DNA from: Clostridia bacterium
GTDB lineage: Bacteria > Bacillota > Clostridia > Oscillospirales > Acutalibacteraceae
DNA: 43,658 bases
Assembly: GCA_017629275.1 (NCBI GenBank)
Contig: JAGBXM010000109.1
Coordinates: 1 to 43,658 of the forward strand
Direction of reading: 5' to 3'
Shown here: in pieces, positions 1 through 43,658 of the stretch
Layout of the letters: the number at the start of each line of letters is the position of its first letter
Position numbering within the stretch: position 1 is the first letter of the stretch
The notes under the pieces: model-generated
The model's input: the letters and a program-made list of their open reading frames with translations, nothing else
What the model was told of the DNA's origin: nothing
Database searches by the model: none
Made by a program: the position numbers and the translations under genes

Positions 1-472
1 AATTAAGTCCGTTTTCGAATTTGTACCAATCGGTGTCAAGCTTGATGGCGGAAGATGGGGCAACGATGAAGCCCATTTCATCCGCAGTTTCTTTAACTTC
101 GTTGTTGACGGTGGCTCTGAAGCGAAGACCTGCCGACTGATATTTGCCGTTATTGTCTTCAGCGGCTTTTGCTACACGGATAGAAGCGGCTGCAGAAGCA
201 TTCCCTTCATCGGGAACAGCTTCAGGAACGGTCTGAACCTCAATGACCTGAGCGTTATCGAAGTATGCGGTAGCACCGCTTACACCGAAGAGAAAATGGA
301 TTTTATTATTCCAGAAGGTTGCTTTATAAGCCGTTAATGTTGCAAGCAGTTTTTCATCGGAGGTGTCGATAACAATGCCGTAGCGTTGCCATTTGGTTGA
401 GTATTTAAGGTTTGATGCAGTAGTCTTTTCGCCGTCAAAGTTCAGAGAAAAGACAAAGCGGGGATGATACAA
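1..472 (-). CDS. Partial secreted/carbohydrate-binding-like protein, 5' end unclear
   Basis: An open minus-strand frame enters from the left edge of the window and has no stop up to at least position 540. The translation contains a stretch around TKWQRYGIVID and WNNKIHFLFGVSGA that reads like a jelly-roll carbohydrate-binding module. It is followed by AGLRFRAT and EMGFIVAP, a pattern I associate with extracellular proteins of gut Clostridia. No in-frame ATG is present. The best start candidate is a TTG at 472 without a ribosome binding site, and the divergent tRNA promoter begins only about 20 bases further upstream. I infer either a 5'-truncated remnant or a gene whose true start cannot be recognised. 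The C-terminus lies outside the window, so no specific function can be given. Confidence 0.45.
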   Translation of the reverse strand, partial: MYHPRFVFSLNFDGEKTTASNLKYSTKWQRYGIVIDTSDEKLLATLTAYKATFWNNKIHFLFGVSGATAYFDNAQVIEVQTVPEAVPDEGNASAAASIRVAKAAEDNNGKYQSAGLRFRATVNNEVKETADEMGFIVAPSSAIKLDTDWYKFENGLN

Positions 473-493
473 TAAATTTTCGCGAAAAAGGTG

Positions 494-522
494 TTGACAT
501 TGACGTTTGTTTATGTTAAAAT
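494..522 (+). promoter_or_regulatory. Promoter of the tRNA-Ser pair
   Basis: A perfect -35 box TTGACA (494-499), a 17-base spacer and a -10 box TAAAAT (517-522) lie about 60 bases upstream of the first tRNA. This is a strong vegetative-type promoter. Confidence 0.75.
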
Positions 523-583
523 CTTTAGGCGTTGGGTAAGTCCGTACACGTTTGGTTGACGGCTCGGTCGCGACGTTTTAAAC

Positions 584-672
584 GGAGAGGTATCGAAGTG
601 GTCATAACGAGGCGGTCTTGAAAACCGTTTGGGGGCAACCCCACAAGGGTTCGAATCCCTTCCTCTCCGCCA
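584..672 (+). tRNA. tRNA-Ser (anticodon UGA)
   Basis: The acceptor stem GGAGAGG (584-590) pairs with CCTCTCC (662-668), followed by discriminator G and an encoded CCA. The anticodon loop CTTGAAA is closed by CGGT/ACCG and gives anticodon TGA. A long variable arm (TTGGGGGCAACCCCA region) and the T-arm GGGTTCGAATCCC confirm a class II serine tRNA. It is the first of two tandem serine tRNAs. Confidence 0.97.
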
Positions 673-733
673 TTTTTGGTTTAAATTTCCAAACAGCGGA
701 AAATTAAATATATTCTTTTAATTTGGCAACTAT

Positions 734-824
734 GGAGTAGTACTCAAGTTGGTGAAGAGGCGCCCCTGCTAAGGGCGTAGGTCGGGTAACCGGCGCGAGA
801 GTTCAAGTCTCTCCTACTCCGCCA
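734..824 (+). tRNA. tRNA-Ser (anticodon GCU)
   Basis: The acceptor stem GGAGTAG (734-740) pairs with CTACTCC (814-820), then G and an encoded CCA. The anticodon loop CTGCTAA is closed by CGCCC/GGGCG and gives anticodon GCT. The long variable arm (GTCGGGTAACCGGC) marks a serine tRNA. It is probably co-transcribed with the UGA serine tRNA 61 bases upstream and ends at the hairpin that follows. Confidence 0.97.
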
Positions 825-829
825 GAACA

Positions 830-857
830 AAAACCTGCAGAAATGCAGGTTTTTTTC
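830..857 (+). terminator. Intrinsic terminator after the tRNA-Ser pair
   Basis: AAACCTGCA (831-839) pairs with TGCAGGTTT around a short GAAA-type loop and is followed by a run of T. It sits directly after the second tRNA. Confidence 0.85.
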
Positions 858-1334
858 TTTTGTTATGCGGCTTTTGTGTGTTTTTGCTTTAATAAATTTA
901 ATAAATTATTTTAAAAATTTTAAAAAAATAGCATATTTTATTTATTTTACTAACCACGAAACTAACCACAAAAATTTGAAGATTGAGTCTACCTTTGTGG
1001 GCGCACACAGGCAACTCCCCATGAAATGGAGAGTTGTCACGAGGTGTTCGTGACAGAGGGGACGAACCCTGTTGGGTCGCCCCTACGAGGGGAGGATATG
1101 GGTTTTGTTGTGTCGTTTGGAGTTGGTAGGATGGTTGGATTTACCGTCGGACCGCCCGGGAGGTCGGTCCCTACGTTGTGGGTTTGACTGAAATGGCAAG
1201 TAGATTTGATTGAAATAAGTACTTGTAAATGATGGAGAGAAGTGGTATTATTACAATGTATAGTTATATATTGGAATAGTAGGGTTGCTATTCATTATTC
1301 GTTTTTACTTATCGTTCACTTTGGGGGTGGGGGA
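858..1334. repeat. Intergenic region with palindromic dispersed-repeat units
   Basis: This stretch holds no convincing gene. The only open frame (865-1053) has an AT-rich, low-complexity start and runs into repeats. From about 1010 there are several small palindromes: one in the actcccc/ggagag segment (1012-1037), TCACGAGGTGTTCGTGA (1037-1053), CGAACCCTGTTGGGTCG (1063-1079, an imperfect palindrome) followed by CCCCTACGA, and GGACCG/CGGTCC (1149-1170). Similar GCCCCTACGA-type units recur at 43.2-43.66 kb and related ones near 40.75 kb, so this is a family of dispersed palindromic repeats. Confidence 0.6.
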
Positions 1335-2165
1335 TTGGCTTACCGTAATCTGATGGATCTGCACGTGCATTCCGACAATTCGCACGACGCGCACCATTCG
1401 GTGACGTTGGTGTGTGAGAAGGCGGTGGCACACGGGCTTCGTGCCATTGCGGTCACCGACCATTGCAACATTATTGACTATCGTTCATCCAAACAGGACA
1501 TCATCTGCCGTCAGGCGGCTTTTGAGATCAAAAAGGCCAAAAACGTTTTCCATGGGCAGTTGATTGTATCGTGCGGTATTGAGTTAGGTTCACCCGCGAG
1601 GGATACGGCGGCGGTCAAGGACGTTTTGAGAAACAAATTTGACTACGTTGTGGCTTCGGTACATAGATTAAAGCGCCGCAAGGCAAGTTTTTTACACTAC
1701 GATATGAAGCAGAAGCATAATCACATTGATCAACTGTTCCCGAAATATCTTGACGAGATATATGAAACGGTCAAGTGGAACGGGTTTGATACTTTGGCTC
1801 ATCTTACCTTTCCGTTGCGGTATTTCCCCGAAGAGGTTTTGGCCGAGTTCAATATTGAAAAATACAATGAGCAGTTGGATGAAATATTAAAACTTTTGGC
1901 ACATAACGGCAAGGCTCTTGAAATCAACACAAAGGGTTCCCCGTTTCTTATGTTGGGCAAGACCTATAAATTCCACCCCGATTTTGACATCGTCAAGCGG
2001 TTCAAAGAGTTGGGTGGAGAATATATTACCGTCGGTTCCGACGCGCATAGTGCGCACGACGTCGGTCGCGGTGTTGCCGAAGCCTATGAAATGGCCGAGG
2101 CGGCAGGATTTAAATATATTACACTTTATCAGCATCGCACACCGTTGCCGATAAAATTTGATTAA
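1335..2165 (+). CDS. PHP-domain phosphoesterase, histidinol-phosphatase-like
   Basis: This is a metal-dependent phosphoesterase of the polymerase and histidinol phosphatase (PHP) superfamily, about 276 residues. Metal-binding motifs appear in the usual order: DLHVHS near the start, TDHCN, the glutamate in GIELGSP, SVHRL, LAHLTFP, EINTKG and GSDAHS near the end. The substrate may be histidinol phosphate, but no other histidine genes are nearby, so another phosphomonoester is possible. The frame is open from a GTG at 1242, but that leader is hydrophobic and unlike the family. I chose the TTG at 1335 behind a G-rich Shine-Dalgarno; the ATG at 1353 (MDLHVHS) is the alternative. It heads a tightly packed operon with the Lrp regulator, aminotransferase and ispE. 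Confidence 0.8.
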   Translation: MAYRNLMDLHVHSDNSHDAHHSVTLVCEKAVAHGLRAIAVTDHCNIIDYRSSKQDIICRQAAFEIKKAKNVFHGQLIVSCGIELGSPARDTAAVKDVLRNKFDYVVASVHRLKRRKASFLHYDMKQKHNHIDQLFPKYLDEIYETVKWNGFDTLAHLTFPLRYFPEEVLAEFNIEKYNEQLDEILKLLAHNGKALEINTKGSPFLMLGKTYKFHPDFDIVKRFKELGGEYITVGSDAHSAHDVGRGVAEAYEMAEAAGFKYITLYQHRTPLPIKFD

Positions 2166-2193
2166 AACTTTGGCGTATTTAAGGAGAAAAAAT

Positions 2194-2676
2194 ATGAACG
2201 TTAAGCTTTTGAAATTACTTTGCAAAAATGCGAGATATACCGTGCACGAGTTGTCGGTTATGACCGGCCTTTCGGAGGATGACGTGAAATCTCAGGTTTC
2301 GGAAATGGAAAAGGAAGGACTTATCCGCGGCTACAAGGCCGTTATCGACTGGGAGCGTCTTGATAGCGCAATGGTTTCGGCCATTATCGAGCTGAAGGTC
2401 GAGCCGCAGCCCGACGTCGGCTTCGAGCAGATAGCCGAGCAGGTCAAAAAGTATCCCGAGGTAGAGACGGTCTATCTTATGTCGGGCGGTTATGATCTTT
2501 GTGTAATCGTCAAGGGCAAGACCTTCCAGGAGGTCGCTATGTTTGTTGCCAAGCAGTTGGCACCGATGAAATACGTTGTTTCGACCGCTACTCATTTTAT
2601 TCTCCGTCGTTATAAGGAACTTGACATTGAGCTTATCGGCGACAATAAGGATGACAGGGAGAAGATTTCGTTTTGA
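2194..2676 (+). CDS. Lrp/AsnC family transcriptional regulator
   Basis: This 160-residue protein has an N-terminal winged helix-turn-helix (roughly residues 1-50, with ELSVMTGLSEDDVKSQV as the recognition region). A C-terminal RAM/AsnC ligand-binding domain follows (about 65-145, including VYLMSGGYDLCVIVKG). Such proteins act as multimeric feast/famine regulators that bind amino acids. The ATG at 2194 is preceded by AAGGAG. The stop codon shares one base with the next gene's ATG (TGATG), so it is translationally coupled to the aminotransferase and probably regulates it. This Lrp-aminotransferase pairing is common in Firmicutes. The effector amino acid cannot be read from the sequence. Confidence 0.9.
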   Translation: MNVKLLKLLCKNARYTVHELSVMTGLSEDDVKSQVSEMEKEGLIRGYKAVIDWERLDSAMVSAIIELKVEPQPDVGFEQIAEQVKKYPEVETVYLMSGGYDLCVIVKGKTFQEVAMFVAKQLAPMKYVVSTATHFILRRYKELDIELIGDNKDDREKISF

Positions 2677-3854
2677 TGGATTATATGAAGTTGTTGAACC
2701 CGACCGTTGTTGACATTAAACCGTCGGGTATCAGAAAGTTTTTTGATATTGCCGCTGAGATGGATGACGTTATATCCTTAGGTGTCGGTGAACCCGATTT
2801 TCAGACACCGTGGCACATCCGTCAGGCAGGTATCAAGTCGTTGCAGGACGGCAAGACCAAGTATACCTCCAACTGGGGTATTCTTGAATTAAGAAAGGCC
2901 GTCAGCGATTATATGAAGGCCGAAATTGGCTGTGAATATGACCCGAAGTCCGAAGTGCTTATTTCGGTCGGAGGCAGTGAGGCTATTGATGCCGCGGTCC
3001 GTGCCATAGTCGGTTACGGCGACGAGGTATTGATAGTCCAGCCGAGTTTTGTCTGCTATGAGCCTATCGTAAGGCTTGCAGGCGGTGTTCCCGTTATTAT
3101 TTCGACCAAGGTCGAAAACGAGTTCCGCCTTACCGCCGAGGAACTGAAAAGTCACATTACCGACCGCACCAAACTGCTTATTTTACCTTACCCCGGCAAC
3201 CCGACGGGTGCCATTATGGAGCGTGAGGATCTTGAGGCTGTTGCCGAGGCTTTGCGCGGTACTTCGATAGCTGTCATTTCGGACGAGATATATTCGGAGC
3301 TTACCTACACGGGCAACCGTCACGTCTCGATAGCGTCGCTTGACGGAATGCGGGAGCGCACCGTTGTCATCAACGGCTTCTCCAAGACCTATTCGATGAC
3401 GGGTTGGCGTTTGGGATTCGCCTGCGGTCCCGAGCCGATTCTGACACAGATGACCAAAATTCATCAGTTTGCCATTATGTCGGCACCGACCACGTCGCAG
3501 TATGCCGCTATTGAGGCACTTAAAAACGGACGCCCCGACATTGAGGCAATGGTTGAGGAATATGATATGCGCCGCCGTCTGATGGTGGACGGATTCAACG
3601 CCTTGGGACTTGAATGCTTTGAGCCTAAAGGTGCGTTTTACGCTTTCCCGAGCATAAAGTCGACGGGTCTTTCGTCGGAGGAATTCTGCGAAAGATTGCT
3701 TTATTCCAAGAAGGTTGCAATAGTGCCCGGTAACGCTTTCGGTGAAAGCGGAGAGGGCCACGTCAGAGCATCTTACTGCTATTCGGTCGACCACATAAAA
3801 GAGGCTATTCGCCGTATCGGTGAATTTTTGGAAGATATAAAAAATGAAGGTTAA
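2676..3854 (+). CDS. PLP-dependent class I/II aminotransferase
   Basis: This is a fold-type I aminotransferase of 392 residues, the usual family length. It shows the N-terminal VGEPDFQTP substrate-loop motif, the PYPGNPTGA motif, SDEIYSELTY, and the Schiff-base lysine K237 in NGFSKTYSMTGWRLG. The C-terminal arginine that binds the substrate carboxylate lies in HVRASYC. It most resembles PatA/aspartate or aromatic aminotransferases found beside an Lrp regulator, but the amino-donor specificity is inferred only. The start at 2676 overlaps the regulator's stop by one base; a TTG one codon earlier is also possible. The end overlaps ispE by 11 bases, so the three genes are one transcription unit. 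Confidence 0.88.
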   Translation: MDYMKLLNPTVVDIKPSGIRKFFDIAAEMDDVISLGVGEPDFQTPWHIRQAGIKSLQDGKTKYTSNWGILELRKAVSDYMKAEIGCEYDPKSEVLISVGGSEAIDAAVRAIVGYGDEVLIVQPSFVCYEPIVRLAGGVPVIISTKVENEFRLTAEELKSHITDRTKLLILPYPGNPTGAIMEREDLEAVAEALRGTSIAVISDEIYSELTYTGNRHVSIASLDGMRERTVVINGFSKTYSMTGWRLGFACGPEPILTQMTKIHQFAIMSAPTTSQYAAIEALKNGRPDIEAMVEEYDMRRRLMVDGFNALGLECFEPKGAFYAFPSIKSTGLSSEEFCERLLYSKKVAIVPGNAFGESGEGHVRASYCYSVDHIKEAIRRIGEFLEDIKNEG

Positions 3855-4698
3855 GGCTAACGCAAAGGTCAATTTATCACTCGACGTTACGGGTAAACGT
3901 GACGACGGGTATCATACGCTTTGTTCGGTTTTTCAATCGGTTTCGTTGAGCGATATTCTCAACGTCGAGTTGGCTGATGAGATCTCGGTCAGATGCTCCG
4001 ACGAACGGCTGTCGGGCCAAGATAATCTGTGCTTTAAGGCGACACAGGTGTTTTTTGAGGCGGCAGGATTTAGTTCGGGCGCCGATATTTATATTGAAAA
4101 GCACATTCCCGAAGCGGCAGGCTTAGGTGGCGGCAGTGCCGATGCCGCGGCCACCTTAGTCGCATTGAACAAATTGAGCGGCAACCCTTTATCCCAAGAA
4201 AAGCTTCTGGAAATTGCCCTGAAATTGGGCGCTGACGTGCCGTTTTGTATGTTGGGCGGCACCAAGCTGTGCGAGGGCATCGGTGAAATAATGACCGATC
4301 TTACTTGTTTACCCAAGTGTTACATCGTCGTTGCCAAAAAAGGTGTAAAGAGTTCGACGGGGGATATGTACCGTGCGCTCGATTCCGATTCTGACCGCCG
4401 ACGTCCCGACACGGCCGCCGTGCTGTCGGGGTTAAAGTTGGGTAAACTGACCGATATTTTCAACGGTGCATATAATTGCTTTGAGTCGGTGTCGGACGGC
4501 GCGGCTTTGAGCGAGGCACGAACCGTTGCTAAGCGTCACCTTGCGGTCTATTGCGGTCTGTCGGGTGCAGGTCCGTCGGTCATATCGGTTTTTGAAGATA
4601 AAGAAAATGCTGAAGCCGCGGCTTTTGAATTGGCCGAAGCAGACTTTCTGAGCTTTGTGACCGAGCCGTTGGAAAACGGCGTTGAAATAAATGAATAA
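3844..4698 (+). CDS. ispE: 4-diphosphocytidyl-2-C-methyl-D-erythritol kinase
   Basis: This GHMP-family kinase of 284 residues phosphorylates CDP-methylerythritol in the non-mevalonate isoprenoid pathway. The N-terminal KVNLSLDV carries the expected lysine (K8). The ATP-binding glycine-rich motif PEAAGLGGGSADAA is at residues 89-102. The catalytic aspartate is D131 in GADVPFCMLGG, and a C-terminal GLSGAGPSV (GHMP motif 3) is present. Length and motif order fit ispE well. It starts inside the aminotransferase gene, and the operon appears to end at the hairpin just downstream. Confidence 0.95.
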   Translation: MKVKANAKVNLSLDVTGKRDDGYHTLCSVFQSVSLSDILNVELADEISVRCSDERLSGQDNLCFKATQVFFEAAGFSSGADIYIEKHIPEAAGLGGGSADAAATLVALNKLSGNPLSQEKLLEIALKLGADVPFCMLGGTKLCEGIGEIMTDLTCLPKCYIVVAKKGVKSSTGDMYRALDSDSDRRRPDTAAVLSGLKLGKLTDIFNGAYNCFESVSDGAALSEARTVAKRHLAVYCGLSGAGPSVISVFEDKENAEAAAFELAEADFLSFVTEPLENGVEINE

Positions 4699-4706
4699 AA
4701 TTTTCA

Positions 4707-4755
4707 ACTCCTGCCAATATTTTCCGTGAAGGAAATTTTTGACAGGAGTGTTTTT
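4707..4755 (+). terminator. Terminator-like hairpin overlapping the spoIIR ribosome binding site
   Basis: Arms 4707-4725 and 4731-4749 form a 19-base-pair stem with three mismatches around a GTGAA loop, followed by five T. It looks like the intrinsic terminator of the ispE operon, yet its 3' arm contains the AGGAGT Shine-Dalgarno of spoIIR. Read-through transcripts would therefore carry a masked ribosome binding site. Confidence 0.7.
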
Positions 4756-5394
4756 ATGAGTTTACTTAAAAGAATTTGTCAACATATCGACCCGAAATCA
4801 GCCGTCAGAGCTTTGGCCTGTGCGTTGGTACTGTTGATAACCTTGAACATTTGCGGATTTTCAGCCAAGTGTGACGTTATTCGTGAAAACGTTTTAAGGC
4901 TTCACGTGTTGGCCAATTCCGATTCGGCCGAGGACCAAGCCTTGAAGCTAAAGGTGCGCGACGGTATTTTGCAGGTATCACAAGAGGTATTTGAAAACTG
5001 TCACAGTGTCGGCGAAGCCGAAACGGCGGCAAGAGAGCATTTGCCGTTGTTTAAAAGCGTTGCAGAAAAAATAGTTTCGGATAACGGCTACGGCTACGCG
5101 GTGAAGGTAGAACTCAAGGATACCTGGTTTGAAACGCGTGACTACGAAGGCTTTTCGCTTCCTGCGGGTAACTATGAGGCTTTAAGGGTGTTGATAGGCG
5201 AGGCGGACGGTAAGAATTGGTGGTGCGTTATGTTTCCGAGCGTTTGTATTCCTGCGGCCGCACGGGGCAAGAAGGATTTTTCCGAGGCTTTGAGCGACTC
5301 GCAAAGTGACATTGTGACACGTCCTCAGAGGTATAAAGCAAGGTTTAAAATAGTCGAGATATTTCAAAATATCACTAAATCTATGCGTGGGTGA
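4756..5394 (+). CDS. spoIIR: Stage II sporulation protein R
   Basis: SpoIIR is the forespore signal that activates the SpoIIGA protease, which then processes pro-sigma-E in the mother cell. The 212-residue product has an N-terminal membrane/signal segment (about residues 17-36, ALACALVLLITLNICG) followed by the family hallmark IRENVLRLHVLANSDSAEDQ and KLKVRDGIL. A later region around WWCVMFPSVCI is also typical. The ATG at 4756 follows AGGAGTG at good spacing; the upstream GTG at 4726 lies inside the hairpin and is unlikely. Its presence argues that the organism forms, or once formed, endospores. Confidence 0.93.
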   Translation: MSLLKRICQHIDPKSAVRALACALVLLITLNICGFSAKCDVIRENVLRLHVLANSDSAEDQALKLKVRDGILQVSQEVFENCHSVGEAETAAREHLPLFKSVAEKIVSDNGYGYAVKVELKDTWFETRDYEGFSLPAGNYEALRVLIGEADGKNWWCVMFPSVCIPAAARGKKDFSEALSDSQSDIVTRPQRYKARFKIVEIFQNITKSMRG

Positions 5395-5435
5395 GAAAAT
5401 GAATTAAAAAAATAGAGATTTTTTGAAAATAATAC

Positions 5436-5464
5436 TTGCATTTTGAATAAAGGTGTGGTATTAT
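5436..5464 (+). promoter_or_regulatory. Promoter of rpmE
   Basis: TTGCAT (5436-5441), a 17-base spacer and TATTAT (5459-5464) lie about 40 bases upstream of the rpmE start. Confidence 0.7.
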
Positions 5465-5502
5465 TCCATTACTGATGTGAAGAAAAGGAGAGGGGTGACA
5501 GT

Positions 5503-5709
5503 ATGAAAGAGGGTATTCATCCGCAGTATGAGACAGTTGTTGTAAAGTGTGCTTGCGGAGCTGAGTTTGAAACTCGCTCAACCAAGAAAGATATCCGTTT
5601 GGATATTTGCTCCAAGTGTCATCCGTTTTTTACCGGCAGACAGAAGCTTGTTGATACCGGTGGTCGCGTAGACAGATTCAAAAAACGTTTTGGCTTGGAT
5701 GCTAAATAA
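5503..5709 (+). CDS. rpmE: 50S ribosomal protein L31 (zinc-binding type)
   Basis: This 68-residue protein starts [12 protein letters not shown] and has the zinc-type cysteines in KCACGAEF and CSKCHPF, followed by [18 protein letters not shown], the L31 signature. L31 sits on the central protuberance and bridges the ribosomal subunits. The start is preceded by GAGAGGGGTG. It is a single-gene unit with its own promoter and a strong terminator. Confidence 0.98.
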
Positions 5710-5723
5710 TTGTTTCAACATTG

Positions 5724-5757
5724 GCCGCAGTTGTACTTTACAACTGCGGCTTTTTGT
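5724..5757 (+). terminator. Intrinsic terminator after rpmE
   Basis: GCCGCAGTTGTA (5724-5735) and TACAACTGCGGC (5739-5750) form a perfect 12-base-pair stem with a CTT loop, followed by TTTTTGTT. Confidence 0.93.
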
Positions 5758-5780
5758 TCCATTGAAGGGAGGGTGACGAA

Positions 5781-6398
5781 ATGAGCTATAAGACGGTTAA
5801 AAAGGCGGCGACGGCCGAATATGAGGAAAAACGTTCCAGATTTATCGGGTCGGTCATTCCCTGCACAACTGAGCAGGAGGCTTTGGATCACATTGCCAAA
5901 AGGCGCAGTGAGACCTTTGGTGCGAGACACAACGTTTATGCCTACATTTTAAGGGAAAACAACATAGCGCGTTATTCCGATGACGGCGAGCCGCATTCGA
6001 CGGCAGGTATGCCGACTCTGGAGGTACTGCGTAAACAGGGCCTTTGTGACTGTTGTATCGTCACCACACGTTATTTCGGCGGAGTTTTACTCGGCACGGG
6101 CGGTCTTGTGCGCGCCTATACCGCCGCCGCCCGATTAGCGGTTGAAGAGGCGGGTATCGCTCTGATGCGCGTGTGCTATCAATGTGTGGTTGGTTGCGGT
6201 TATCCCGACCACGCGCAGGTCGAAAGGCTGATAAACGACTGCGGCGGCAAGGTAGACGGCAACGAGTTCACCCACGAAGTCAAGGTGAAATTTTCCATTA
6301 CCGCCTCAGATTTTGTGAATTTGGACGACAAATTCAAAGAAGTTTTTTGCGGTCGGCTTGAGCCTCAAATCGTGAGTGAGGGCTTCGCTGAGGTATAA
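5781..6398 (+). CDS. yigZ: YigZ/IMPACT family protein
   Basis: This 205-residue protein of the IMPACT (UPF0029) family has the conserved core RSRFIGSV, FGARHNVYAY, SDDGEPHSTAG and VTTRYFGGVLLGTGGLVRAYTAAA in the first 130 residues, then a ferredoxin-like DUF1949 C-terminal domain. Family members are linked to translation regulation and nucleic-acid binding, but the bacterial role is not settled. The start at 5781 follows GGGAGGGTGACGAA. A mostly AT-rich gap of about 160 bases separates it from dnaG; I see no clear terminator there. Confidence 0.93.
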   Translation: MSYKTVKKAATAEYEEKRSRFIGSVIPCTTEQEALDHIAKRRSETFGARHNVYAYILRENNIARYSDDGEPHSTAGMPTLEVLRKQGLCDCCIVTTRYFGGVLLGTGGLVRAYTAAARLAVEEAGIALMRVCYQCVVGCGYPDHAQVERLINDCGGKVDGNEFTHEVKVKFSITASDFVNLDDKFKEVFCGRLEPQIVSEGFAEV

Positions 6399-6556
6399 AT
6401 ATAAAAAGTTTGTATTATTTTAAAAAAATTAAAGTAAATTGTAATATTTTTTCGAATAATATTTATGTAAGGATTTTATGAAAGTTAATTTGCGTGTCCC
6501 ATTTTGGGGACAAGCTTGATGGTATATTAAATTTTAAGAAAGGGGAGAGACCGAAA

Positions 6557-8353
6557 GTGGCACTACCGCAGGAATTTTTGATGGAACTTAAATACCGTAA
6601 TGACATTGAGTCGGTGTTGTCACCGTTTATTGCGCTTAAACGTCGCGGCAGTAATCTTGTCGGTCTTTGTCCTTTCCATAACGAGAAAACACCTTCGTTT
6701 ACCGTGTACCCCGAGAGCGGCTCGTATTACTGTTACGGTTGCGGCCAGGGCGGTGACATCATCACCTTTACGATGAAGATGGAAAATCTCGATTATATCG
6801 ATGCGGTTCGCCGTCTTGCCGACAAAGCAGGACTGAGAATGCCCGAGGACGGCAAGGACGACAAGGAAGCGCGGCTCAAAAAAGATATTTATGAGTGTAA
6901 CAGTGAGGCGGGGCGGTTTTTCCATCAAGTGCTGATGAGTCCGCAAGGAAAGTCTGGGCTTGATTATTTTTTGGGACGTGGATTGAGTATCTCAACCATT
7001 AAGCGTTTCGGTCTGGGTTTTGCACCCGACGACTGGCACGCGCTGGAAAATCACCTGCGTTCCAAGGGTTTTTCGGATTACGTTATAAGTATGGCCGACC
7101 TTACGGGCAAGTCTGAAAAGAAGGACAAAAACGGACGCAATTTCACCTATGACCGTTTCCGTAACAGAATAATGTTCCCGATCATCAACATTCACGGCAA
7201 GGTTATCGGGTTCAGCGGACGTGCGATGCCCGGCAACGAAAAGCAGGGCGGCAAGTACATAAATACGTCGGACACGCCCGTTTATAAAAAAAGTCATAAT
7301 ATGTTCGCTTTGAACTTCGCCAAGTCTGACTGCTCAAAGCAGGCCATTCTGGTTGAAGGTAATATGGACGTTATTGCGCTTCACCAGGCAGGCTTTACCA
7401 CCGCCGTTGCGGCTTTGGGAACATCGTTCACCGAAGAACAGGCAAGGTTACTTGCGAGGTATACCAAAGAGGTCGTTCTGACCATGGATGCCGACTCGGC
7501 AGGTGAAAAGGCGACCGACCGCGCCATTTCGATCTTAGAGAGTGTGGGTGTCGATATCAAGGTTCTGAGATTGCCCGACTGCAAAGACCCCGATGAATTC
7601 ATCAAAAAACACGGCAATAATAAGTTCCAACACCTTATTGATAATGCTATGACGGCTTTGGAGTACAAGCTGGTTGTAGCGGCCAGGGGTATTGATCTTA
7701 CGGCGACCGACGGTAAATTAAAGTATCTTAACAAAGCTTGTGAGGTTTTGGCCGCATTGAAAGACCCGATAGCGGTTGAACTTTATACCGGAAAACTGTC
7801 GGCAAAATACGGCGTCTCGAAAGAACAACTGCAATCCATAATCAAGAATGCCGAAAATAAAAATTACCGATTCCAAACTAAAAGGGAGCTGCAGGAAATA
7901 ACGGCTCCCAAACTTGAGAAGAATCCCGTTAATCCGCAAAGAGAACAGTTCAAACGTGCGGCAGCGGCCGAGGAAGCGGTTATTTCAATAATGGCCAAGC
8001 ATCCCGATATGCTGGAGTATATTAAGTCAAAAATCGACGTTTCGGATTTTCTGACCGACTTTAATAAAAAGGTTTTTCAAAGGGTCTGTGAAATTCTCGA
8101 AACGGGGCACAGCTTTGACCTTGTTTTATTGGGTGACGGATTTACACCCGAGCAGGTAGCGTATATCACCAAACTGTTGACCGTCAATGCCGACGTTGAA
8201 AATGCCAAACAGGTATTGGAGGACAGCATTTCGGTTATATTAGAAGAAAAAAATGCCGCCGAAAACCCCGATGTTTCGTCACTTGACGATGCCGCGTGGG
8301 CCGAGGCAATGGCAAAATTATCCAAAGAAAAGAAAAAGAACGGGCCTAAATAA
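6557..8353 (+). CDS. dnaG: DNA primase
   Basis: This is a 598-residue primase that lays RNA primers at the replication fork. The N-terminal zinc-binding domain has C38, H41, C59 and C62 in GLCPFHNEKTPSF and YYCYGCGQGGD. The RNA polymerase/Toprim core has E267 in LVEGNMD and D311/D313 in TMDADSAG. A C-terminal helicase-binding region follows (about 440-590). The frame is open from a GTG at 6494, but the GTG at 6557 follows AGGGGAGA at ideal spacing and gives the family-like start VALPQEFLMELKYRNDIE. It is followed 27 bases later by the housekeeping sigma factor, the classic dnaG-rpoD arrangement. Confidence 0.97.
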   Translation: MALPQEFLMELKYRNDIESVLSPFIALKRRGSNLVGLCPFHNEKTPSFTVYPESGSYYCYGCGQGGDIITFTMKMENLDYIDAVRRLADKAGLRMPEDGKDDKEARLKKDIYECNSEAGRFFHQVLMSPQGKSGLDYFLGRGLSISTIKRFGLGFAPDDWHALENHLRSKGFSDYVISMADLTGKSEKKDKNGRNFTYDRFRNRIMFPIINIHGKVIGFSGRAMPGNEKQGGKYINTSDTPVYKKSHNMFALNFAKSDCSKQAILVEGNMDVIALHQAGFTTAVAALGTSFTEEQARLLARYTKEVVLTMDADSAGEKATDRAISILESVGVDIKVLRLPDCKDPDEFIKKHGNNKFQHLIDNAMTALEYKLVVAARGIDLTATDGKLKYLNKACEVLAALKDPIAVELYTGKLSAKYGVSKEQLQSIIKNAENKNYRFQTKRELQEITAPKLEKNPVNPQREQFKRAAAAEEAVISIMAKHPDMLEYIKSKIDVSDFLTDFNKKVFQRVCEILETGHSFDLVLLGDGFTPEQVAYITKLLTVNADVENAKQVLEDSISVILEEKNAAENPDVSSLDDAAWAEAMAKLSKEKKKNGPK

Positions 8354-8380
8354 CCTGTTCGGAATATGGGGGAAATATAA

Positions 8381-9490
8381 ATGGAAGAAAAGAAAAGAAC
8401 CAGAAAGTCGGCTAAAGCCGCCGCAGAGGAGGTTGTAAAGGATACCGACATCATTGAGGAAGACAGTTATACCAAGCCTGATGATGTCGATCCTAAGGAT
8501 GATTTCCTTGATATGGACGAAGATGCTCCCGATAACCTTGAAACTCTTGAGATGGAGCCTCCGCTTCTTGACCTCGATTTCATCGAGCCTACCGACGACG
8601 ACATAAAGATGACCGAGATCGAGGATGTTGAAAAGCTGGAAGAAGCGGTTGCTTCAATGGATACCGTTTCGCTTGATGACCCCGTTAAGGTTTACTTAAA
8701 GGATATCGGCCGTGTTTTGTTGCTTACTCCCGACGAGGAGATTGAACTTGCCAAAAGAATAGGTGAGGGTGATGCCGCCGCCAAAAAGCGTCTGACTGAG
8801 GCCAACTTGCGTCTTGTTGTCAGCATTGCCAAGCGTTACGTCGGCCGCGGTATGCACTTCCTTGACCTTATTCAGGAGGGCAACGTCGGTCTTATCAAGG
8901 CGGTCGAGAAGTTTGACCACACCAAGGGCTTCAAGTTCTCTACTTATGCAACGTGGTGGATTCGTCAGGCCATTACCCGTGCTATTGCCGACCAGGCCAG
9001 AACCATCCGTATTCCCGTTCATATGGTCGAGACCATTAACCGTCTCAAGAAGGTTCAGAGTCAGTTGCTCCACGAAAACGGACATGAGCCGAGTGAAGAG
9101 CTTATAGCCGAGAAGATGGATCTTTCGGTCGAGCGTGTACGTGAAATTATGCGCGTCGCTCAGGAACCCGTTTCGATGGAGACCCCCATCGGTCCCGAGG
9201 AAGACAGCCGTTTGATGGACTTCATCCGTGATGAGGATGCTTTGGCTCCCGATGATGCCGCTTTGAAGACCATTACCAACGAGGATATTGATTCGGTTCT
9301 CAAAACGCTTACTCCCCGCGAGGAAGCCGTTATCCGTCTGCGTTTCGGTCTTAAAGACGGTCGCTGTCACACCCTTGAAGAGGTTGGTACCGAGTTTAAC
9401 GTTACCCGTGAGCGAATCCGTCAGATCGAGGCCAAGGCTTTGAGAAAGCTTCGCCATCCCGTAAGAAGCAATAAGTTTAAGGATAGATAA
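8381..9490 (+). CDS. rpoD: RNA polymerase primary sigma factor (sigma-70/SigA)
   Basis: This 369-residue housekeeping sigma factor has a very acidic N-terminus (about residues 18-90) in place of a typical region 1.1. Region 1.2 begins near [11 protein letters not shown] (from residue 100). Region 2 carries [36 protein letters not shown] and [17 protein letters not shown] (-10 recognition). Region 3 includes [13 protein letters not shown]. Region 4 ends with [30 protein letters not shown] (given in part), which binds the -35 box. Seven clear TTGnnn-17-TAnnnT promoters in this window fit its expected specificity. The ATG at 8381 follows GGGGGAAA. Confidence 0.97.
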
Positions 9491-9492
9491 TA

Positions 9493-9744
9493 ATGACCCA
9501 TACGTATAATACTAAAGGTGTCTGTTCAAGCACCATTACCTTCGACGTTGAGGACGGAATCGTTCGTTCGGTTCAGTTCAGAGGCGGCTGCAACGGCAAT
9601 TTGAAGGGCATTGCCGCTTTGTGCGAGGGTATGAAGCTCGATGACGTTATTGAACGTCTTGCAGGGATTAGATGCGGCTTTAAGTCGACGTCTTGTCCCG
9701 ACCAGTTGGCTTCGGCCTTAAAAAAGGTCAAAGAGGAACTCTAA
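9493..9744 (+). CDS. TSCPD domain-containing protein (TIGR03905 type)
   Basis: This 83-residue protein ends in the motif STSCPDQLA, typical of the TSCPD domain that also occurs at the C-terminus of vitamin B12-dependent ribonucleotide reductases. Conserved cysteines lie in KGVCSS, GGCNGN, ALCEG and the TSCPD motif, suggesting metal binding. It starts two bases after rpoD's stop, so it belongs to the same transcription unit. Its cellular role is unknown. Confidence 0.85.
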   Translation: MTHTYNTKGVCSSTITFDVEDGIVRSVQFRGGCNGNLKGIAALCEGMKLDDVIERLAGIRCGFKSTSCPDQLASALKKVKEEL

Positions 9745-9764
9745 TTAAAAAGAGGGGTGACAGT

Positions 9765-10313
9765 ATGTTTGATGAAGATATCAAGATCGCGGTGCCTTCG
9801 GCTAAAAAAGCTAAAGTCAACGACGGTTTGGTTTTGACCGACGAATATAATCGCGAGAACGCAAAAGGCAACATTGACAAAGCCAAGGCTTTGGGTAAAC
9901 TGTTGGCCGACGAGGTCGTCGGACATATCAACAGTTTTCCCGTTGAAGAGGGCGAGACTCTGGATGAGACTATGGCCATTCAACGCGGTATTATGATGAC
10001 CTTTGCCGCTATTGTTTCGTTGGAGGAAAACAATCAGAGTTCGGTTGTTTTCCAAACCGCCAAAACGAGCTTTAATAACCGACTTGAAGCGGTTGATCCC
10101 GACCTTTATAAGGCGGTCGGTGATACGGGCGCGTTCTCGTTCTATTATCTTGCATACCGCAGAGGTACAGAGGTTGTCCGCCGTATTGGTCAGACCTTCG
10201 CAATGCTGTGCGCCCACGACGGCGATCCCGTTTACCACGAACTCGGTGAGGCGATATACTGTTGGTTCAAATCGTTTGCCGAAAAGAAGTTTAAGGAATC
10301 GGGCATCGAATAA
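9765..10313 (+). CDS. Conserved hypothetical protein in the rpoD operon
   Basis: I do not recognise this 182-residue protein. It is soluble, with no signal peptide or membrane segment, and appears largely alpha-helical. Notable stretches are ENAKGNIDKAKALGKLLADE and a C-terminal half rich in aromatic residues (FSFYYLAYRR, AIYCWFKSF). The ATG at 9765 follows AGAGGGGTGACAGT, the same leader sequence seen before rpmE, so I prefer it to the longer open frame from 9693. It lies 20 bases after the TSCPD gene and 49 before a DUF1858 gene, so co-transcription is likely. Confidence 0.75.
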   Translation: MFDEDIKIAVPSAKKAKVNDGLVLTDEYNRENAKGNIDKAKALGKLLADEVVGHINSFPVEEGETLDETMAIQRGIMMTFAAIVSLEENNQSSVVFQTAKTSFNNRLEAVDPDLYKAVGDTGAFSFYYLAYRRGTEVVRRIGQTFAMLCAHDGDPVYHELGEAIYCWFKSFAEKKFKESGIE

Positions 10314-10362
10314 ATTTACACAAATCGGCTTGGCCGTTTTGAAATATCAGGAGGAAAAAATT

Positions 10363-10563
10363 ATGAAGGTTACAAAAGATATGCTTATCGGAGATATTCT
10401 CGATATGGACAGAGGAACTGCTCAGTTCTTCTTTGAGATCGGTATGCACTGCCTCGGATGTCCCGCTTCGCGCGGCGAGTCCATTGAGGATGCCTGCAAG
10501 GTACACGGTACCGATTGTGAAGCTCTTCTCAACAAGATCAACGCTTATCTGGAGAGCAAATAA
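10363..10563 (+). CDS. DUF1858 domain-containing protein
   Basis: This 66-residue protein matches DUF1858: MKVTKDMLIGDILDMDRG, then FFEIGMHCLGCPASRGESIEDAC, with a CxxC pair and a later cysteine. DUF1858 also occurs fused to hybrid-cluster and related redox proteins and is thought to bind metal or a redox partner; the precise role is unknown. The ATG at 10363 follows CAGGAGGAAA. Its stop overlaps the next gene's ATG (TAATG), so it is translationally coupled to trmK. Confidence 0.88.
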   Translation: MKVTKDMLIGDILDMDRGTAQFFFEIGMHCLGCPASRGESIEDACKVHGTDCEALLNKINAYLESK

Positions 10564-11252
10564 TGTCGGTTGACAACCGATTAAAGAAAATAGCCGGAAT
10601 GATAAGAGTGGGGTCGACGGTTGCCGATATCGGCACCGACCACGCTTATCTTCCGGTATTTCTTGTAAGGAATAAAATTGCGGTCAGGGCTTTTGCCTGC
10701 GACGTCAGTGACGGACCGCTTGACAACGCCCGAGCCACCGTGGAGAATGCGGGCGTTGATAATATAATTATTCGTAAGGGTGACGGCCTGGCCGCCGTCG
10801 CACCTTCTGAGGCCGATACCTTTGTTATTGCGGGTATGGGCGGCGATTTGATTGCACGTATTCTCGAGGCCGCATTGTGGGTAAAGGATGCTCGGTATGA
10901 GTTGATTTTACAACCTATGACGGCGGTTGAGGATTTAAGAGAATACTTATGCAATAACGGGTTTCAGATCGTGATGGAACGAGCCGTCAAGGCGCAGGGA
11001 AGGGTGTATACCGTTATGAAGGCGGTATATACGGGTGAGAAACTACTGTGCGACCCGTTGTTTTATTTTGTCGGCAAATTGGGTGAAAATTTAGAGTCTG
11101 ATGAACTCGAATATATTACCCGAAAGCGCCGAATTATTGCAAAATTGGCCGATGATATAAAATCGATTGAGAGTAAAAAAGAAAAATATGCGGTGCTTTG
11201 CGAGGCTTTGCTCGGCATTGACCGATTGATTGGAAATAAAGATGGCAATTGA
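10563..11252 (+). CDS. trmK: tRNA (adenine(22)-N(1))-methyltransferase
   Basis: TrmK transfers a methyl group from SAM to N1 of A22 in tRNA. The 229-residue product has the SAM-binding motif VADIGTDHAYLPVFL near residues 20-34, then ACDVSDGPLDNA, FVIAGMGGDLI and LILQPMT, all typical of the family. Long-variable-arm tRNAs such as serine tRNAs are known TrmK substrates, and three serine tRNAs are in this window. It sits downstream of dnaG-rpoD as in many Firmicutes. Its 3' end overlaps rqcH by 11 bases. Confidence 0.94.
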   Translation: MSVDNRLKKIAGMIRVGSTVADIGTDHAYLPVFLVRNKIAVRAFACDVSDGPLDNARATVENAGVDNIIIRKGDGLAAVAPSEADTFVIAGMGGDLIARILEAALWVKDARYELILQPMTAVEDLREYLCNNGFQIVMERAVKAQGRVYTVMKAVYTGEKLLCDPLFYFVGKLGENLESDELEYITRKRRIIAKLADDIKSIESKKEKYAVLCEALLGIDRLIGNKDGN

Positions 11253-12963
11253 CGGAATTTTTCTGTATGGGTTGAAAAAAGAACTGTGTTCGAAGCTCGA
11301 GAACGCACGAATTGATAAAATACACCAGCCTTCGAAAGAAGAACTGGTGTTATTGTTGCGCTCTGCTTCGGGCGGAAAGCGGTTGCTTATTTCGGTAAGA
11401 CCGTCGCAACCGAGGTTGAATTTTACCGAGAGTTCCTTTGAAAATCCGTCCGAGCCGCCAATGTTCTGTATGTTACTCAGAAAGCATTTGTCGGGCGCAA
11501 GGTTTCAGTCGGTCGAGGATAACGGCTTTGAACGTATGGTCACACTTGTTTTTGAAGGTATGAACGAGCTTGGTGACCGCGTTACTTTGAAATTGGTGAC
11601 CGAGCTTATCGGTAAACAGACAAATCTGATTCTGGTAGGAAACGACGGCAGGATAATTGATTCGTTAAAGCGGTCGGATATCGAGTCGGGTGCGCGGCTT
11701 ATTCAACCGGGCGCCGTTTACAGTTACCCCGAAAAGCAGGAAAAGTCGAACGTGCTTAAAACAGAAAGCAGTGAATTGGTCTCGACGGTTATGTCACAGT
11801 CAATGCCGATGGCCAAAGCGTTGGTGTCGGTGGTTGACGGACTGTCGCCGTTGATAGCACGTGAACTTTGCGTACGTGCCGATATTGATACCGACAAGGT
11901 GTCAAACTGCCTTGATACTAGCGAAATTTCACGCTTGACGGCACAGCTTGAGACGTTCAGGTTACGACTTGAAAACGTTGAACCTACAATGTTGATTGAT
12001 GCCAACGGAGTGCCGTTTGAGTTTTCATATATGGATATTACGCAGTACGGCCTGTCGGCCGAGCGCCAAAGGCGGGACAGTCTGTCAAGCCTTTTGGAAG
12101 CCGTTTTCGCCGAGCGTGACCGAAAAGAGCGCATAAGAAGTGCTTCGAATGAACTGTCGAAATTGGTAAATAATCTTATTCAGAGAATATCCAAAAAGAT
12201 AATAATTCGTAAAAAAGAACAGGAAAAGTGTGCCGATGGCGAAAAGTGGCGCATTTACGGTGAACTTTTAAAGGCTAATCTTTATGCGGTTGAGCGCACA
12301 GTTCCGTATATCGACGTGCAGAATTATTACGACCCCGAACTGAAAACCGTGAGGATTCCTTTGAACGTCGCACTGACCCCTGCACAGAATGCTCAAAGGT
12401 ATTTTAAAGAGTATAAAAAGTGTTGCAATGCGGCAGGACTTTTGGGTCAACTGATTGAGGAGTCTGAGGCTGAATTGCAGTATATGGAAAGCGTTGCCGA
12501 CGAATTGAGTCGTGCCGAATCGGTGGCGGAGCTTAATGAGATCAAGGCCGAACTGCAGGCGGCAGGTTATCTTCGCCGCGGCGGTGACCGTAAAAAGCAG
12601 GTCAAGGCTTCGGCACCGTTGGAGTTTGAGTCGCCCGACGGGTTCAGAGTATTGGTCGGTCGGAATAACCGACAGAACGACGAGCTGACGCTTAAAACGG
12701 CCGATGACGGTGATATGTGGTTTCACACTAAAAATATTCCCGGGTCGCACGTTATTGTTTGTTGCAAGGGTCAGGAACTGCCCGACAGCACCGTTCTGTT
12801 CGCGGCAAGGTTGGCGGCACTTCATTCCAAGGCGGCCGAGTCTTCGGCGGTTCCTGTCGATTACACAAGGGTCAAGTACGTGAAAAAACCGCAGGGTGCA
12901 AGGCCCGGTATGGTTATTTATAAGACCAACAAAACTGTATTTGTAACACCGAAGGAGGACTGA
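11242..12963 (+). CDS. rqcH: RqcH/NFACT family ribosome quality-control protein
   Basis: This 573-residue protein, often annotated as fibronectin-binding, is the bacterial Rqc2 homologue that recruits tRNA-Ala to stalled 50S subunits and adds alanine tails. NFACT-N occupies about residues 1-200, starting MAIDGIFLYGLKKEL. A helix-hairpin-helix and a long charged coiled coil follow (about 290-440). The NFACT-R domain has VGRNNRQNDELTLK and DMWFHTKNIPGSHVI near the C-terminus. I chose the ATG at 11242 (MAIDGIF) over a GTG-type start four codons earlier because it matches the family start. It overlaps trmK and is followed by the TIM-barrel gene within two bases. Confidence 0.94.
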   Translation: MAIDGIFLYGLKKELCSKLENARIDKIHQPSKEELVLLLRSASGGKRLLISVRPSQPRLNFTESSFENPSEPPMFCMLLRKHLSGARFQSVEDNGFERMVTLVFEGMNELGDRVTLKLVTELIGKQTNLILVGNDGRIIDSLKRSDIESGARLIQPGAVYSYPEKQEKSNVLKTESSELVSTVMSQSMPMAKALVSVVDGLSPLIARELCVRADIDTDKVSNCLDTSEISRLTAQLETFRLRLENVEPTMLIDANGVPFEFSYMDITQYGLSAERQRRDSLSSLLEAVFAERDRKERIRSASNELSKLVNNLIQRISKKIIIRKKEQEKCADGEKWRIYGELLKANLYAVERTVPYIDVQNYYDPELKTVRIPLNVALTPAQNAQRYFKEYKKCCNAAGLLGQLIEESEAELQYMESVADELSRAESVAELNEIKAELQAAGYLRRGGDRKKQVKASAPLEFESPDGFRVLVGRNNRQNDELTLKTADDGDMWFHTKNIPGSHVIVCCKGQELPDSTVLFAARLAALHSKAAESSAVPVDYTRVKYVKKPQGARPGMVIYKTNKTVFVTPKED

Positions 12964-12965
12964 AG

Positions 12966-13742
12966 ATGAAAATTGGTATTTCTTCGGCAAGTCTTTATCC
13001 TTTAGAGACCGAAAAAGCGTTGGATTTTTTGGGCAAAAACGGGGTAGAGGTCACCGAGATATTTTTTAACAGTCCAAGTGAATTAAGCCCTGAATTTATT
13101 GCCGAGCTGCGTAAAATTCGTGAGTATTACGGTATTGAGGTGTGTTCTATACATCCGTGCGGTTCGGTCGGTGAGCCATATTTTCTGTTTTCGGGTTATC
13201 CGAGACGCTATAACGATTCGTTTGAGTATTACAAGAAGTATTATTATGCGGCGGCTGAACTCGGTGCCAAGGCGATAGTGCTCCACGGCGACAGTTTAAA
13301 AGGGCATATTCCGATGGAAGAATACTGTGAACGTCTGATGCAGATGAACCGTGCGGCGGCCGAGTTCGGTGTGGCTGTCTGTCACGAAAACGTCAACCGT
13401 TACCGAGGTGCAACACCCGAAAATATTCTTGAAATGCGTAAACTGACCGACGACAAACTGAAGTTTACCCTCGACGTTAAACAGGCGGTGCGTGACGGTT
13501 GCGGTGTTGAGGCTATGTATGAGGCAATGCGCGGAAATATTATCAACGTGCATATCAGTGACCACAACAAAGAGGTTGACTGTATGTTGCCGGGTAACGG
13601 TGGTTTTGATTTTGGCGGCCTTTTCAAGAGACTTGATGTTGACGGATACGACGGCGCTTGTCTTATTGAGGTATACAGTTATGCTTACCGTGACCATGGC
13701 GAGATATTGGCTTCTTTGGAAAAGATGAAAAAAACAGTCTAA
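12966..13742 (+). CDS. Sugar phosphate isomerase/epimerase family TIM-barrel protein
   Basis: This 258-residue protein of the xylose-isomerase-like TIM-barrel superfamily has the usual acidic and histidine metal ligands: IHPCGS, VLHGDS, VCHENVNRY (E), FTLDVKQA (D), NVHISDHN and LIEVYSY (E). Related proteins include endonuclease IV and inosose isomerases; the substrate here is unknown. The ATG at 12966 follows GAAGGAGG just after rqcH, making it the last gene of the dnaG macro-operon before a strong terminator. Confidence 0.85.
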   Translation: MKIGISSASLYPLETEKALDFLGKNGVEVTEIFFNSPSELSPEFIAELRKIREYYGIEVCSIHPCGSVGEPYFLFSGYPRRYNDSFEYYKKYYYAAAELGAKAIVLHGDSLKGHIPMEEYCERLMQMNRAAAEFGVAVCHENVNRYRGATPENILEMRKLTDDKLKFTLDVKQAVRDGCGVEAMYEAMRGNIINVHISDHNKEVDCMLPGNGGFDFGGLFKRLDVDGYDGACLIEVYSYAYRDHGEILASLEKMKKTV

Positions 13743-13746
13743 AAAG

Positions 13747-13785
13747 TAAAAGCCTTTGAAGGTACTCCTTCAAAGGCTTTTTTGT
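13747..13785. terminator. Bidirectional intrinsic terminator
   Basis: AAAGCCTTTGAAGG (13749-13762) and CCTTCAAAGGCTTT (13767-13780) form a perfect 14-base-pair stem with a TACT loop. T follows on the plus strand and AAAAAGTAAA precedes it. It lies between two convergent genes and can end both transcripts. Confidence 0.9.
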
Positions 13786-13810
13786 ATAGGTTTTTGTTCG
13801 GTTTTGAATA

Positions 13811-15175
13811 TCAGACCTTGATAACACCGAGGGCTTCGAGAACCGAGAAGCCGAGGATAAGTACGATGCAGATGGGAGCAATGTATTTGATTACGACGGT
13901 GAAAAGGCCCTTCTGCTTGAATTTGTTACCTTCAAGCTCGGCTTCTTCAATAAGGGTCTTGGGTTTTAAGAAGTAACCGATGAAGAGGCAGGTGATAAGG
14001 GCGACAATCGGCATAAGAACGCTGTTGCTTATAAAATCAAAGAAGTCGAGGAAGCCAAGACCAATGATTTTAACACTGCTCAAAATACCGCCGTTGCTGA
14101 GTGCCGAAGGAATACCGAGTACCAAGCAAAGCACGAAAACAAGTATACAGCTTACAGTACGGCTGACCTTGAATTTATCCTTGACAATGGAAACAACGGT
14201 CTCCATCAAAGAAATTGATGAGGTGATAGCGGCAAAGAAAACGAGCACGAAGAACACAAGACCGATAACAACACCGCCGGTCATACCGTCAAAAACCTTG
14301 GGGAGAACGGCAAACATAAGGCCGGGACCTTTTCCCATATCGGCACCCGAGGCGGTGACGGCGGGAACGATCATAAGACCTGCCAAAAAGGCGATACCGG
14401 TGTCAAAAATTTCAATATTATGTACCGAGGACTCAACGTTTACATCCTTTTTCATATAAGAGCCATAGGTGATCATAATACCCATTGCCAAAGACATTGA
14501 GTAGAACAACTGACCCATTGCAGCCAGAATGGTGGTGGCTTTAAAGTGCTTGAAGTCGGGTATGAGGTAGTATTTTACACCTTCAATAGCACCGGGTTGG
14601 CAGAGAATGTAGACGGTGACGCCGATGATCATAATCACCAATAAGGGCATCATAACCTTAGAAACACGCTCAACACCCTTTTCAACACCGAAGAGAACGA
14701 CTAAAGCGGTGAGTCCCAAGAAAACGAGGAACCAACCGATAGGTTGAGCTGTGCCCGAAATGAAATTACCGAAATATTCGTCACCTGCCGCCGCGTGGGA
14801 TTTGCCTGTGGCAAAAACGGCAATGTATTTTGCTACCCAACCGCCGATTACACAGTAATACGGGAGGATGATGGCAGGAACGATCGAAGCCAATATTCCA
14901 ACAAAGGAAAAACGCTTGTCCAGCTTTTTGAAGGCACCGATAGCGCTCAAGCCGGTTTTACGTCCGATAAGAATTTCAGCCGACATAAGTGCGAAGCCTA
15001 AGGTTACCGCAAGGATGAGATAGACGAGCAGGAAAATACCGCCACCGTATTCAGCCGCGAGGTAGGGGAAGCGCCAGATATTACCGAGGCCGACCGCAGA
15101 GCCTGCTGCGGCGAGAACAAAACCGAGTTTGCCGGTAAAGTTGCCGCGCTTTTCAGAAGTTGAATTATTTGTCAT
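13811..15175 (-). CDS. Sodium-dependent transporter (NSS/SNF family)
   Basis: This is a sodium-coupled neurotransmitter:sodium symporter family protein, 454 residues, with a LeuT-type fold of 11-12 membrane helices. TM1 carries the hallmark GSAVGLGNIWRFPYLA with the unwound sodium/substrate site. Bacterial members move amino acids; the substrate cannot be read from sequence. I chose the ATG at 15175 (MTNNSTSEKRGNF), preceded by GAGAGGGAT, over the ATG at 15214. A promoter is visible upstream and the shared terminator lies downstream. Confidence 0.94.
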   Translation of the reverse strand: MTNNSTSEKRGNFTGKLGFVLAAAGSAVGLGNIWRFPYLAAEYGGGIFLLVYLILAVTLGFALMSAEILIGRKTGLSAIGAFKKLDKRFSFVGILASIVPAIILPYYCVIGGWVAKYIAVFATGKSHAAAGDEYFGNFISGTAQPIGWFLVFLGLTALVVLFGVEKGVERVSKVMMPLLVIMIIGVTVYILCQPGAIEGVKYYLIPDFKHFKATTILAAMGQLFYSMSLAMGIMITYGSYMKKDVNVESSVHNIEIFDTGIAFLAGLMIVPAVTASGADMGKGPGLMFAVLPKVFDGMTGGVVIGLVFFVLVFFAAITSSISLMETVVSIVKDKFKVSRTVSCILVFVLCLVLGIPSALSNGGILSSVKIIGLGFLDFFDFISNSVLMPIVALITCLFIGYFLKPKTLIEEAELEGNKFKQKGLFTVVIKYIAPICIVLILGFSVLEALGVIKV

Positions 15176-15238
15176 ATTATCCCTCTCAAACATAACTTCG
15201 GGGACGAAAATCATCCCGTCGTTTTAGAATTACAATAC

Positions 15239-15267
15239 ATTATCCCATATTTTTATAGTAATTACAA
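15239..15267 (-). promoter_or_regulatory. Promoter of the NSS transporter gene
   Basis: On the minus strand, TTGTAA (15267-15262), a 17-base spacer and GATAAT (15244-15239) precede the gene by about 60 bases. Confidence 0.65.
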
Positions 15268-15359
15268 GAGAAAAAGTTTTGTTTTATTGATTTTATGTCG
15301 ATTTTAAGAGCGTTTTATTAAAAGTTTTCAAAATTTTAGCGAAACATTAAAAATAATAC

Positions 15360-15388
15360 TTGATTTTTTGTGATAAAGCCATTATAAT
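15360..15388 (+). promoter_or_regulatory. Promoter of tRNA-Ser(GGA)
   Basis: TTGATT (15360-15365), a 17-base spacer and a consensus TATAAT (15383-15388) lie 15 bases before the tRNA. Confidence 0.85.
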
Positions 15389-15403
15389 AGTCGGGTAACC
15401 AAT

Positions 15404-15495
15404 GGAGAAATCGCGTAGTTGGTCGAGCGCGCACGATTGGAAATCGTGTAACCGTTAAAAGCGGTTCGAGGGTTCGAATCCCTCTTTCTCCGCCA
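15404..15495 (+). tRNA. tRNA-Ser (anticodon GGA)
   Basis: The acceptor stem GGAGAAA (15404-15410) pairs with TTTCTCC (15485-15491), then G and an encoded CCA. The anticodon loop TTGGAAA closed by CACGA/TCGTG gives anticodon GGA. A long variable arm (ACCGTTAAAAGCGGT) marks serine. It is the third serine tRNA of the window. The antisense frame that begins with GERGIRTLE is a known tRNA-derived artefact and not a gene. Confidence 0.97.
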
Positions 15496-15547
15496 TCAAA
15501 ACAGGCACCACCTTGCGTGGTGCCTGTTTTGATTTGCGGAGAAAGAG
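15482..15547 (+). terminator. Long palindrome: tRNA 3' end plus terminator
   Basis: The core hairpin, with AACAGGCACCAC against GTGGTGCCTGTT around CTTGC, ends in TTTTGAT and acts as an intrinsic terminator. Pairing continues outward almost without interruption: CTCTTTCTCCGC of the tRNA T-arm/acceptor end (from 15482) is repeated inverted as GCGGAGAAAGAG (15536-15547). The whole palindrome has arms of about 30 bases. Confidence 0.8.
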
Positions 15548-15761
15548 TTTGGATGAGAACAGTTTTGCCGAAAGGCAAAACTTATGGTGCTAAAGATATT
15601 TTCGCCTAAATTGCTTGATGTTTTGCATAATAATGGTATTATAATCTATATTGTTTTTGATTCTACTTTCGGTCGAGGGAGAATTTTTACTCCTCAACCG
15701 TTGGTATGTAGACTTTTTTTACTCCGTTTAATTATGATGTGATTGATGGGAGGAATTATGA
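15548..15761 (+). promoter_or_regulatory. Leader and promoter region of the XRE regulator
   Basis: No gene is seen here. A perfect 9-base-pair hairpin with a GAAA tetraloop lies at 15561-15582 (AGTTTTGCC/GGCAAAACT). A possible promoter is TTGATG (15615-15620) with TATTAT (15637-15642, 16-base spacer) or TATAAT (15640-15645). An imperfect hairpin at 15670-15700 (CGGTCGAGGGAG/CTCCTCAACCG) would lie in the transcript leader before the GGGAGGAA ribosome binding site. Confidence 0.45.
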
Positions 15762-16370
15762 ATGGATCAGGTTAAAACAGGAAGGTTTATTGCCGAGTGT
15801 CGGAAGACTTGCGGTATGACACAGATGCAGTTGGCCGAAAAACTTAACATTACCGACCGTGCGGTTTCTAAATGGGAAAACGGCAGGTCTTTGCCCGATT
15901 CGACCATTATGCTTGAATTGTGCGGATTGCTCAACATCAGTGTAAACGAATTATTGAACGGAGAGAAAATTATGGAAGATTTTAAAGAAAAGTCGGAGCA
16001 GATGCTCCTTGAGATGGCCAAACAAAAGGAAGAAAACGACCGAAAAATGTTGTTTTTGGAAATAATTATCGGTGTGCTTTCGGTAATCGTTCTTTTAGGC
16101 TTCAATTTTGCCGCCGCTTATTTTCCGATGGCCGATTGGCTCAAGGTGGTACTTGCGGTCACGGGATTTGTTTTGGGGTTGGTCGGTATAATGTTTGCAC
16201 TCAAAATAGAGCAGGAGGCAGGTTATTACGAATGCGGCAGGTGCCGTCACCGATACGTGCCGACCTATATGAGTGTTGTCTGGGCAATGCATGTGAACAG
16301 AACGAGATTTATGAAATGCCCAAAATGCCGTAAATGGTCGTGGCAAAAGAAGGTTATAAATAAAGATTGA
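15762..16370 (+). CDS. XRE family regulator with membrane helices and zinc ribbon
   Basis: This 202-residue protein has an N-terminal Cro/C1-type helix-turn-helix (about residues 8-62; MTQMQLAEKLNITDRAVSKW and WENGRSLPDS). A charged helical linker follows, then two membrane segments (about 95-120 and 124-146), and a C-terminal zinc ribbon with CGRC and CPKC pairs. XRE plus membrane plus zinc-ribbon proteins are common in Clostridia, with little known about their targets. A nearby ATG at 15758 leads to a stop after five codons, so 15762 is the start. It precedes the five-gene operon at 16.56 kb but has its own terminator. It could regulate that operon or be unrelated. Confidence 0.85.
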   Translation: MDQVKTGRFIAECRKTCGMTQMQLAEKLNITDRAVSKWENGRSLPDSTIMLELCGLLNISVNELLNGEKIMEDFKEKSEQMLLEMAKQKEENDRKMLFLEIIIGVLSVIVLLGFNFAAAYFPMADWLKVVLAVTGFVLGLVGIMFALKIEQEAGYYECGRCRHRYVPTYMSVVWAMHVNRTRFMKCPKCRKWSWQKKVINKD

Positions 16371-16374
16371 CGTT

Positions 16375-16423
16375 GAATTCAATGCGGCGAACCTAAAGTC
16401 AGGTTCGCCGCATTGAATTTTGC
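16375..16423 (+). terminator. Intrinsic terminator after the XRE regulator
   Basis: An almost perfect 19-20-base-pair stem (16375-16394 with 16401-16420, loop AAAGTC) is followed by T-rich sequence. It separates the regulator from the downstream operon. Confidence 0.88.
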
Positions 16424-16473
16424 ATTATTTTGGTATTTTCTTGATATTTCGGCTCTTTTCGGGTTGTTTCGTG

Positions 16474-16502
16474 TTGCGATTTTTGAAGTGATATGTTATT
16501 AT
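16474..16502 (+). promoter_or_regulatory. Promoter of the five-gene AAA+/CARF operon
   Basis: TTGCGA (16474-16479), a 17-base spacer and TATTAT (16497-16502) lie about 60 bases before the first gene, whose ATG follows GAGGGTGAG. No other clear promoter or terminator is visible until 28.6 kb. Confidence 0.6.
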
Positions 16503-16563
16503 ATAATAGGTTAAGTATATTTATTTGTATTAAAATTTTGAAATCTGATTTGAGGGTGAGAAA

Positions 16564-19500
16564 ATGGCTGCAAACGTAGTTAATTCGGCGATAGTTGAGG
16601 CTGTGATTGCTAAGGCGGAACAGGTGAAAAAGGATAATAAAAGTTCTTGTGTTACCAGTGCACATTTTATCATGGCGATTTTAGAGATAAAGTATATGAA
16701 GGAAGCGCCCACTTGTGACGATAAAGAGTTTACCGATGTATTCAAAGAGTTTATACTTACCGAAGGTCAGCTTAATACTTATTACACAAAATTGACCGAA
16801 TATCTTGAAAAAACAAAGGTGTTTAGTTTTACCGAGGCAACAACCTTTAATGCTGCGCTTGATTTTGCAACTTCGGCGGCAATGCGCAACAAGAAAACGC
16901 AGATTATGCTTTCTGATGTTGTTCAACAGGTATTTCTTAACACTAATTCGGCGGCCTATAAACTGAAGATTGAAGCGACGCAAGGGAAAAAGAGTGGGGC
17001 TCAGGCATCCGATAATGTTAAAAGCGGCATTGTGACTCCCGATCTTAAGATTGAACTTGACGACCTGTTCGATGATGAAGCCACGGGCAATGATACCTTG
17101 CCTTTCGACTCTCTCTTTGATGAATTTGAACCCGAAGGCATTAAGGAAACCATTGGCGAGATAAAGGAAATTCAAAACAAGCTTTTCCAAAAGGTGTTTG
17201 GCCAGGATGAGGCGATATCGTCTTTGATTTCGGGTTATTTCAATGCTATTATAAAATCGGGCGGCGAGCGAAAGGACAAGCGTGCATTGGCCACCTTCCT
17301 TTTTGCAGGTGCCCCCGGCGTCGGTAAGACCTATCTTGCCGAATGTACTGCCGAGGCTTTGGGCCGTCCGTTCAAGCGTTTTGATATGAGTAGCTTCCAC
17401 GAAAAAGAAGCAGGACTTGCCTTTGCAGGAAGTAACAAGGTCTACAAAAACGGTCATCCCGGTGTTGTTACGGATTTTGTCAAGCACAATCCTTCGTGCG
17501 TACTGCTTTTTGATGAGATCGAAAAGGCTCATATAAACGTTATCCATATGTTCTTGCAGATACTTGATGCAGGTATATTGCAGGATCAGTTCACCGAGGA
17601 AAACGTTTCGTTTGCTAATTCTATTATAATAATGACTACCAATGCAGGCCGTTCTCTTTATGAAAATGAGGATCAGCATCAGGGTGCTATCAGCCGTAAG
17701 GTCGTGCTTAATGCACTGGCCAACGAAAAGAATCAGTATACCGATGCGCCTATATTCCCGACGGCTATCTGTTCGCGTTTTGCTTCGGGTAACATCGTTT
17801 TGTTTAACCCGTTGGGCGCGTTGGATCTTATTCATATCGTTGAGCGCCGTATGGACGAGTATTGCGAGACCTTTGAAAAGCAGCAAAACATTAAAATAGA
17901 GCGTGACAAGTATATTGGCGCCGCTTTGATGTTCTCGGAAGGCGGTAAGGCCGATGCCCGTTCATTAAAGGGACGTGCCGACAGTTTTATTTCAAGCGAA
18001 GCCTATAATTGGATGAAATTTGCCTATGAAAAGGATAAGGACAAGATTGATTCTTTAAAGACCGTCAACGTTAAGGTTGATATTGACGGTACGGACGAAG
18101 AGTCGGCTACCCTTTTCAGAAAAAGAGAAAAGTCCAACGTTTTGCTGTTTTCGCAAAGACAGGGTGTATTTGATGACGTGATCGGATTGAACGGTTGTGA
18201 GTTCACGTTGACCGATAACGAAGAAGTCGCGAAGGACATTATTGCCGAGAATAACATTGATTTTGTGATTTGCGATATTATTGTCGACCGTGCCGACAAG
18301 ACACTCAACGTTGAGGATATACATTCAAGCGGCAGAAAACTGTTTGAAACCTTTGTCCGCGACGGTATTCCTTTCTTTGTGCTGTGCGACCATCCGCAGT
18401 TGATGAACTCGGAGGAGCGTCAGGCAATGCTTGAGCAGGGTGCACACGGTATTTTTGATTCTCATAAGACCGACGTTCAGCAGGAACTTGACGAAATTGC
18501 GCGTCTTGTTTACTGTGAGGAAATGCTCGGACGTCTCAGACGTGCAAATAAGGTCTTGACCTTTGACTGTAATTATGAGTGGAGTGAAAACGGCGAGGTC
18601 GGTACCATTTCGGTAGCCAATTTGAGGATTTCTCCCGCTATTGATGCCGAGGACCGCGACGCTGTTGCTCCCATCGACGTTTCGACGGTTACCTTTGATC
18701 AGATAATCGGCGCAGAGGACGCGCAGGCGGAGCTTAAGAGTTTTATTTCTTATCTTAAGGATCCCAGGCAGTATGCTAAATTCGGCGTTCCTGCACCCAA
18801 AGGTGTTATACTTTTCGGCCCCCCGGGAACGGGTAAAACTATGCTTGCCAAGGCTCTGGCTCACGAATCTTCGGCTTCATTTATTGCAACTCAGGGCAAC
18901 GCATTTTTGAAGTCGGGATTAGGAAAAGGTGCCGAAAGTATGCACGAAACATTCAGAAAGGCTCGTAAATACGCGCCCTGCGTTCTGTTTATAGATGAGT
19001 TCGATGCAATAGCAAAGGACCGTATGTCGGGTAATGATATGGCATCTGACGTTGTCAATGCGTTGCTTAATGAAATGGACGGTTTTTCGACCAATCCTTC
19101 GAAACCTGTTTTTGTTCTTGCCGCAACCAACTTTGATGCTCAGTACGGACAGAAAAGTGCGCTTGATGCCGCCGTGCTTCGCCGTTTTGACCGCAGAATA
19201 TTTGTCGATCTGCCCGACCGTGACGACCGCAGAAAATACATTACCGCAAGACTTCTGAAAAGCCGTCAGAAGCTTGACGAAGCCGTTATTGAAAATCTTT
19301 CAATGCGTTCTATCGGTATGAGTCTTGCCGAGTTGGCCTCGGTTATTGACTTTGCGTTGAGAACCATGATTATGAAGGGTGAGACCGGGCTGAGCGAAGC
19401 TATGCTTGACGAGGCGTTTGAGACCTACCGTTTCGGCGAAAAGACCGAGTGGAAGGAAGAAACGCTTAAACGCGTTGCACTGCACGAAGCAGGTCATGCG

Positions 19501-19971
19501 TTTATCAATTGGCATTATGGTAAAAAGCTTGGATATATCACCGTTACGGGCCGTGGCAACTTCGGAGGTTACGTTCAGACCGAAGAAAACGAGTCGCCCA
19601 TTCTTACCGTTGATGACCTTGAACGCACCATTTGCGGATACCTTGCAGGACGTGCCTGCGAAACGGTATTCTACGGCAAACGCGGCGGTGCTTCGACGGG
19701 TGCGGCCGACGATCTTAATAAGGCTACACGCCTCGCCGTAAAAATGGTTAATGAATTGGGTATGGTTTCGCAACACGGACTTGCCGTTGAACACGAAAAA
19801 GAGATCGGCAACGATACCGTTGAGATGTGCAATAAGATTCTGGACGAACAAATGAGCGTTGCCGTTGATCTTATCAAGAAAAACAAGGCACGTGTTCAAA
19901 AATTGGCCGATGAGCTTATTAGAAAGAACCACCTGATGGGTAACGCGGTGGACGAGATATTTAAAAACTGA
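16564..19971 (+). CDS. Clp-N/AAA+/receiver-like/FtsH-like AAA+ zinc protease fusion
   Basis: A 1135-residue multidomain protein. Residues 1-135 resemble the Clp N-domain double repeat. Residues 200-500 form a Clp-type AAA+ module with Walker A GAPGVGKT (249-256), Walker B VLLFDEIEKAH (313-323) and a sensor-2-like ADARSLKGR. Residues 523-660 look like a response-regulator receiver with D571 in the phospho-acceptor position but no N-terminal acidic pair. Residues 705-930 are an FtsH-type AAA+ domain with Walker A GPPGTGKT (752-759), Walker B FIDEFDA (D811/E812) and arginines in LRRFDRR. The M41 peptidase follows with HEAGH (974-978) and a probable third zinc ligand D1050 in STGAADDL. Unlike FtsH it has no membrane helix. 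I infer an ATP-driven soluble protease, first gene of an operon with a Rossmann membrane protein, a STAND ATPase and a CARF nuclease. Confidence 0.9.
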   Translation: MAANVVNSAIVEAVIAKAEQVKKDNKSSCVTSAHFIMAILEIKYMKEAPTCDDKEFTDVFKEFILTEGQLNTYYTKLTEYLEKTKVFSFTEATTFNAALDFATSAAMRNKKTQIMLSDVVQQVFLNTNSAAYKLKIEATQGKKSGAQASDNVKSGIVTPDLKIELDDLFDDEATGNDTLPFDSLFDEFEPEGIKETIGEIKEIQNKLFQKVFGQDEAISSLISGYFNAIIKSGGERKDKRALATFLFAGAPGVGKTYLAECTAEALGRPFKRFDMSSFHEKEAGLAFAGSNKVYKNGHPGVVTDFVKHNPSCVLLFDEIEKAHINVIHMFLQILDAGILQDQFTEENVSFANSIIIMTTNAGRSLYENEDQHQGAISRKVVLNALANEKNQYTDAPIFPTAICSRFASGNIVLFNPLGALDLIHIVERRMDEYCETFEKQQNIKIERDKYIGAALMFSEGGKADARSLKGRADSFISSEAYNWMKFAYEKDKDKIDSLKTVNVKVDIDGTDEESATLFRKREKSNVLLFSQRQGVFDDVIGLNGCEFTLTDNEEVAKDIIAENNIDFVICDIIVDRADKTLNVEDIHSSGRKLFETFVRDGIPFFVLCDHPQLMNSEERQAMLEQGAHGIFDSHKTDVQQELDEIARLVYCEEMLGRLRRANKVLTFDCNYEWSENGEVGTISVANLRISPAIDAEDRDAVAPIDVSTVTFDQIIGAEDAQAELKSFISYLKDPRQYAKFGVPAPKGVILFGPPGTGKTMLAKALAHESSASFIATQGNAFLKSGLGKGAESMHETFRKARKYAPCVLFIDEFDAIAKDRMSGNDMASDVVNALLNEMDGFSTNPSKPVFVLAATNFDAQYGQKSALDAAVLRRFDRRIFVDLPDRDDRRKYITARLLKSRQKLDEAVIENLSMRSIGMSLAELASVIDFALRTMIMKGETGLSEAMLDEAFETYRFGEKTEWKEETLKRVALHEAGHAFINWHYGKKLGYITVTGRGNFGGYVQTEENESPILTVDDLERTICGYLAGRACETVFYGKRGGASTGAADDLNKATRLAVKMVNELGMVSQHGLAVEHEKEIGNDTVEMCNKILDEQMSVAVDLIKKNKARVQKLADELIRKNHLMGNAVDEIFKN

Positions 19972-19998
19972 TAGTTTGATTTTGTGTGAGGTAGAGAT

Positions 19999-22314
19999 AT
20001 GAACTGGCACTTGTTTTGTGACTGCTTTATTTTGTTTTTGGTTGCTGTTTGCGGCGTGCTTTACTATCTGACAACCTTGAGATCGTTTGTCGGAATGAAG
20101 TTTACGTCAAACGCAAGAAAACTATTGCGCACGGTATTTGTTATTGCGGCCGGTACCTTTGTGTTTTTCGGAAGCGAATATCAGAGGAACTGGGGTGACA
20201 TCCGCATATTTTTTGATTCAATATACCGTTCTGCGCGATTGCTTTTGTTAGACGGAACGCTGGAGTTCAAAAATGTGTGTGATAATTTCAGTTGCAAACC
20301 GATGGCTTACATTTACATCGCTGCTTATTACGTTGTATGCGGTGTTGCGGCTATTACGGCGGTTTATACGGTTTTTTCTCTGTTTAAGAACGTGGTGGAG
20401 CGCAGAAAGCTGTTTGCCAAGCTCAAGAAAAAAGATGTTTGTGTATTCAACGAACTTAATGAACGTTCATTGGCAACCGCCCGTTCTTTGATGGAACATC
20501 CGTGGCCCGAACGCGAAAAGGATGGCTCTTTTGAAGGCAATTCGAAGGATGAAAAGGTGTATGATTTCTTTTCGGTACGACCCGAAGGTACACCTGTAAT
20601 TGCGTTTTGCGACGTTTACAGACAGAACAACGAGATATCACATGAGCTTATTGCCGAGGCCGAAAAGCTTAATGCAATATGCCTTAAAATGAGCATTGTC
20701 GATCTTCACCGCCGTTTGCGCGACAAAAAGGCCTACAAGCATTCGAAAAAGCATATTTTCAGATATTATCTGTTCGGTTTTAACGAAAACGAGAATATGC
20801 ATCATACGGTTGAGATTGTTGATATTGAAAAACAGGCACACGATGAAAACAAGCCGTTGTTTTTTAATCTTGGTATTTTTGTTATTGCACTTGATCATGC
20901 AAAGGGTGTTATGATCGACAGTCTTAATTACAAATTGGCACAGTTGTATACTGCGGTCGAGCAAGAAGATGTTGAACAGGAACCGAAAGCTGCCGAAAAT
21001 CAAGATAAGGCTGAAACGAATGAAACGACTGCGACCATAACGGGCGGTGAGAAAACCGACGTCGCTGACGGTACGGAACAAAATAAGGGCGATAAGGAGC
21101 AGAAAAAAGAGGAAAAAGGCGATACCGAGGCAGACAGAATCGGTGCTTCGGGTGTGTTTATCCGCCGACTGAATCCTGCTTTGATGATGGCTCAGCACAT
21201 AGTGTTTGATCCCTATCACTGCTTGGTCGAAAAGGGCAAAAACGCTGATAAGGATCTTAACGTTATCGTTCTTGGCGCCGGAAGCTACGGTATTGAGCTT
21301 ATTAAGTGTCTTTGTTGGTTCTATCAGCGTATAACGGGAGGAATCACTATACATGTAGTTGACAAATCACCTGATGCCGAAGATATGCTTAAAGCCAAAA
21401 TGGCTCAACTTATCGGTCATAAAAACCCTGAAGACCCCACCCAGGATGCCAAACTCAATGTTAAGGTTTACGGTGGAGTCGACGTTTTGCGCCATAGTTT
21501 TAAGGATAAGCTGAAGGATGCCTTGGTCGATCCCGATGCTGTGTTCGTTTGCCTTGGTGACGACAACCTCAACGTCGAGGTTGCTATGGCGGTGCGTACC
21601 TTACTTGACCGCATAAACTACAAGCAGGTATATGACGCGTATGACAACAGCGACGGCAATGAGTACGTTAAGATAACCAAGCACGGTGACGATATAGAAC
21701 TTGAAGACAAGATCAAGATATTTGCCGTTGTCCATAAAAAAGAGAATGACCTTTCCCATGATATGGGAGGTTGGAACAGGTTTTCAAGCGGTAACTTTAA
21801 CATTCGCTGTGTCGGCATGGATACTAACGTATATTCCGAAAAGGAAATCTACGATTTTGATTTTGAACGCGCCGCTTTAAAACGTCATCGCGGACACAAT
21901 GGCGATAAAACCTTGGTATATGCCATCAATTCATATATTTCTTGTGAGGTTGACCGTATTTCGTCCAAGTCTTCGGAGGCACATAAAAGTCTGGTATTGG
22001 GATTGTATGATTCCGTTGAGCAGGATGAAAATAATAAGAAGCCGGTTTACCATAAAAACGGCGCTTTAACCGAGAACTATTACGGTAGCGATGAACAGGC
22101 TATGACCGAAAGCAAACGTTGGAATGCGTATATGCTGTGCCGCGGTGCGGTTGTTGTTGATGAAAAAATGGATAAAGATCGGCACCAAGCGATTTATTAC
22201 AACAAAAAGAAATCGGTCGAATGGCGTTTTGACCGAGGAATGTGGCATAACGGTATATCTCCTTTTAACGAAAAGACTCAAAAAGAGAAGGAAAACAACC
22301 GTTACGAAAAATGA
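19999..22314 (+). CDS. Membrane-anchored TrkA-N-like Rossmann protein
   Basis: A 771-residue protein. Three membrane segments lie near the N-terminus (about residues 5-27, 43-62 and 97-123). A cytoplasmic region at 140-315 reads like a degenerate Rossmann fold (VCVFNELNERSLATA, VIAFCDV). An acidic, low-complexity linker covers about 316-383. A canonical TrkA-N/RCK-like nucleotide-binding domain follows, with VLGAGSYG (424-431) and the ribose-binding acid D455 in HVVDKSP. Near the C-terminus ESKRWNAYM (704-712) faintly recalls RyR-type domains fused to TrkA-N, but this is weak. I infer a nucleotide-sensing membrane protein or channel. It starts 27 bases after the protease fusion gene and ends 20 bases before the STAND ATPase, so it is part of the operon. 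Confidence 0.8.
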   Translation: MNWHLFCDCFILFLVAVCGVLYYLTTLRSFVGMKFTSNARKLLRTVFVIAAGTFVFFGSEYQRNWGDIRIFFDSIYRSARLLLLDGTLEFKNVCDNFSCKPMAYIYIAAYYVVCGVAAITAVYTVFSLFKNVVERRKLFAKLKKKDVCVFNELNERSLATARSLMEHPWPEREKDGSFEGNSKDEKVYDFFSVRPEGTPVIAFCDVYRQNNEISHELIAEAEKLNAICLKMSIVDLHRRLRDKKAYKHSKKHIFRYYLFGFNENENMHHTVEIVDIEKQAHDENKPLFFNLGIFVIALDHAKGVMIDSLNYKLAQLYTAVEQEDVEQEPKAAENQDKAETNETTATITGGEKTDVADGTEQNKGDKEQKKEEKGDTEADRIGASGVFIRRLNPALMMAQHIVFDPYHCLVEKGKNADKDLNVIVLGAGSYGIELIKCLCWFYQRITGGITIHVVDKSPDAEDMLKAKMAQLIGHKNPEDPTQDAKLNVKVYGGVDVLRHSFKDKLKDALVDPDAVFVCLGDDNLNVEVAMAVRTLLDRINYKQVYDAYDNSDGNEYVKITKHGDDIELEDKIKIFAVVHKKENDLSHDMGGWNRFSSGNFNIRCVGMDTNVYSEKEIYDFDFERAALKRHRGHNGDKTLVYAINSYISCEVDRISSKSSEAHKSLVLGLYDSVEQDENNKKPVYHKNGALTENYYGSDEQAMTESKRWNAYMLCRGAVVVDEKMDKDRHQAIYYNKKKSVEWRFDRGMWHNGISPFNEKTQKEKENNRYEK

Positions 22315-22334
22315 TTTAATGCGAGGGCATCTCC

Positions 22335-25300
22335 ATGAAGAGGATATACATATCGGGTGATACTGAATGTACAGGTCAGGTAAGAGATCTGTTCAACCGT
22401 GAAGTAAGACCCGAACTCAACACATTTGCGTTAGATTACTTTGGTGACTTTTATCAGTTTGAAGACCTTTGGTTCAAACGCGAGCAGGTGACCGAAGGCT
22501 CGTCGCTGGCCACTGCACTTGAACGGCTTCAACGTGCGGTGCCCGGCCACCCTTACGTTGTTATTTTGGGTAAAGAATACGGAGTGGTTGCCGAAGGCGA
22601 AGTTATCGATGAGGCCATCGTCGAGCTTGACGGCAACGAAGTGCTGATCAATGCGCTCAATGAGTTCAGGGGTTGCAGTATCACCGAAACGGAAATATCT
22701 TTGGCGGCTTACGGTTTCGGTGCCGAAAACACATCCGATTTCAAAAACAGAACGCTTTTTCTTATTGACCCCGAGACCGACGATCCGAGGCAGGAGGCTT
22801 TAAAGAACCGTATCAAGGCCGATTTCGACAAAAATCATATAATAGATTTGTCTCAGTATGGCGACGCTCCGTTTGAATCGGTCGAACTCAAAGTCGAGAT
22901 CGTTACCCGCCTTAAGAGTATGATTTCCGATGGAATCAGTCCGTGTACCGTGACTCCGTTTGATGAAGAAATTGAGTTTCATAAAGCTTTAGGTCAAGAT
23001 TTGAGCGCACGTGCGGTCTACCGTAAAGAGTTTGCACAGCAGTTGGTTCAGAATCTTTACGACGCCGAGGATGAGGGCGAGGGTATAGATATTACCTATG
23101 TGCGCGGTGAGGTCGGAGCAGGCAAGACCTGTTTGATGAGTCTTATCGCAGACGAGTTGGAAAAAACTTATAAGGTATGCCGCGTTTTTTGCGGACGTAC
23201 CGTTCAGTCTGATTCGAGCATCGGCGTTGCCGAGACAATTGCCGATTGGTTGTATGCACACGTTAATGATTGCACACGCGATCTGAATGCCAACGTATTT
23301 GATGAGTTGAATATTATCAACGAGCTTTACTCGTTGGACGGAGATACCGATACCGTTTATGTTTTGATAGACGGTATTGGCCTTTTGCGCCCTGACAGCG
23401 ACGCTATGAAGTTGAGATTTTTGCCTTATGAAATGTTTGGCAAGGTCAAGTTTATAGTCAGCAGCAGGTTAAGTGAAGAGGATTTTAAAAAGAGGTATTA
23501 TAAATTTACGGCAGGTGGTGCCGCAGAGATCTATACGGTAGAGTTGTCCCAAATTTCCAAAGAGGAGATATGCAAGGTCTTAAAACCTGCACTTTTACAC
23601 CGTTGTGCCGTAAGTAATGCCGCCGAAAGAATCGCCGCACATCTTGAAGAACTTAATGCGGCAACGCCGCTTGTTGTGTCGCTGTGTGCCGCACGTATTG
23701 AGCAGTTGTCGGATTCAGGTGTGCAGTTTATAATGCAAGAACACCACTGCGCCGATATAGTTGAGGCTTATATAAAGTGGATAGATTTGATGTTGCTCGA
23801 AGCAAACGGCCAACGCCGTGAGTTGGATTCCGTGCTTTATCAATCGGTCGGTCAAATATTTACCGAAAATGATATGCGGGTGTTTTGTATCGCAGTTTCC
23901 AGACACGGAGTTCTGGCGGGAACGCTTAATCATTCGTTTAGCTTTGGTTGCGATGAACTGGAATTTTACGAATTGATGCGTGGTTATCGCCATCTGCTTT
24001 TTGAAAGAGACGACGGACTTATCGACTTTTGGTATGACGGTTTCCGCGAGGTATTTGTCAACCGTATGACAAGAGAGTATAAAGTATACTGTCACAAGAT
24101 GTTGAAAACCTGTTATTTTGAGACCGAGATTCAGTTTTGCAAAAAGCTTGATATGGGTAATCTTTACCACTGTCTGGAGTCTGACGACAGTGAATTGGTG
24201 CACGCACTCGTGTTGCATTATACGGTAAATAGCAATGATACCCTTGAAGATCAGTTGAAAAAGCAGAGCTGTCTTACCGTTATTGCGCGTATTCTTCGCG
24301 ATTATTTGCCGTCGAGGTTTATTGACAGTGATTTCGTGGTCGGTACAACGGTCGGTTTTATAAGGTTTTGTGAGACCTATTTGTTTAACAGTTATTCGGA
24401 TTCGTATACAGATTCCCGTCAGTGCATTATGATGATGTACGAACTTGCGAAAATATACGCCGACCGACACGCGGAACCGTCTTACAGGTGTTACGATGCC
24501 GACAGGATACCCAAAATCGGCGGTTATCATACCGATGCACCCGATGAAATGACGGTCAAAGAACTTGCGCTGTCACGCTCTCCCTTGTTGCTTCAATACT
24601 ATCAGTTAAAGATTTTGGAAAAGGTCGACGATTATACCAGGGAAGCAGGATGGAAGTATAGCGGTATGGGCCCTGAGTATGACATAATGAAAAACAACCT
24701 TGCATCTCGTTTTTGTGATACGGTTGATGCTTATCTCGAACTGTTGCCTAAGGCTTCTAACTTTTCCAGCGTCGAAGATTTTTATAATAAGCTTATCTGC
24801 GCTGTTTATTCTCCCGAAAACCAAGGCTCTTACATTCAGGAATTCAAAAAGGTCGAAGCAAGGTTTTTTGATTATCAGGGCGAACTGCTTAAGAGGGTTG
24901 AGGGTATCAATCCCTCGCAGCGTTCATTACGTTACGCCATTATTAATATGCTTATGTCCTGTGCTTCAAAGTTGTCGCGTAGCTTTGAGGCCAATTGGCT
25001 GAAGTGTGATGCCGATAAAATCCAATCGACATTGGAAGCCTATTTTTCCACCGTTGGAATGATTGGCAGCGGTGTTGAGATCGCAGGAGACCTGGGTGTA
25101 TTTTTCCATTATGTCGCAGAGGACTTTGTCAATTGTTGTGATGGTGCTCGAGATGTGATCGATATGTGCGATAAAATTATCGATTTTTCGTTGGATTACA
25201 TCGAGCTTTGCGGTACACGCGCTTACGCAATGGACAATATAAACTATTGTCTTGTGATGATTGAAACTGAACTTGATATGGATACTCCCGAACAGTTTAA

Positions 25301-25916
25301 GGAGTTGAAGGAACGCTATTTCAAGATTGCCGACCGTTTGATTAGGCTTTACCGTCAACGCGCATCCGCGAGTTTTTACTCAACCTTTGATGCAATTGGG
25401 TTTAATCTGTTTTTTGACGGTATGAAGAAAACCTTTGCCGATTATTCTGATATGATGGGTGAGGCTTTCGGCGAAGAATATATCAGTATTCTCAATAAAT
25501 GGTATGAGTATTCATTGACCTATTTTAATTCACGGGTCCTTACATCCGATTGCTTGGATTATTATATAGCGTTGTGTCACTTAACAGATAACGCTGTTGA
25601 TGTTTGTAAAAAGTGCGAATATTATGAGACCGCTCTTGAACTTAAAGATAGGATAAAATCAGATTTTATAAAGGTGCTTGACGGCATACTTACAATGTTT
25701 GAGGAGCGCGAGGGCTCGTGCGGTGATGCCAAGAGACTTAAAAGATTGGGTACTGATTTCATACCCGGGATAACCGAGGATGAGACCTATAAACTGCTTG
25801 TTGAGGATTTGAATTCGTTATTCAAATATATTGAAGAACGCGATGAACTCGATGATGAAGTATTGGTATTAGCGCGTTGGAATTGGAAAAGAAAGAATGT
25901 TGTGGTGATCAAATGA
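22335..25916 (+). CDS. DUF4062-STAND (NACHT-like) ATPase
   Basis: A 1193-residue protein. Residues 1-190 match DUF4062: KRIYISGDTECTGQVRDLF, REQVTEGSS, HPYVVILGKEYG and SITETEISLAA. A STAND/NACHT-like P-loop ATPase follows with Walker A GEVGAGKT (258-265), Walker B VYVLIDGIGLL (D346) and KFIVSSRLSEED as the sensor strand. A winged-helix-like segment lies around 520-580 (FTENDMRVFCIAVSRHGVL). Residues about 600-1193 are alpha-helical, plausibly a repeat-type sensor scaffold. STAND ATPases oligomerise on ligand binding and act in NLR-type immunity; DUF4062 also precedes NACHT domains in animal proteins such as NWD1. I infer the sensor/amplifier of this operon. Its last codon overlaps the next gene (ATGA), so the two are translationally coupled. 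Confidence 0.87.
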   Translation: MKRIYISGDTECTGQVRDLFNREVRPELNTFALDYFGDFYQFEDLWFKREQVTEGSSLATALERLQRAVPGHPYVVILGKEYGVVAEGEVIDEAIVELDGNEVLINALNEFRGCSITETEISLAAYGFGAENTSDFKNRTLFLIDPETDDPRQEALKNRIKADFDKNHIIDLSQYGDAPFESVELKVEIVTRLKSMISDGISPCTVTPFDEEIEFHKALGQDLSARAVYRKEFAQQLVQNLYDAEDEGEGIDITYVRGEVGAGKTCLMSLIADELEKTYKVCRVFCGRTVQSDSSIGVAETIADWLYAHVNDCTRDLNANVFDELNIINELYSLDGDTDTVYVLIDGIGLLRPDSDAMKLRFLPYEMFGKVKFIVSSRLSEEDFKKRYYKFTAGGAAEIYTVELSQISKEEICKVLKPALLHRCAVSNAAERIAAHLEELNAATPLVVSLCAARIEQLSDSGVQFIMQEHHCADIVEAYIKWIDLMLLEANGQRRELDSVLYQSVGQIFTENDMRVFCIAVSRHGVLAGTLNHSFSFGCDELEFYELMRGYRHLLFERDDGLIDFWYDGFREVFVNRMTREYKVYCHKMLKTCYFETEIQFCKKLDMGNLYHCLESDDSELVHALVLHYTVNSNDTLEDQLKKQSCLTVIARILRDYLPSRFIDSDFVVGTTVGFIRFCETYLFNSYSDSYTDSRQCIMMMYELAKIYADRHAEPSYRCYDADRIPKIGGYHTDAPDEMTVKELALSRSPLLLQYYQLKILEKVDDYTREAGWKYSGMGPEYDIMKNNLASRFCDTVDAYLELLPKASNFSSVEDFYNKLICAVYSPENQGSYIQEFKKVEARFFDYQGELLKRVEGINPSQRSLRYAIINMLMSCASKLSRSFEANWLKCDADKIQSTLEAYFSTVGMIGSGVEIAGDLGVFFHYVAEDFVNCCDGARDVIDMCDKIIDFSLDYIELCGTRAYAMDNINYCLVMIETELDMDTPEQFKELKERYFKIADRLIRLYRQRASASFYSTFDAIGFNLFFDGMKKTFADYSDMMGEAFGEEYISILNKWYEYSLTYFNSRVLTSDCLDYYIALCHLTDNAVDVCKKCEYYETALELKDRIKSDFIKVLDGILTMFEEREGSCGDAKRLKRLGTDFIPGITEDETYKLLVEDLNSLFKYIEERDELDDEVLVLARWNWKRKNVVVIK

Positions 25917-27262
25917 CAATAGTAGAATGTTTTGAAAAAGGTGCGATAGAGAATATGATAAGCACCCTCACGTCCCGCCCCGATAAGTTGATATTTATCG
26001 GTAAAGAGTCGCAGATGGGTGATACTTTAGAGGTTTATAAAAATTTCCTCGAAAAACAGGAGTACAATACGTTTGTTGATACGCGTGATATTGATAAGAA
26101 CAATCTTGCCGATATCGTGAGAGTTTTGACCGAATTGGTCGAATCGGAAGAGGAGCTTATTATTGATGTTACGGGCGGCGAGGATGTAGTTTTGTTGGCT
26201 GTTGGTATGGTTTATCAGAAATACCGCGATACATATCCCATAAAGCTTCAGAAGTTTAACCTTAAAAACGGCAAGATCATCGACTGTGACGGCGACGATG
26301 AAGTATCGTTTGACGGTGCTTTTTCACTGTCGGTCAAGGACCTGATCTCTTTGTACGGCGGTGAGGTCGTACCCGAAACTCCGCAACCTGCTGAGTACGT
26401 ATCTTCTTTTGACATCAATAATCTTTGGAAGATCGTTTGTGACGACCCAAAAAGATGGAACAAGTCGGTGTCTTACCTTCGTGAGTTTGAGGCCCATGCC
26501 GAGAAAAAGGAACGGGAAGAACGTCAAAAGAATATGACCAAGGAAGAACGGGAGGAAGATAATAAAAAAAGAGAGGGCGCTCCCAGTTTTAAAATGGAGT
26601 ATTCTCTGAATATTGATGAACTTTCTCGGACTATTGTTGATTATGACGAAAAATTCAAGGAATACTGTTATATAATAAGACGCTTGTTGCTTGAAGATAT
26701 GGTTGAGAATTTCTCGTTTGACGGCAAGGTGTTTTCATATAAGTATAAGGATCAGTTGATCAGACGCTGTTTAAACAAGTCGGGTGACGTGCTTGAAATG
26801 AAAACCTATTTCGAGGCACGCGATCTTATAGAAAATAAGAAGAATTTCTACAGCGATTGTTATATGAGTGTTCATATCGATTGGGACGGTGTGGTTCATA
26901 AGGTAGACGACGAAATAAAAGACACGCGCAATGAAATTGATGTTATTCTTATGCGCGGTATTGTGCCGGTGTTTATTTCGTGTAAAAACGGTAAGGTCGA
27001 AGAAGACGAACTGTATAAACTCAATACGGTTGCCGAAAAGTTCGGCGGCGAAAACGCCCGTAAGGTGCTTATTGCCACCGATTTTAAGCGCGATAATGAG
27101 GGCTCGGAAATTGCGTTTAAGCAACGTTGTAAGGATATGAATATTATATTCATTGAGGACGCTCAGGAACTGACCGATGAAGAGTGGAGAAAAATGATGC
27201 TTAATATCATAAAGAATCCTTTGGCCTGTATACGCAAGGAAGACCGTGCGATTTTAACCTGA
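25913..27262 (+). CDS. Card1-like protein: CARF domain plus PD-(D/E)XK nuclease (DUF1887)
   Basis: A 449-residue protein of the DUF1887/Card1/Can2 type. The N-terminal CARF domain (about 1-150) has KLIFIGKE and the ligand-loop motif IIDVTGGEDV (T87-G-G). A highly charged linker sits around 195-230. The C-terminal nuclease (about 280-449) has E295 in DVLEMKTY, D343 in TRNEIDVIL and SCK (S356-K358) in FISCKNG, then ARKVLIATDF. In Card1 the CARF domain binds cyclic tetra-adenylate made by Cas10 and switches on nucleic-acid cleavage. Here position 356 is serine where many PD-(D/E)XK nucleases have glutamate; E341 might substitute. No CRISPR array or cas gene is in the window. The start at 25913 overlaps the STAND ATPase stop; the longer open frame from 25877 is not supported. 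Confidence 0.88.
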   Translation: MTIVECFEKGAIENMISTLTSRPDKLIFIGKESQMGDTLEVYKNFLEKQEYNTFVDTRDIDKNNLADIVRVLTELVESEEELIIDVTGGEDVVLLAVGMVYQKYRDTYPIKLQKFNLKNGKIIDCDGDDEVSFDGAFSLSVKDLISLYGGEVVPETPQPAEYVSSFDINNLWKIVCDDPKRWNKSVSYLREFEAHAEKKEREERQKNMTKEEREEDNKKREGAPSFKMEYSLNIDELSRTIVDYDEKFKEYCYIIRRLLLEDMVENFSFDGKVFSYKYKDQLIRRCLNKSGDVLEMKTYFEARDLIENKKNFYSDCYMSVHIDWDGVVHKVDDEIKDTRNEIDVILMRGIVPVFISCKNGKVEEDELYKLNTVAEKFGGENARKVLIATDFKRDNEGSEIAFKQRCKDMNIIFIEDAQELTDEEWRKMMLNIIKNPLACIRKEDRAILT

Positions 27263-27276
27263 AAAGGGATGAAAAA

Positions 27277-28572
27277 GTGAAAAAAACAGAATATTTTAAG
27301 TATGCACTGAAGGTTGTTTTCAGTTATACATTGGCATTTCTGCGATGGTTGGCATTGGGTGCCGCTATCGGAGTGTGCGGAGGTGTTGTGGGAGCGGCGT
27401 TTGCACGGTCGGTACAGTTTGTTACCGAACTGAGAGCGCAGTATACCTGGTTGATACTTCTTTTGCCGTTGGGCGGACTTTTATCGGTTACGATATACAA
27501 ACTGTGCCGTGTCACCGATATCGGTACCAATCGTGTTTTTGAGAGTGTGAGAAGTGAAACCAAGGTGCCGTATCTGTTGGCTCCCGCCGTGTTCTTAGGC
27601 TCGGTAATAACGCATTTGTTCGGCGGCTCGGCAGGACGTGAGGGCGCGGCATTACAGCTCGGCGGCTCGGTTGCTTCACTGTTGGGACGGTTGTTGAAAC
27701 TTGACGAGAAAACGCGGCACATATTGACCATTTGCGGTATGGGTGCTTTTTTCTCGGCTCTTTTCGGAACGCCCTTGGGTGCGGCAATATTTGCGCTTGA
27801 GGTCGTCAGCGTCGGACATTTCTGCTCTGCGGCGTTTTTCCCTGCAATCATTTCGTCGGTTACGGCTTACGGAATCGCTTTGAAGCTTGGTGTTCACCCC
27901 GAAAGATTTGCGCTATTGGTTGACCCGGGGTTAGAGGTTGACATCATCTGGAAGGTGGCGGTTATTGCTGTTCTCGGCGCATTTATAAGTTTTTTGTTTT
28001 GTGCCGTTATGCACTCGACGGAGCATTTGTTCAAACGACTGTTTAAGAACGAATATTTAAGGGTTGCGGTTGGCGGTGTGGCAATAGTTCTGTTGACCGC
28101 ACTTGTCGGCAACGGCGATTACAACGGCGGTGGCATTTCGGTTATAGAACGTATTTTTTCAGATAACACCGTCAGGCCCGAAGCCTTTTTGCTCAAGATA
28201 CTTTTCACTGCCATTACCATAGCAGTTGGCTTTAAAGGCGGCGAAATAGTTCCGACACTTTTTATAGGCGCAACCTTCGGAGCGGCTTTAGGCGGCGCTT
28301 TGGAAATTGATTTGGGACTTGCGGCGGCGGTCGGTATGGCGGCTTTGTTCTGCGGAGTTACCAATTGTCCGTTGGCGACGATTGTGTTGTGCGTTGAATT
28401 GTTCGGCGGCAAGGGAATGATATTCTGTGCGTTATCTGCTATTATCAGCTTCCTCTTGTCGGGTACGGCAAGTCTTTACACGGGACAGCGCTTTATATTC
28501 TCCAAACTTAATGAAGATAGTTTTAAAACTGATACTGCCGTTGATATGGGAATATCGGCAAACGAAGAATAA
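27277..28572 (+). CDS. CLC family anion transporter, fluoride-clade-like
   Basis: A 431-residue CLC protein with about ten membrane helices. The gating motif GGSAGREGA carries E122. The internal proton-path glutamate of CLC exchangers is not conserved (PLGAAIFALEVV has E then V). The helix-N motif reads GFKGGEIVPTLFIGA (E323) rather than the chloride-type GIFAP. GGE-type sequences at this site are typical of the CLC-F fluoride/proton antiporters, so I infer fluoride export rather than chloride transport. The GTG start follows AAAGGGATG, 14 bases after the CARF nuclease, without a terminator between, so it should be co-transcribed. I see no fluoride riboswitch in the 14-base gap. Whether it is functionally part of the system is open. 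Confidence 0.85.
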   Translation: MKKTEYFKYALKVVFSYTLAFLRWLALGAAIGVCGGVVGAAFARSVQFVTELRAQYTWLILLLPLGGLLSVTIYKLCRVTDIGTNRVFESVRSETKVPYLLAPAVFLGSVITHLFGGSAGREGAALQLGGSVASLLGRLLKLDEKTRHILTICGMGAFFSALFGTPLGAAIFALEVVSVGHFCSAAFFPAIISSVTAYGIALKLGVHPERFALLVDPGLEVDIIWKVAVIAVLGAFISFLFCAVMHSTEHLFKRLFKNEYLRVAVGGVAIVLLTALVGNGDYNGGGISVIERIFSDNTVRPEAFLLKILFTAITIAVGFKGGEIVPTLFIGATFGAALGGALEIDLGLAAAVGMAALFCGVTNCPLATIVLCVELFGGKGMIFCALSAIISFLLSGTASLYTGQRFIFSKLNEDSFKTDTAVDMGISANEE

Positions 28573-28585
28573 ATCAAAATCAAAA

Positions 28586-28623
28586 AAAATCCCGTTCAAG
28601 CGTTAGCTTGAACGGGATTTTTG
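28586..28623. terminator. Bidirectional intrinsic terminator
   Basis: AAAATCCCGTTCAAGC (28586-28601) and GCTTGAACGGGATTTT (28606-28621) pair perfectly around GTTA, with T after and A before the stem. It ends the five-gene operon and the convergent LRR gene. Confidence 0.93.
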
Positions 28624-28633
28624 CTGTTATTTA

Positions 28634-31123
28634 TTATTCATCAATGTGGGTGAGTGTGGTCTCTTTGATCTTCTTTTTCTTGAGATAGATTCTAAGGACT
28701 ACGATACCGGCTGCAACTGCGGCAACTGCAGCGAGGATGATAACGAAGAGGAAGAGGTTAGGACCTTCCGGTTCGGGCTCGATGTAGTCTTCGGGGTAGA
28801 AACTGGTTTTTACCTTGGCATCGGCCAAAAGGTTGGCGATGGTAGAACCTTCGACACATTCAACGGTCAACTTGGAGCAACCCTTGAATGCGTTCTTGCC
28901 GAGCAATTCAAAGCTCGAGGGCAAGCGCAAGGTCTTAAGTGAGGTGCATCCGTCGAAGGTGTTGTCGCCGACGCTACGGGGTCTGCCGAGGATCTCAACC
29001 TTTTCAAGTGCGGTACATCCGCTGAAGAGTTTAGACTCAAGAAGCGAAACGTTAGCGGGAAGGGTGATGTTCTTCAAAGCGGTACAGCCTTCGAAGACCG
29101 AAGCCGCAATGGAAGAAACTCTTGCGGGAATCTCAACGGTGACAAGCGAAGTACATCCGCTGAATGCACCCGAACTGATGGTGGTAAGGGTAGAGGGCAG
29201 GTTGATCTTGGTCAATGCGGTACAGCCCATAAACACTTCGGTAGAAAGTAAAGCATTGTTTTCAGGGACAGTGAACTCACTCAACAACGAGCAGTTTTTG
29301 AAGCAAGCATCACCGATCTCTTTAACGGTTGCAGGAATGGTGAGGGTCTTGAGTGAGGTACAACCTTCGAATACCGAAATGCCGAACTTGGTCATTGCGC
29401 CCTTCATTTCAACTGCCTCAAGTGAGGTACATCCTGCAAAGGTGTGGTCAAAGAACTGAGTAACACCTGCGGGAATGGAAATAGTCTTAATGGCAACACA
29501 ATCCTGGAATGCGTTGGTGCCGATCTCAACGATCGAATCAGGAAGGGTGACGGTAGCCAAAGTGGAGCAACCCTTGAATAATGCAGTATCAACCTTGGTT
29601 ACACGTGCGGGAATTTCAACCGCGGTAATACCGGTGCATCCTTCGAATGCCGATTTTCCGATAGTGGCAAGGAGGTTACGGTTGAGGTCGAGTGCAGTCA
29701 AACCGCTGCAGCTCATAAATGCGCCTTCGTTAATGGTAACGATTCCGGCGGGGAGCTGAAGGTTGGTAACTGCGGTACAACCAACGTAAGCATACTTGCC
29801 GATGGTCTCGACGGTGTCGGGAAGAACGATTTCGGTCAAAGCGGTACAGTTAGCGAATGCGCTTTCACCGACCGAGGCAAGTGCAGGTGAATAAGTAACC
29901 TTGGAAAGCTTTTCGCAAGCGGCGAAGGCTTCCTTGGAAATAGAAGTGACGTTACCGGTGTCAACCGAGGTAAGAGCAAGACATCCGCTGAACATTGCTT
30001 CGGGGATATTGGTAACGGTCTTGTTCATAACAGCGGTCTTGATCAGAGCACATTCGTTGAAGCTGTATGCGCCGATGCTTTTTACCGAGTCGGGAATAAT
30101 AACGGCATCCTTAGCTTTTGCGGCGGCATCACCAAAAGAGGTGAGGGCCTCACAACCGCTGAATGCAAAATCACCGATGGTCTCAACCTTGCCGTTAAGG
30201 GTAACGGTGGTAAGGCCGATACAGTCTACGAAAGCATAGCCGTTGATGTTCTTCACGCTTTCGGGAAGAACGATCTTGGTAATGAGTTCGCACTTACCGA
30301 ATGCCGCGTTGCCGACGGTCTCAAGTTTGGCGTCTTTAGCAAAGTTTACGGTCTTGAGAGCGGCGTTCTTATAGAAAGCACGTTCACCGATGGTGACGAG
30401 TGATGCGGGAATATTGACGGTTGCCAAAGCATCACACTTGCTGAATGCCTCCTGACCGATGGTGACAAGCTCGCAGTTCTCAGCAAAAACGATGTCGGTC
30501 AAGGCGGTGCAATTGTAGAAAGCGAATTCATCAATAGCGGTAACCTTGGCGGGAACGGTGATTGTAGTGAGAGCTACACACTTATCGAAAGCGTGTTTGC
30601 CGATGTATGTAAGGGTTTCGGGCAGGGTGACCTTCTCGAGCTTTTCGCAGTTGGCGAAGGTGTAATAGTCGAGACGGGTGATGCTCGAAGGTACGGTGAC
30701 CTCGGTCAACTGGGTTTTACCGAAAGCGGCATAGCCCAACGTCTTGACGGTCTCGGGAATGGTGACGGCCGAAAGCTTGGTGTTATAGAAAGCATAAGCA
30801 CCGATCTCGGTGACCGACGCGGGAATGGTAACCTCTTTAAGTGAGGCCGATTCAAAAGCGCCTGTGCCGATAACCGTAACAGCTTTGTCGCCTGCCTTAG
30901 AGGCCACGGTAACCTTGGCGGCCTTGCCTTTGTAACCGACGAGCTCGGCATGGTCGGCATATACTCTGTAAGTATAGTCGCCATCTTCGAGGATGGTGTA
31001 ATCGGCAGTAGCGGCGGCCGGTTCGCTGTAATCGAAGTTGGAAGAATCAACCCCACAACCACAGGCAAAAACGGCAATTACCAAAGCGACGATCAACAAT
31101 AATGTGATGTGAAACTTTTTCAT
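28634..31123 (-). CDS. BspA-like leucine-rich repeat surface protein
   Basis: An 829-residue cell-surface protein. The N-terminus has a lipoprotein-like signal (hydrophobic stretch to FACGC; Cys21 or Cys23 is a candidate lipidated residue, although the lipobox is imperfect). From about residue 80 to 780 runs an array of roughly thirty LRR_5 (Treponema pallidum/BspA type) units of about 23 residues with the pattern LTxVTIPxSVTEIGxxAFxxC. A C-terminal membrane helix (about 792-815) and a KKKK stop-transfer segment follow, so it may be anchored at both ends. Such proteins mediate adhesion or scaffold functions in gut bacteria; the ligand is unknown. It has a consensus promoter upstream and the start follows AGGAAGGG. 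Confidence 0.93.
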   Translation of the reverse strand: MKKFHITLLLIVALVIAVFACGCGVDSSNFDYSEPAAATADYTILEDGDYTYRVYADHAELVGYKGKAAKVTVASKAGDKAVTVIGTGAFESASLKEVTIPASVTEIGAYAFYNTKLSAVTIPETVKTLGYAAFGKTQLTEVTVPSSITRLDYYTFANCEKLEKVTLPETLTYIGKHAFDKCVALTTITVPAKVTAIDEFAFYNCTALTDIVFAENCELVTIGQEAFSKCDALATVNIPASLVTIGERAFYKNAALKTVNFAKDAKLETVGNAAFGKCELITKIVLPESVKNINGYAFVDCIGLTTVTLNGKVETIGDFAFSGCEALTSFGDAAAKAKDAVIIPDSVKSIGAYSFNECALIKTAVMNKTVTNIPEAMFSGCLALTSVDTGNVTSISKEAFAACEKLSKVTYSPALASVGESAFANCTALTEIVLPDTVETIGKYAYVGCTAVTNLQLPAGIVTINEGAFMSCSGLTALDLNRNLLATIGKSAFEGCTGITAVEIPARVTKVDTALFKGCSTLATVTLPDSIVEIGTNAFQDCVAIKTISIPAGVTQFFDHTFAGCTSLEAVEMKGAMTKFGISVFEGCTSLKTLTIPATVKEIGDACFKNCSLLSEFTVPENNALLSTEVFMGCTALTKINLPSTLTTISSGAFSGCTSLVTVEIPARVSSIAASVFEGCTALKNITLPANVSLLESKLFSGCTALEKVEILGRPRSVGDNTFDGCTSLKTLRLPSSFELLGKNAFKGCSKLTVECVEGSTIANLLADAKVKTSFYPEDYIEPEPEGPNLFLFVIILAAVAAVAAGIVVLRIYLKKKKIKETTLTHIDE

Positions 31124-31197
31124 TGTTCTTTATCCCTTCCTAATGTGTAGTGCAGATAACACACAATTACCGACAATACACGAATATAACTGTTATA

Positions 31198-31226
31198 ATT
31201 ATATTATGTCAAGCCTGTTTTGTCAA
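31198..31226 (-). promoter_or_regulatory. Consensus promoter of the LRR surface protein gene
   Basis: On the minus strand a perfect TTGACA (31226-31221), a 17-base spacer and a perfect TATAAT (31203-31198) are present. A consensus promoter suggests strong expression. Confidence 0.9.
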
Positions 31227-31284
31227 CATTAAAAGTCAAATTCTGTAAGTGAGAAGTCGAAAAATTTTACATATATATAACCAC

Positions 31285-31313
31285 TTGAAATTGAAACGGA
31301 TGTGTGGTTAAAT
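31285..31313 (+). promoter_or_regulatory. Promoter of the aldo/keto reductase gene
   Basis: TTGAAA (31285-31290), a 17-base spacer and TTAAAT (31308-31313) are present. An inverted repeat AACCAC (31279-31284)/GTGGTT (31304-31309) overlaps the promoter and could be an operator, or chance. Confidence 0.6.
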
Positions 31314-31370
31314 GTAAATGTAATGTAAATAGTTTGTTAGTAGATATCAATTTGTGCGCGGAGGTATTTT

Positions 31371-32210
31371 ATGGAAAAGTATTTTGAATTGAAAAACGGG
31401 GTGAAGATCCCCAATATCGGCTTCGGTACCTGGCGCGTACCCGAAAGTGAACTGTGTGTTGAAAGCGTTCTGACTGCACTTGATTGCGGTTATCGTCACA
31501 TTGACACGGCGTTCTTTTATAAAAACGAGAAAAGTGTCGGTGAGGCCGTAAAACAAAGCGGTATTCACCGTGACGATATATTTATCACAAGTAAGCTATG
31601 GAATGATTTTCACGGGTATGACTCAACCTTGAAGGTCTTTGAGGAAACTTTGGAGAATTTGGGCACCGATTATCTTGATTTGTATCTTATTCATTGGCCG
31701 AATCCCAAAAAGTTCCGTGATGATTGGGCGACGTCAAATGCCGAGACCTGGCGTGCATTTGAAAAACTGTACCGCGACGGCAGAATAAAGGCTATCGGTA
31801 TCAGTAACTTTATGCCTCATCATATTGATGAGTTGATGAAAACCGCCGAGATAGTGCCGATGGTCAATCAGATCGAACTGCACCCCGGTCTTAACCGTGA
31901 TGAGGAAAGGGCTTGTAATGACAAATACGGCATTCTGACCGAAGCCTGGGCGCCTTTTCAGATCGGTGAAGTGCTGACCGACCAAACGATATTGTGCATA
32001 GCCGAAAAGCACCAAAAAACTGCGGCACAGATAGTTTTGCGATGGTTTCTGCAAAAGGGCATTGTGCCGTTGCCTAAATCGGTAACGCCCGAGAGGATTC
32101 TCAACAACATTCAGGTTTATGATTTTGAGTTGAGCGCAGAGGATATGGCGGCAATAAACGGCATTACGCCTCACGCACCGAGACATGATCCCGATAAAAT
32201 TGACTTTTAA
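31371..32210 (+). CDS. Aldo/keto reductase (2,5-diketogluconate reductase-like)
   Basis: A 279-residue NADPH-dependent oxidoreductase of the aldo/keto reductase family. It has the substrate-barrel motifs GFGTWRVPE, GYRHIDTAFFYKNE (catalytic Asp and Tyr), FITSKLWN (Lys), LDLYLIHWP (His), AIGISNFMPHHIDEL and the cofactor-binding PLPKSVTPERI near the C-terminus. The full catalytic tetrad D-Y-K-H is intact. The physiological substrate is unknown. It is a single-gene unit with its own promoter and a terminator directly downstream. Confidence 0.94.
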   Translation: MEKYFELKNGVKIPNIGFGTWRVPESELCVESVLTALDCGYRHIDTAFFYKNEKSVGEAVKQSGIHRDDIFITSKLWNDFHGYDSTLKVFEETLENLGTDYLDLYLIHWPNPKKFRDDWATSNAETWRAFEKLYRDGRIKAIGISNFMPHHIDELMKTAEIVPMVNQIELHPGLNRDEERACNDKYGILTEAWAPFQIGEVLTDQTILCIAEKHQKTAAQIVLRWFLQKGIVPLPKSVTPERILNNIQVYDFELSAEDMAAINGITPHAPRHDPDKIDF

Positions 32211-32215
32211 AAGTA

Positions 32216-32252
32216 AATGCACCATCCCAAAAACGGGAAGGTGCATTGTTGA
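32216..32252. terminator. Terminator between convergent genes
   Basis: AATGCACC (32216-32223) plus CCC pairs with GGG plus AGGTGCATT (32239-32247) around an A-rich loop, followed by TGTTGATTTT. It lies between the aldo/keto reductase and the convergent AI-2E transporter. Confidence 0.7.
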
Positions 32253-32254
32253 TT

Positions 32255-33490
32255 TTAGTCTTCTTCGTCAGGAGTAGGGGTATCGTCGAAATTGAAGAAT
32301 TCGTGTTGGGGTTCCTCGTCAAAGGCTACAGAGCCGTCTACCCCTTGCTTTTTTTGAGCAGGTTGAGTTTCGCGGATGTTCATATAATCAGACACTAAAA
32401 GCTGAACGGTAGCGGCGATAGGTACACCCAAAAGAATACCCCAGAAGCCGAACAGACCGCCGCACAGAGTGATGGCAATGAGCGTATACAAAGGCTGAAT
32501 GCCGACGCTTTGACCGACGATTCTGGGTTGTAAAACGTTGGCGTCAAGCTGTTGAAGGACCAATATGACCGCACCGACTATCAAAGCATTGATAACTCCG
32601 TCGGTTACGGCAACGAATACCGCAACGGCAACACCGCATATCAACGCACCGAAGATGGGCACCAGGTTGGCAATACCGATGGCAAGGCCAAAGAGCGGAG
32701 CGTAGTCGACACCCAGAATAAGGAAGGCTATCGAGCAGGTGACGGCAACGATAAGTGCATCGAAAAGGGTACTGTAAATATAGGTGTAGAAGATGCCCGA
32801 GATTTTTGAAAGGTAGCCTTTGAAGCGGGATACCTTGTGTTGTGATATAAATATTTTGAATAAACGGCCGAATGAACGGATGAGCGAGTCGCGACTGGTC
32901 AACATATAGACCGAAGAGAAAATCGCAAGAATTGTGTCGATAAGCGTGGTGCCGACCTGATAAACACCGCCTGCGACCTGCGTGAGTTGATCAAGGTTGA
33001 TCTTTTTGAGATATTTTTCGAACTGCAGGGTGTTCATTATAGATTGCGGATCTATTCCGAAGAAGGTGCCGTTTTCATCGCAATGCTTTAAAAGGAATTT
33101 GTTGAGGTTGGCGTAATACGTTTCACGGTTGTTAAAAAGATCGATGAGGCTTGATACGAGCCACGGAATAATCAACGCCAATAATACCGCGATAACGGCA
33201 ACACCGATGATATACACGATACCGACCGAAATTCCACGTGCGTGTTTATTTAAAAAATTCTTTTCCCTGGTCTTTTTCAGCAGTTTTTCAATCTTTACAC
33301 AAGGGACGTACAAAACGAATGCAAGGGCGAAGCCTATGATAAAAGGACTTATGATCGACAGCAATTTACCGAGAGCCGACCATATTGACGGCAGGGCCAT
33401 AAGCAGTTCTCTGAAAAGAATTACGGCCGCGGCAAAAAAGAATCCAATTATCCAAGTTGACAACTTCTTGTGCTTTTGGTAAAATTTCAT
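32255..33490 (-). CDS. AI-2E family transporter (PerM/YdiK/YtvI type)
   Basis: A 411-residue membrane protein of the AI-2E/UPF0118 family with about eight helices. The N-terminal pair (IIGFFFAAAVILFRELLMALP and IISPFIIGFALAFVLYVP, given in part) and the conserved C-terminal region with GIANLVPIFGALICGV and GILLGVPIAATVQLL are characteristic. A soluble, acidic C-tail follows (about 375-411). Some members export autoinducer-2 or act as sodium/proton antiporters; the role here is unknown. The start follows GGAGGTC and a good promoter is present. Confidence 0.9.
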   Translation of the reverse strand: MKFYQKHKKLSTWIIGFFFAAAVILFRELLMALPSIWSALGKLLSIISPFIIGFALAFVLYVPCVKIEKLLKKTREKNFLNKHARGISVGIVYIIGVAVIAVLLALIIPWLVSSLIDLFNNRETYYANLNKFLLKHCDENGTFFGIDPQSIMNTLQFEKYLKKINLDQLTQVAGGVYQVGTTLIDTILAIFSSVYMLTSRDSLIRSFGRLFKIFISQHKVSRFKGYLSKISGIFYTYIYSTLFDALIVAVTCSIAFLILGVDYAPLFGLAIGIANLVPIFGALICGVAVAVFVAVTDGVINALIVGAVILVLQQLDANVLQPRIVGQSVGIQPLYTLIAITLCGGLFGFWGILLGVPIAATVQLLVSDYMNIRETQPAQKKQGVDGSVAFDEEPQHEFFNFDDTPTPDEED

Positions 33491-33542
33491 TATTGACCTC
33501 CGTGTTGGTTAATCCAACGTGTTAAACCGACGTAATACATAT

Positions 33543-33571
33543 ATTATAACTTCTAATTATTACCATTTCAA
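33543..33571 (-). promoter_or_regulatory. Promoter of the AI-2E transporter gene
   Basis: Minus strand: TTGAAA (33571-33566), a 17-base spacer and TATAAT (33548-33543). A small palindrome GTTGG-TTAAT-CCAAC (33503-33517) lies in the leader just before the ribosome binding site. Confidence 0.75.
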
Positions 33572-33601
33572 GATAAAACCGTAAACAAAAGGAGAAATTT
33601 T

Positions 33602-34450
33602 ATGCGCTTGAGCGATCCGAAGACCATTAAAGAGGTTCTGACCAAAAACGGATTTCAGTTTAAAAAGAGCCTCGGTCAGAATTTTCTGATAAATCCGAGC
33701 GTTTGCCCCAAAATGGCCGACAACGCCGTGGCAAACGGGGAAGAGGCCGTTATTGAGATCGGCCCCGGTATCGGTGTTTTGACTGCCGAACTTGCCAAAA
33801 GAGCCAAAAACGTGGTTTGTATTGAAATAGATGAGCGTCTGCGTCCTGTATTGAGTGAGACGTTGGCCGAATTTGACAACGTTGAGGTAATCTTCGGTGA
33901 CTGTATGAAGCTGGATATTGCCGCTATTATCGAAGAACGGTTCAAAGGCAAGAAGGTTTCGGTCTGTGCCAATCTGCCGTATTACATAACCTCGCCCATT
34001 ATTATGATGTTGCTTGAAAGCCGTTTGCCCATTACCTCGGTTACCGTTATGGTACAAAAAGAGGCCGCCGACCGCATTTGTGCGAAGGTCGGTAGCCGTG
34101 AGTCGGGTGCAGTAACGGTGGCGGTAAACTATTATTGCCAACCCGAGGTGCTTTTTAACGTGTCGCGCGGCTCTTTTATGCCGCCGCCCAACGTTGACAG
34201 TTCGGTCATAGGACTTAATATCCGACCATTTCCGCCCGTTAAACTGACCGATGAAAAGGGATTTTTCCGTTTTGTGCGTTCAGCCTTCGGTCAACGCAGG
34301 AAAACTCTGGTCAATTCGGCAAGTTCGGACGGAAGGTTTACCAAGGATGCGGTAAGACAGGCCTTGCAGGAAGCAAATTTGCCCGAGACGGTACGCGCCG
34401 AGGCGCTCACTATGGACGAGTTGGCCAACGTTTTCTCGGCTTTGAAATAA
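33602..34450 (+). CDS. rsmA: 16S rRNA (adenine(1518)-N(6)/adenine(1519)-N(6))-dimethyltransferase
   Basis: RsmA/KsgA dimethylates two adjacent adenines in the 3' hairpin of 16S rRNA during late 30S assembly. The 282-residue product has KKSLGQNFLINP near the N-terminus, the SAM motif AVIEIGPGIGVLT, the acidic CIEIDERL, the catalytic NLPYYITSPIIM and the C-terminal RSAFGQRRKTL. Length and motifs are complete. The ATG at 33602 follows AAGGAGAAA. It is convergent with the small-protein operon; only six bases separate the stop codons and no terminator is apparent. Confidence 0.96.
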   Translation: MRLSDPKTIKEVLTKNGFQFKKSLGQNFLINPSVCPKMADNAVANGEEAVIEIGPGIGVLTAELAKRAKNVVCIEIDERLRPVLSETLAEFDNVEVIFGDCMKLDIAAIIEERFKGKKVSVCANLPYYITSPIIMMLLESRLPITSVTVMVQKEAADRICAKVGSRESGAVTVAVNYYCQPEVLFNVSRGSFMPPPNVDSSVIGLNIRPFPPVKLTDEKGFFRFVRSAFGQRRKTLVNSASSDGRFTKDAVRQALQEANLPETVRAEALTMDELANVFSALK

Positions 34451-34456
34451 TTGAGC

Positions 34457-34885
34457 TTACAGCATTATGTAAACCAACGCAAGTATCAGCAGTTGGTCGC
34501 AATCATCGGTCGACAGTAACAGAATAAGCGTTATTATAATAAGCACGTCTGAGTCGATACCGATGTTTTTAAAGTTTAATATTTTAAGTATGTCAGCGCC
34601 TTTGAACCGACCGAAAATACCGCTTGAAGTATTCTGTTGCGGTTTTTCTGTGTCGGGCAGGGGCGCTTTTGGCTTTTGGGTCTCGGTCGGTTGTCGCTTT
34701 GGCTGAGAACTTGTGTGATTTCCGCCGTTTTGTGAGTGGGAATTTCGGTAGGGTGTTTTCACAAAATTCGGGACGGGCGGCATATCATTGCCGTGAATTG
34801 CACGGTCGGCCCGTTGTTGCATTGCGCGGAGTCGGTCCTCGGCATCTTTTTGCATTTTTTGAAGGTTGTTGGGTGATTCCTGCAT
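34457..34885 (-). CDS. Hypothetical protein with hydrophobic C-terminus
   Basis: A 142-residue protein that I do not recognise. The first half is polar with a glutamine- and charge-rich helical start (NLQKMQKDAEDRLRAMQQRAD), then a proline/asparagine-rich disordered linker. The C-terminus is strongly hydrophobic (VLIIITLILLLS and LLILALVYIML), probably a membrane hairpin. It is the third gene of a three-gene minus-strand cluster of small proteins, 12 bases after the second, so co-expression is likely. Confidence 0.65.
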   Translation of the reverse strand: MQESPNNLQKMQKDAEDRLRAMQQRADRAIHGNDMPPVPNFVKTPYRNSHSQNGGNHTSSQPKRQPTETQKPKAPLPDTEKPQQNTSSGIFGRFKGADILKILNFKNIGIDSDVLIIITLILLLSTDDCDQLLILALVYIML

Positions 34886-34897
34886 AAAAACCTTCCT

Positions 34898-35263
34898 TTA
34901 TATAATGTTATCCAATAAGCCTTGTTCCTTTAACAAAGGTACCAAAGAAGCAAGTTTTAAAAGCTTTACCGCTTTGTCGACACGGGTCTGACGCTCACTT
35001 GACAGGTGGGGCTTCAGTGCCAACAAAAGACCTGCTCTCGGGTCTTCACCGCGACTTGAAAACAAAGTCATAAGACTCATTATTTTGGATATATCAAACC
35101 CGTCGGGTAAATTTTCGAAGATTGAACCGTTTGGCGAAGGCTCTTTTCTTTCGGGCTCGGGTTCTTTTGAATTGCCGAAAAGACCCTCGGCCATACGTTT
35201 CAGCTTTTCCATTGAGTCGGGGTCAGACAGTATTTCGGATATTTTGCTTTGCATTTCGTCCAT
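34898..35263 (-). CDS. Hypothetical helical protein
   Basis: A 121-residue soluble protein, not recognised. It has an acidic amphipathic start (MDEMQSKISEILSDPDS), a proline-rich linker and a conserved-looking C-terminal helical domain (ERQTRVDKAVKLLKLASLVP and LLKEQGLL). It sits between the 67-residue and 142-residue small-protein genes with gaps of 26 and 12 bases. A start preceded by GGAGGGTC supports it as a real gene. Confidence 0.65.
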   Translation of the reverse strand: MDEMQSKISEILSDPDSMEKLKRMAEGLFGNSKEPEPERKEPSPNGSIFENLPDGFDISKIMSLMTLFSSRGEDPRAGLLLALKPHLSSERQTRVDKAVKLLKLASLVPLLKEQGLLDNII

Positions 35264-35289
35264 TGTTTTGACCCTCCTTTATTCTGTGA

Positions 35290-35493
35290 TCACTTTTTGA
35301 ATTTTTCGGTCAAAGAGTCGGTGAGGTTTTTATCCTTCATAGCGGTACGGACCTTGTCGGCGCTTTTTTTATCCATTTTGGAAAGAAGAGAGTCAACGTC
35401 ACCCGACATTGCGGTCGATTTCAATTCTTCGGGGTTCATATTGAGTTTTTGTGCTGCTAGTTTTATTAAATTTTCAATTTGTTTTTCATCCAT
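35290..35493 (-). CDS. Hypothetical small protein
   Basis: A 67-residue, highly charged helical protein, first gene of the three-gene minus-strand cluster. It has the pattern IENLIKLAAQKLNMNPEELK and ends in a lysine-rich tail. The start follows CAGGTGATA. Function is unknown. The shared feature among the three is short soluble helices that begin M-D-E, which hints at related or co-acting proteins. Confidence 0.6.
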   Translation of the reverse strand: MDEKQIENLIKLAAQKLNMNPEELKSTAMSGDVDSLLSKMDKKSADKVRTAMKDKNLTDSLTEKFKK

Positions 35494-35578
35494 TGAAATA
35501 TCACCTGCTTTGTTGTATAATATTTTTATTCAATATATTATATGTTACTTTCGGTAAAGTGATTACAAAGGAATTTTT

Positions 35579-36055
35579 ATGCGGATACTCGTTACGTCGG
35601 ACGCGCACGGTTCGGTGCGCGATCTTGAAACAATAATTGAAAAGTACAGTGACATCAAGCATATTTTTTATCTCGGTGACGGGGTAGAGGCGGTAGCTGA
35701 AATACAACAGTTTTTCCCCGAGCGCACGTTTTATCTTGTCAGCGGCAACTGCGATTTCGGGTCACAGTTTCGTGATATCGGGGAAACGGTGATAAACGGG
35801 GTTAGAATTATTTACACCCACGGCCACCGTTACGGTGTAAAATACGGCACCGAAAAGCTTTTTGAATTAGGCCGCAATACCGATGCCAAGCTGGTTCTTT
35901 ACGGGCATACCCACGTTCAACGCGAGGAATATAAGGACGGGATATACGTTATAAACCCGGGTGCTTTGCGCGGTGCACGTGAGGGCAGAGAAGGGTATGC
36001 GATAATTGATATTTCAAATAAAGGCATTGTGACAAATCTCTTGAAAATGTATTAA
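35579..36055 (+). CDS. YfcE/MJ0936 family metallophosphoesterase
   Basis: A 158-residue calcineurin-like phosphodiesterase with all metal-binding motifs: LVTSDAHGS, YLGDGVE, VSGNCDF, IYTHGHRYG and YGHTHVQ, followed by INPGALRG. Family members hydrolyse phosphodiester bonds with two metal ions; the natural substrate is uncertain. It starts divergently from the small-protein cluster. The potassium transporter gene begins 11 bases after its stop, so the two are probably co-transcribed. Confidence 0.92.
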   Translation: MRILVTSDAHGSVRDLETIIEKYSDIKHIFYLGDGVEAVAEIQQFFPERTFYLVSGNCDFGSQFRDIGETVINGVRIIYTHGHRYGVKYGTEKLFELGRNTDAKLVLYGHTHVQREEYKDGIYVINPGALRGAREGREGYAIIDISNKGIVTNLLKMY

Positions 36056-36066
36056 GGGGTGCAAAA

Positions 36067-37482
36067 ATGAAGAAACGGGACAAGCTTATATTGGATATAA
36101 AACAGGCTAATTCCAAAAACAATCCCATAATCAACCGTGAGGATGCGGTGTCTCCCACCGCACCCGCAAGGGTCATTGTGTTGAGCTTTCTTTTGGTAAT
36201 ACTTGTCGGAACGGCACTTTTGTGTATGCCGTTTTCGTCGGTCGAAGGTAAATTCACCGACCCGTTGACGGCTATGTTTACCGCAACGACCTCGACCTGC
36301 GTTACGGGTTTGATTCTGGTCGATACGGGAAGCTATTGGTCGTTTTGGGGTCAGTTGATAATTTTACTGTTGGTTCAGATCGGCGGTATCGGATTGGTTA
36401 CCTTTTCGGCCTTTTTTATGGTAATATTCCGACAAAAGCTCGGACTCAACGGTATGCTTCTGACCCAATCGTCGGTGGGCTTGGATTCGTTCAGACATCT
36501 GAAAACGCTTTTAAAGGTCATCGTTTTGTCGACTTTGGTTATCGAGTCGGTCGGTGCGGCGTTGCTAAGCATTCGGTTTGTGCCGATGTTCGGCATAAGT
36601 GAGGGGATATGGCGAAGTGTTTTTACGTCGATTTCGGCCTATTGTAACGCGGGACTTGACCTTTTGGAGGGTGACTTTACGTCGTTGACCGCCTTTTCGG
36701 GCGATGTGTTGGTCAACTGCACCGTAATGGGACTTATTATTTTAGGCGGTCTCGGATTTTTGGTGTTTCAGGATATTATTTTTTACCGCAAAAATGACCG
36801 ACTTATGCTCCATACCAAGGTCGTGCTTATCGCAACCGCTTTGTTTACGTTGGCGGGTGCGTTGATGTTTTTTGCGTTTGAGTATCAAAATCCCAAAACC
36901 TTGGGCGGTCTGCCGTTCGGCGAGAAGGTGTTGGCCTCTTTCTTTCAGTCGGTAACGTTGAGAACGGCAGGTTTTAATACCATTGATTTTGCAGGTTTAG
37001 GTGATCATACCAAGTTTTTGAGCTCGGTGTTTATGTTCTTCGGCGCGGCTCCCGGTTCGACGGGCGGCGGTGTCAAAATAACCACCTTCGCCGTGCTTTT
37101 GATGACGGTCGTTGCGACCTACCGCAACCGACAGGAAACGGTCATTATGGGCCGCAGAATAGATCAGGGTGTGGTTTATAAGTCGATGTCTTTGGTGGCG
37201 GCAGGTATTCTCGTTGTTGCAGCCTTGACGGCGGTCATCGTATTTGAAGACAACGGCGTTGAGCTGGTCGACGCATTGGTTGAGGCAAGTTCGGCATTCG
37301 CAACGGTCGGTATTACGGCAGGCGCAACCCTGAAATTGGGACTTTTGTCAAAAGTACTTGTTATCGTCACGATGTTCATAGGCCGTGTCGGTACGCTGTC
37401 ACTTATTATGGCGTTGACCTTGAAGGAAAATCAGCGCGAGGACAAAATTGTCAGACCCAAGGGCGAGATAATGGTTGGCTGA
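36067..37482 (+). CDS. TrkH/KtrB family potassium transporter membrane subunit
   Basis: A 471-residue potassium uptake protein of the Ktr/Trk superfamily with four pore-loop repeats. The selectivity-filter segments are TSTCVTGL, SAYCNAGLD, LRTAGFNT and AFATVGITA, and the intramembrane loop region GSTGGGVKITTF is present. These proteins need a cytoplasmic RCK subunit (TrkA/KtrA), usually encoded next door; here none is adjacent. The TrkA-N protein at 20 kb has its own membrane helices and is not an obvious partner. The start follows AAGGGGTGCAAAA. A hairpin terminator follows the gene. Confidence 0.93.
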   Translation: MKKRDKLILDIKQANSKNNPIINREDAVSPTAPARVIVLSFLLVILVGTALLCMPFSSVEGKFTDPLTAMFTATTSTCVTGLILVDTGSYWSFWGQLIILLLVQIGGIGLVTFSAFFMVIFRQKLGLNGMLLTQSSVGLDSFRHLKTLLKVIVLSTLVIESVGAALLSIRFVPMFGISEGIWRSVFTSISAYCNAGLDLLEGDFTSLTAFSGDVLVNCTVMGLIILGGLGFLVFQDIIFYRKNDRLMLHTKVVLIATALFTLAGALMFFAFEYQNPKTLGGLPFGEKVLASFFQSVTLRTAGFNTIDFAGLGDHTKFLSSVFMFFGAAPGSTGGGVKITTFAVLLMTVVATYRNRQETVIMGRRIDQGVVYKSMSLVAAGILVVAALTAVIVFEDNGVELVDALVEASSAFATVGITAGATLKLGLLSKVLVIVTMFIGRVGTLSLIMALTLKENQREDKIVRPKGEIMVG

Positions 37483-37497
37483 TACAGATTTGTTTTA

Positions 37498-37525
37498 AAG
37501 GAAGGCTCACGAGCCTTCCTTTTTT
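37498..37525 (+). terminator. Intrinsic terminator after the potassium transporter
   Basis: AAGGAAGGCT (37498-37507) pairs perfectly with AGCCTTCCTT (37512-37521) around CACG, followed by T. Confidence 0.92.
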
Positions 37526-37541
37526 GTGGGACGCGCGGTTG

Positions 37542-37570
37542 TTGACTTTTTGGGCGGCGTGATGTATAAT
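37542..37570 (+). promoter_or_regulatory. Promoter of the sugar transferase gene
   Basis: TTGACT (37542-37547), a 17-base spacer and TATAAT (37565-37570) are present. Its position supports translation starting downstream at the TTG at 37607 rather than at the earlier open-frame start at 37526. Confidence 0.85.
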
Positions 37571-37606
37571 TCTAATGTATATTCCCGAAACGAAGGAGGT
37601 GGCGGT

Positions 37607-38953
37607 TTGCATCTGTTGACGAAATTTCGAAATACGGTTCTGTTTTTCTTAAAATGTCTGGTCATTGCGACCGTTACGACCTCTTTTTTGGGCGTCTGGC
37701 AGAACTATTATACCGACTCCTTGTTCGGCGGTTTCGGTAATTATCTCGTCGTTTTGACCTACATTGTAATATTTGTTACGTTTGCCACCGTTTACGATGG
37801 CTTTAAGGTCGGTATTATGCGCGTGCACGAATTGTCATTCGGTATGGGTCTTGCCGCCTTTTTCAACAATGCGTTGATGTACGTTATATTGAGCCTTATT
37901 GCAAGACGTATGTTTAACCCGTTGCCGTTGCTGTTTCTTACTGCGGCACAGGTTATAATTCTTATCCTTTTGATGTATTCCTTGTCGCGTGTTTACTTTG
38001 CACTTTACAAGGCAAGGCGAGTGTTGGCGGTGTTTGATTCAAATAGCCGCAATGATATTATTAAAAAGATATCTATCATAAAAGAGCGTTTTGCCTTGGC
38101 CAAAGGTGTCACTGTTGACCGCGGTTTTGACGAGATAAAACGTGAAATTGATAAATTTGATACCGTGCTTATCTGCGATTTTGACCCGCAACTTAAAGAC
38201 GAGGTTTTAAAATACTGTTATTCTGAGAACAAGCGTATTTATTTGTTGCCGTCGTCGGGGGATACCATTCTGAACGGCAGTTATCAGGTACAGGTTTTTG
38301 ATACCCCCGTTTTATTCTTACACAACGGCGGTCTGTCGATGGAACAGCGCATTATCAAGCGTGTCTTTGATATTGTTGCGTCCTCTGTCGGTATTATCAT
38401 TTCGGGCCCCATTATGATACTCATTGCGTTGGCCATAAAGCTGACCGACCGAGGCCCTGTGTTCTTTAAGCAACCGCGTGTCACACGCGACCAAAAGATA
38501 TTCAATATTTATAAGTTCCGCTCAATGAAGGTGCAGACCGATGATGAGGTCAAAAAGACCACCGTCGATGATGATCGAATCACGGCGGTCGGAAAGATCA
38601 TCCGTCCGTTTAGATTAGACGAGCTTCCGCAGTTGTTCAATATCCTTTTCGGTGATATGTCGGTGGTTGGTCCCCGTCCCGAAATGGTGGAATTGGTCAA
38701 CGATTATGCGGCACAGCTGCCCGAATTCAATCTCAGACACAAGGTCAAGGCGGGACTTACGGGTTATGCACAGATATACGGAAAGTACAACACTACTCCG
38801 CAGAATAAGTTGAATATGGATATTCATTATATCGAGCATTATTCCTTCCTTGAAGATATCAAGCTTTGCGCGATGACCTTGAAGATACTGTTTGTCCGTG
38901 AGAGTACCGAAGGCTTCAGCGAGAAGGACAGTAAGTTGAAAAATAATAAATAA
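37607..38953 (+). CDS. Polyprenyl-phosphate sugar phosphotransferase (WcaJ/EPS initiating type)
   Basis: A 448-residue membrane glycosyl-1-phosphate transferase that starts exopolysaccharide or glycan assembly on undecaprenyl phosphate. The first 130 residues hold four or so membrane helices, then a Rossmann-like soluble region (about 140-250). The bacterial sugar transferase domain follows with RVFDIVASSVGIIISGPIM, GPVFFKQPRV, FNIYKFRSM, RPFRLDELPQLFNI, GDMSVVGPRPE and KAGLTGYAQIYG. The TTG at 37607 follows AAGGAGGTG at good spacing and lies downstream of the promoter; the frame extends to 37526 but that portion overlaps the promoter. The transferred sugar is unknown. Confidence 0.92.
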   Translation: MHLLTKFRNTVLFFLKCLVIATVTTSFLGVWQNYYTDSLFGGFGNYLVVLTYIVIFVTFATVYDGFKVGIMRVHELSFGMGLAAFFNNALMYVILSLIARRMFNPLPLLFLTAAQVIILILLMYSLSRVYFALYKARRVLAVFDSNSRNDIIKKISIIKERFALAKGVTVDRGFDEIKREIDKFDTVLICDFDPQLKDEVLKYCYSENKRIYLLPSSGDTILNGSYQVQVFDTPVLFLHNGGLSMEQRIIKRVFDIVASSVGIIISGPIMILIALAIKLTDRGPVFFKQPRVTRDQKIFNIYKFRSMKVQTDDEVKKTTVDDDRITAVGKIIRPFRLDELPQLFNILFGDMSVVGPRPEMVELVNDYAAQLPEFNLRHKVKAGLTGYAQIYGKYNTTPQNKLNMDIHYIEHYSFLEDIKLCAMTLKILFVRESTEGFSEKDSKLKNNK

Positions 38954-38988
38954 TTTACTATTTTACTATACTCTGTTTTATTTTTCTC

Positions 38989-39017
38989 TTGAAAAATTTT
39001 TTGTTAGGGTTTAGATT
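38989..39017 (+). promoter_or_regulatory. Putative promoter of the nucleotidyltransferase gene
   Basis: TTGAAA (38989-38994), a 17-base spacer and TAGATT (39012-39017) are present in an AT-rich gap. Moderate match. Confidence 0.5.
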
Positions 39018-39045
39018 TAATTAAAACTTTTTGGAGGCGTTTTGA

Positions 39046-39915
39046 ATGGATAAGACATTGGTAGTTATGGCGGCAGGTATGGGCAGCCGTTTCGGTGGAC
39101 TCAAGCAGGTCGCGGCGGTTGGTCCCGACGGTCAGGCAATTCTTGACTTTTCGGTTTACGATGCCAAAAGAGCAGGTTTTACAAAAATAGTTTTTGTTAT
39201 TAAACACGCTATCGAGCAGGAGTTTAAAGCGACGGTCGGCGCACGTGTTGAAAAGGTTTTGCCGGTTGAATACGTTTTTCAGGAGTTGGATGCATTACCC
39301 GAAGGCTTCACCGTTCCCGAGGGACGTGAAAAGCCGTGGGGTACGGGTCACGCCGTGCTTTGCTGTAAGGACGTTGTAAAGACACCGTTTGCCGTTATCA
39401 ATGCCGACGATTTCTACGGTGCTTCGGCTTACAGTAAGGTTGCCGAGGGTCTTGAGGATACCGAGAATTTCTGTATGGTAGGCTTTAAGCTTGAGAATAC
39501 CGTTACCGAAAACGGCTACGTTTCACGCGGTGTATGTACCGTTGAAAACGGTTTCTTGAAAGATGTTGACGAGCATACCAAAATTGACAGCGAATGCAAA
39601 TTCATCCGTGAGGACGGTTCGGTCGGCACTTTGGCCCGTGATACCATCGTTTCGATGAATATGTGGGGATTTACTCCCGATCTGTTCAAATATCTTGAAA
39701 AGGATTTCAATGAGTTCCTTAAAGCGAAGGGAACCGAGATGAAGTCGGAATTCTTCCTGCCCAGCGTTGTTGATGCACTTATCAAGTCGGGCGAGAAGAA
39801 GGCCAAGGTCTTGGTGGCAGAGGACAAGTGGTACGGCGTTACCTACAAGGAAGACCTCGATGCGGTGGTTGCCGCTATCAAAGACCTTTGCGATCAGGGA
39901 AAATATGTTTTTTAA
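39046..39915 (+). CDS. Sugar-phosphate nucleotidyltransferase family protein
   Basis: A 289-residue NTP-transferase fold protein. The N-terminal nucleotide-binding signature is VVMAAGMGSRFGGLKQ. The metal-binding acid pair lies in FAVINADDFYG, and KPWGTGHAVLCC is the family's sugar/nucleotide loop. It resembles single-domain glucose-1-phosphate nucleotidyltransferases but is divergent, so the sugar and nucleotide cannot be assigned. The ATG at 39046 follows TTTTGGAGG. The DUF436 gene starts 11 bases after its stop. The upstream glycan-initiating transferase suggests, but does not prove, a role in surface polysaccharide precursors. Confidence 0.85.
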   Translation: MDKTLVVMAAGMGSRFGGLKQVAAVGPDGQAILDFSVYDAKRAGFTKIVFVIKHAIEQEFKATVGARVEKVLPVEYVFQELDALPEGFTVPEGREKPWGTGHAVLCCKDVVKTPFAVINADDFYGASAYSKVAEGLEDTENFCMVGFKLENTVTENGYVSRGVCTVENGFLKDVDEHTKIDSECKFIREDGSVGTLARDTIVSMNMWGFTPDLFKYLEKDFNEFLKAKGTEMKSEFFLPSVVDALIKSGEKKAKVLVAEDKWYGVTYKEDLDAVVAAIKDLCDQGKYVF

Positions 39916-39926
39916 GAGTGATTTTA

Positions 39927-40475
39927 ATGAGTGATTATATTTCTGAAGCTTTAACTGCGGCAAGTGAGATCGTAGAAATCGGAAAACTTAAAAAAGGTCA
40001 GATTCTGGTCGTCGGTTGTTCGACAAGCGAAATTACGGGCAGTAAGATCGGTACACAGTCGGTGCCGGAGGTGGCCGAGTCGGTTTGTAAGGCGATAAAA
40101 GATGTGTTGGACGAAAAGGGAATTTACCTTGCCGCACAATGCTGTGAACATCTCAATCGTGCTATTATTATTGAGCGTGAATTGGCCGACCGTCTGGGAC
40201 TTGACACCGTGAACGTTGTTCCGCAACCTAAAGCAGGCGGTTCGTTTGCAACGGCGGCTTATAAGCTGTTTAGTGAACCTGTTGCGGTTGAGAGCATCCG
40301 TGCCGATGCAGGTCTTGACATTGGTCAGACTTTGATCGGTATGCACTTAAAACCTGTTGCCGTGCCGGTGAGACTGTCGGTCAAAGCAATAGGCGACGCT
40401 ATATTGACTGCGGCGAGAACTCGCGCCAAATTCATCGGCGGTTGCCGTGCTGTTTATGACGAAGATTTGATGTGA
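39927..40475 (+). CDS. DUF436/TIGR01440 family protein
   Basis: A 182-residue protein of the DUF436 (YwlG-type) family of unknown function. It shows LVVGCSTSEITGSKIGTQS, AAQCCEHLNRA, VNVVPQPKAGGSFATAAY and DIGQTLIGMHLKPVAVP. The ATG at 39927 is the family-like start; the longer frame from 39828 overlaps the nucleotidyltransferase. The last 39 bases (GGCRAVYDEDLM-stop) are duplicated about 110 bases downstream as GGCRAVYDDSLM-stop, with a palindromic repeat in between. The native end may therefore be the downstream one, replaced by recombination. Confidence 0.9.
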   Translation: MSDYISEALTAASEIVEIGKLKKGQILVVGCSTSEITGSKIGTQSVPEVAESVCKAIKDVLDEKGIYLAAQCCEHLNRAIIIERELADRLGLDTVNVVPQPKAGGSFATAAYKLFSEPVAVESIRADAGLDIGQTLIGMHLKPVAVPVRLSVKAIGDAILTAARTRAKFIGGCRAVYDEDLM

Positions 40476-40585
40476 CGTTGAGAATGAATCCCTCCGTCTT
40501 TTTGCTTCGCAAAAATCCACCTCCCTTTAGGCAAGGGAGGCCAGGTGGCGGTTGCCGTGCTGTTTACGATGATAGTTTGATGTAA
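40437..40585 (+). repeat. Duplicated gene end flanking an inserted palindromic repeat
   Basis: The 39-base 3' end of the DUF436 gene (40437-40475) recurs at 40547-40585 with a few, mostly third-position or conservative, differences. The second copy still reads as the same C-terminal residues plus a stop in its own frame. Between them lies a roughly 70-base palindromic element (AATCCCTCCGTC, TTTTTGCTTCGCAAAAA, CACCTCCCTT/AAGGGAGG, GGTGG). This resembles insertion of a small dispersed repeat with an accompanying duplication. Confidence 0.7.
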
Positions 40586-40622
40586 AAAAAGTACTGTGGG
40601 CTTTGCTCACAGTACTTTTTGC
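40586..40622 (+). terminator. Intrinsic terminator after DUF436
   Basis: AAAAAGTACTGTG (40586-40598) pairs with CACAGTACTTTTT (40608-40620) around a GC-containing loop, followed by T. It lies after the duplicated gene end. Confidence 0.9.
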
Positions 40623-40880
40623 GTTGGGGGTGTTTTGTGTGCGTTGTTTGTTACGGCTGTGCCGTGAGGGAAGTTGGCTTATCTCTCCCTCAGTCTCACT
40701 TTGTTCGACAGCCGCTTACTGCGGCAGTCTCTTCTGTCACTCGTTCCTCGTGACGTCTCCCCATCTTATGGGGAGCAACCCTCGTCAGATGGGGCCAAGA
40801 TTCCTCACGTTCGTTCGGAATGACAGGGGAGTGGTGTGTTGGGTCGTTTGGAGTTTATTATAAAGGTGGGAAAGTGAAAT
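40623..40880. repeat. Palindromic repeat-rich intergenic region
   Basis: No gene is supported here. The sequence is a mosaic of short palindromes (GTTACGGCTGTGCCGTGA, CAGCCGCTTACTGCGGCAG, TCACTCGTTCCTCGTGA, CTCCCCATCTTATGGGGAG, TTCCTCACGTTCGTTCGGAA). Related units occur at 1.01-1.17 kb and 43.1-43.66 kb. The 86-codon frame through it is composed entirely of these units. Confidence 0.65.
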
Positions 40881-40888
40881 GAGTAATA

Positions 40889-40928
40889 AAAAGAATGATG
40901 CTTGAATTGACAAAGCACCATTCTTTTG
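40889..40928 (-). terminator. Terminator of the DUF6273 operon
   Basis: On the minus strand AAAGAATGGTGCTT pairs, with one mismatch, with AAGCATCATTCTTT and runs into TTTTATTACTC. It lies just after the minus-strand stop. Confidence 0.75.
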
Positions 40929-40940
40929 TTTGGATAAAGA

Positions 40941-42404
40941 TTATTTGTTAAGGTCGATCCACATTGCGGGGCGGACAGCATTAGAGGTAAGAGTGACCAT
41001 ATAACCGGTATACACTACGGCACCGTTAGAGTAAACTGTAGTTGCGTGATTCGTATGATATCCCGGTGTTCGTAGCCACCAACTTCCATCTGTGCCTTTG
41101 TGGGCAGCATATTCAGTGGGTGAGCAACATCGGTCGGAATTATATTCAAAATATAAATTCGCTTCTTCTATACTCAAAAGAAACAGTTGATCGTTCGTAG
41201 AGTTTCCGCTAACGGTTGGGTATAGAGGGTTAGTGTCTGCCGATACAAAGGTGGATTCAATTTCACTCTTTTCTGAATCGGTAAAAGCGGTATTTACGAA
41301 CGAACTGTTTAACCAAGTGCGAAGTGAACAGTTTTCCCAAGTGGTATCAACTAATTCGGTATTATACTGTATGGTGTCAAGAGAATGTTTGCTTATAAGT
41401 AAGGCTTTGTCTTTCTGCAAATCCAAAACGAGCCATTCTATCGGTTCTTTACCGTTTGATAAGTTGTTGTCTTGCTCATATGCACCGAAGGTGATATATT
41501 CGCCTTCTTCAAACATGCCAAATCTGTCATATACTTCCTGTCCATACTGTTTAATAAAATTATTTTTCTTAACAGTAGGGATAACGACTGTAACTAATAT
41601 AATAGCTAGAACAATTAACATGCAAATGATAGGGGTCGCAATTATAGCAATCTTCTTTATTTTTTTTGCAGTTGCTTCTTTTTCCAGTTTTTTAGCTTCT
41701 TCACGTTTCTGACGTTCTTCGGCGGATTTTTGGGCAGCAATGCGTTGTTCTTCCGCAATTCGTGCGCGTTCGGCATTTTCGACCGCGATACGGGTATCAC
41801 AATCTTTTTTGAGAAGGGAATAATCAATACTAACAATAACCCGACGGTCGGTTTGGCACCAACAACATGACAAGCCTTTAGTAATTGCACCGCAAGGGCA
41901 ATACCATAGATCTTTATGTTCCTTAAAATCGTTGTTGTAAGTTATTCCATATTTCAAAGAGAACTGTTTTTTTAATTCAGTGTCGTTGTTTTTGATAATA
42001 TCATGTTCAAAAATGGGTAACTGTTCCCACATTGAATCGGCGCCATCCCAAATAGTGTTATCGGTAAAAACAGCCTCAACAACCCGTGCCTTAAACGATC
42101 TTGTTGTATTATCAGGCAACAAGATTGGCTGCTTTGCACCGAATTCATCGGAGTATTTTGCGTTTAGATCAAGATACTGCTTTTTTACTGCATCACCTAA
42201 TGGACGGTTTGCGGTGTCGAGAGGTATAACTTCAATGGTTAGCGATTTGATATTTTTGTCACAGATGTTTTTAAATTTAAGTTGCGCTATGATGTTGTTG
42301 GTAACAGTATCATTTAGCAAGGCGCCTGCCGAGATAATTACAGGAGACCCCTCGGCGTATGTATTCTCTTTGTATGTAAAAACTCTTGAATATCTTTCAC
42401 CCAT
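40941..42404 (-). CDS. Membrane protein with zinc ribbon and C-terminal DUF6273 domain
   Basis: A 487-residue protein in four parts. Residues 1-160 form a soluble beta-rich domain (VIISAGALLNDTVTNNIIAQ in part). A zinc ribbon with CPCG and CCWC follows around 167-181, then a charged coiled coil (about 205-240, many E/K/R/A) and a membrane helix (about 245-270, IAIIATPIICMLIVLAIILV). The C-terminal DUF6273-type domain (about 290-487) has EWLVLDLQKDKALLISK, CSLRTWLNSSF, GSWWLRTPG and NAVRPAMWIDL, a formylglycine-enzyme/C-type-lectin-like fold seen in many Clostridia surface proteins. Topology predicts the zinc ribbon inside and the DUF6273 domain outside, suggesting signalling or surface binding. 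It is the second gene of the operon; its AGGTG ribosome site overlaps the end of the first gene. Confidence 0.85.
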   Translation of the reverse strand: MGERYSRVFTYKENTYAEGSPVIISAGALLNDTVTNNIIAQLKFKNICDKNIKSLTIEVIPLDTANRPLGDAVKKQYLDLNAKYSDEFGAKQPILLPDNTTRSFKARVVEAVFTDNTIWDGADSMWEQLPIFEHDIIKNNDTELKKQFSLKYGITYNNDFKEHKDLWYCPCGAITKGLSCCWCQTDRRVIVSIDYSLLKKDCDTRIAVENAERARIAEEQRIAAQKSAEERQKREEAKKLEKEATAKKIKKIAIIATPIICMLIVLAIILVTVVIPTVKKNNFIKQYGQEVYDRFGMFEEGEYITFGAYEQDNNLSNGKEPIEWLVLDLQKDKALLISKHSLDTIQYNTELVDTTWENCSLRTWLNSSFVNTAFTDSEKSEIESTFVSADTNPLYPTVSGNSTNDQLFLLSIEEANLYFEYNSDRCCSPTEYAAHKGTDGSWWLRTPGYHTNHATTVYSNGAVVYTGYMVTLTSNAVRPAMWIDLNK

Positions 42405-42413
42405 ATCCGCACC

Positions 42414-42779
42414 TCATAGTTCTGGGAGCTCATCCGAAACAGGTGCGACACTGTTTGAGGGATTTTGTGATGCGGTTTGCATTATAATGAGATTTTGATT
42501 ACGTATTTCCATATTACTTTCAACCAATTCACCCAATGCGTACATCATCCAACTGTTGACCCAGATAATAAACGGCATTATAACGGCGGCTATGATTGCA
42601 ACAAGGCTGAGAAAAACGGTATCGTCATCTGCAAAGCCTGCGAAAAAGCAGATAATCGATGCTACCCAAATGACGATAATGGATACCCAACAATACCATT
42701 TGGTAAAGCTTTTGATCTTGGTGCCGACGTTGTCAAAGTTGAAGCGTCTTTGGAATGCGTTTTCCTGTTTGTTTTCCAT
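42414..42779 (-). CDS. Hypothetical two-helix membrane protein
   Basis: A 121-residue protein with two membrane helices (about 29-47, WVSIIVIWVASIICFFAGF, and 53-75) and a soluble C-terminal tail. The family is not recognised. The ATG at 42779 follows GGGGG and starts MENKQENAFQRRF; the frame extends further upstream to 42881, but that part lies in the structured leader. It is the first gene of the operon with the DUF6273 protein. Confidence 0.75.
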   Translation of the reverse strand: MENKQENAFQRRFNFDNVGTKIKSFTKWYCWVSIIVIWVASIICFFAGFADDDTVFLSLVAIIAAVIMPFIIWVNSWMMYALGELVESNMEIRNQNLIIMQTASQNPSNSVAPVSDELPEL

Positions 42780-42791
42780 AATAATTCCCCC

Positions 42792-42952
42792 AAAAATAAA
42801 AAGTGCGCAGCCGAAGCTACGCACGAAAAACGCATAACTCCGCTGACGCGACTCAGTTTTCACCGAACAAAAGCAAGGCAAAATAGAGCATGCATTTTTA
42901 CCAAAGATAAAAATACGTGCCTTTGTACGGTGACATTATTAAACTGAGTCGC
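42792..42952 (-). ncRNA. Structured leader RNA with terminal UUCG-loop terminator
   Basis: From the predicted transcript start near 42952 the minus-strand RNA opens with a 12-base stem GCGACTCAGTTT (42952-42941) pairing with AAACTGAGTCGC (42859-42848). Nested inside are CACCG (42932-42928)/CGGTG (42865-42861), AAGGCA (42923-42918)/TGCCTT (42880-42875) and ATTTTTA (42914-42908)/TAAAAAT (42900-42894). A terminator hairpin with a TTCG loop (42824-42803) and a T-rich run follow, then the GGGGG ribosome site of the membrane protein gene. It is either a riboswitch/attenuator leader or a small RNA of about 150 nt. I do not recognise a known class. Confidence 0.7.
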
Positions 42953-42958
42953 AGGTAA

Positions 42959-42987
42959 ATTTTAGCATAACGGCGAAGAAATGTCAA
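42959..42987 (-). promoter_or_regulatory. Promoter of the structured-leader operon
   Basis: Minus strand: perfect TTGACA (42987-42982), a 17-base spacer and TAAAAT (42964-42959). The expected start point falls at the first base of the long stem of the leader RNA. Confidence 0.85.
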
Positions 42988-43658
42988 TTGTATTGGCCGA
43001 TGACACGTTTTGCTTTTTATAGGGATTTTGCCTTGCGGTTGTGTGATGTAAGATTATTTACGCAGCTTATAACGGCTTTGATATATTATTTGGCTTGTTG
43101 GCGGGTGAATTTACATTTTGTAGGGAAGGTTATTGGGTGACCGATGGTAGGTTTATCTCTCCCTCCGTCACGGTTTTGCCGTGACACTTGCCTCTTGGAG
43201 AGAGGTTCTGCGGACGACCAATGGAAATCTTCCACATCAGGTAGATTTCACATTTGTAGGGGAGGGCCTCTGCGCCCTCCCGAAAGCGGGCGAACGCAGT
43301 TCGCCCCTACCACGGTATATTATTGTTTTGTAGGGGACGGCAATTTGATGCCCGAGAACCTTCCTCTGACGAGGAAGGTGTCACCGCAGGTGACGGAAGG
43401 AGAGATAAGCCAAGTTTACTGTTGCCCTTTATGTACCGTGTGTTGTTTTTAGTTTGGCGGTTGCTTACTACTCACCCGTCACGCGTTGCGAGACACCCAT
43501 CGCTCAAGGGGAAGGCTAAGATTCTTCGCTAAGACCCTTCGGCGGGAGACGCCTCAGGGCGACACTGCGGTGTCGGCTCAAAATGACGGGGCGAACGCAG
43601 TTCGCCCCTACGACGGGTAAATTACATATTTTGTAGGGGAGGGCCTCTGCGCCCTCCC
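42988..43658. repeat. Intergenic region with dispersed palindromic repeats
   Basis: No gene is supported to the window edge. From about 43120 the DNA is a patchwork of repeats. The unit TTTGTAGGGGAGGGCCTCTG followed by CGCCCTCCC occurs twice identically (43252-43280 and 43630-43658). GGCGAACGCAGTTCGCCCCT with AC occurs twice (43289-43310 and 43586-43611 area). CTCCCTCCGTCACGG/CCGTGACACTTGCC occurs once, with an inverted relative around 43381-43401. AACCTTCCTC/GAGGAAGGT pairs at 43359-43380. Open frames here (43144-43452, 43323-43532) consist only of repeat units and are rejected. Confidence 0.7.

What the first reader, a model, noticed from the sequence alone, without database searches (positions are those of the whole stretch)
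16564..28572. Five-gene operon combining a Clp/FtsH protease fusion, Rossmann membrane protein, DUF4062-STAND ATPase, Card1-like CARF nuclease and CLC transporter
The five genes run in one direction with gaps of 27, 20, -4 and 14 bases, one promoter before them and one terminator after. Domain families typical of immunity (STAND/NLR ATPase, CARF-PD-(D/E)XK nuclease, TrkA-N sensor) are combined with a large AAA+ protease. I know of no described system with this composition. A testable model: the DUF4062-STAND protein senses an intruder and changes a nucleotide pool; the CARF and Rossmann domains read it; nuclease, membrane protein and protease act as effectors.
Basis: partly seen in the sequence, partly recalled or inferred. 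Interest (0 to 1): 0.93.

Follow-up and report, generated by a model that had tools for sequence, protein, structure and literature searches.

The report
Conserved nucleotide-signal protease–nuclease gene module
A bacterial gene block joins a hybrid protein-shredding machine, a membrane protein with a receptor-like tail, a CRISPR-type nuclease and a possible alarm enzyme; relatives of three of these parts often turn up together in other bacteria, which points to a little-known alarm or self-defence circuit.

Summary
In detail: five genes, gaps 27, 20, -4 and 14 nt, between terminator-like stems (16375-16420, 28585-28622). Three of the five recur together: the Clp-AAA/receiver-like/FtsH-M41 protease (P2), membrane protein (P3) and CARF-PD-(D/E)XK nuclease (P5). 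In 394 genomes of the order P2 is in 13, P3-type in 26, CARF in 46; 11 of 13 P2 genomes have P3-type genes (0.9 expected) and 7 of 13 CARF (1.5 expected). Of 29 P2 loci (window included) 8 have P3-type and 6 CARF genes nearby; 11 show no partner tested. The P3 family, clearly in its ~600-aa branch, ends in a ryanodine-receptor (RyR)-type domain, a fold that binds cyclic ADP-ribose signals in phage proteins; in the P2-linked branch, the window included, this rests on alignment. TIR genes lie near P3-type genes in 5 of 27 loci. The STAND protein (P4) is an orphan and fits DUF4062, a TIR-like NADase family, only weakly. CLC looks incidental. No Cas10 palm match in the 13 P2 genomes. Best reading: a nucleotide-signalling conflict or stress module. 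The association is well supported; the signal chain and any phage defence are untested.

The parts
16375..16420 (+). terminator-like stem that follows the upstream HTH gene; 5' border of the unit
16474..16502 (+). promoter-like site (TTGCGA-17-TATTAT) upstream of P2; consensus match only
16564..19971 (+). P2: 1135-aa hybrid protease: Clp-type AAA, receiver-like domain, FtsH-type AAA, M41 zinc protease
   Evidence: no hydrophobic membrane segment by hydropathy
17287..17679 (+). P2 Clp-type AAA_2 domain (res 242-372), Walker A GAPGVGKT at 249
18115..18513 (+). P2 receiver-like domain (about res 518-650, borders approximate)
   Evidence: profile A4 matches mainly response-regulator receivers among PDB chains, weakly (FleR 0.011, CheY homolog 0.012; best hit a de novo protein at 2.2e-4); alignment
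18805..19959 (+). P2 FtsH-type AAA (res 748-882, Walker A GPPGTGKT at 752) and M41 protease (res 965-1132, HEAGH at 974)
19999..22314 (+). P3: 771-aa membrane protein, two hydrophobic segments (9-27, 104-122), Rossmann/TrkA-N-like region(s), RyR-like C-terminus by family alignment
22096..22311 (+). P3 RyR-like C-terminal segment (res 700-771): W708 and H750 kept; S705 where relatives have H, N767 where relatives have D
   Evidence: family profile to RyR chains 1.4e-10, alignment; the window sequence alone is not significant (E 0.7)
22335..25916 (+). P4: 1193-aa STAND-type protein, sequence orphan
22335..22784 (+). P4 N-terminal candidate TIR-like (DUF4062-like) domain, SITETE at 115-120, E120 as candidate catalytic Glu
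   Evidence: hhalign to a three-sequence DUF4062 alignment E 0.0011, probability 20%; motif register through TEP1; Pfam not met
23088..23468 (+). P4 NTPase region (res 252-378; Walker A GEVGAGKT at 258)
   Evidence: NPHP3_N 3.4e-5, 24.5 bits against 24.8
25913..27262 (+). P5: 449-aa CARF-PD-(D/E)XK nuclease; TGGED at 87, NEID at 340, SCKNG at 356
   Evidence: N340, E341, D343, K358 invariant in 10 of 10 aligned
27277..28572 (+). P6: CLC-type transporter; in the unit by spacing, not part of the recurrent set
28585..28622 (+). terminator-like stem, matched on both strands; 3' border of the unit

Best explanation
It is a nucleotide-signalling conflict or stress module. Shown by comparison: P2, P3-type and CARF-type genes form a recurrent set with accessory genes (standalone RyR, YbjN, TIR, sigma-like plus HxxxCxxC) that swap between loci. 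Inferred chain in the window: (1) the STAND protein P4 senses a trigger and oligomerises; (2) its TIR-like N-domain splits NAD+ into ADP-ribose or a relative of it; (3) the RyR-like tail of P3, a membrane protein with Rossmann domains of TrkA-N type, binds that nucleotide and changes the membrane or a partner; (4) the CARF domain of P5, set off by its own ligand, turns on the nuclease; (5) the Clp/FtsH hybrid protease P2, perhaps instructed by its receiver-like domain, degrades target proteins, as an effector or by removing a repressor. Steps 1-5 are all inference; the CARF ligand and its source are unknown.
For: Co-occurrence in the 394 genomes of the order given by the same request (taken as one set): P2 and P3-type 11 of 13 (0.86 expected, Fisher 7e-13; without the own genome 10 of 12), P2 and CARF 7 of 13 (1.5, 1.9e-4; 6 of 12 without own, 8.9e-4), P3-type and CARF 13 of 26 (3.0, 5e-7). 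Neighbours in the 14 P2 loci of that census: P3-type 4, CARF 3 (window is one of each); random placement gives means of 0.10 and 0.07, reaching these counts in 0 and 11 of 200,000 draws. Over 29 P2 loci: P3-type 8, CARF 6, standalone RyR 4, YbjN 9, sigma-like plus HxxxCxxC 3, TIR-superfamily gene 3 counting P4. The P3 family profile matches RyR chains at 1.4e-10; three standalone RyR proteins put to Pfam pass (L056 1.6e-35, L195 4.5e-38, L054 3.9e-37). TIR genes lie on the same strand near P3-type genes in 5 of 27 P3-selected loci, in L043 as ross-P2-ross-RyR-TIR. Known active-site motifs of P2 and P5 are intact. Phage RyR domains bind or cleave 2'/3'cADPR (PMC13232231; abstract, passages and sections 4-5 read) and DUF4062 is a TIR-like NADase (PMC13174449; parts 1-2 of 6 read).
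Against: P4 is an orphan and its DUF4062 match is weak. In PMC13174449 the DUF4062 enzymes tested gave linear ADP-ribose, TEP1 made no other derivative, and three of four human DUF4062-NACHT proteins were inactive, whereas the RyR preprint concerns cyclic ADP-ribose; so even a true DUF4062 need not make the RyR ligand. The RyR match is significant in 15 of 28 P3-type proteins, but in only one of the P2-linked ones tested there (L043:12635); the window has E 0.7. Exact HxxW/W+22-H spacing is in 16 of 29 P3-type proteins and in 1 of 9 P2-linked ones; the Asp as well in 6 of 29. 11 of 29 P2 loci, with both non-Bacillota ones, show none of the partners. Parts often sit on different contigs. The P3-type label needs 5 changes on the P2 tree, mildly clustered (17 of 500 shuffles as low). 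No correction for phylogeny. No source of a CARF ligand found. No sign of phage carriage and no defence-island test.
Confidence: 0.38

Rival explanations
1. A regulated-proteolysis stress switch, not an immune system. Nucleotide readers (CARF, RyR) gate the P2 protease, which removes an anti-sigma-like protein and so frees a sigma factor, in the manner of CalpL-CalpT-CalpS; nuclease and membrane protein are further outputs.
For: A sigma-like gene and a small HxxxCxxC protein lie beside P2 in 3 of 29 loci (L093, L164, L189) and beside a CARF-AAA pair in L199. CARF2-only genes stand upstream of the shorter P2b in 2 of 2 P2b loci. CalpL logic: PMC11229360, passages read.
Against: No such pair in the window or in 26 of 29 P2 loci. 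'Sigma-like' and 'HxxxCxxC' are my reading: the two sigma-like genes and two small genes put to Pfam gave no sigma or anti-sigma family. The CARF protein is itself a nuclease.
Confidence: 0.26
2. Separate accessory genes that gather in the same genomes and spots without joint function; tight spacing in the window is incidental.
For: Composition varies widely; P4 and CLC are special to the window; 11 of 29 P2 loci have no partner tested; parts are often on different contigs; relatedness is not corrected for.
Against: Adjacency far above random placement (window included); P2 followed by a P3-type gene at -3 to 45 nt in window, L043, L081, L083, L087 and L189, from at least three families of the order.
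Confidence: 0.2
3. Accessory effectors of a type III CRISPR or CBASS system encoded elsewhere: the CARF nuclease answers to cyclic oligoadenylate.
For: One CARF of the subfamily, in a genome of the window's family, follows Cas10, Cmr3, Cmr4 and Cmr6 genes (L201); the CARF profile matches Can2.
Against: The Cas10 palm model PF22335 has no match in 13 of 13 P2 genomes and one in the control G024. Several of the 13 are incomplete drafts, one model was used, and CD-NTases were not searched.
Confidence: 0.11
4. A membrane ion-handling operon: P3 (TrkA-N/RCK-like) and P6 (CLC) form an ion-transport unit, with protease and nuclease riding along.
For: Two membrane proteins in one unit; Rossmann domains resembling RCK gating domains (by eye and recalled).
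Against: No CLC relative among 935 ORFs of 70 other neighbourhoods; in two relatives CLC has other neighbours.
Confidence: 0.05

Closest known systems
Card1/Can2 CARF-PD-(D/E)XK nucleases of type III CRISPR
   Same: P5 has CARF plus nuclease, intact NEID...SCK motif, profile matches to Can2 and VC1899; one relative follows III-B genes
   Different: No Cas10 palm match in the genome; stands beside a protease and a P3-type gene
CalpL-CalpT-CalpS (SAVED-Lon protease, anti-sigma, sigma)
   Same: Protease linked to nucleotide readers; 3 of 29 loci add a sigma-like gene and a HxxxCxxC protein
   Different: Clp/FtsH-M41 hybrid, readers are separate proteins, no Cas10 match, no sigma pair in the window
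Swarozyc and TEP1 (DUF4062 TIR-like NADases, PMC13174449)
   Same: P4 has a candidate TIR-like N-domain with SITETE motif before a NACHT-like NTPase, the order seen in TEP1 and NPHP3
   Different: DUF4062 model not reached; no portal-binding auxiliary domain identified; multi-gene unit
Thoeris and RyDEP (cADPR signals and RyR-domain proteins, PMC13232231)
   Same: RyR-type domains and TIR genes in the same loci; HxxW and His pattern in much of the P3 family
   Different: Host membrane protein rather than phage sponge or glycosidase; no ThsA; window copy keeps W and one H only
FtsH-containing vWA-MoxR ternary systems (PMC7159879, passages read)
   Same: Predicted conflict systems with an unusual FtsH-type protein; sister systems carry inactive STAND proteins
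   Different: No vWA or MoxR gene here; two FtsH-type AAA domains there, one Clp-type plus one FtsH-type here; 'RyR' and 'TrkA' have 0 occurrences in that paper

Membership tests
Card1/Can2 (CARF-PD-(D/E)XK) | CARF domain fused to PD-(D/E)XK nuclease | tested here: met
   PADLOC CARF4-PDDEXK 2e-26; profile to VC1899 1.3e-6 and Can2 8e-6
Card1/Can2 (CARF-PD-(D/E)XK) | Cas10 in the same genome | tested here: not met
   PF22335: no match in G000 nor in the other 12 P2 genomes; match in control G024; one model, draft genomes
Card1/Can2 (CARF-PD-(D/E)XK) | activation by cA4 | not testable with these tools
   biochemistry needed
Swarozyc / DUF4062 (PF13271) | match to the family model | tested here: not met
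   not reported at E up to 1 or 0.1
Swarozyc / DUF4062 (PF13271) | catalytic Glu at the SxTxxE motif | tested here: inconclusive
   SITETE at 115-120; register through L204 and TEP1 chain 11gz; equating E120 with TEP1 E1008 assumes that the chain ends at residue 1113
Swarozyc / DUF4062 (PF13271) | NADase activity and phage defence | not testable with these tools
   -
RyR domain (PF02026) | match to the family model | tested here: inconclusive
   window P3 alone: no Pfam report, E 0.7 with a four-sequence RyR profile; profile of 14 family members, mostly ~600-aa ones, matches RyR chains at 1.4e-10
RyR domain (PF02026) | ligand residues H, W, H, D (RyDEP H75, W78, H100, D117) | tested here: not met
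   window by alignment: S705, W708, H750, N767, two of four kept; exact spacing in 16 of 29 P3-type proteins
FtsH | AAA plus M41 with HExxH | tested here: met
FtsH | N-terminal membrane anchor and full-length family score | tested here: not met
   no hydrophobic segment; FtsH equivalog 287.5 bits against cut-off 600
CalpL-CalpT-CalpS | nucleotide-reader domain fused to a Lon protease | tested here: not met
   no CARF or SAVED hit in P2 among those shown; protease is M41
CalpL-CalpT-CalpS | adjacent anti-sigma and sigma genes | tested here: not met
   none in the window; candidate pairs in 3 of 29 P2 loci
IetAS (PADLOC IetA hit) | subtilase partner IetS | tested here: not met
   IetA hits cover the AAA part; no peptidase family reported for P3-P6 at E up to 1
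Thoeris | TIR ThsB with a Thoeris effector | tested here: not met
   no ThsA or ThsB model among the PADLOC hits shown for the five proteins

The most novel reading that the evidence does not exclude
A two-currency alarm: one operon carries a reader for oligonucleotide signals (CARF) and a reader for ADP-ribose-type signals (RyR tail on a TrkA-N-type membrane protein), and both act together with a soluble Clp/FtsH hybrid protease that arrests the cell or frees a transcriptional response. It would be a bacterial counterpart of the RyR-cADPR link and a nucleotide-governed M41 protease.
Probability: 0.22. Interest if true: 0.92.

Novelty: new variant of a known kind. Interest (0 to 1): 0.68.

Why it matters
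It points to a recurrent protease-centred module that no PADLOC hit named as a system, and to host-encoded RyR-type proteins next to TIR genes. In the preprint read, the RyR domain was tied to cyclic ADP-ribose signals through phage evasion proteins; host proteins with such domains would make the bacterial side of RyR nucleotide control directly testable. It is also a concrete candidate for proteolysis governed by nucleotide alarms other than the Lon-based CalpL.

Tried and rejected
Empty or rejected. P4 relatives in the family, P3-positive genomes, class and viral contigs. P3 in plasmids: none; in phages: one unannotated 22-kb faecal record, 22.6% over half the query, opened and not followed; P2, P4, P5 and P6 were not put to those two collections. 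Pattern scans of viral contigs: P2 gave one partial Clp-type match, P3-type and CARF none (the P3 query was a relative, not the window copy). CLC as a module member (5 of 13 other genomes of the family have a relative; 97; 107). IetA, ThsB and other PADLOC hits as system calls. The DUF4062 model was run to find P4 and did not, but found a TEP1-like STAND gene in G284; P4 against that gene was not significant over full length and 0.041 by BLASTP of the N-termini.

Limits of the counts. Genome searches score only a few first-look candidates per genome (2: 6: 4), so presence counts are lower bounds; in G385 the P3-type gene beside P2 was found in the fetched stretch, not. Cut-offs differ (P3 1e-3, P2 1e-6, CARF 1e-10). 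L186 was dropped as a duplicate of L085 (one search confirms shared sequence); L192 and L193 carry near-identical P2 but are counted apart. P2b genes count as P2 (29 loci, 30 genes). Several P2 loci are cut by contig ends. Neighbourhoods were fetched for only part of the 46 CARF genomes. TIR, YbjN and sigma profiles were seeded from genes of these same loci. In one search the counts of label changes for CARF and YbjN failed (wrong method name) and were not repeated.

Literature: ten full-text searches listed no paper whose title or abstract start names this set; two listed papers that hold CARF, TIR and FtsH (PMC10910872, PMC10924106) were not opened. Three papers that I recall as the likeliest to mention such neighbours (on nucleotide-centred systems, on prokaryotic immune components, on the CARF superfamily) are not held. 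I do not claim that nobody has listed these neighbours.

Full report
What is there. The window is contig C94 of genome G000 (2.08 Mb in 154 contigs, 97% complete). It holds the five ORFs as described, in one direction with gaps of 27, 20, -4 and 14 nt. Terminator-like stems stand at 16375-16420, after the upstream HTH gene, and at 28585-28622, after the CLC gene. A tRNA-Ser gene lies at 15404-15495. G+C of the five genes is 41-49%, of the flanks 45-47%.

P2 (1135 aa) joins a Clp-type AAA domain (242-372), a middle region, an FtsH-type AAA domain (748-882) and an M41 protease (965-1132), with HEAGH and both Walker A motifs and no hydrophobic anchor. The middle region of 18 members, as a profile against PDB chains, gives 33 matches at E up to 1, mostly response-regulator receivers, all weak (best natural match 0.011; best of all a de novo protein at 2.2e-4). 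A Clp-N-like start is my reading by eye. Two relatives are 41% and 40% identical over the length.

P3 (771 aa) alone gives only a sub-threshold TrkA_N hit. Of 394 genomes of the order 26 have a relative, the own genome a second one. One relative reaches TrkA_N at 1.1e-5. A profile of 14 members matches RyR chains of the PDB at 1.4e-10 over its last ~50 positions. A four-sequence RyR profile is significant in 15 of 28 P3-type proteins, nearly all of the ~600-aa branch; among the P2-linked ones in that test only L043:12635 is significant and the window has E 0.7. In the alignment of 14, E704, R707, W708, N709, A710, Y711, G716 and H750 are invariant; H705 and D767 are nearly so but S and N in the window. 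RyDEP binds its ligand with H75, W78, H100 and D117 (PMC13232231, section 4). The HxxW with His at W+22, the RyDEP spacing, is exact in 16 of 29 P3-type proteins, with Asp at +17 in 6; of nine P2-linked ones one has the exact spacing, and eight, all but the window, keep the EHxRW start. So the RyR assignment is firm for one branch of the family and inferred for the window; if the window tail binds a nucleotide it should be a reader rather than a hydrolase.

P4 (1193 aa) has an NTPase region like NPHP3 (3.4e-5, just under cut-off) and is otherwise an orphan: 0 of 199 other genomes of the family, 0 of 25 P3-positive genomes, 1 of 390 in the class by a weak C-terminal match, no viral contig by pattern scan, no convincing solved relative. 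DUF4062 is not reached by the Pfam model. A true DUF4062-STAND gene of the order (L204, genome G284) matches TEP1 chain 11gz at 3.4e-23, with its SVTELE under SVTEME. hhalign of P4 1-215 with three DUF4062 proteins gives E 0.0011 but probability 20%, with SITETE in the same register; BLASTP of the N-termini gives 0.041. I take it as a possible divergent TIR-like domain.

P5 (449 aa) is a CARF-PD-(D/E)XK protein (PADLOC CARF4 2e-26; VC1899 and Can2 by profile), with N340, E341, D343 and SCKNG including K358 invariant in 10 of 10 aligned. P6 is a CLC transporter.

Who travels together. In 394 genomes of the order P2 is in 13 (14 loci), CARF in 46, P3-type in 26. P2 with P3-type: 11 of 13; P2 with CARF: 7 of 13; P3-type with CARF: 13 of 26; expected 0.86, 1.5 and 3.0. 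This is not corrected for relatedness, and presence counts are lower bounds. Near P2, P3-type genes stand in 4 of 14 loci (G000, G215, G220, G385) and CARF in 3 of 14 (G000, G201, G284); random placement gives 0.10 and 0.07 (window included).

All 29 P2 loci (window, L043, L056, L079-L094, L164, L165, L187-L194): P3-type in 8 (window, L043, L056, L081, L083, L087, L092, L189); CARF in 6 (window, L083, L087, L092, L164, L165); standalone RyR in 4 (L043, L056, L081, L087); YbjN-type in 9 (L082-L085, L087, L187 by a profile seeded from five of these; L092, L190, L191 by Pfam); sigma-like plus HxxxCxxC in 3 (L093, L164, L189); TIR-superfamily gene in 3 counting P4 (also L043 and L191). Eleven show none of these (L079, L080, L086, L088-L091, L094, L188, L192, L193), some on short contigs. 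P2 is followed by a P3-type gene at -3 to 45 nt in the window, L043, L081, L083, L087 and L189, from at least three families of the order; L056 adds a fourth with one gene between. No CLC relative occurs among 935 ORFs of 70 other neighbourhoods. On the P2 tree the window is a long branch (2.2); the P3-type label needs 5 changes against a shuffled mean of 7.2 (17 of 500 as low).

The TIR link. In the 27 P3-selected loci (L033-L059) TIR genes over the Pfam cut-off lie on the same strand near the P3-type gene in 5: L039 and L050 directly (43 and 19 nt), L035 after a second P3-type gene (46 nt), L052 with one gene between, L043 in the run ross-P2-ross-RyR-TIR. In the 39 other fetched loci of that comparison (587 kb) the same TIR profile, seeded from four of these genes, found one, near P2 in L191. 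Standalone RyR genes also stand beside P3-type genes without P2 (L045, L054, L057, L059) and beside CARF in L195.

What feeds CARF. In G024, of the window's family, a CARF of the same subfamily follows Cas10, Cmr3, Cmr4 and Cmr6 genes. The Cas10 palm model finds G024 but none of the 13 P2 genomes; some of these are incomplete, one model was used, and CD-NTases were not searched.

How it may work. Phage RyR domains bind or cleave 2'/3'cADPR (PMC13232231). DUF4062 proteins are TIR-like NADases; in humans the domain stands beside a NACHT ATPase in four proteins, of which TEP1 alone was active, and the products reported are ADP-ribose and nicotinamide (PMC13174449, parts 1-2 of 6). The simplest model is that P4 senses and makes an ADP-ribose-type signal, P3 reads it at the membrane, and nuclease and protease act. 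Every step is inferred, and the linear product is a poor fit to a reader of cyclic signals; the association of parts and intact active-site motifs are what is shown. The main rival, a CalpL-like proteolytic switch, rests on three loci with genes whose names are my reading.

Novelty. No PADLOC hit named the set and ten paper searches listed no paper that does, but the likeliest older surveys are not held. I rate it a new variant of a known kind.

Noticed in passing
L033 (G000:C17:3000-22000), 8840-10639: The own genome has a second P3-type gene (599 aa) with a recognisable RyR-type tail (E 3.6e-6 with the box profile; Pfam 0.0074, below cut-off), without P2 or CARF relatives in that stretch.
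   Followed up: partly
L226 (G000:C13:27500-36000), 960-6254 minus: A 1764-aa protein of the own genome whose start looks TIR-like by eye and gives a weak DUF4062 hit (0.00235); another candidate NADase.
   Followed up: no
L043 (G220:C62), 6567-17627 minus: Richest locus: TIR-FHA gene upstream, then ross-P2-ross-RyR-TIR on one strand.
   Followed up: partly
L081 7434-12301 and L194 6525-11385: A second unit in the same order in both: CARF2-only gene (PADLOC 3e-54 and 2e-57), a ~300-aa gene, a ~97-aa gene and a shorter P2b protease.
   Followed up: partly
L088 5862-9461 and L089 1115-4477: Kinase-like genes (by eye) directly upstream of P2 in a clade without CARF or P3-type genes nearby.
   Followed up: no
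L082, L083, L084, L085, L187, upstream of P2: Tandem pairs of ~160-aa YbjN-type genes just upstream of P2 (in L083 with CARF between); possible protease adaptors.
   Followed up: partly
L204 / L223 (G284:C37), minus strand: A bacterial DUF4062-STAND protein of 1318 aa matching TEP1 chain 11gz at 3.4e-23, in a genome that also has P2, CARF and a P3-type gene.
   Followed up: partly
window 28634-31123 minus: BspA-type LRR protein (LRR_5 2e-187) right after the unit, facing it across the shared terminator-like stem.
   Followed up: no
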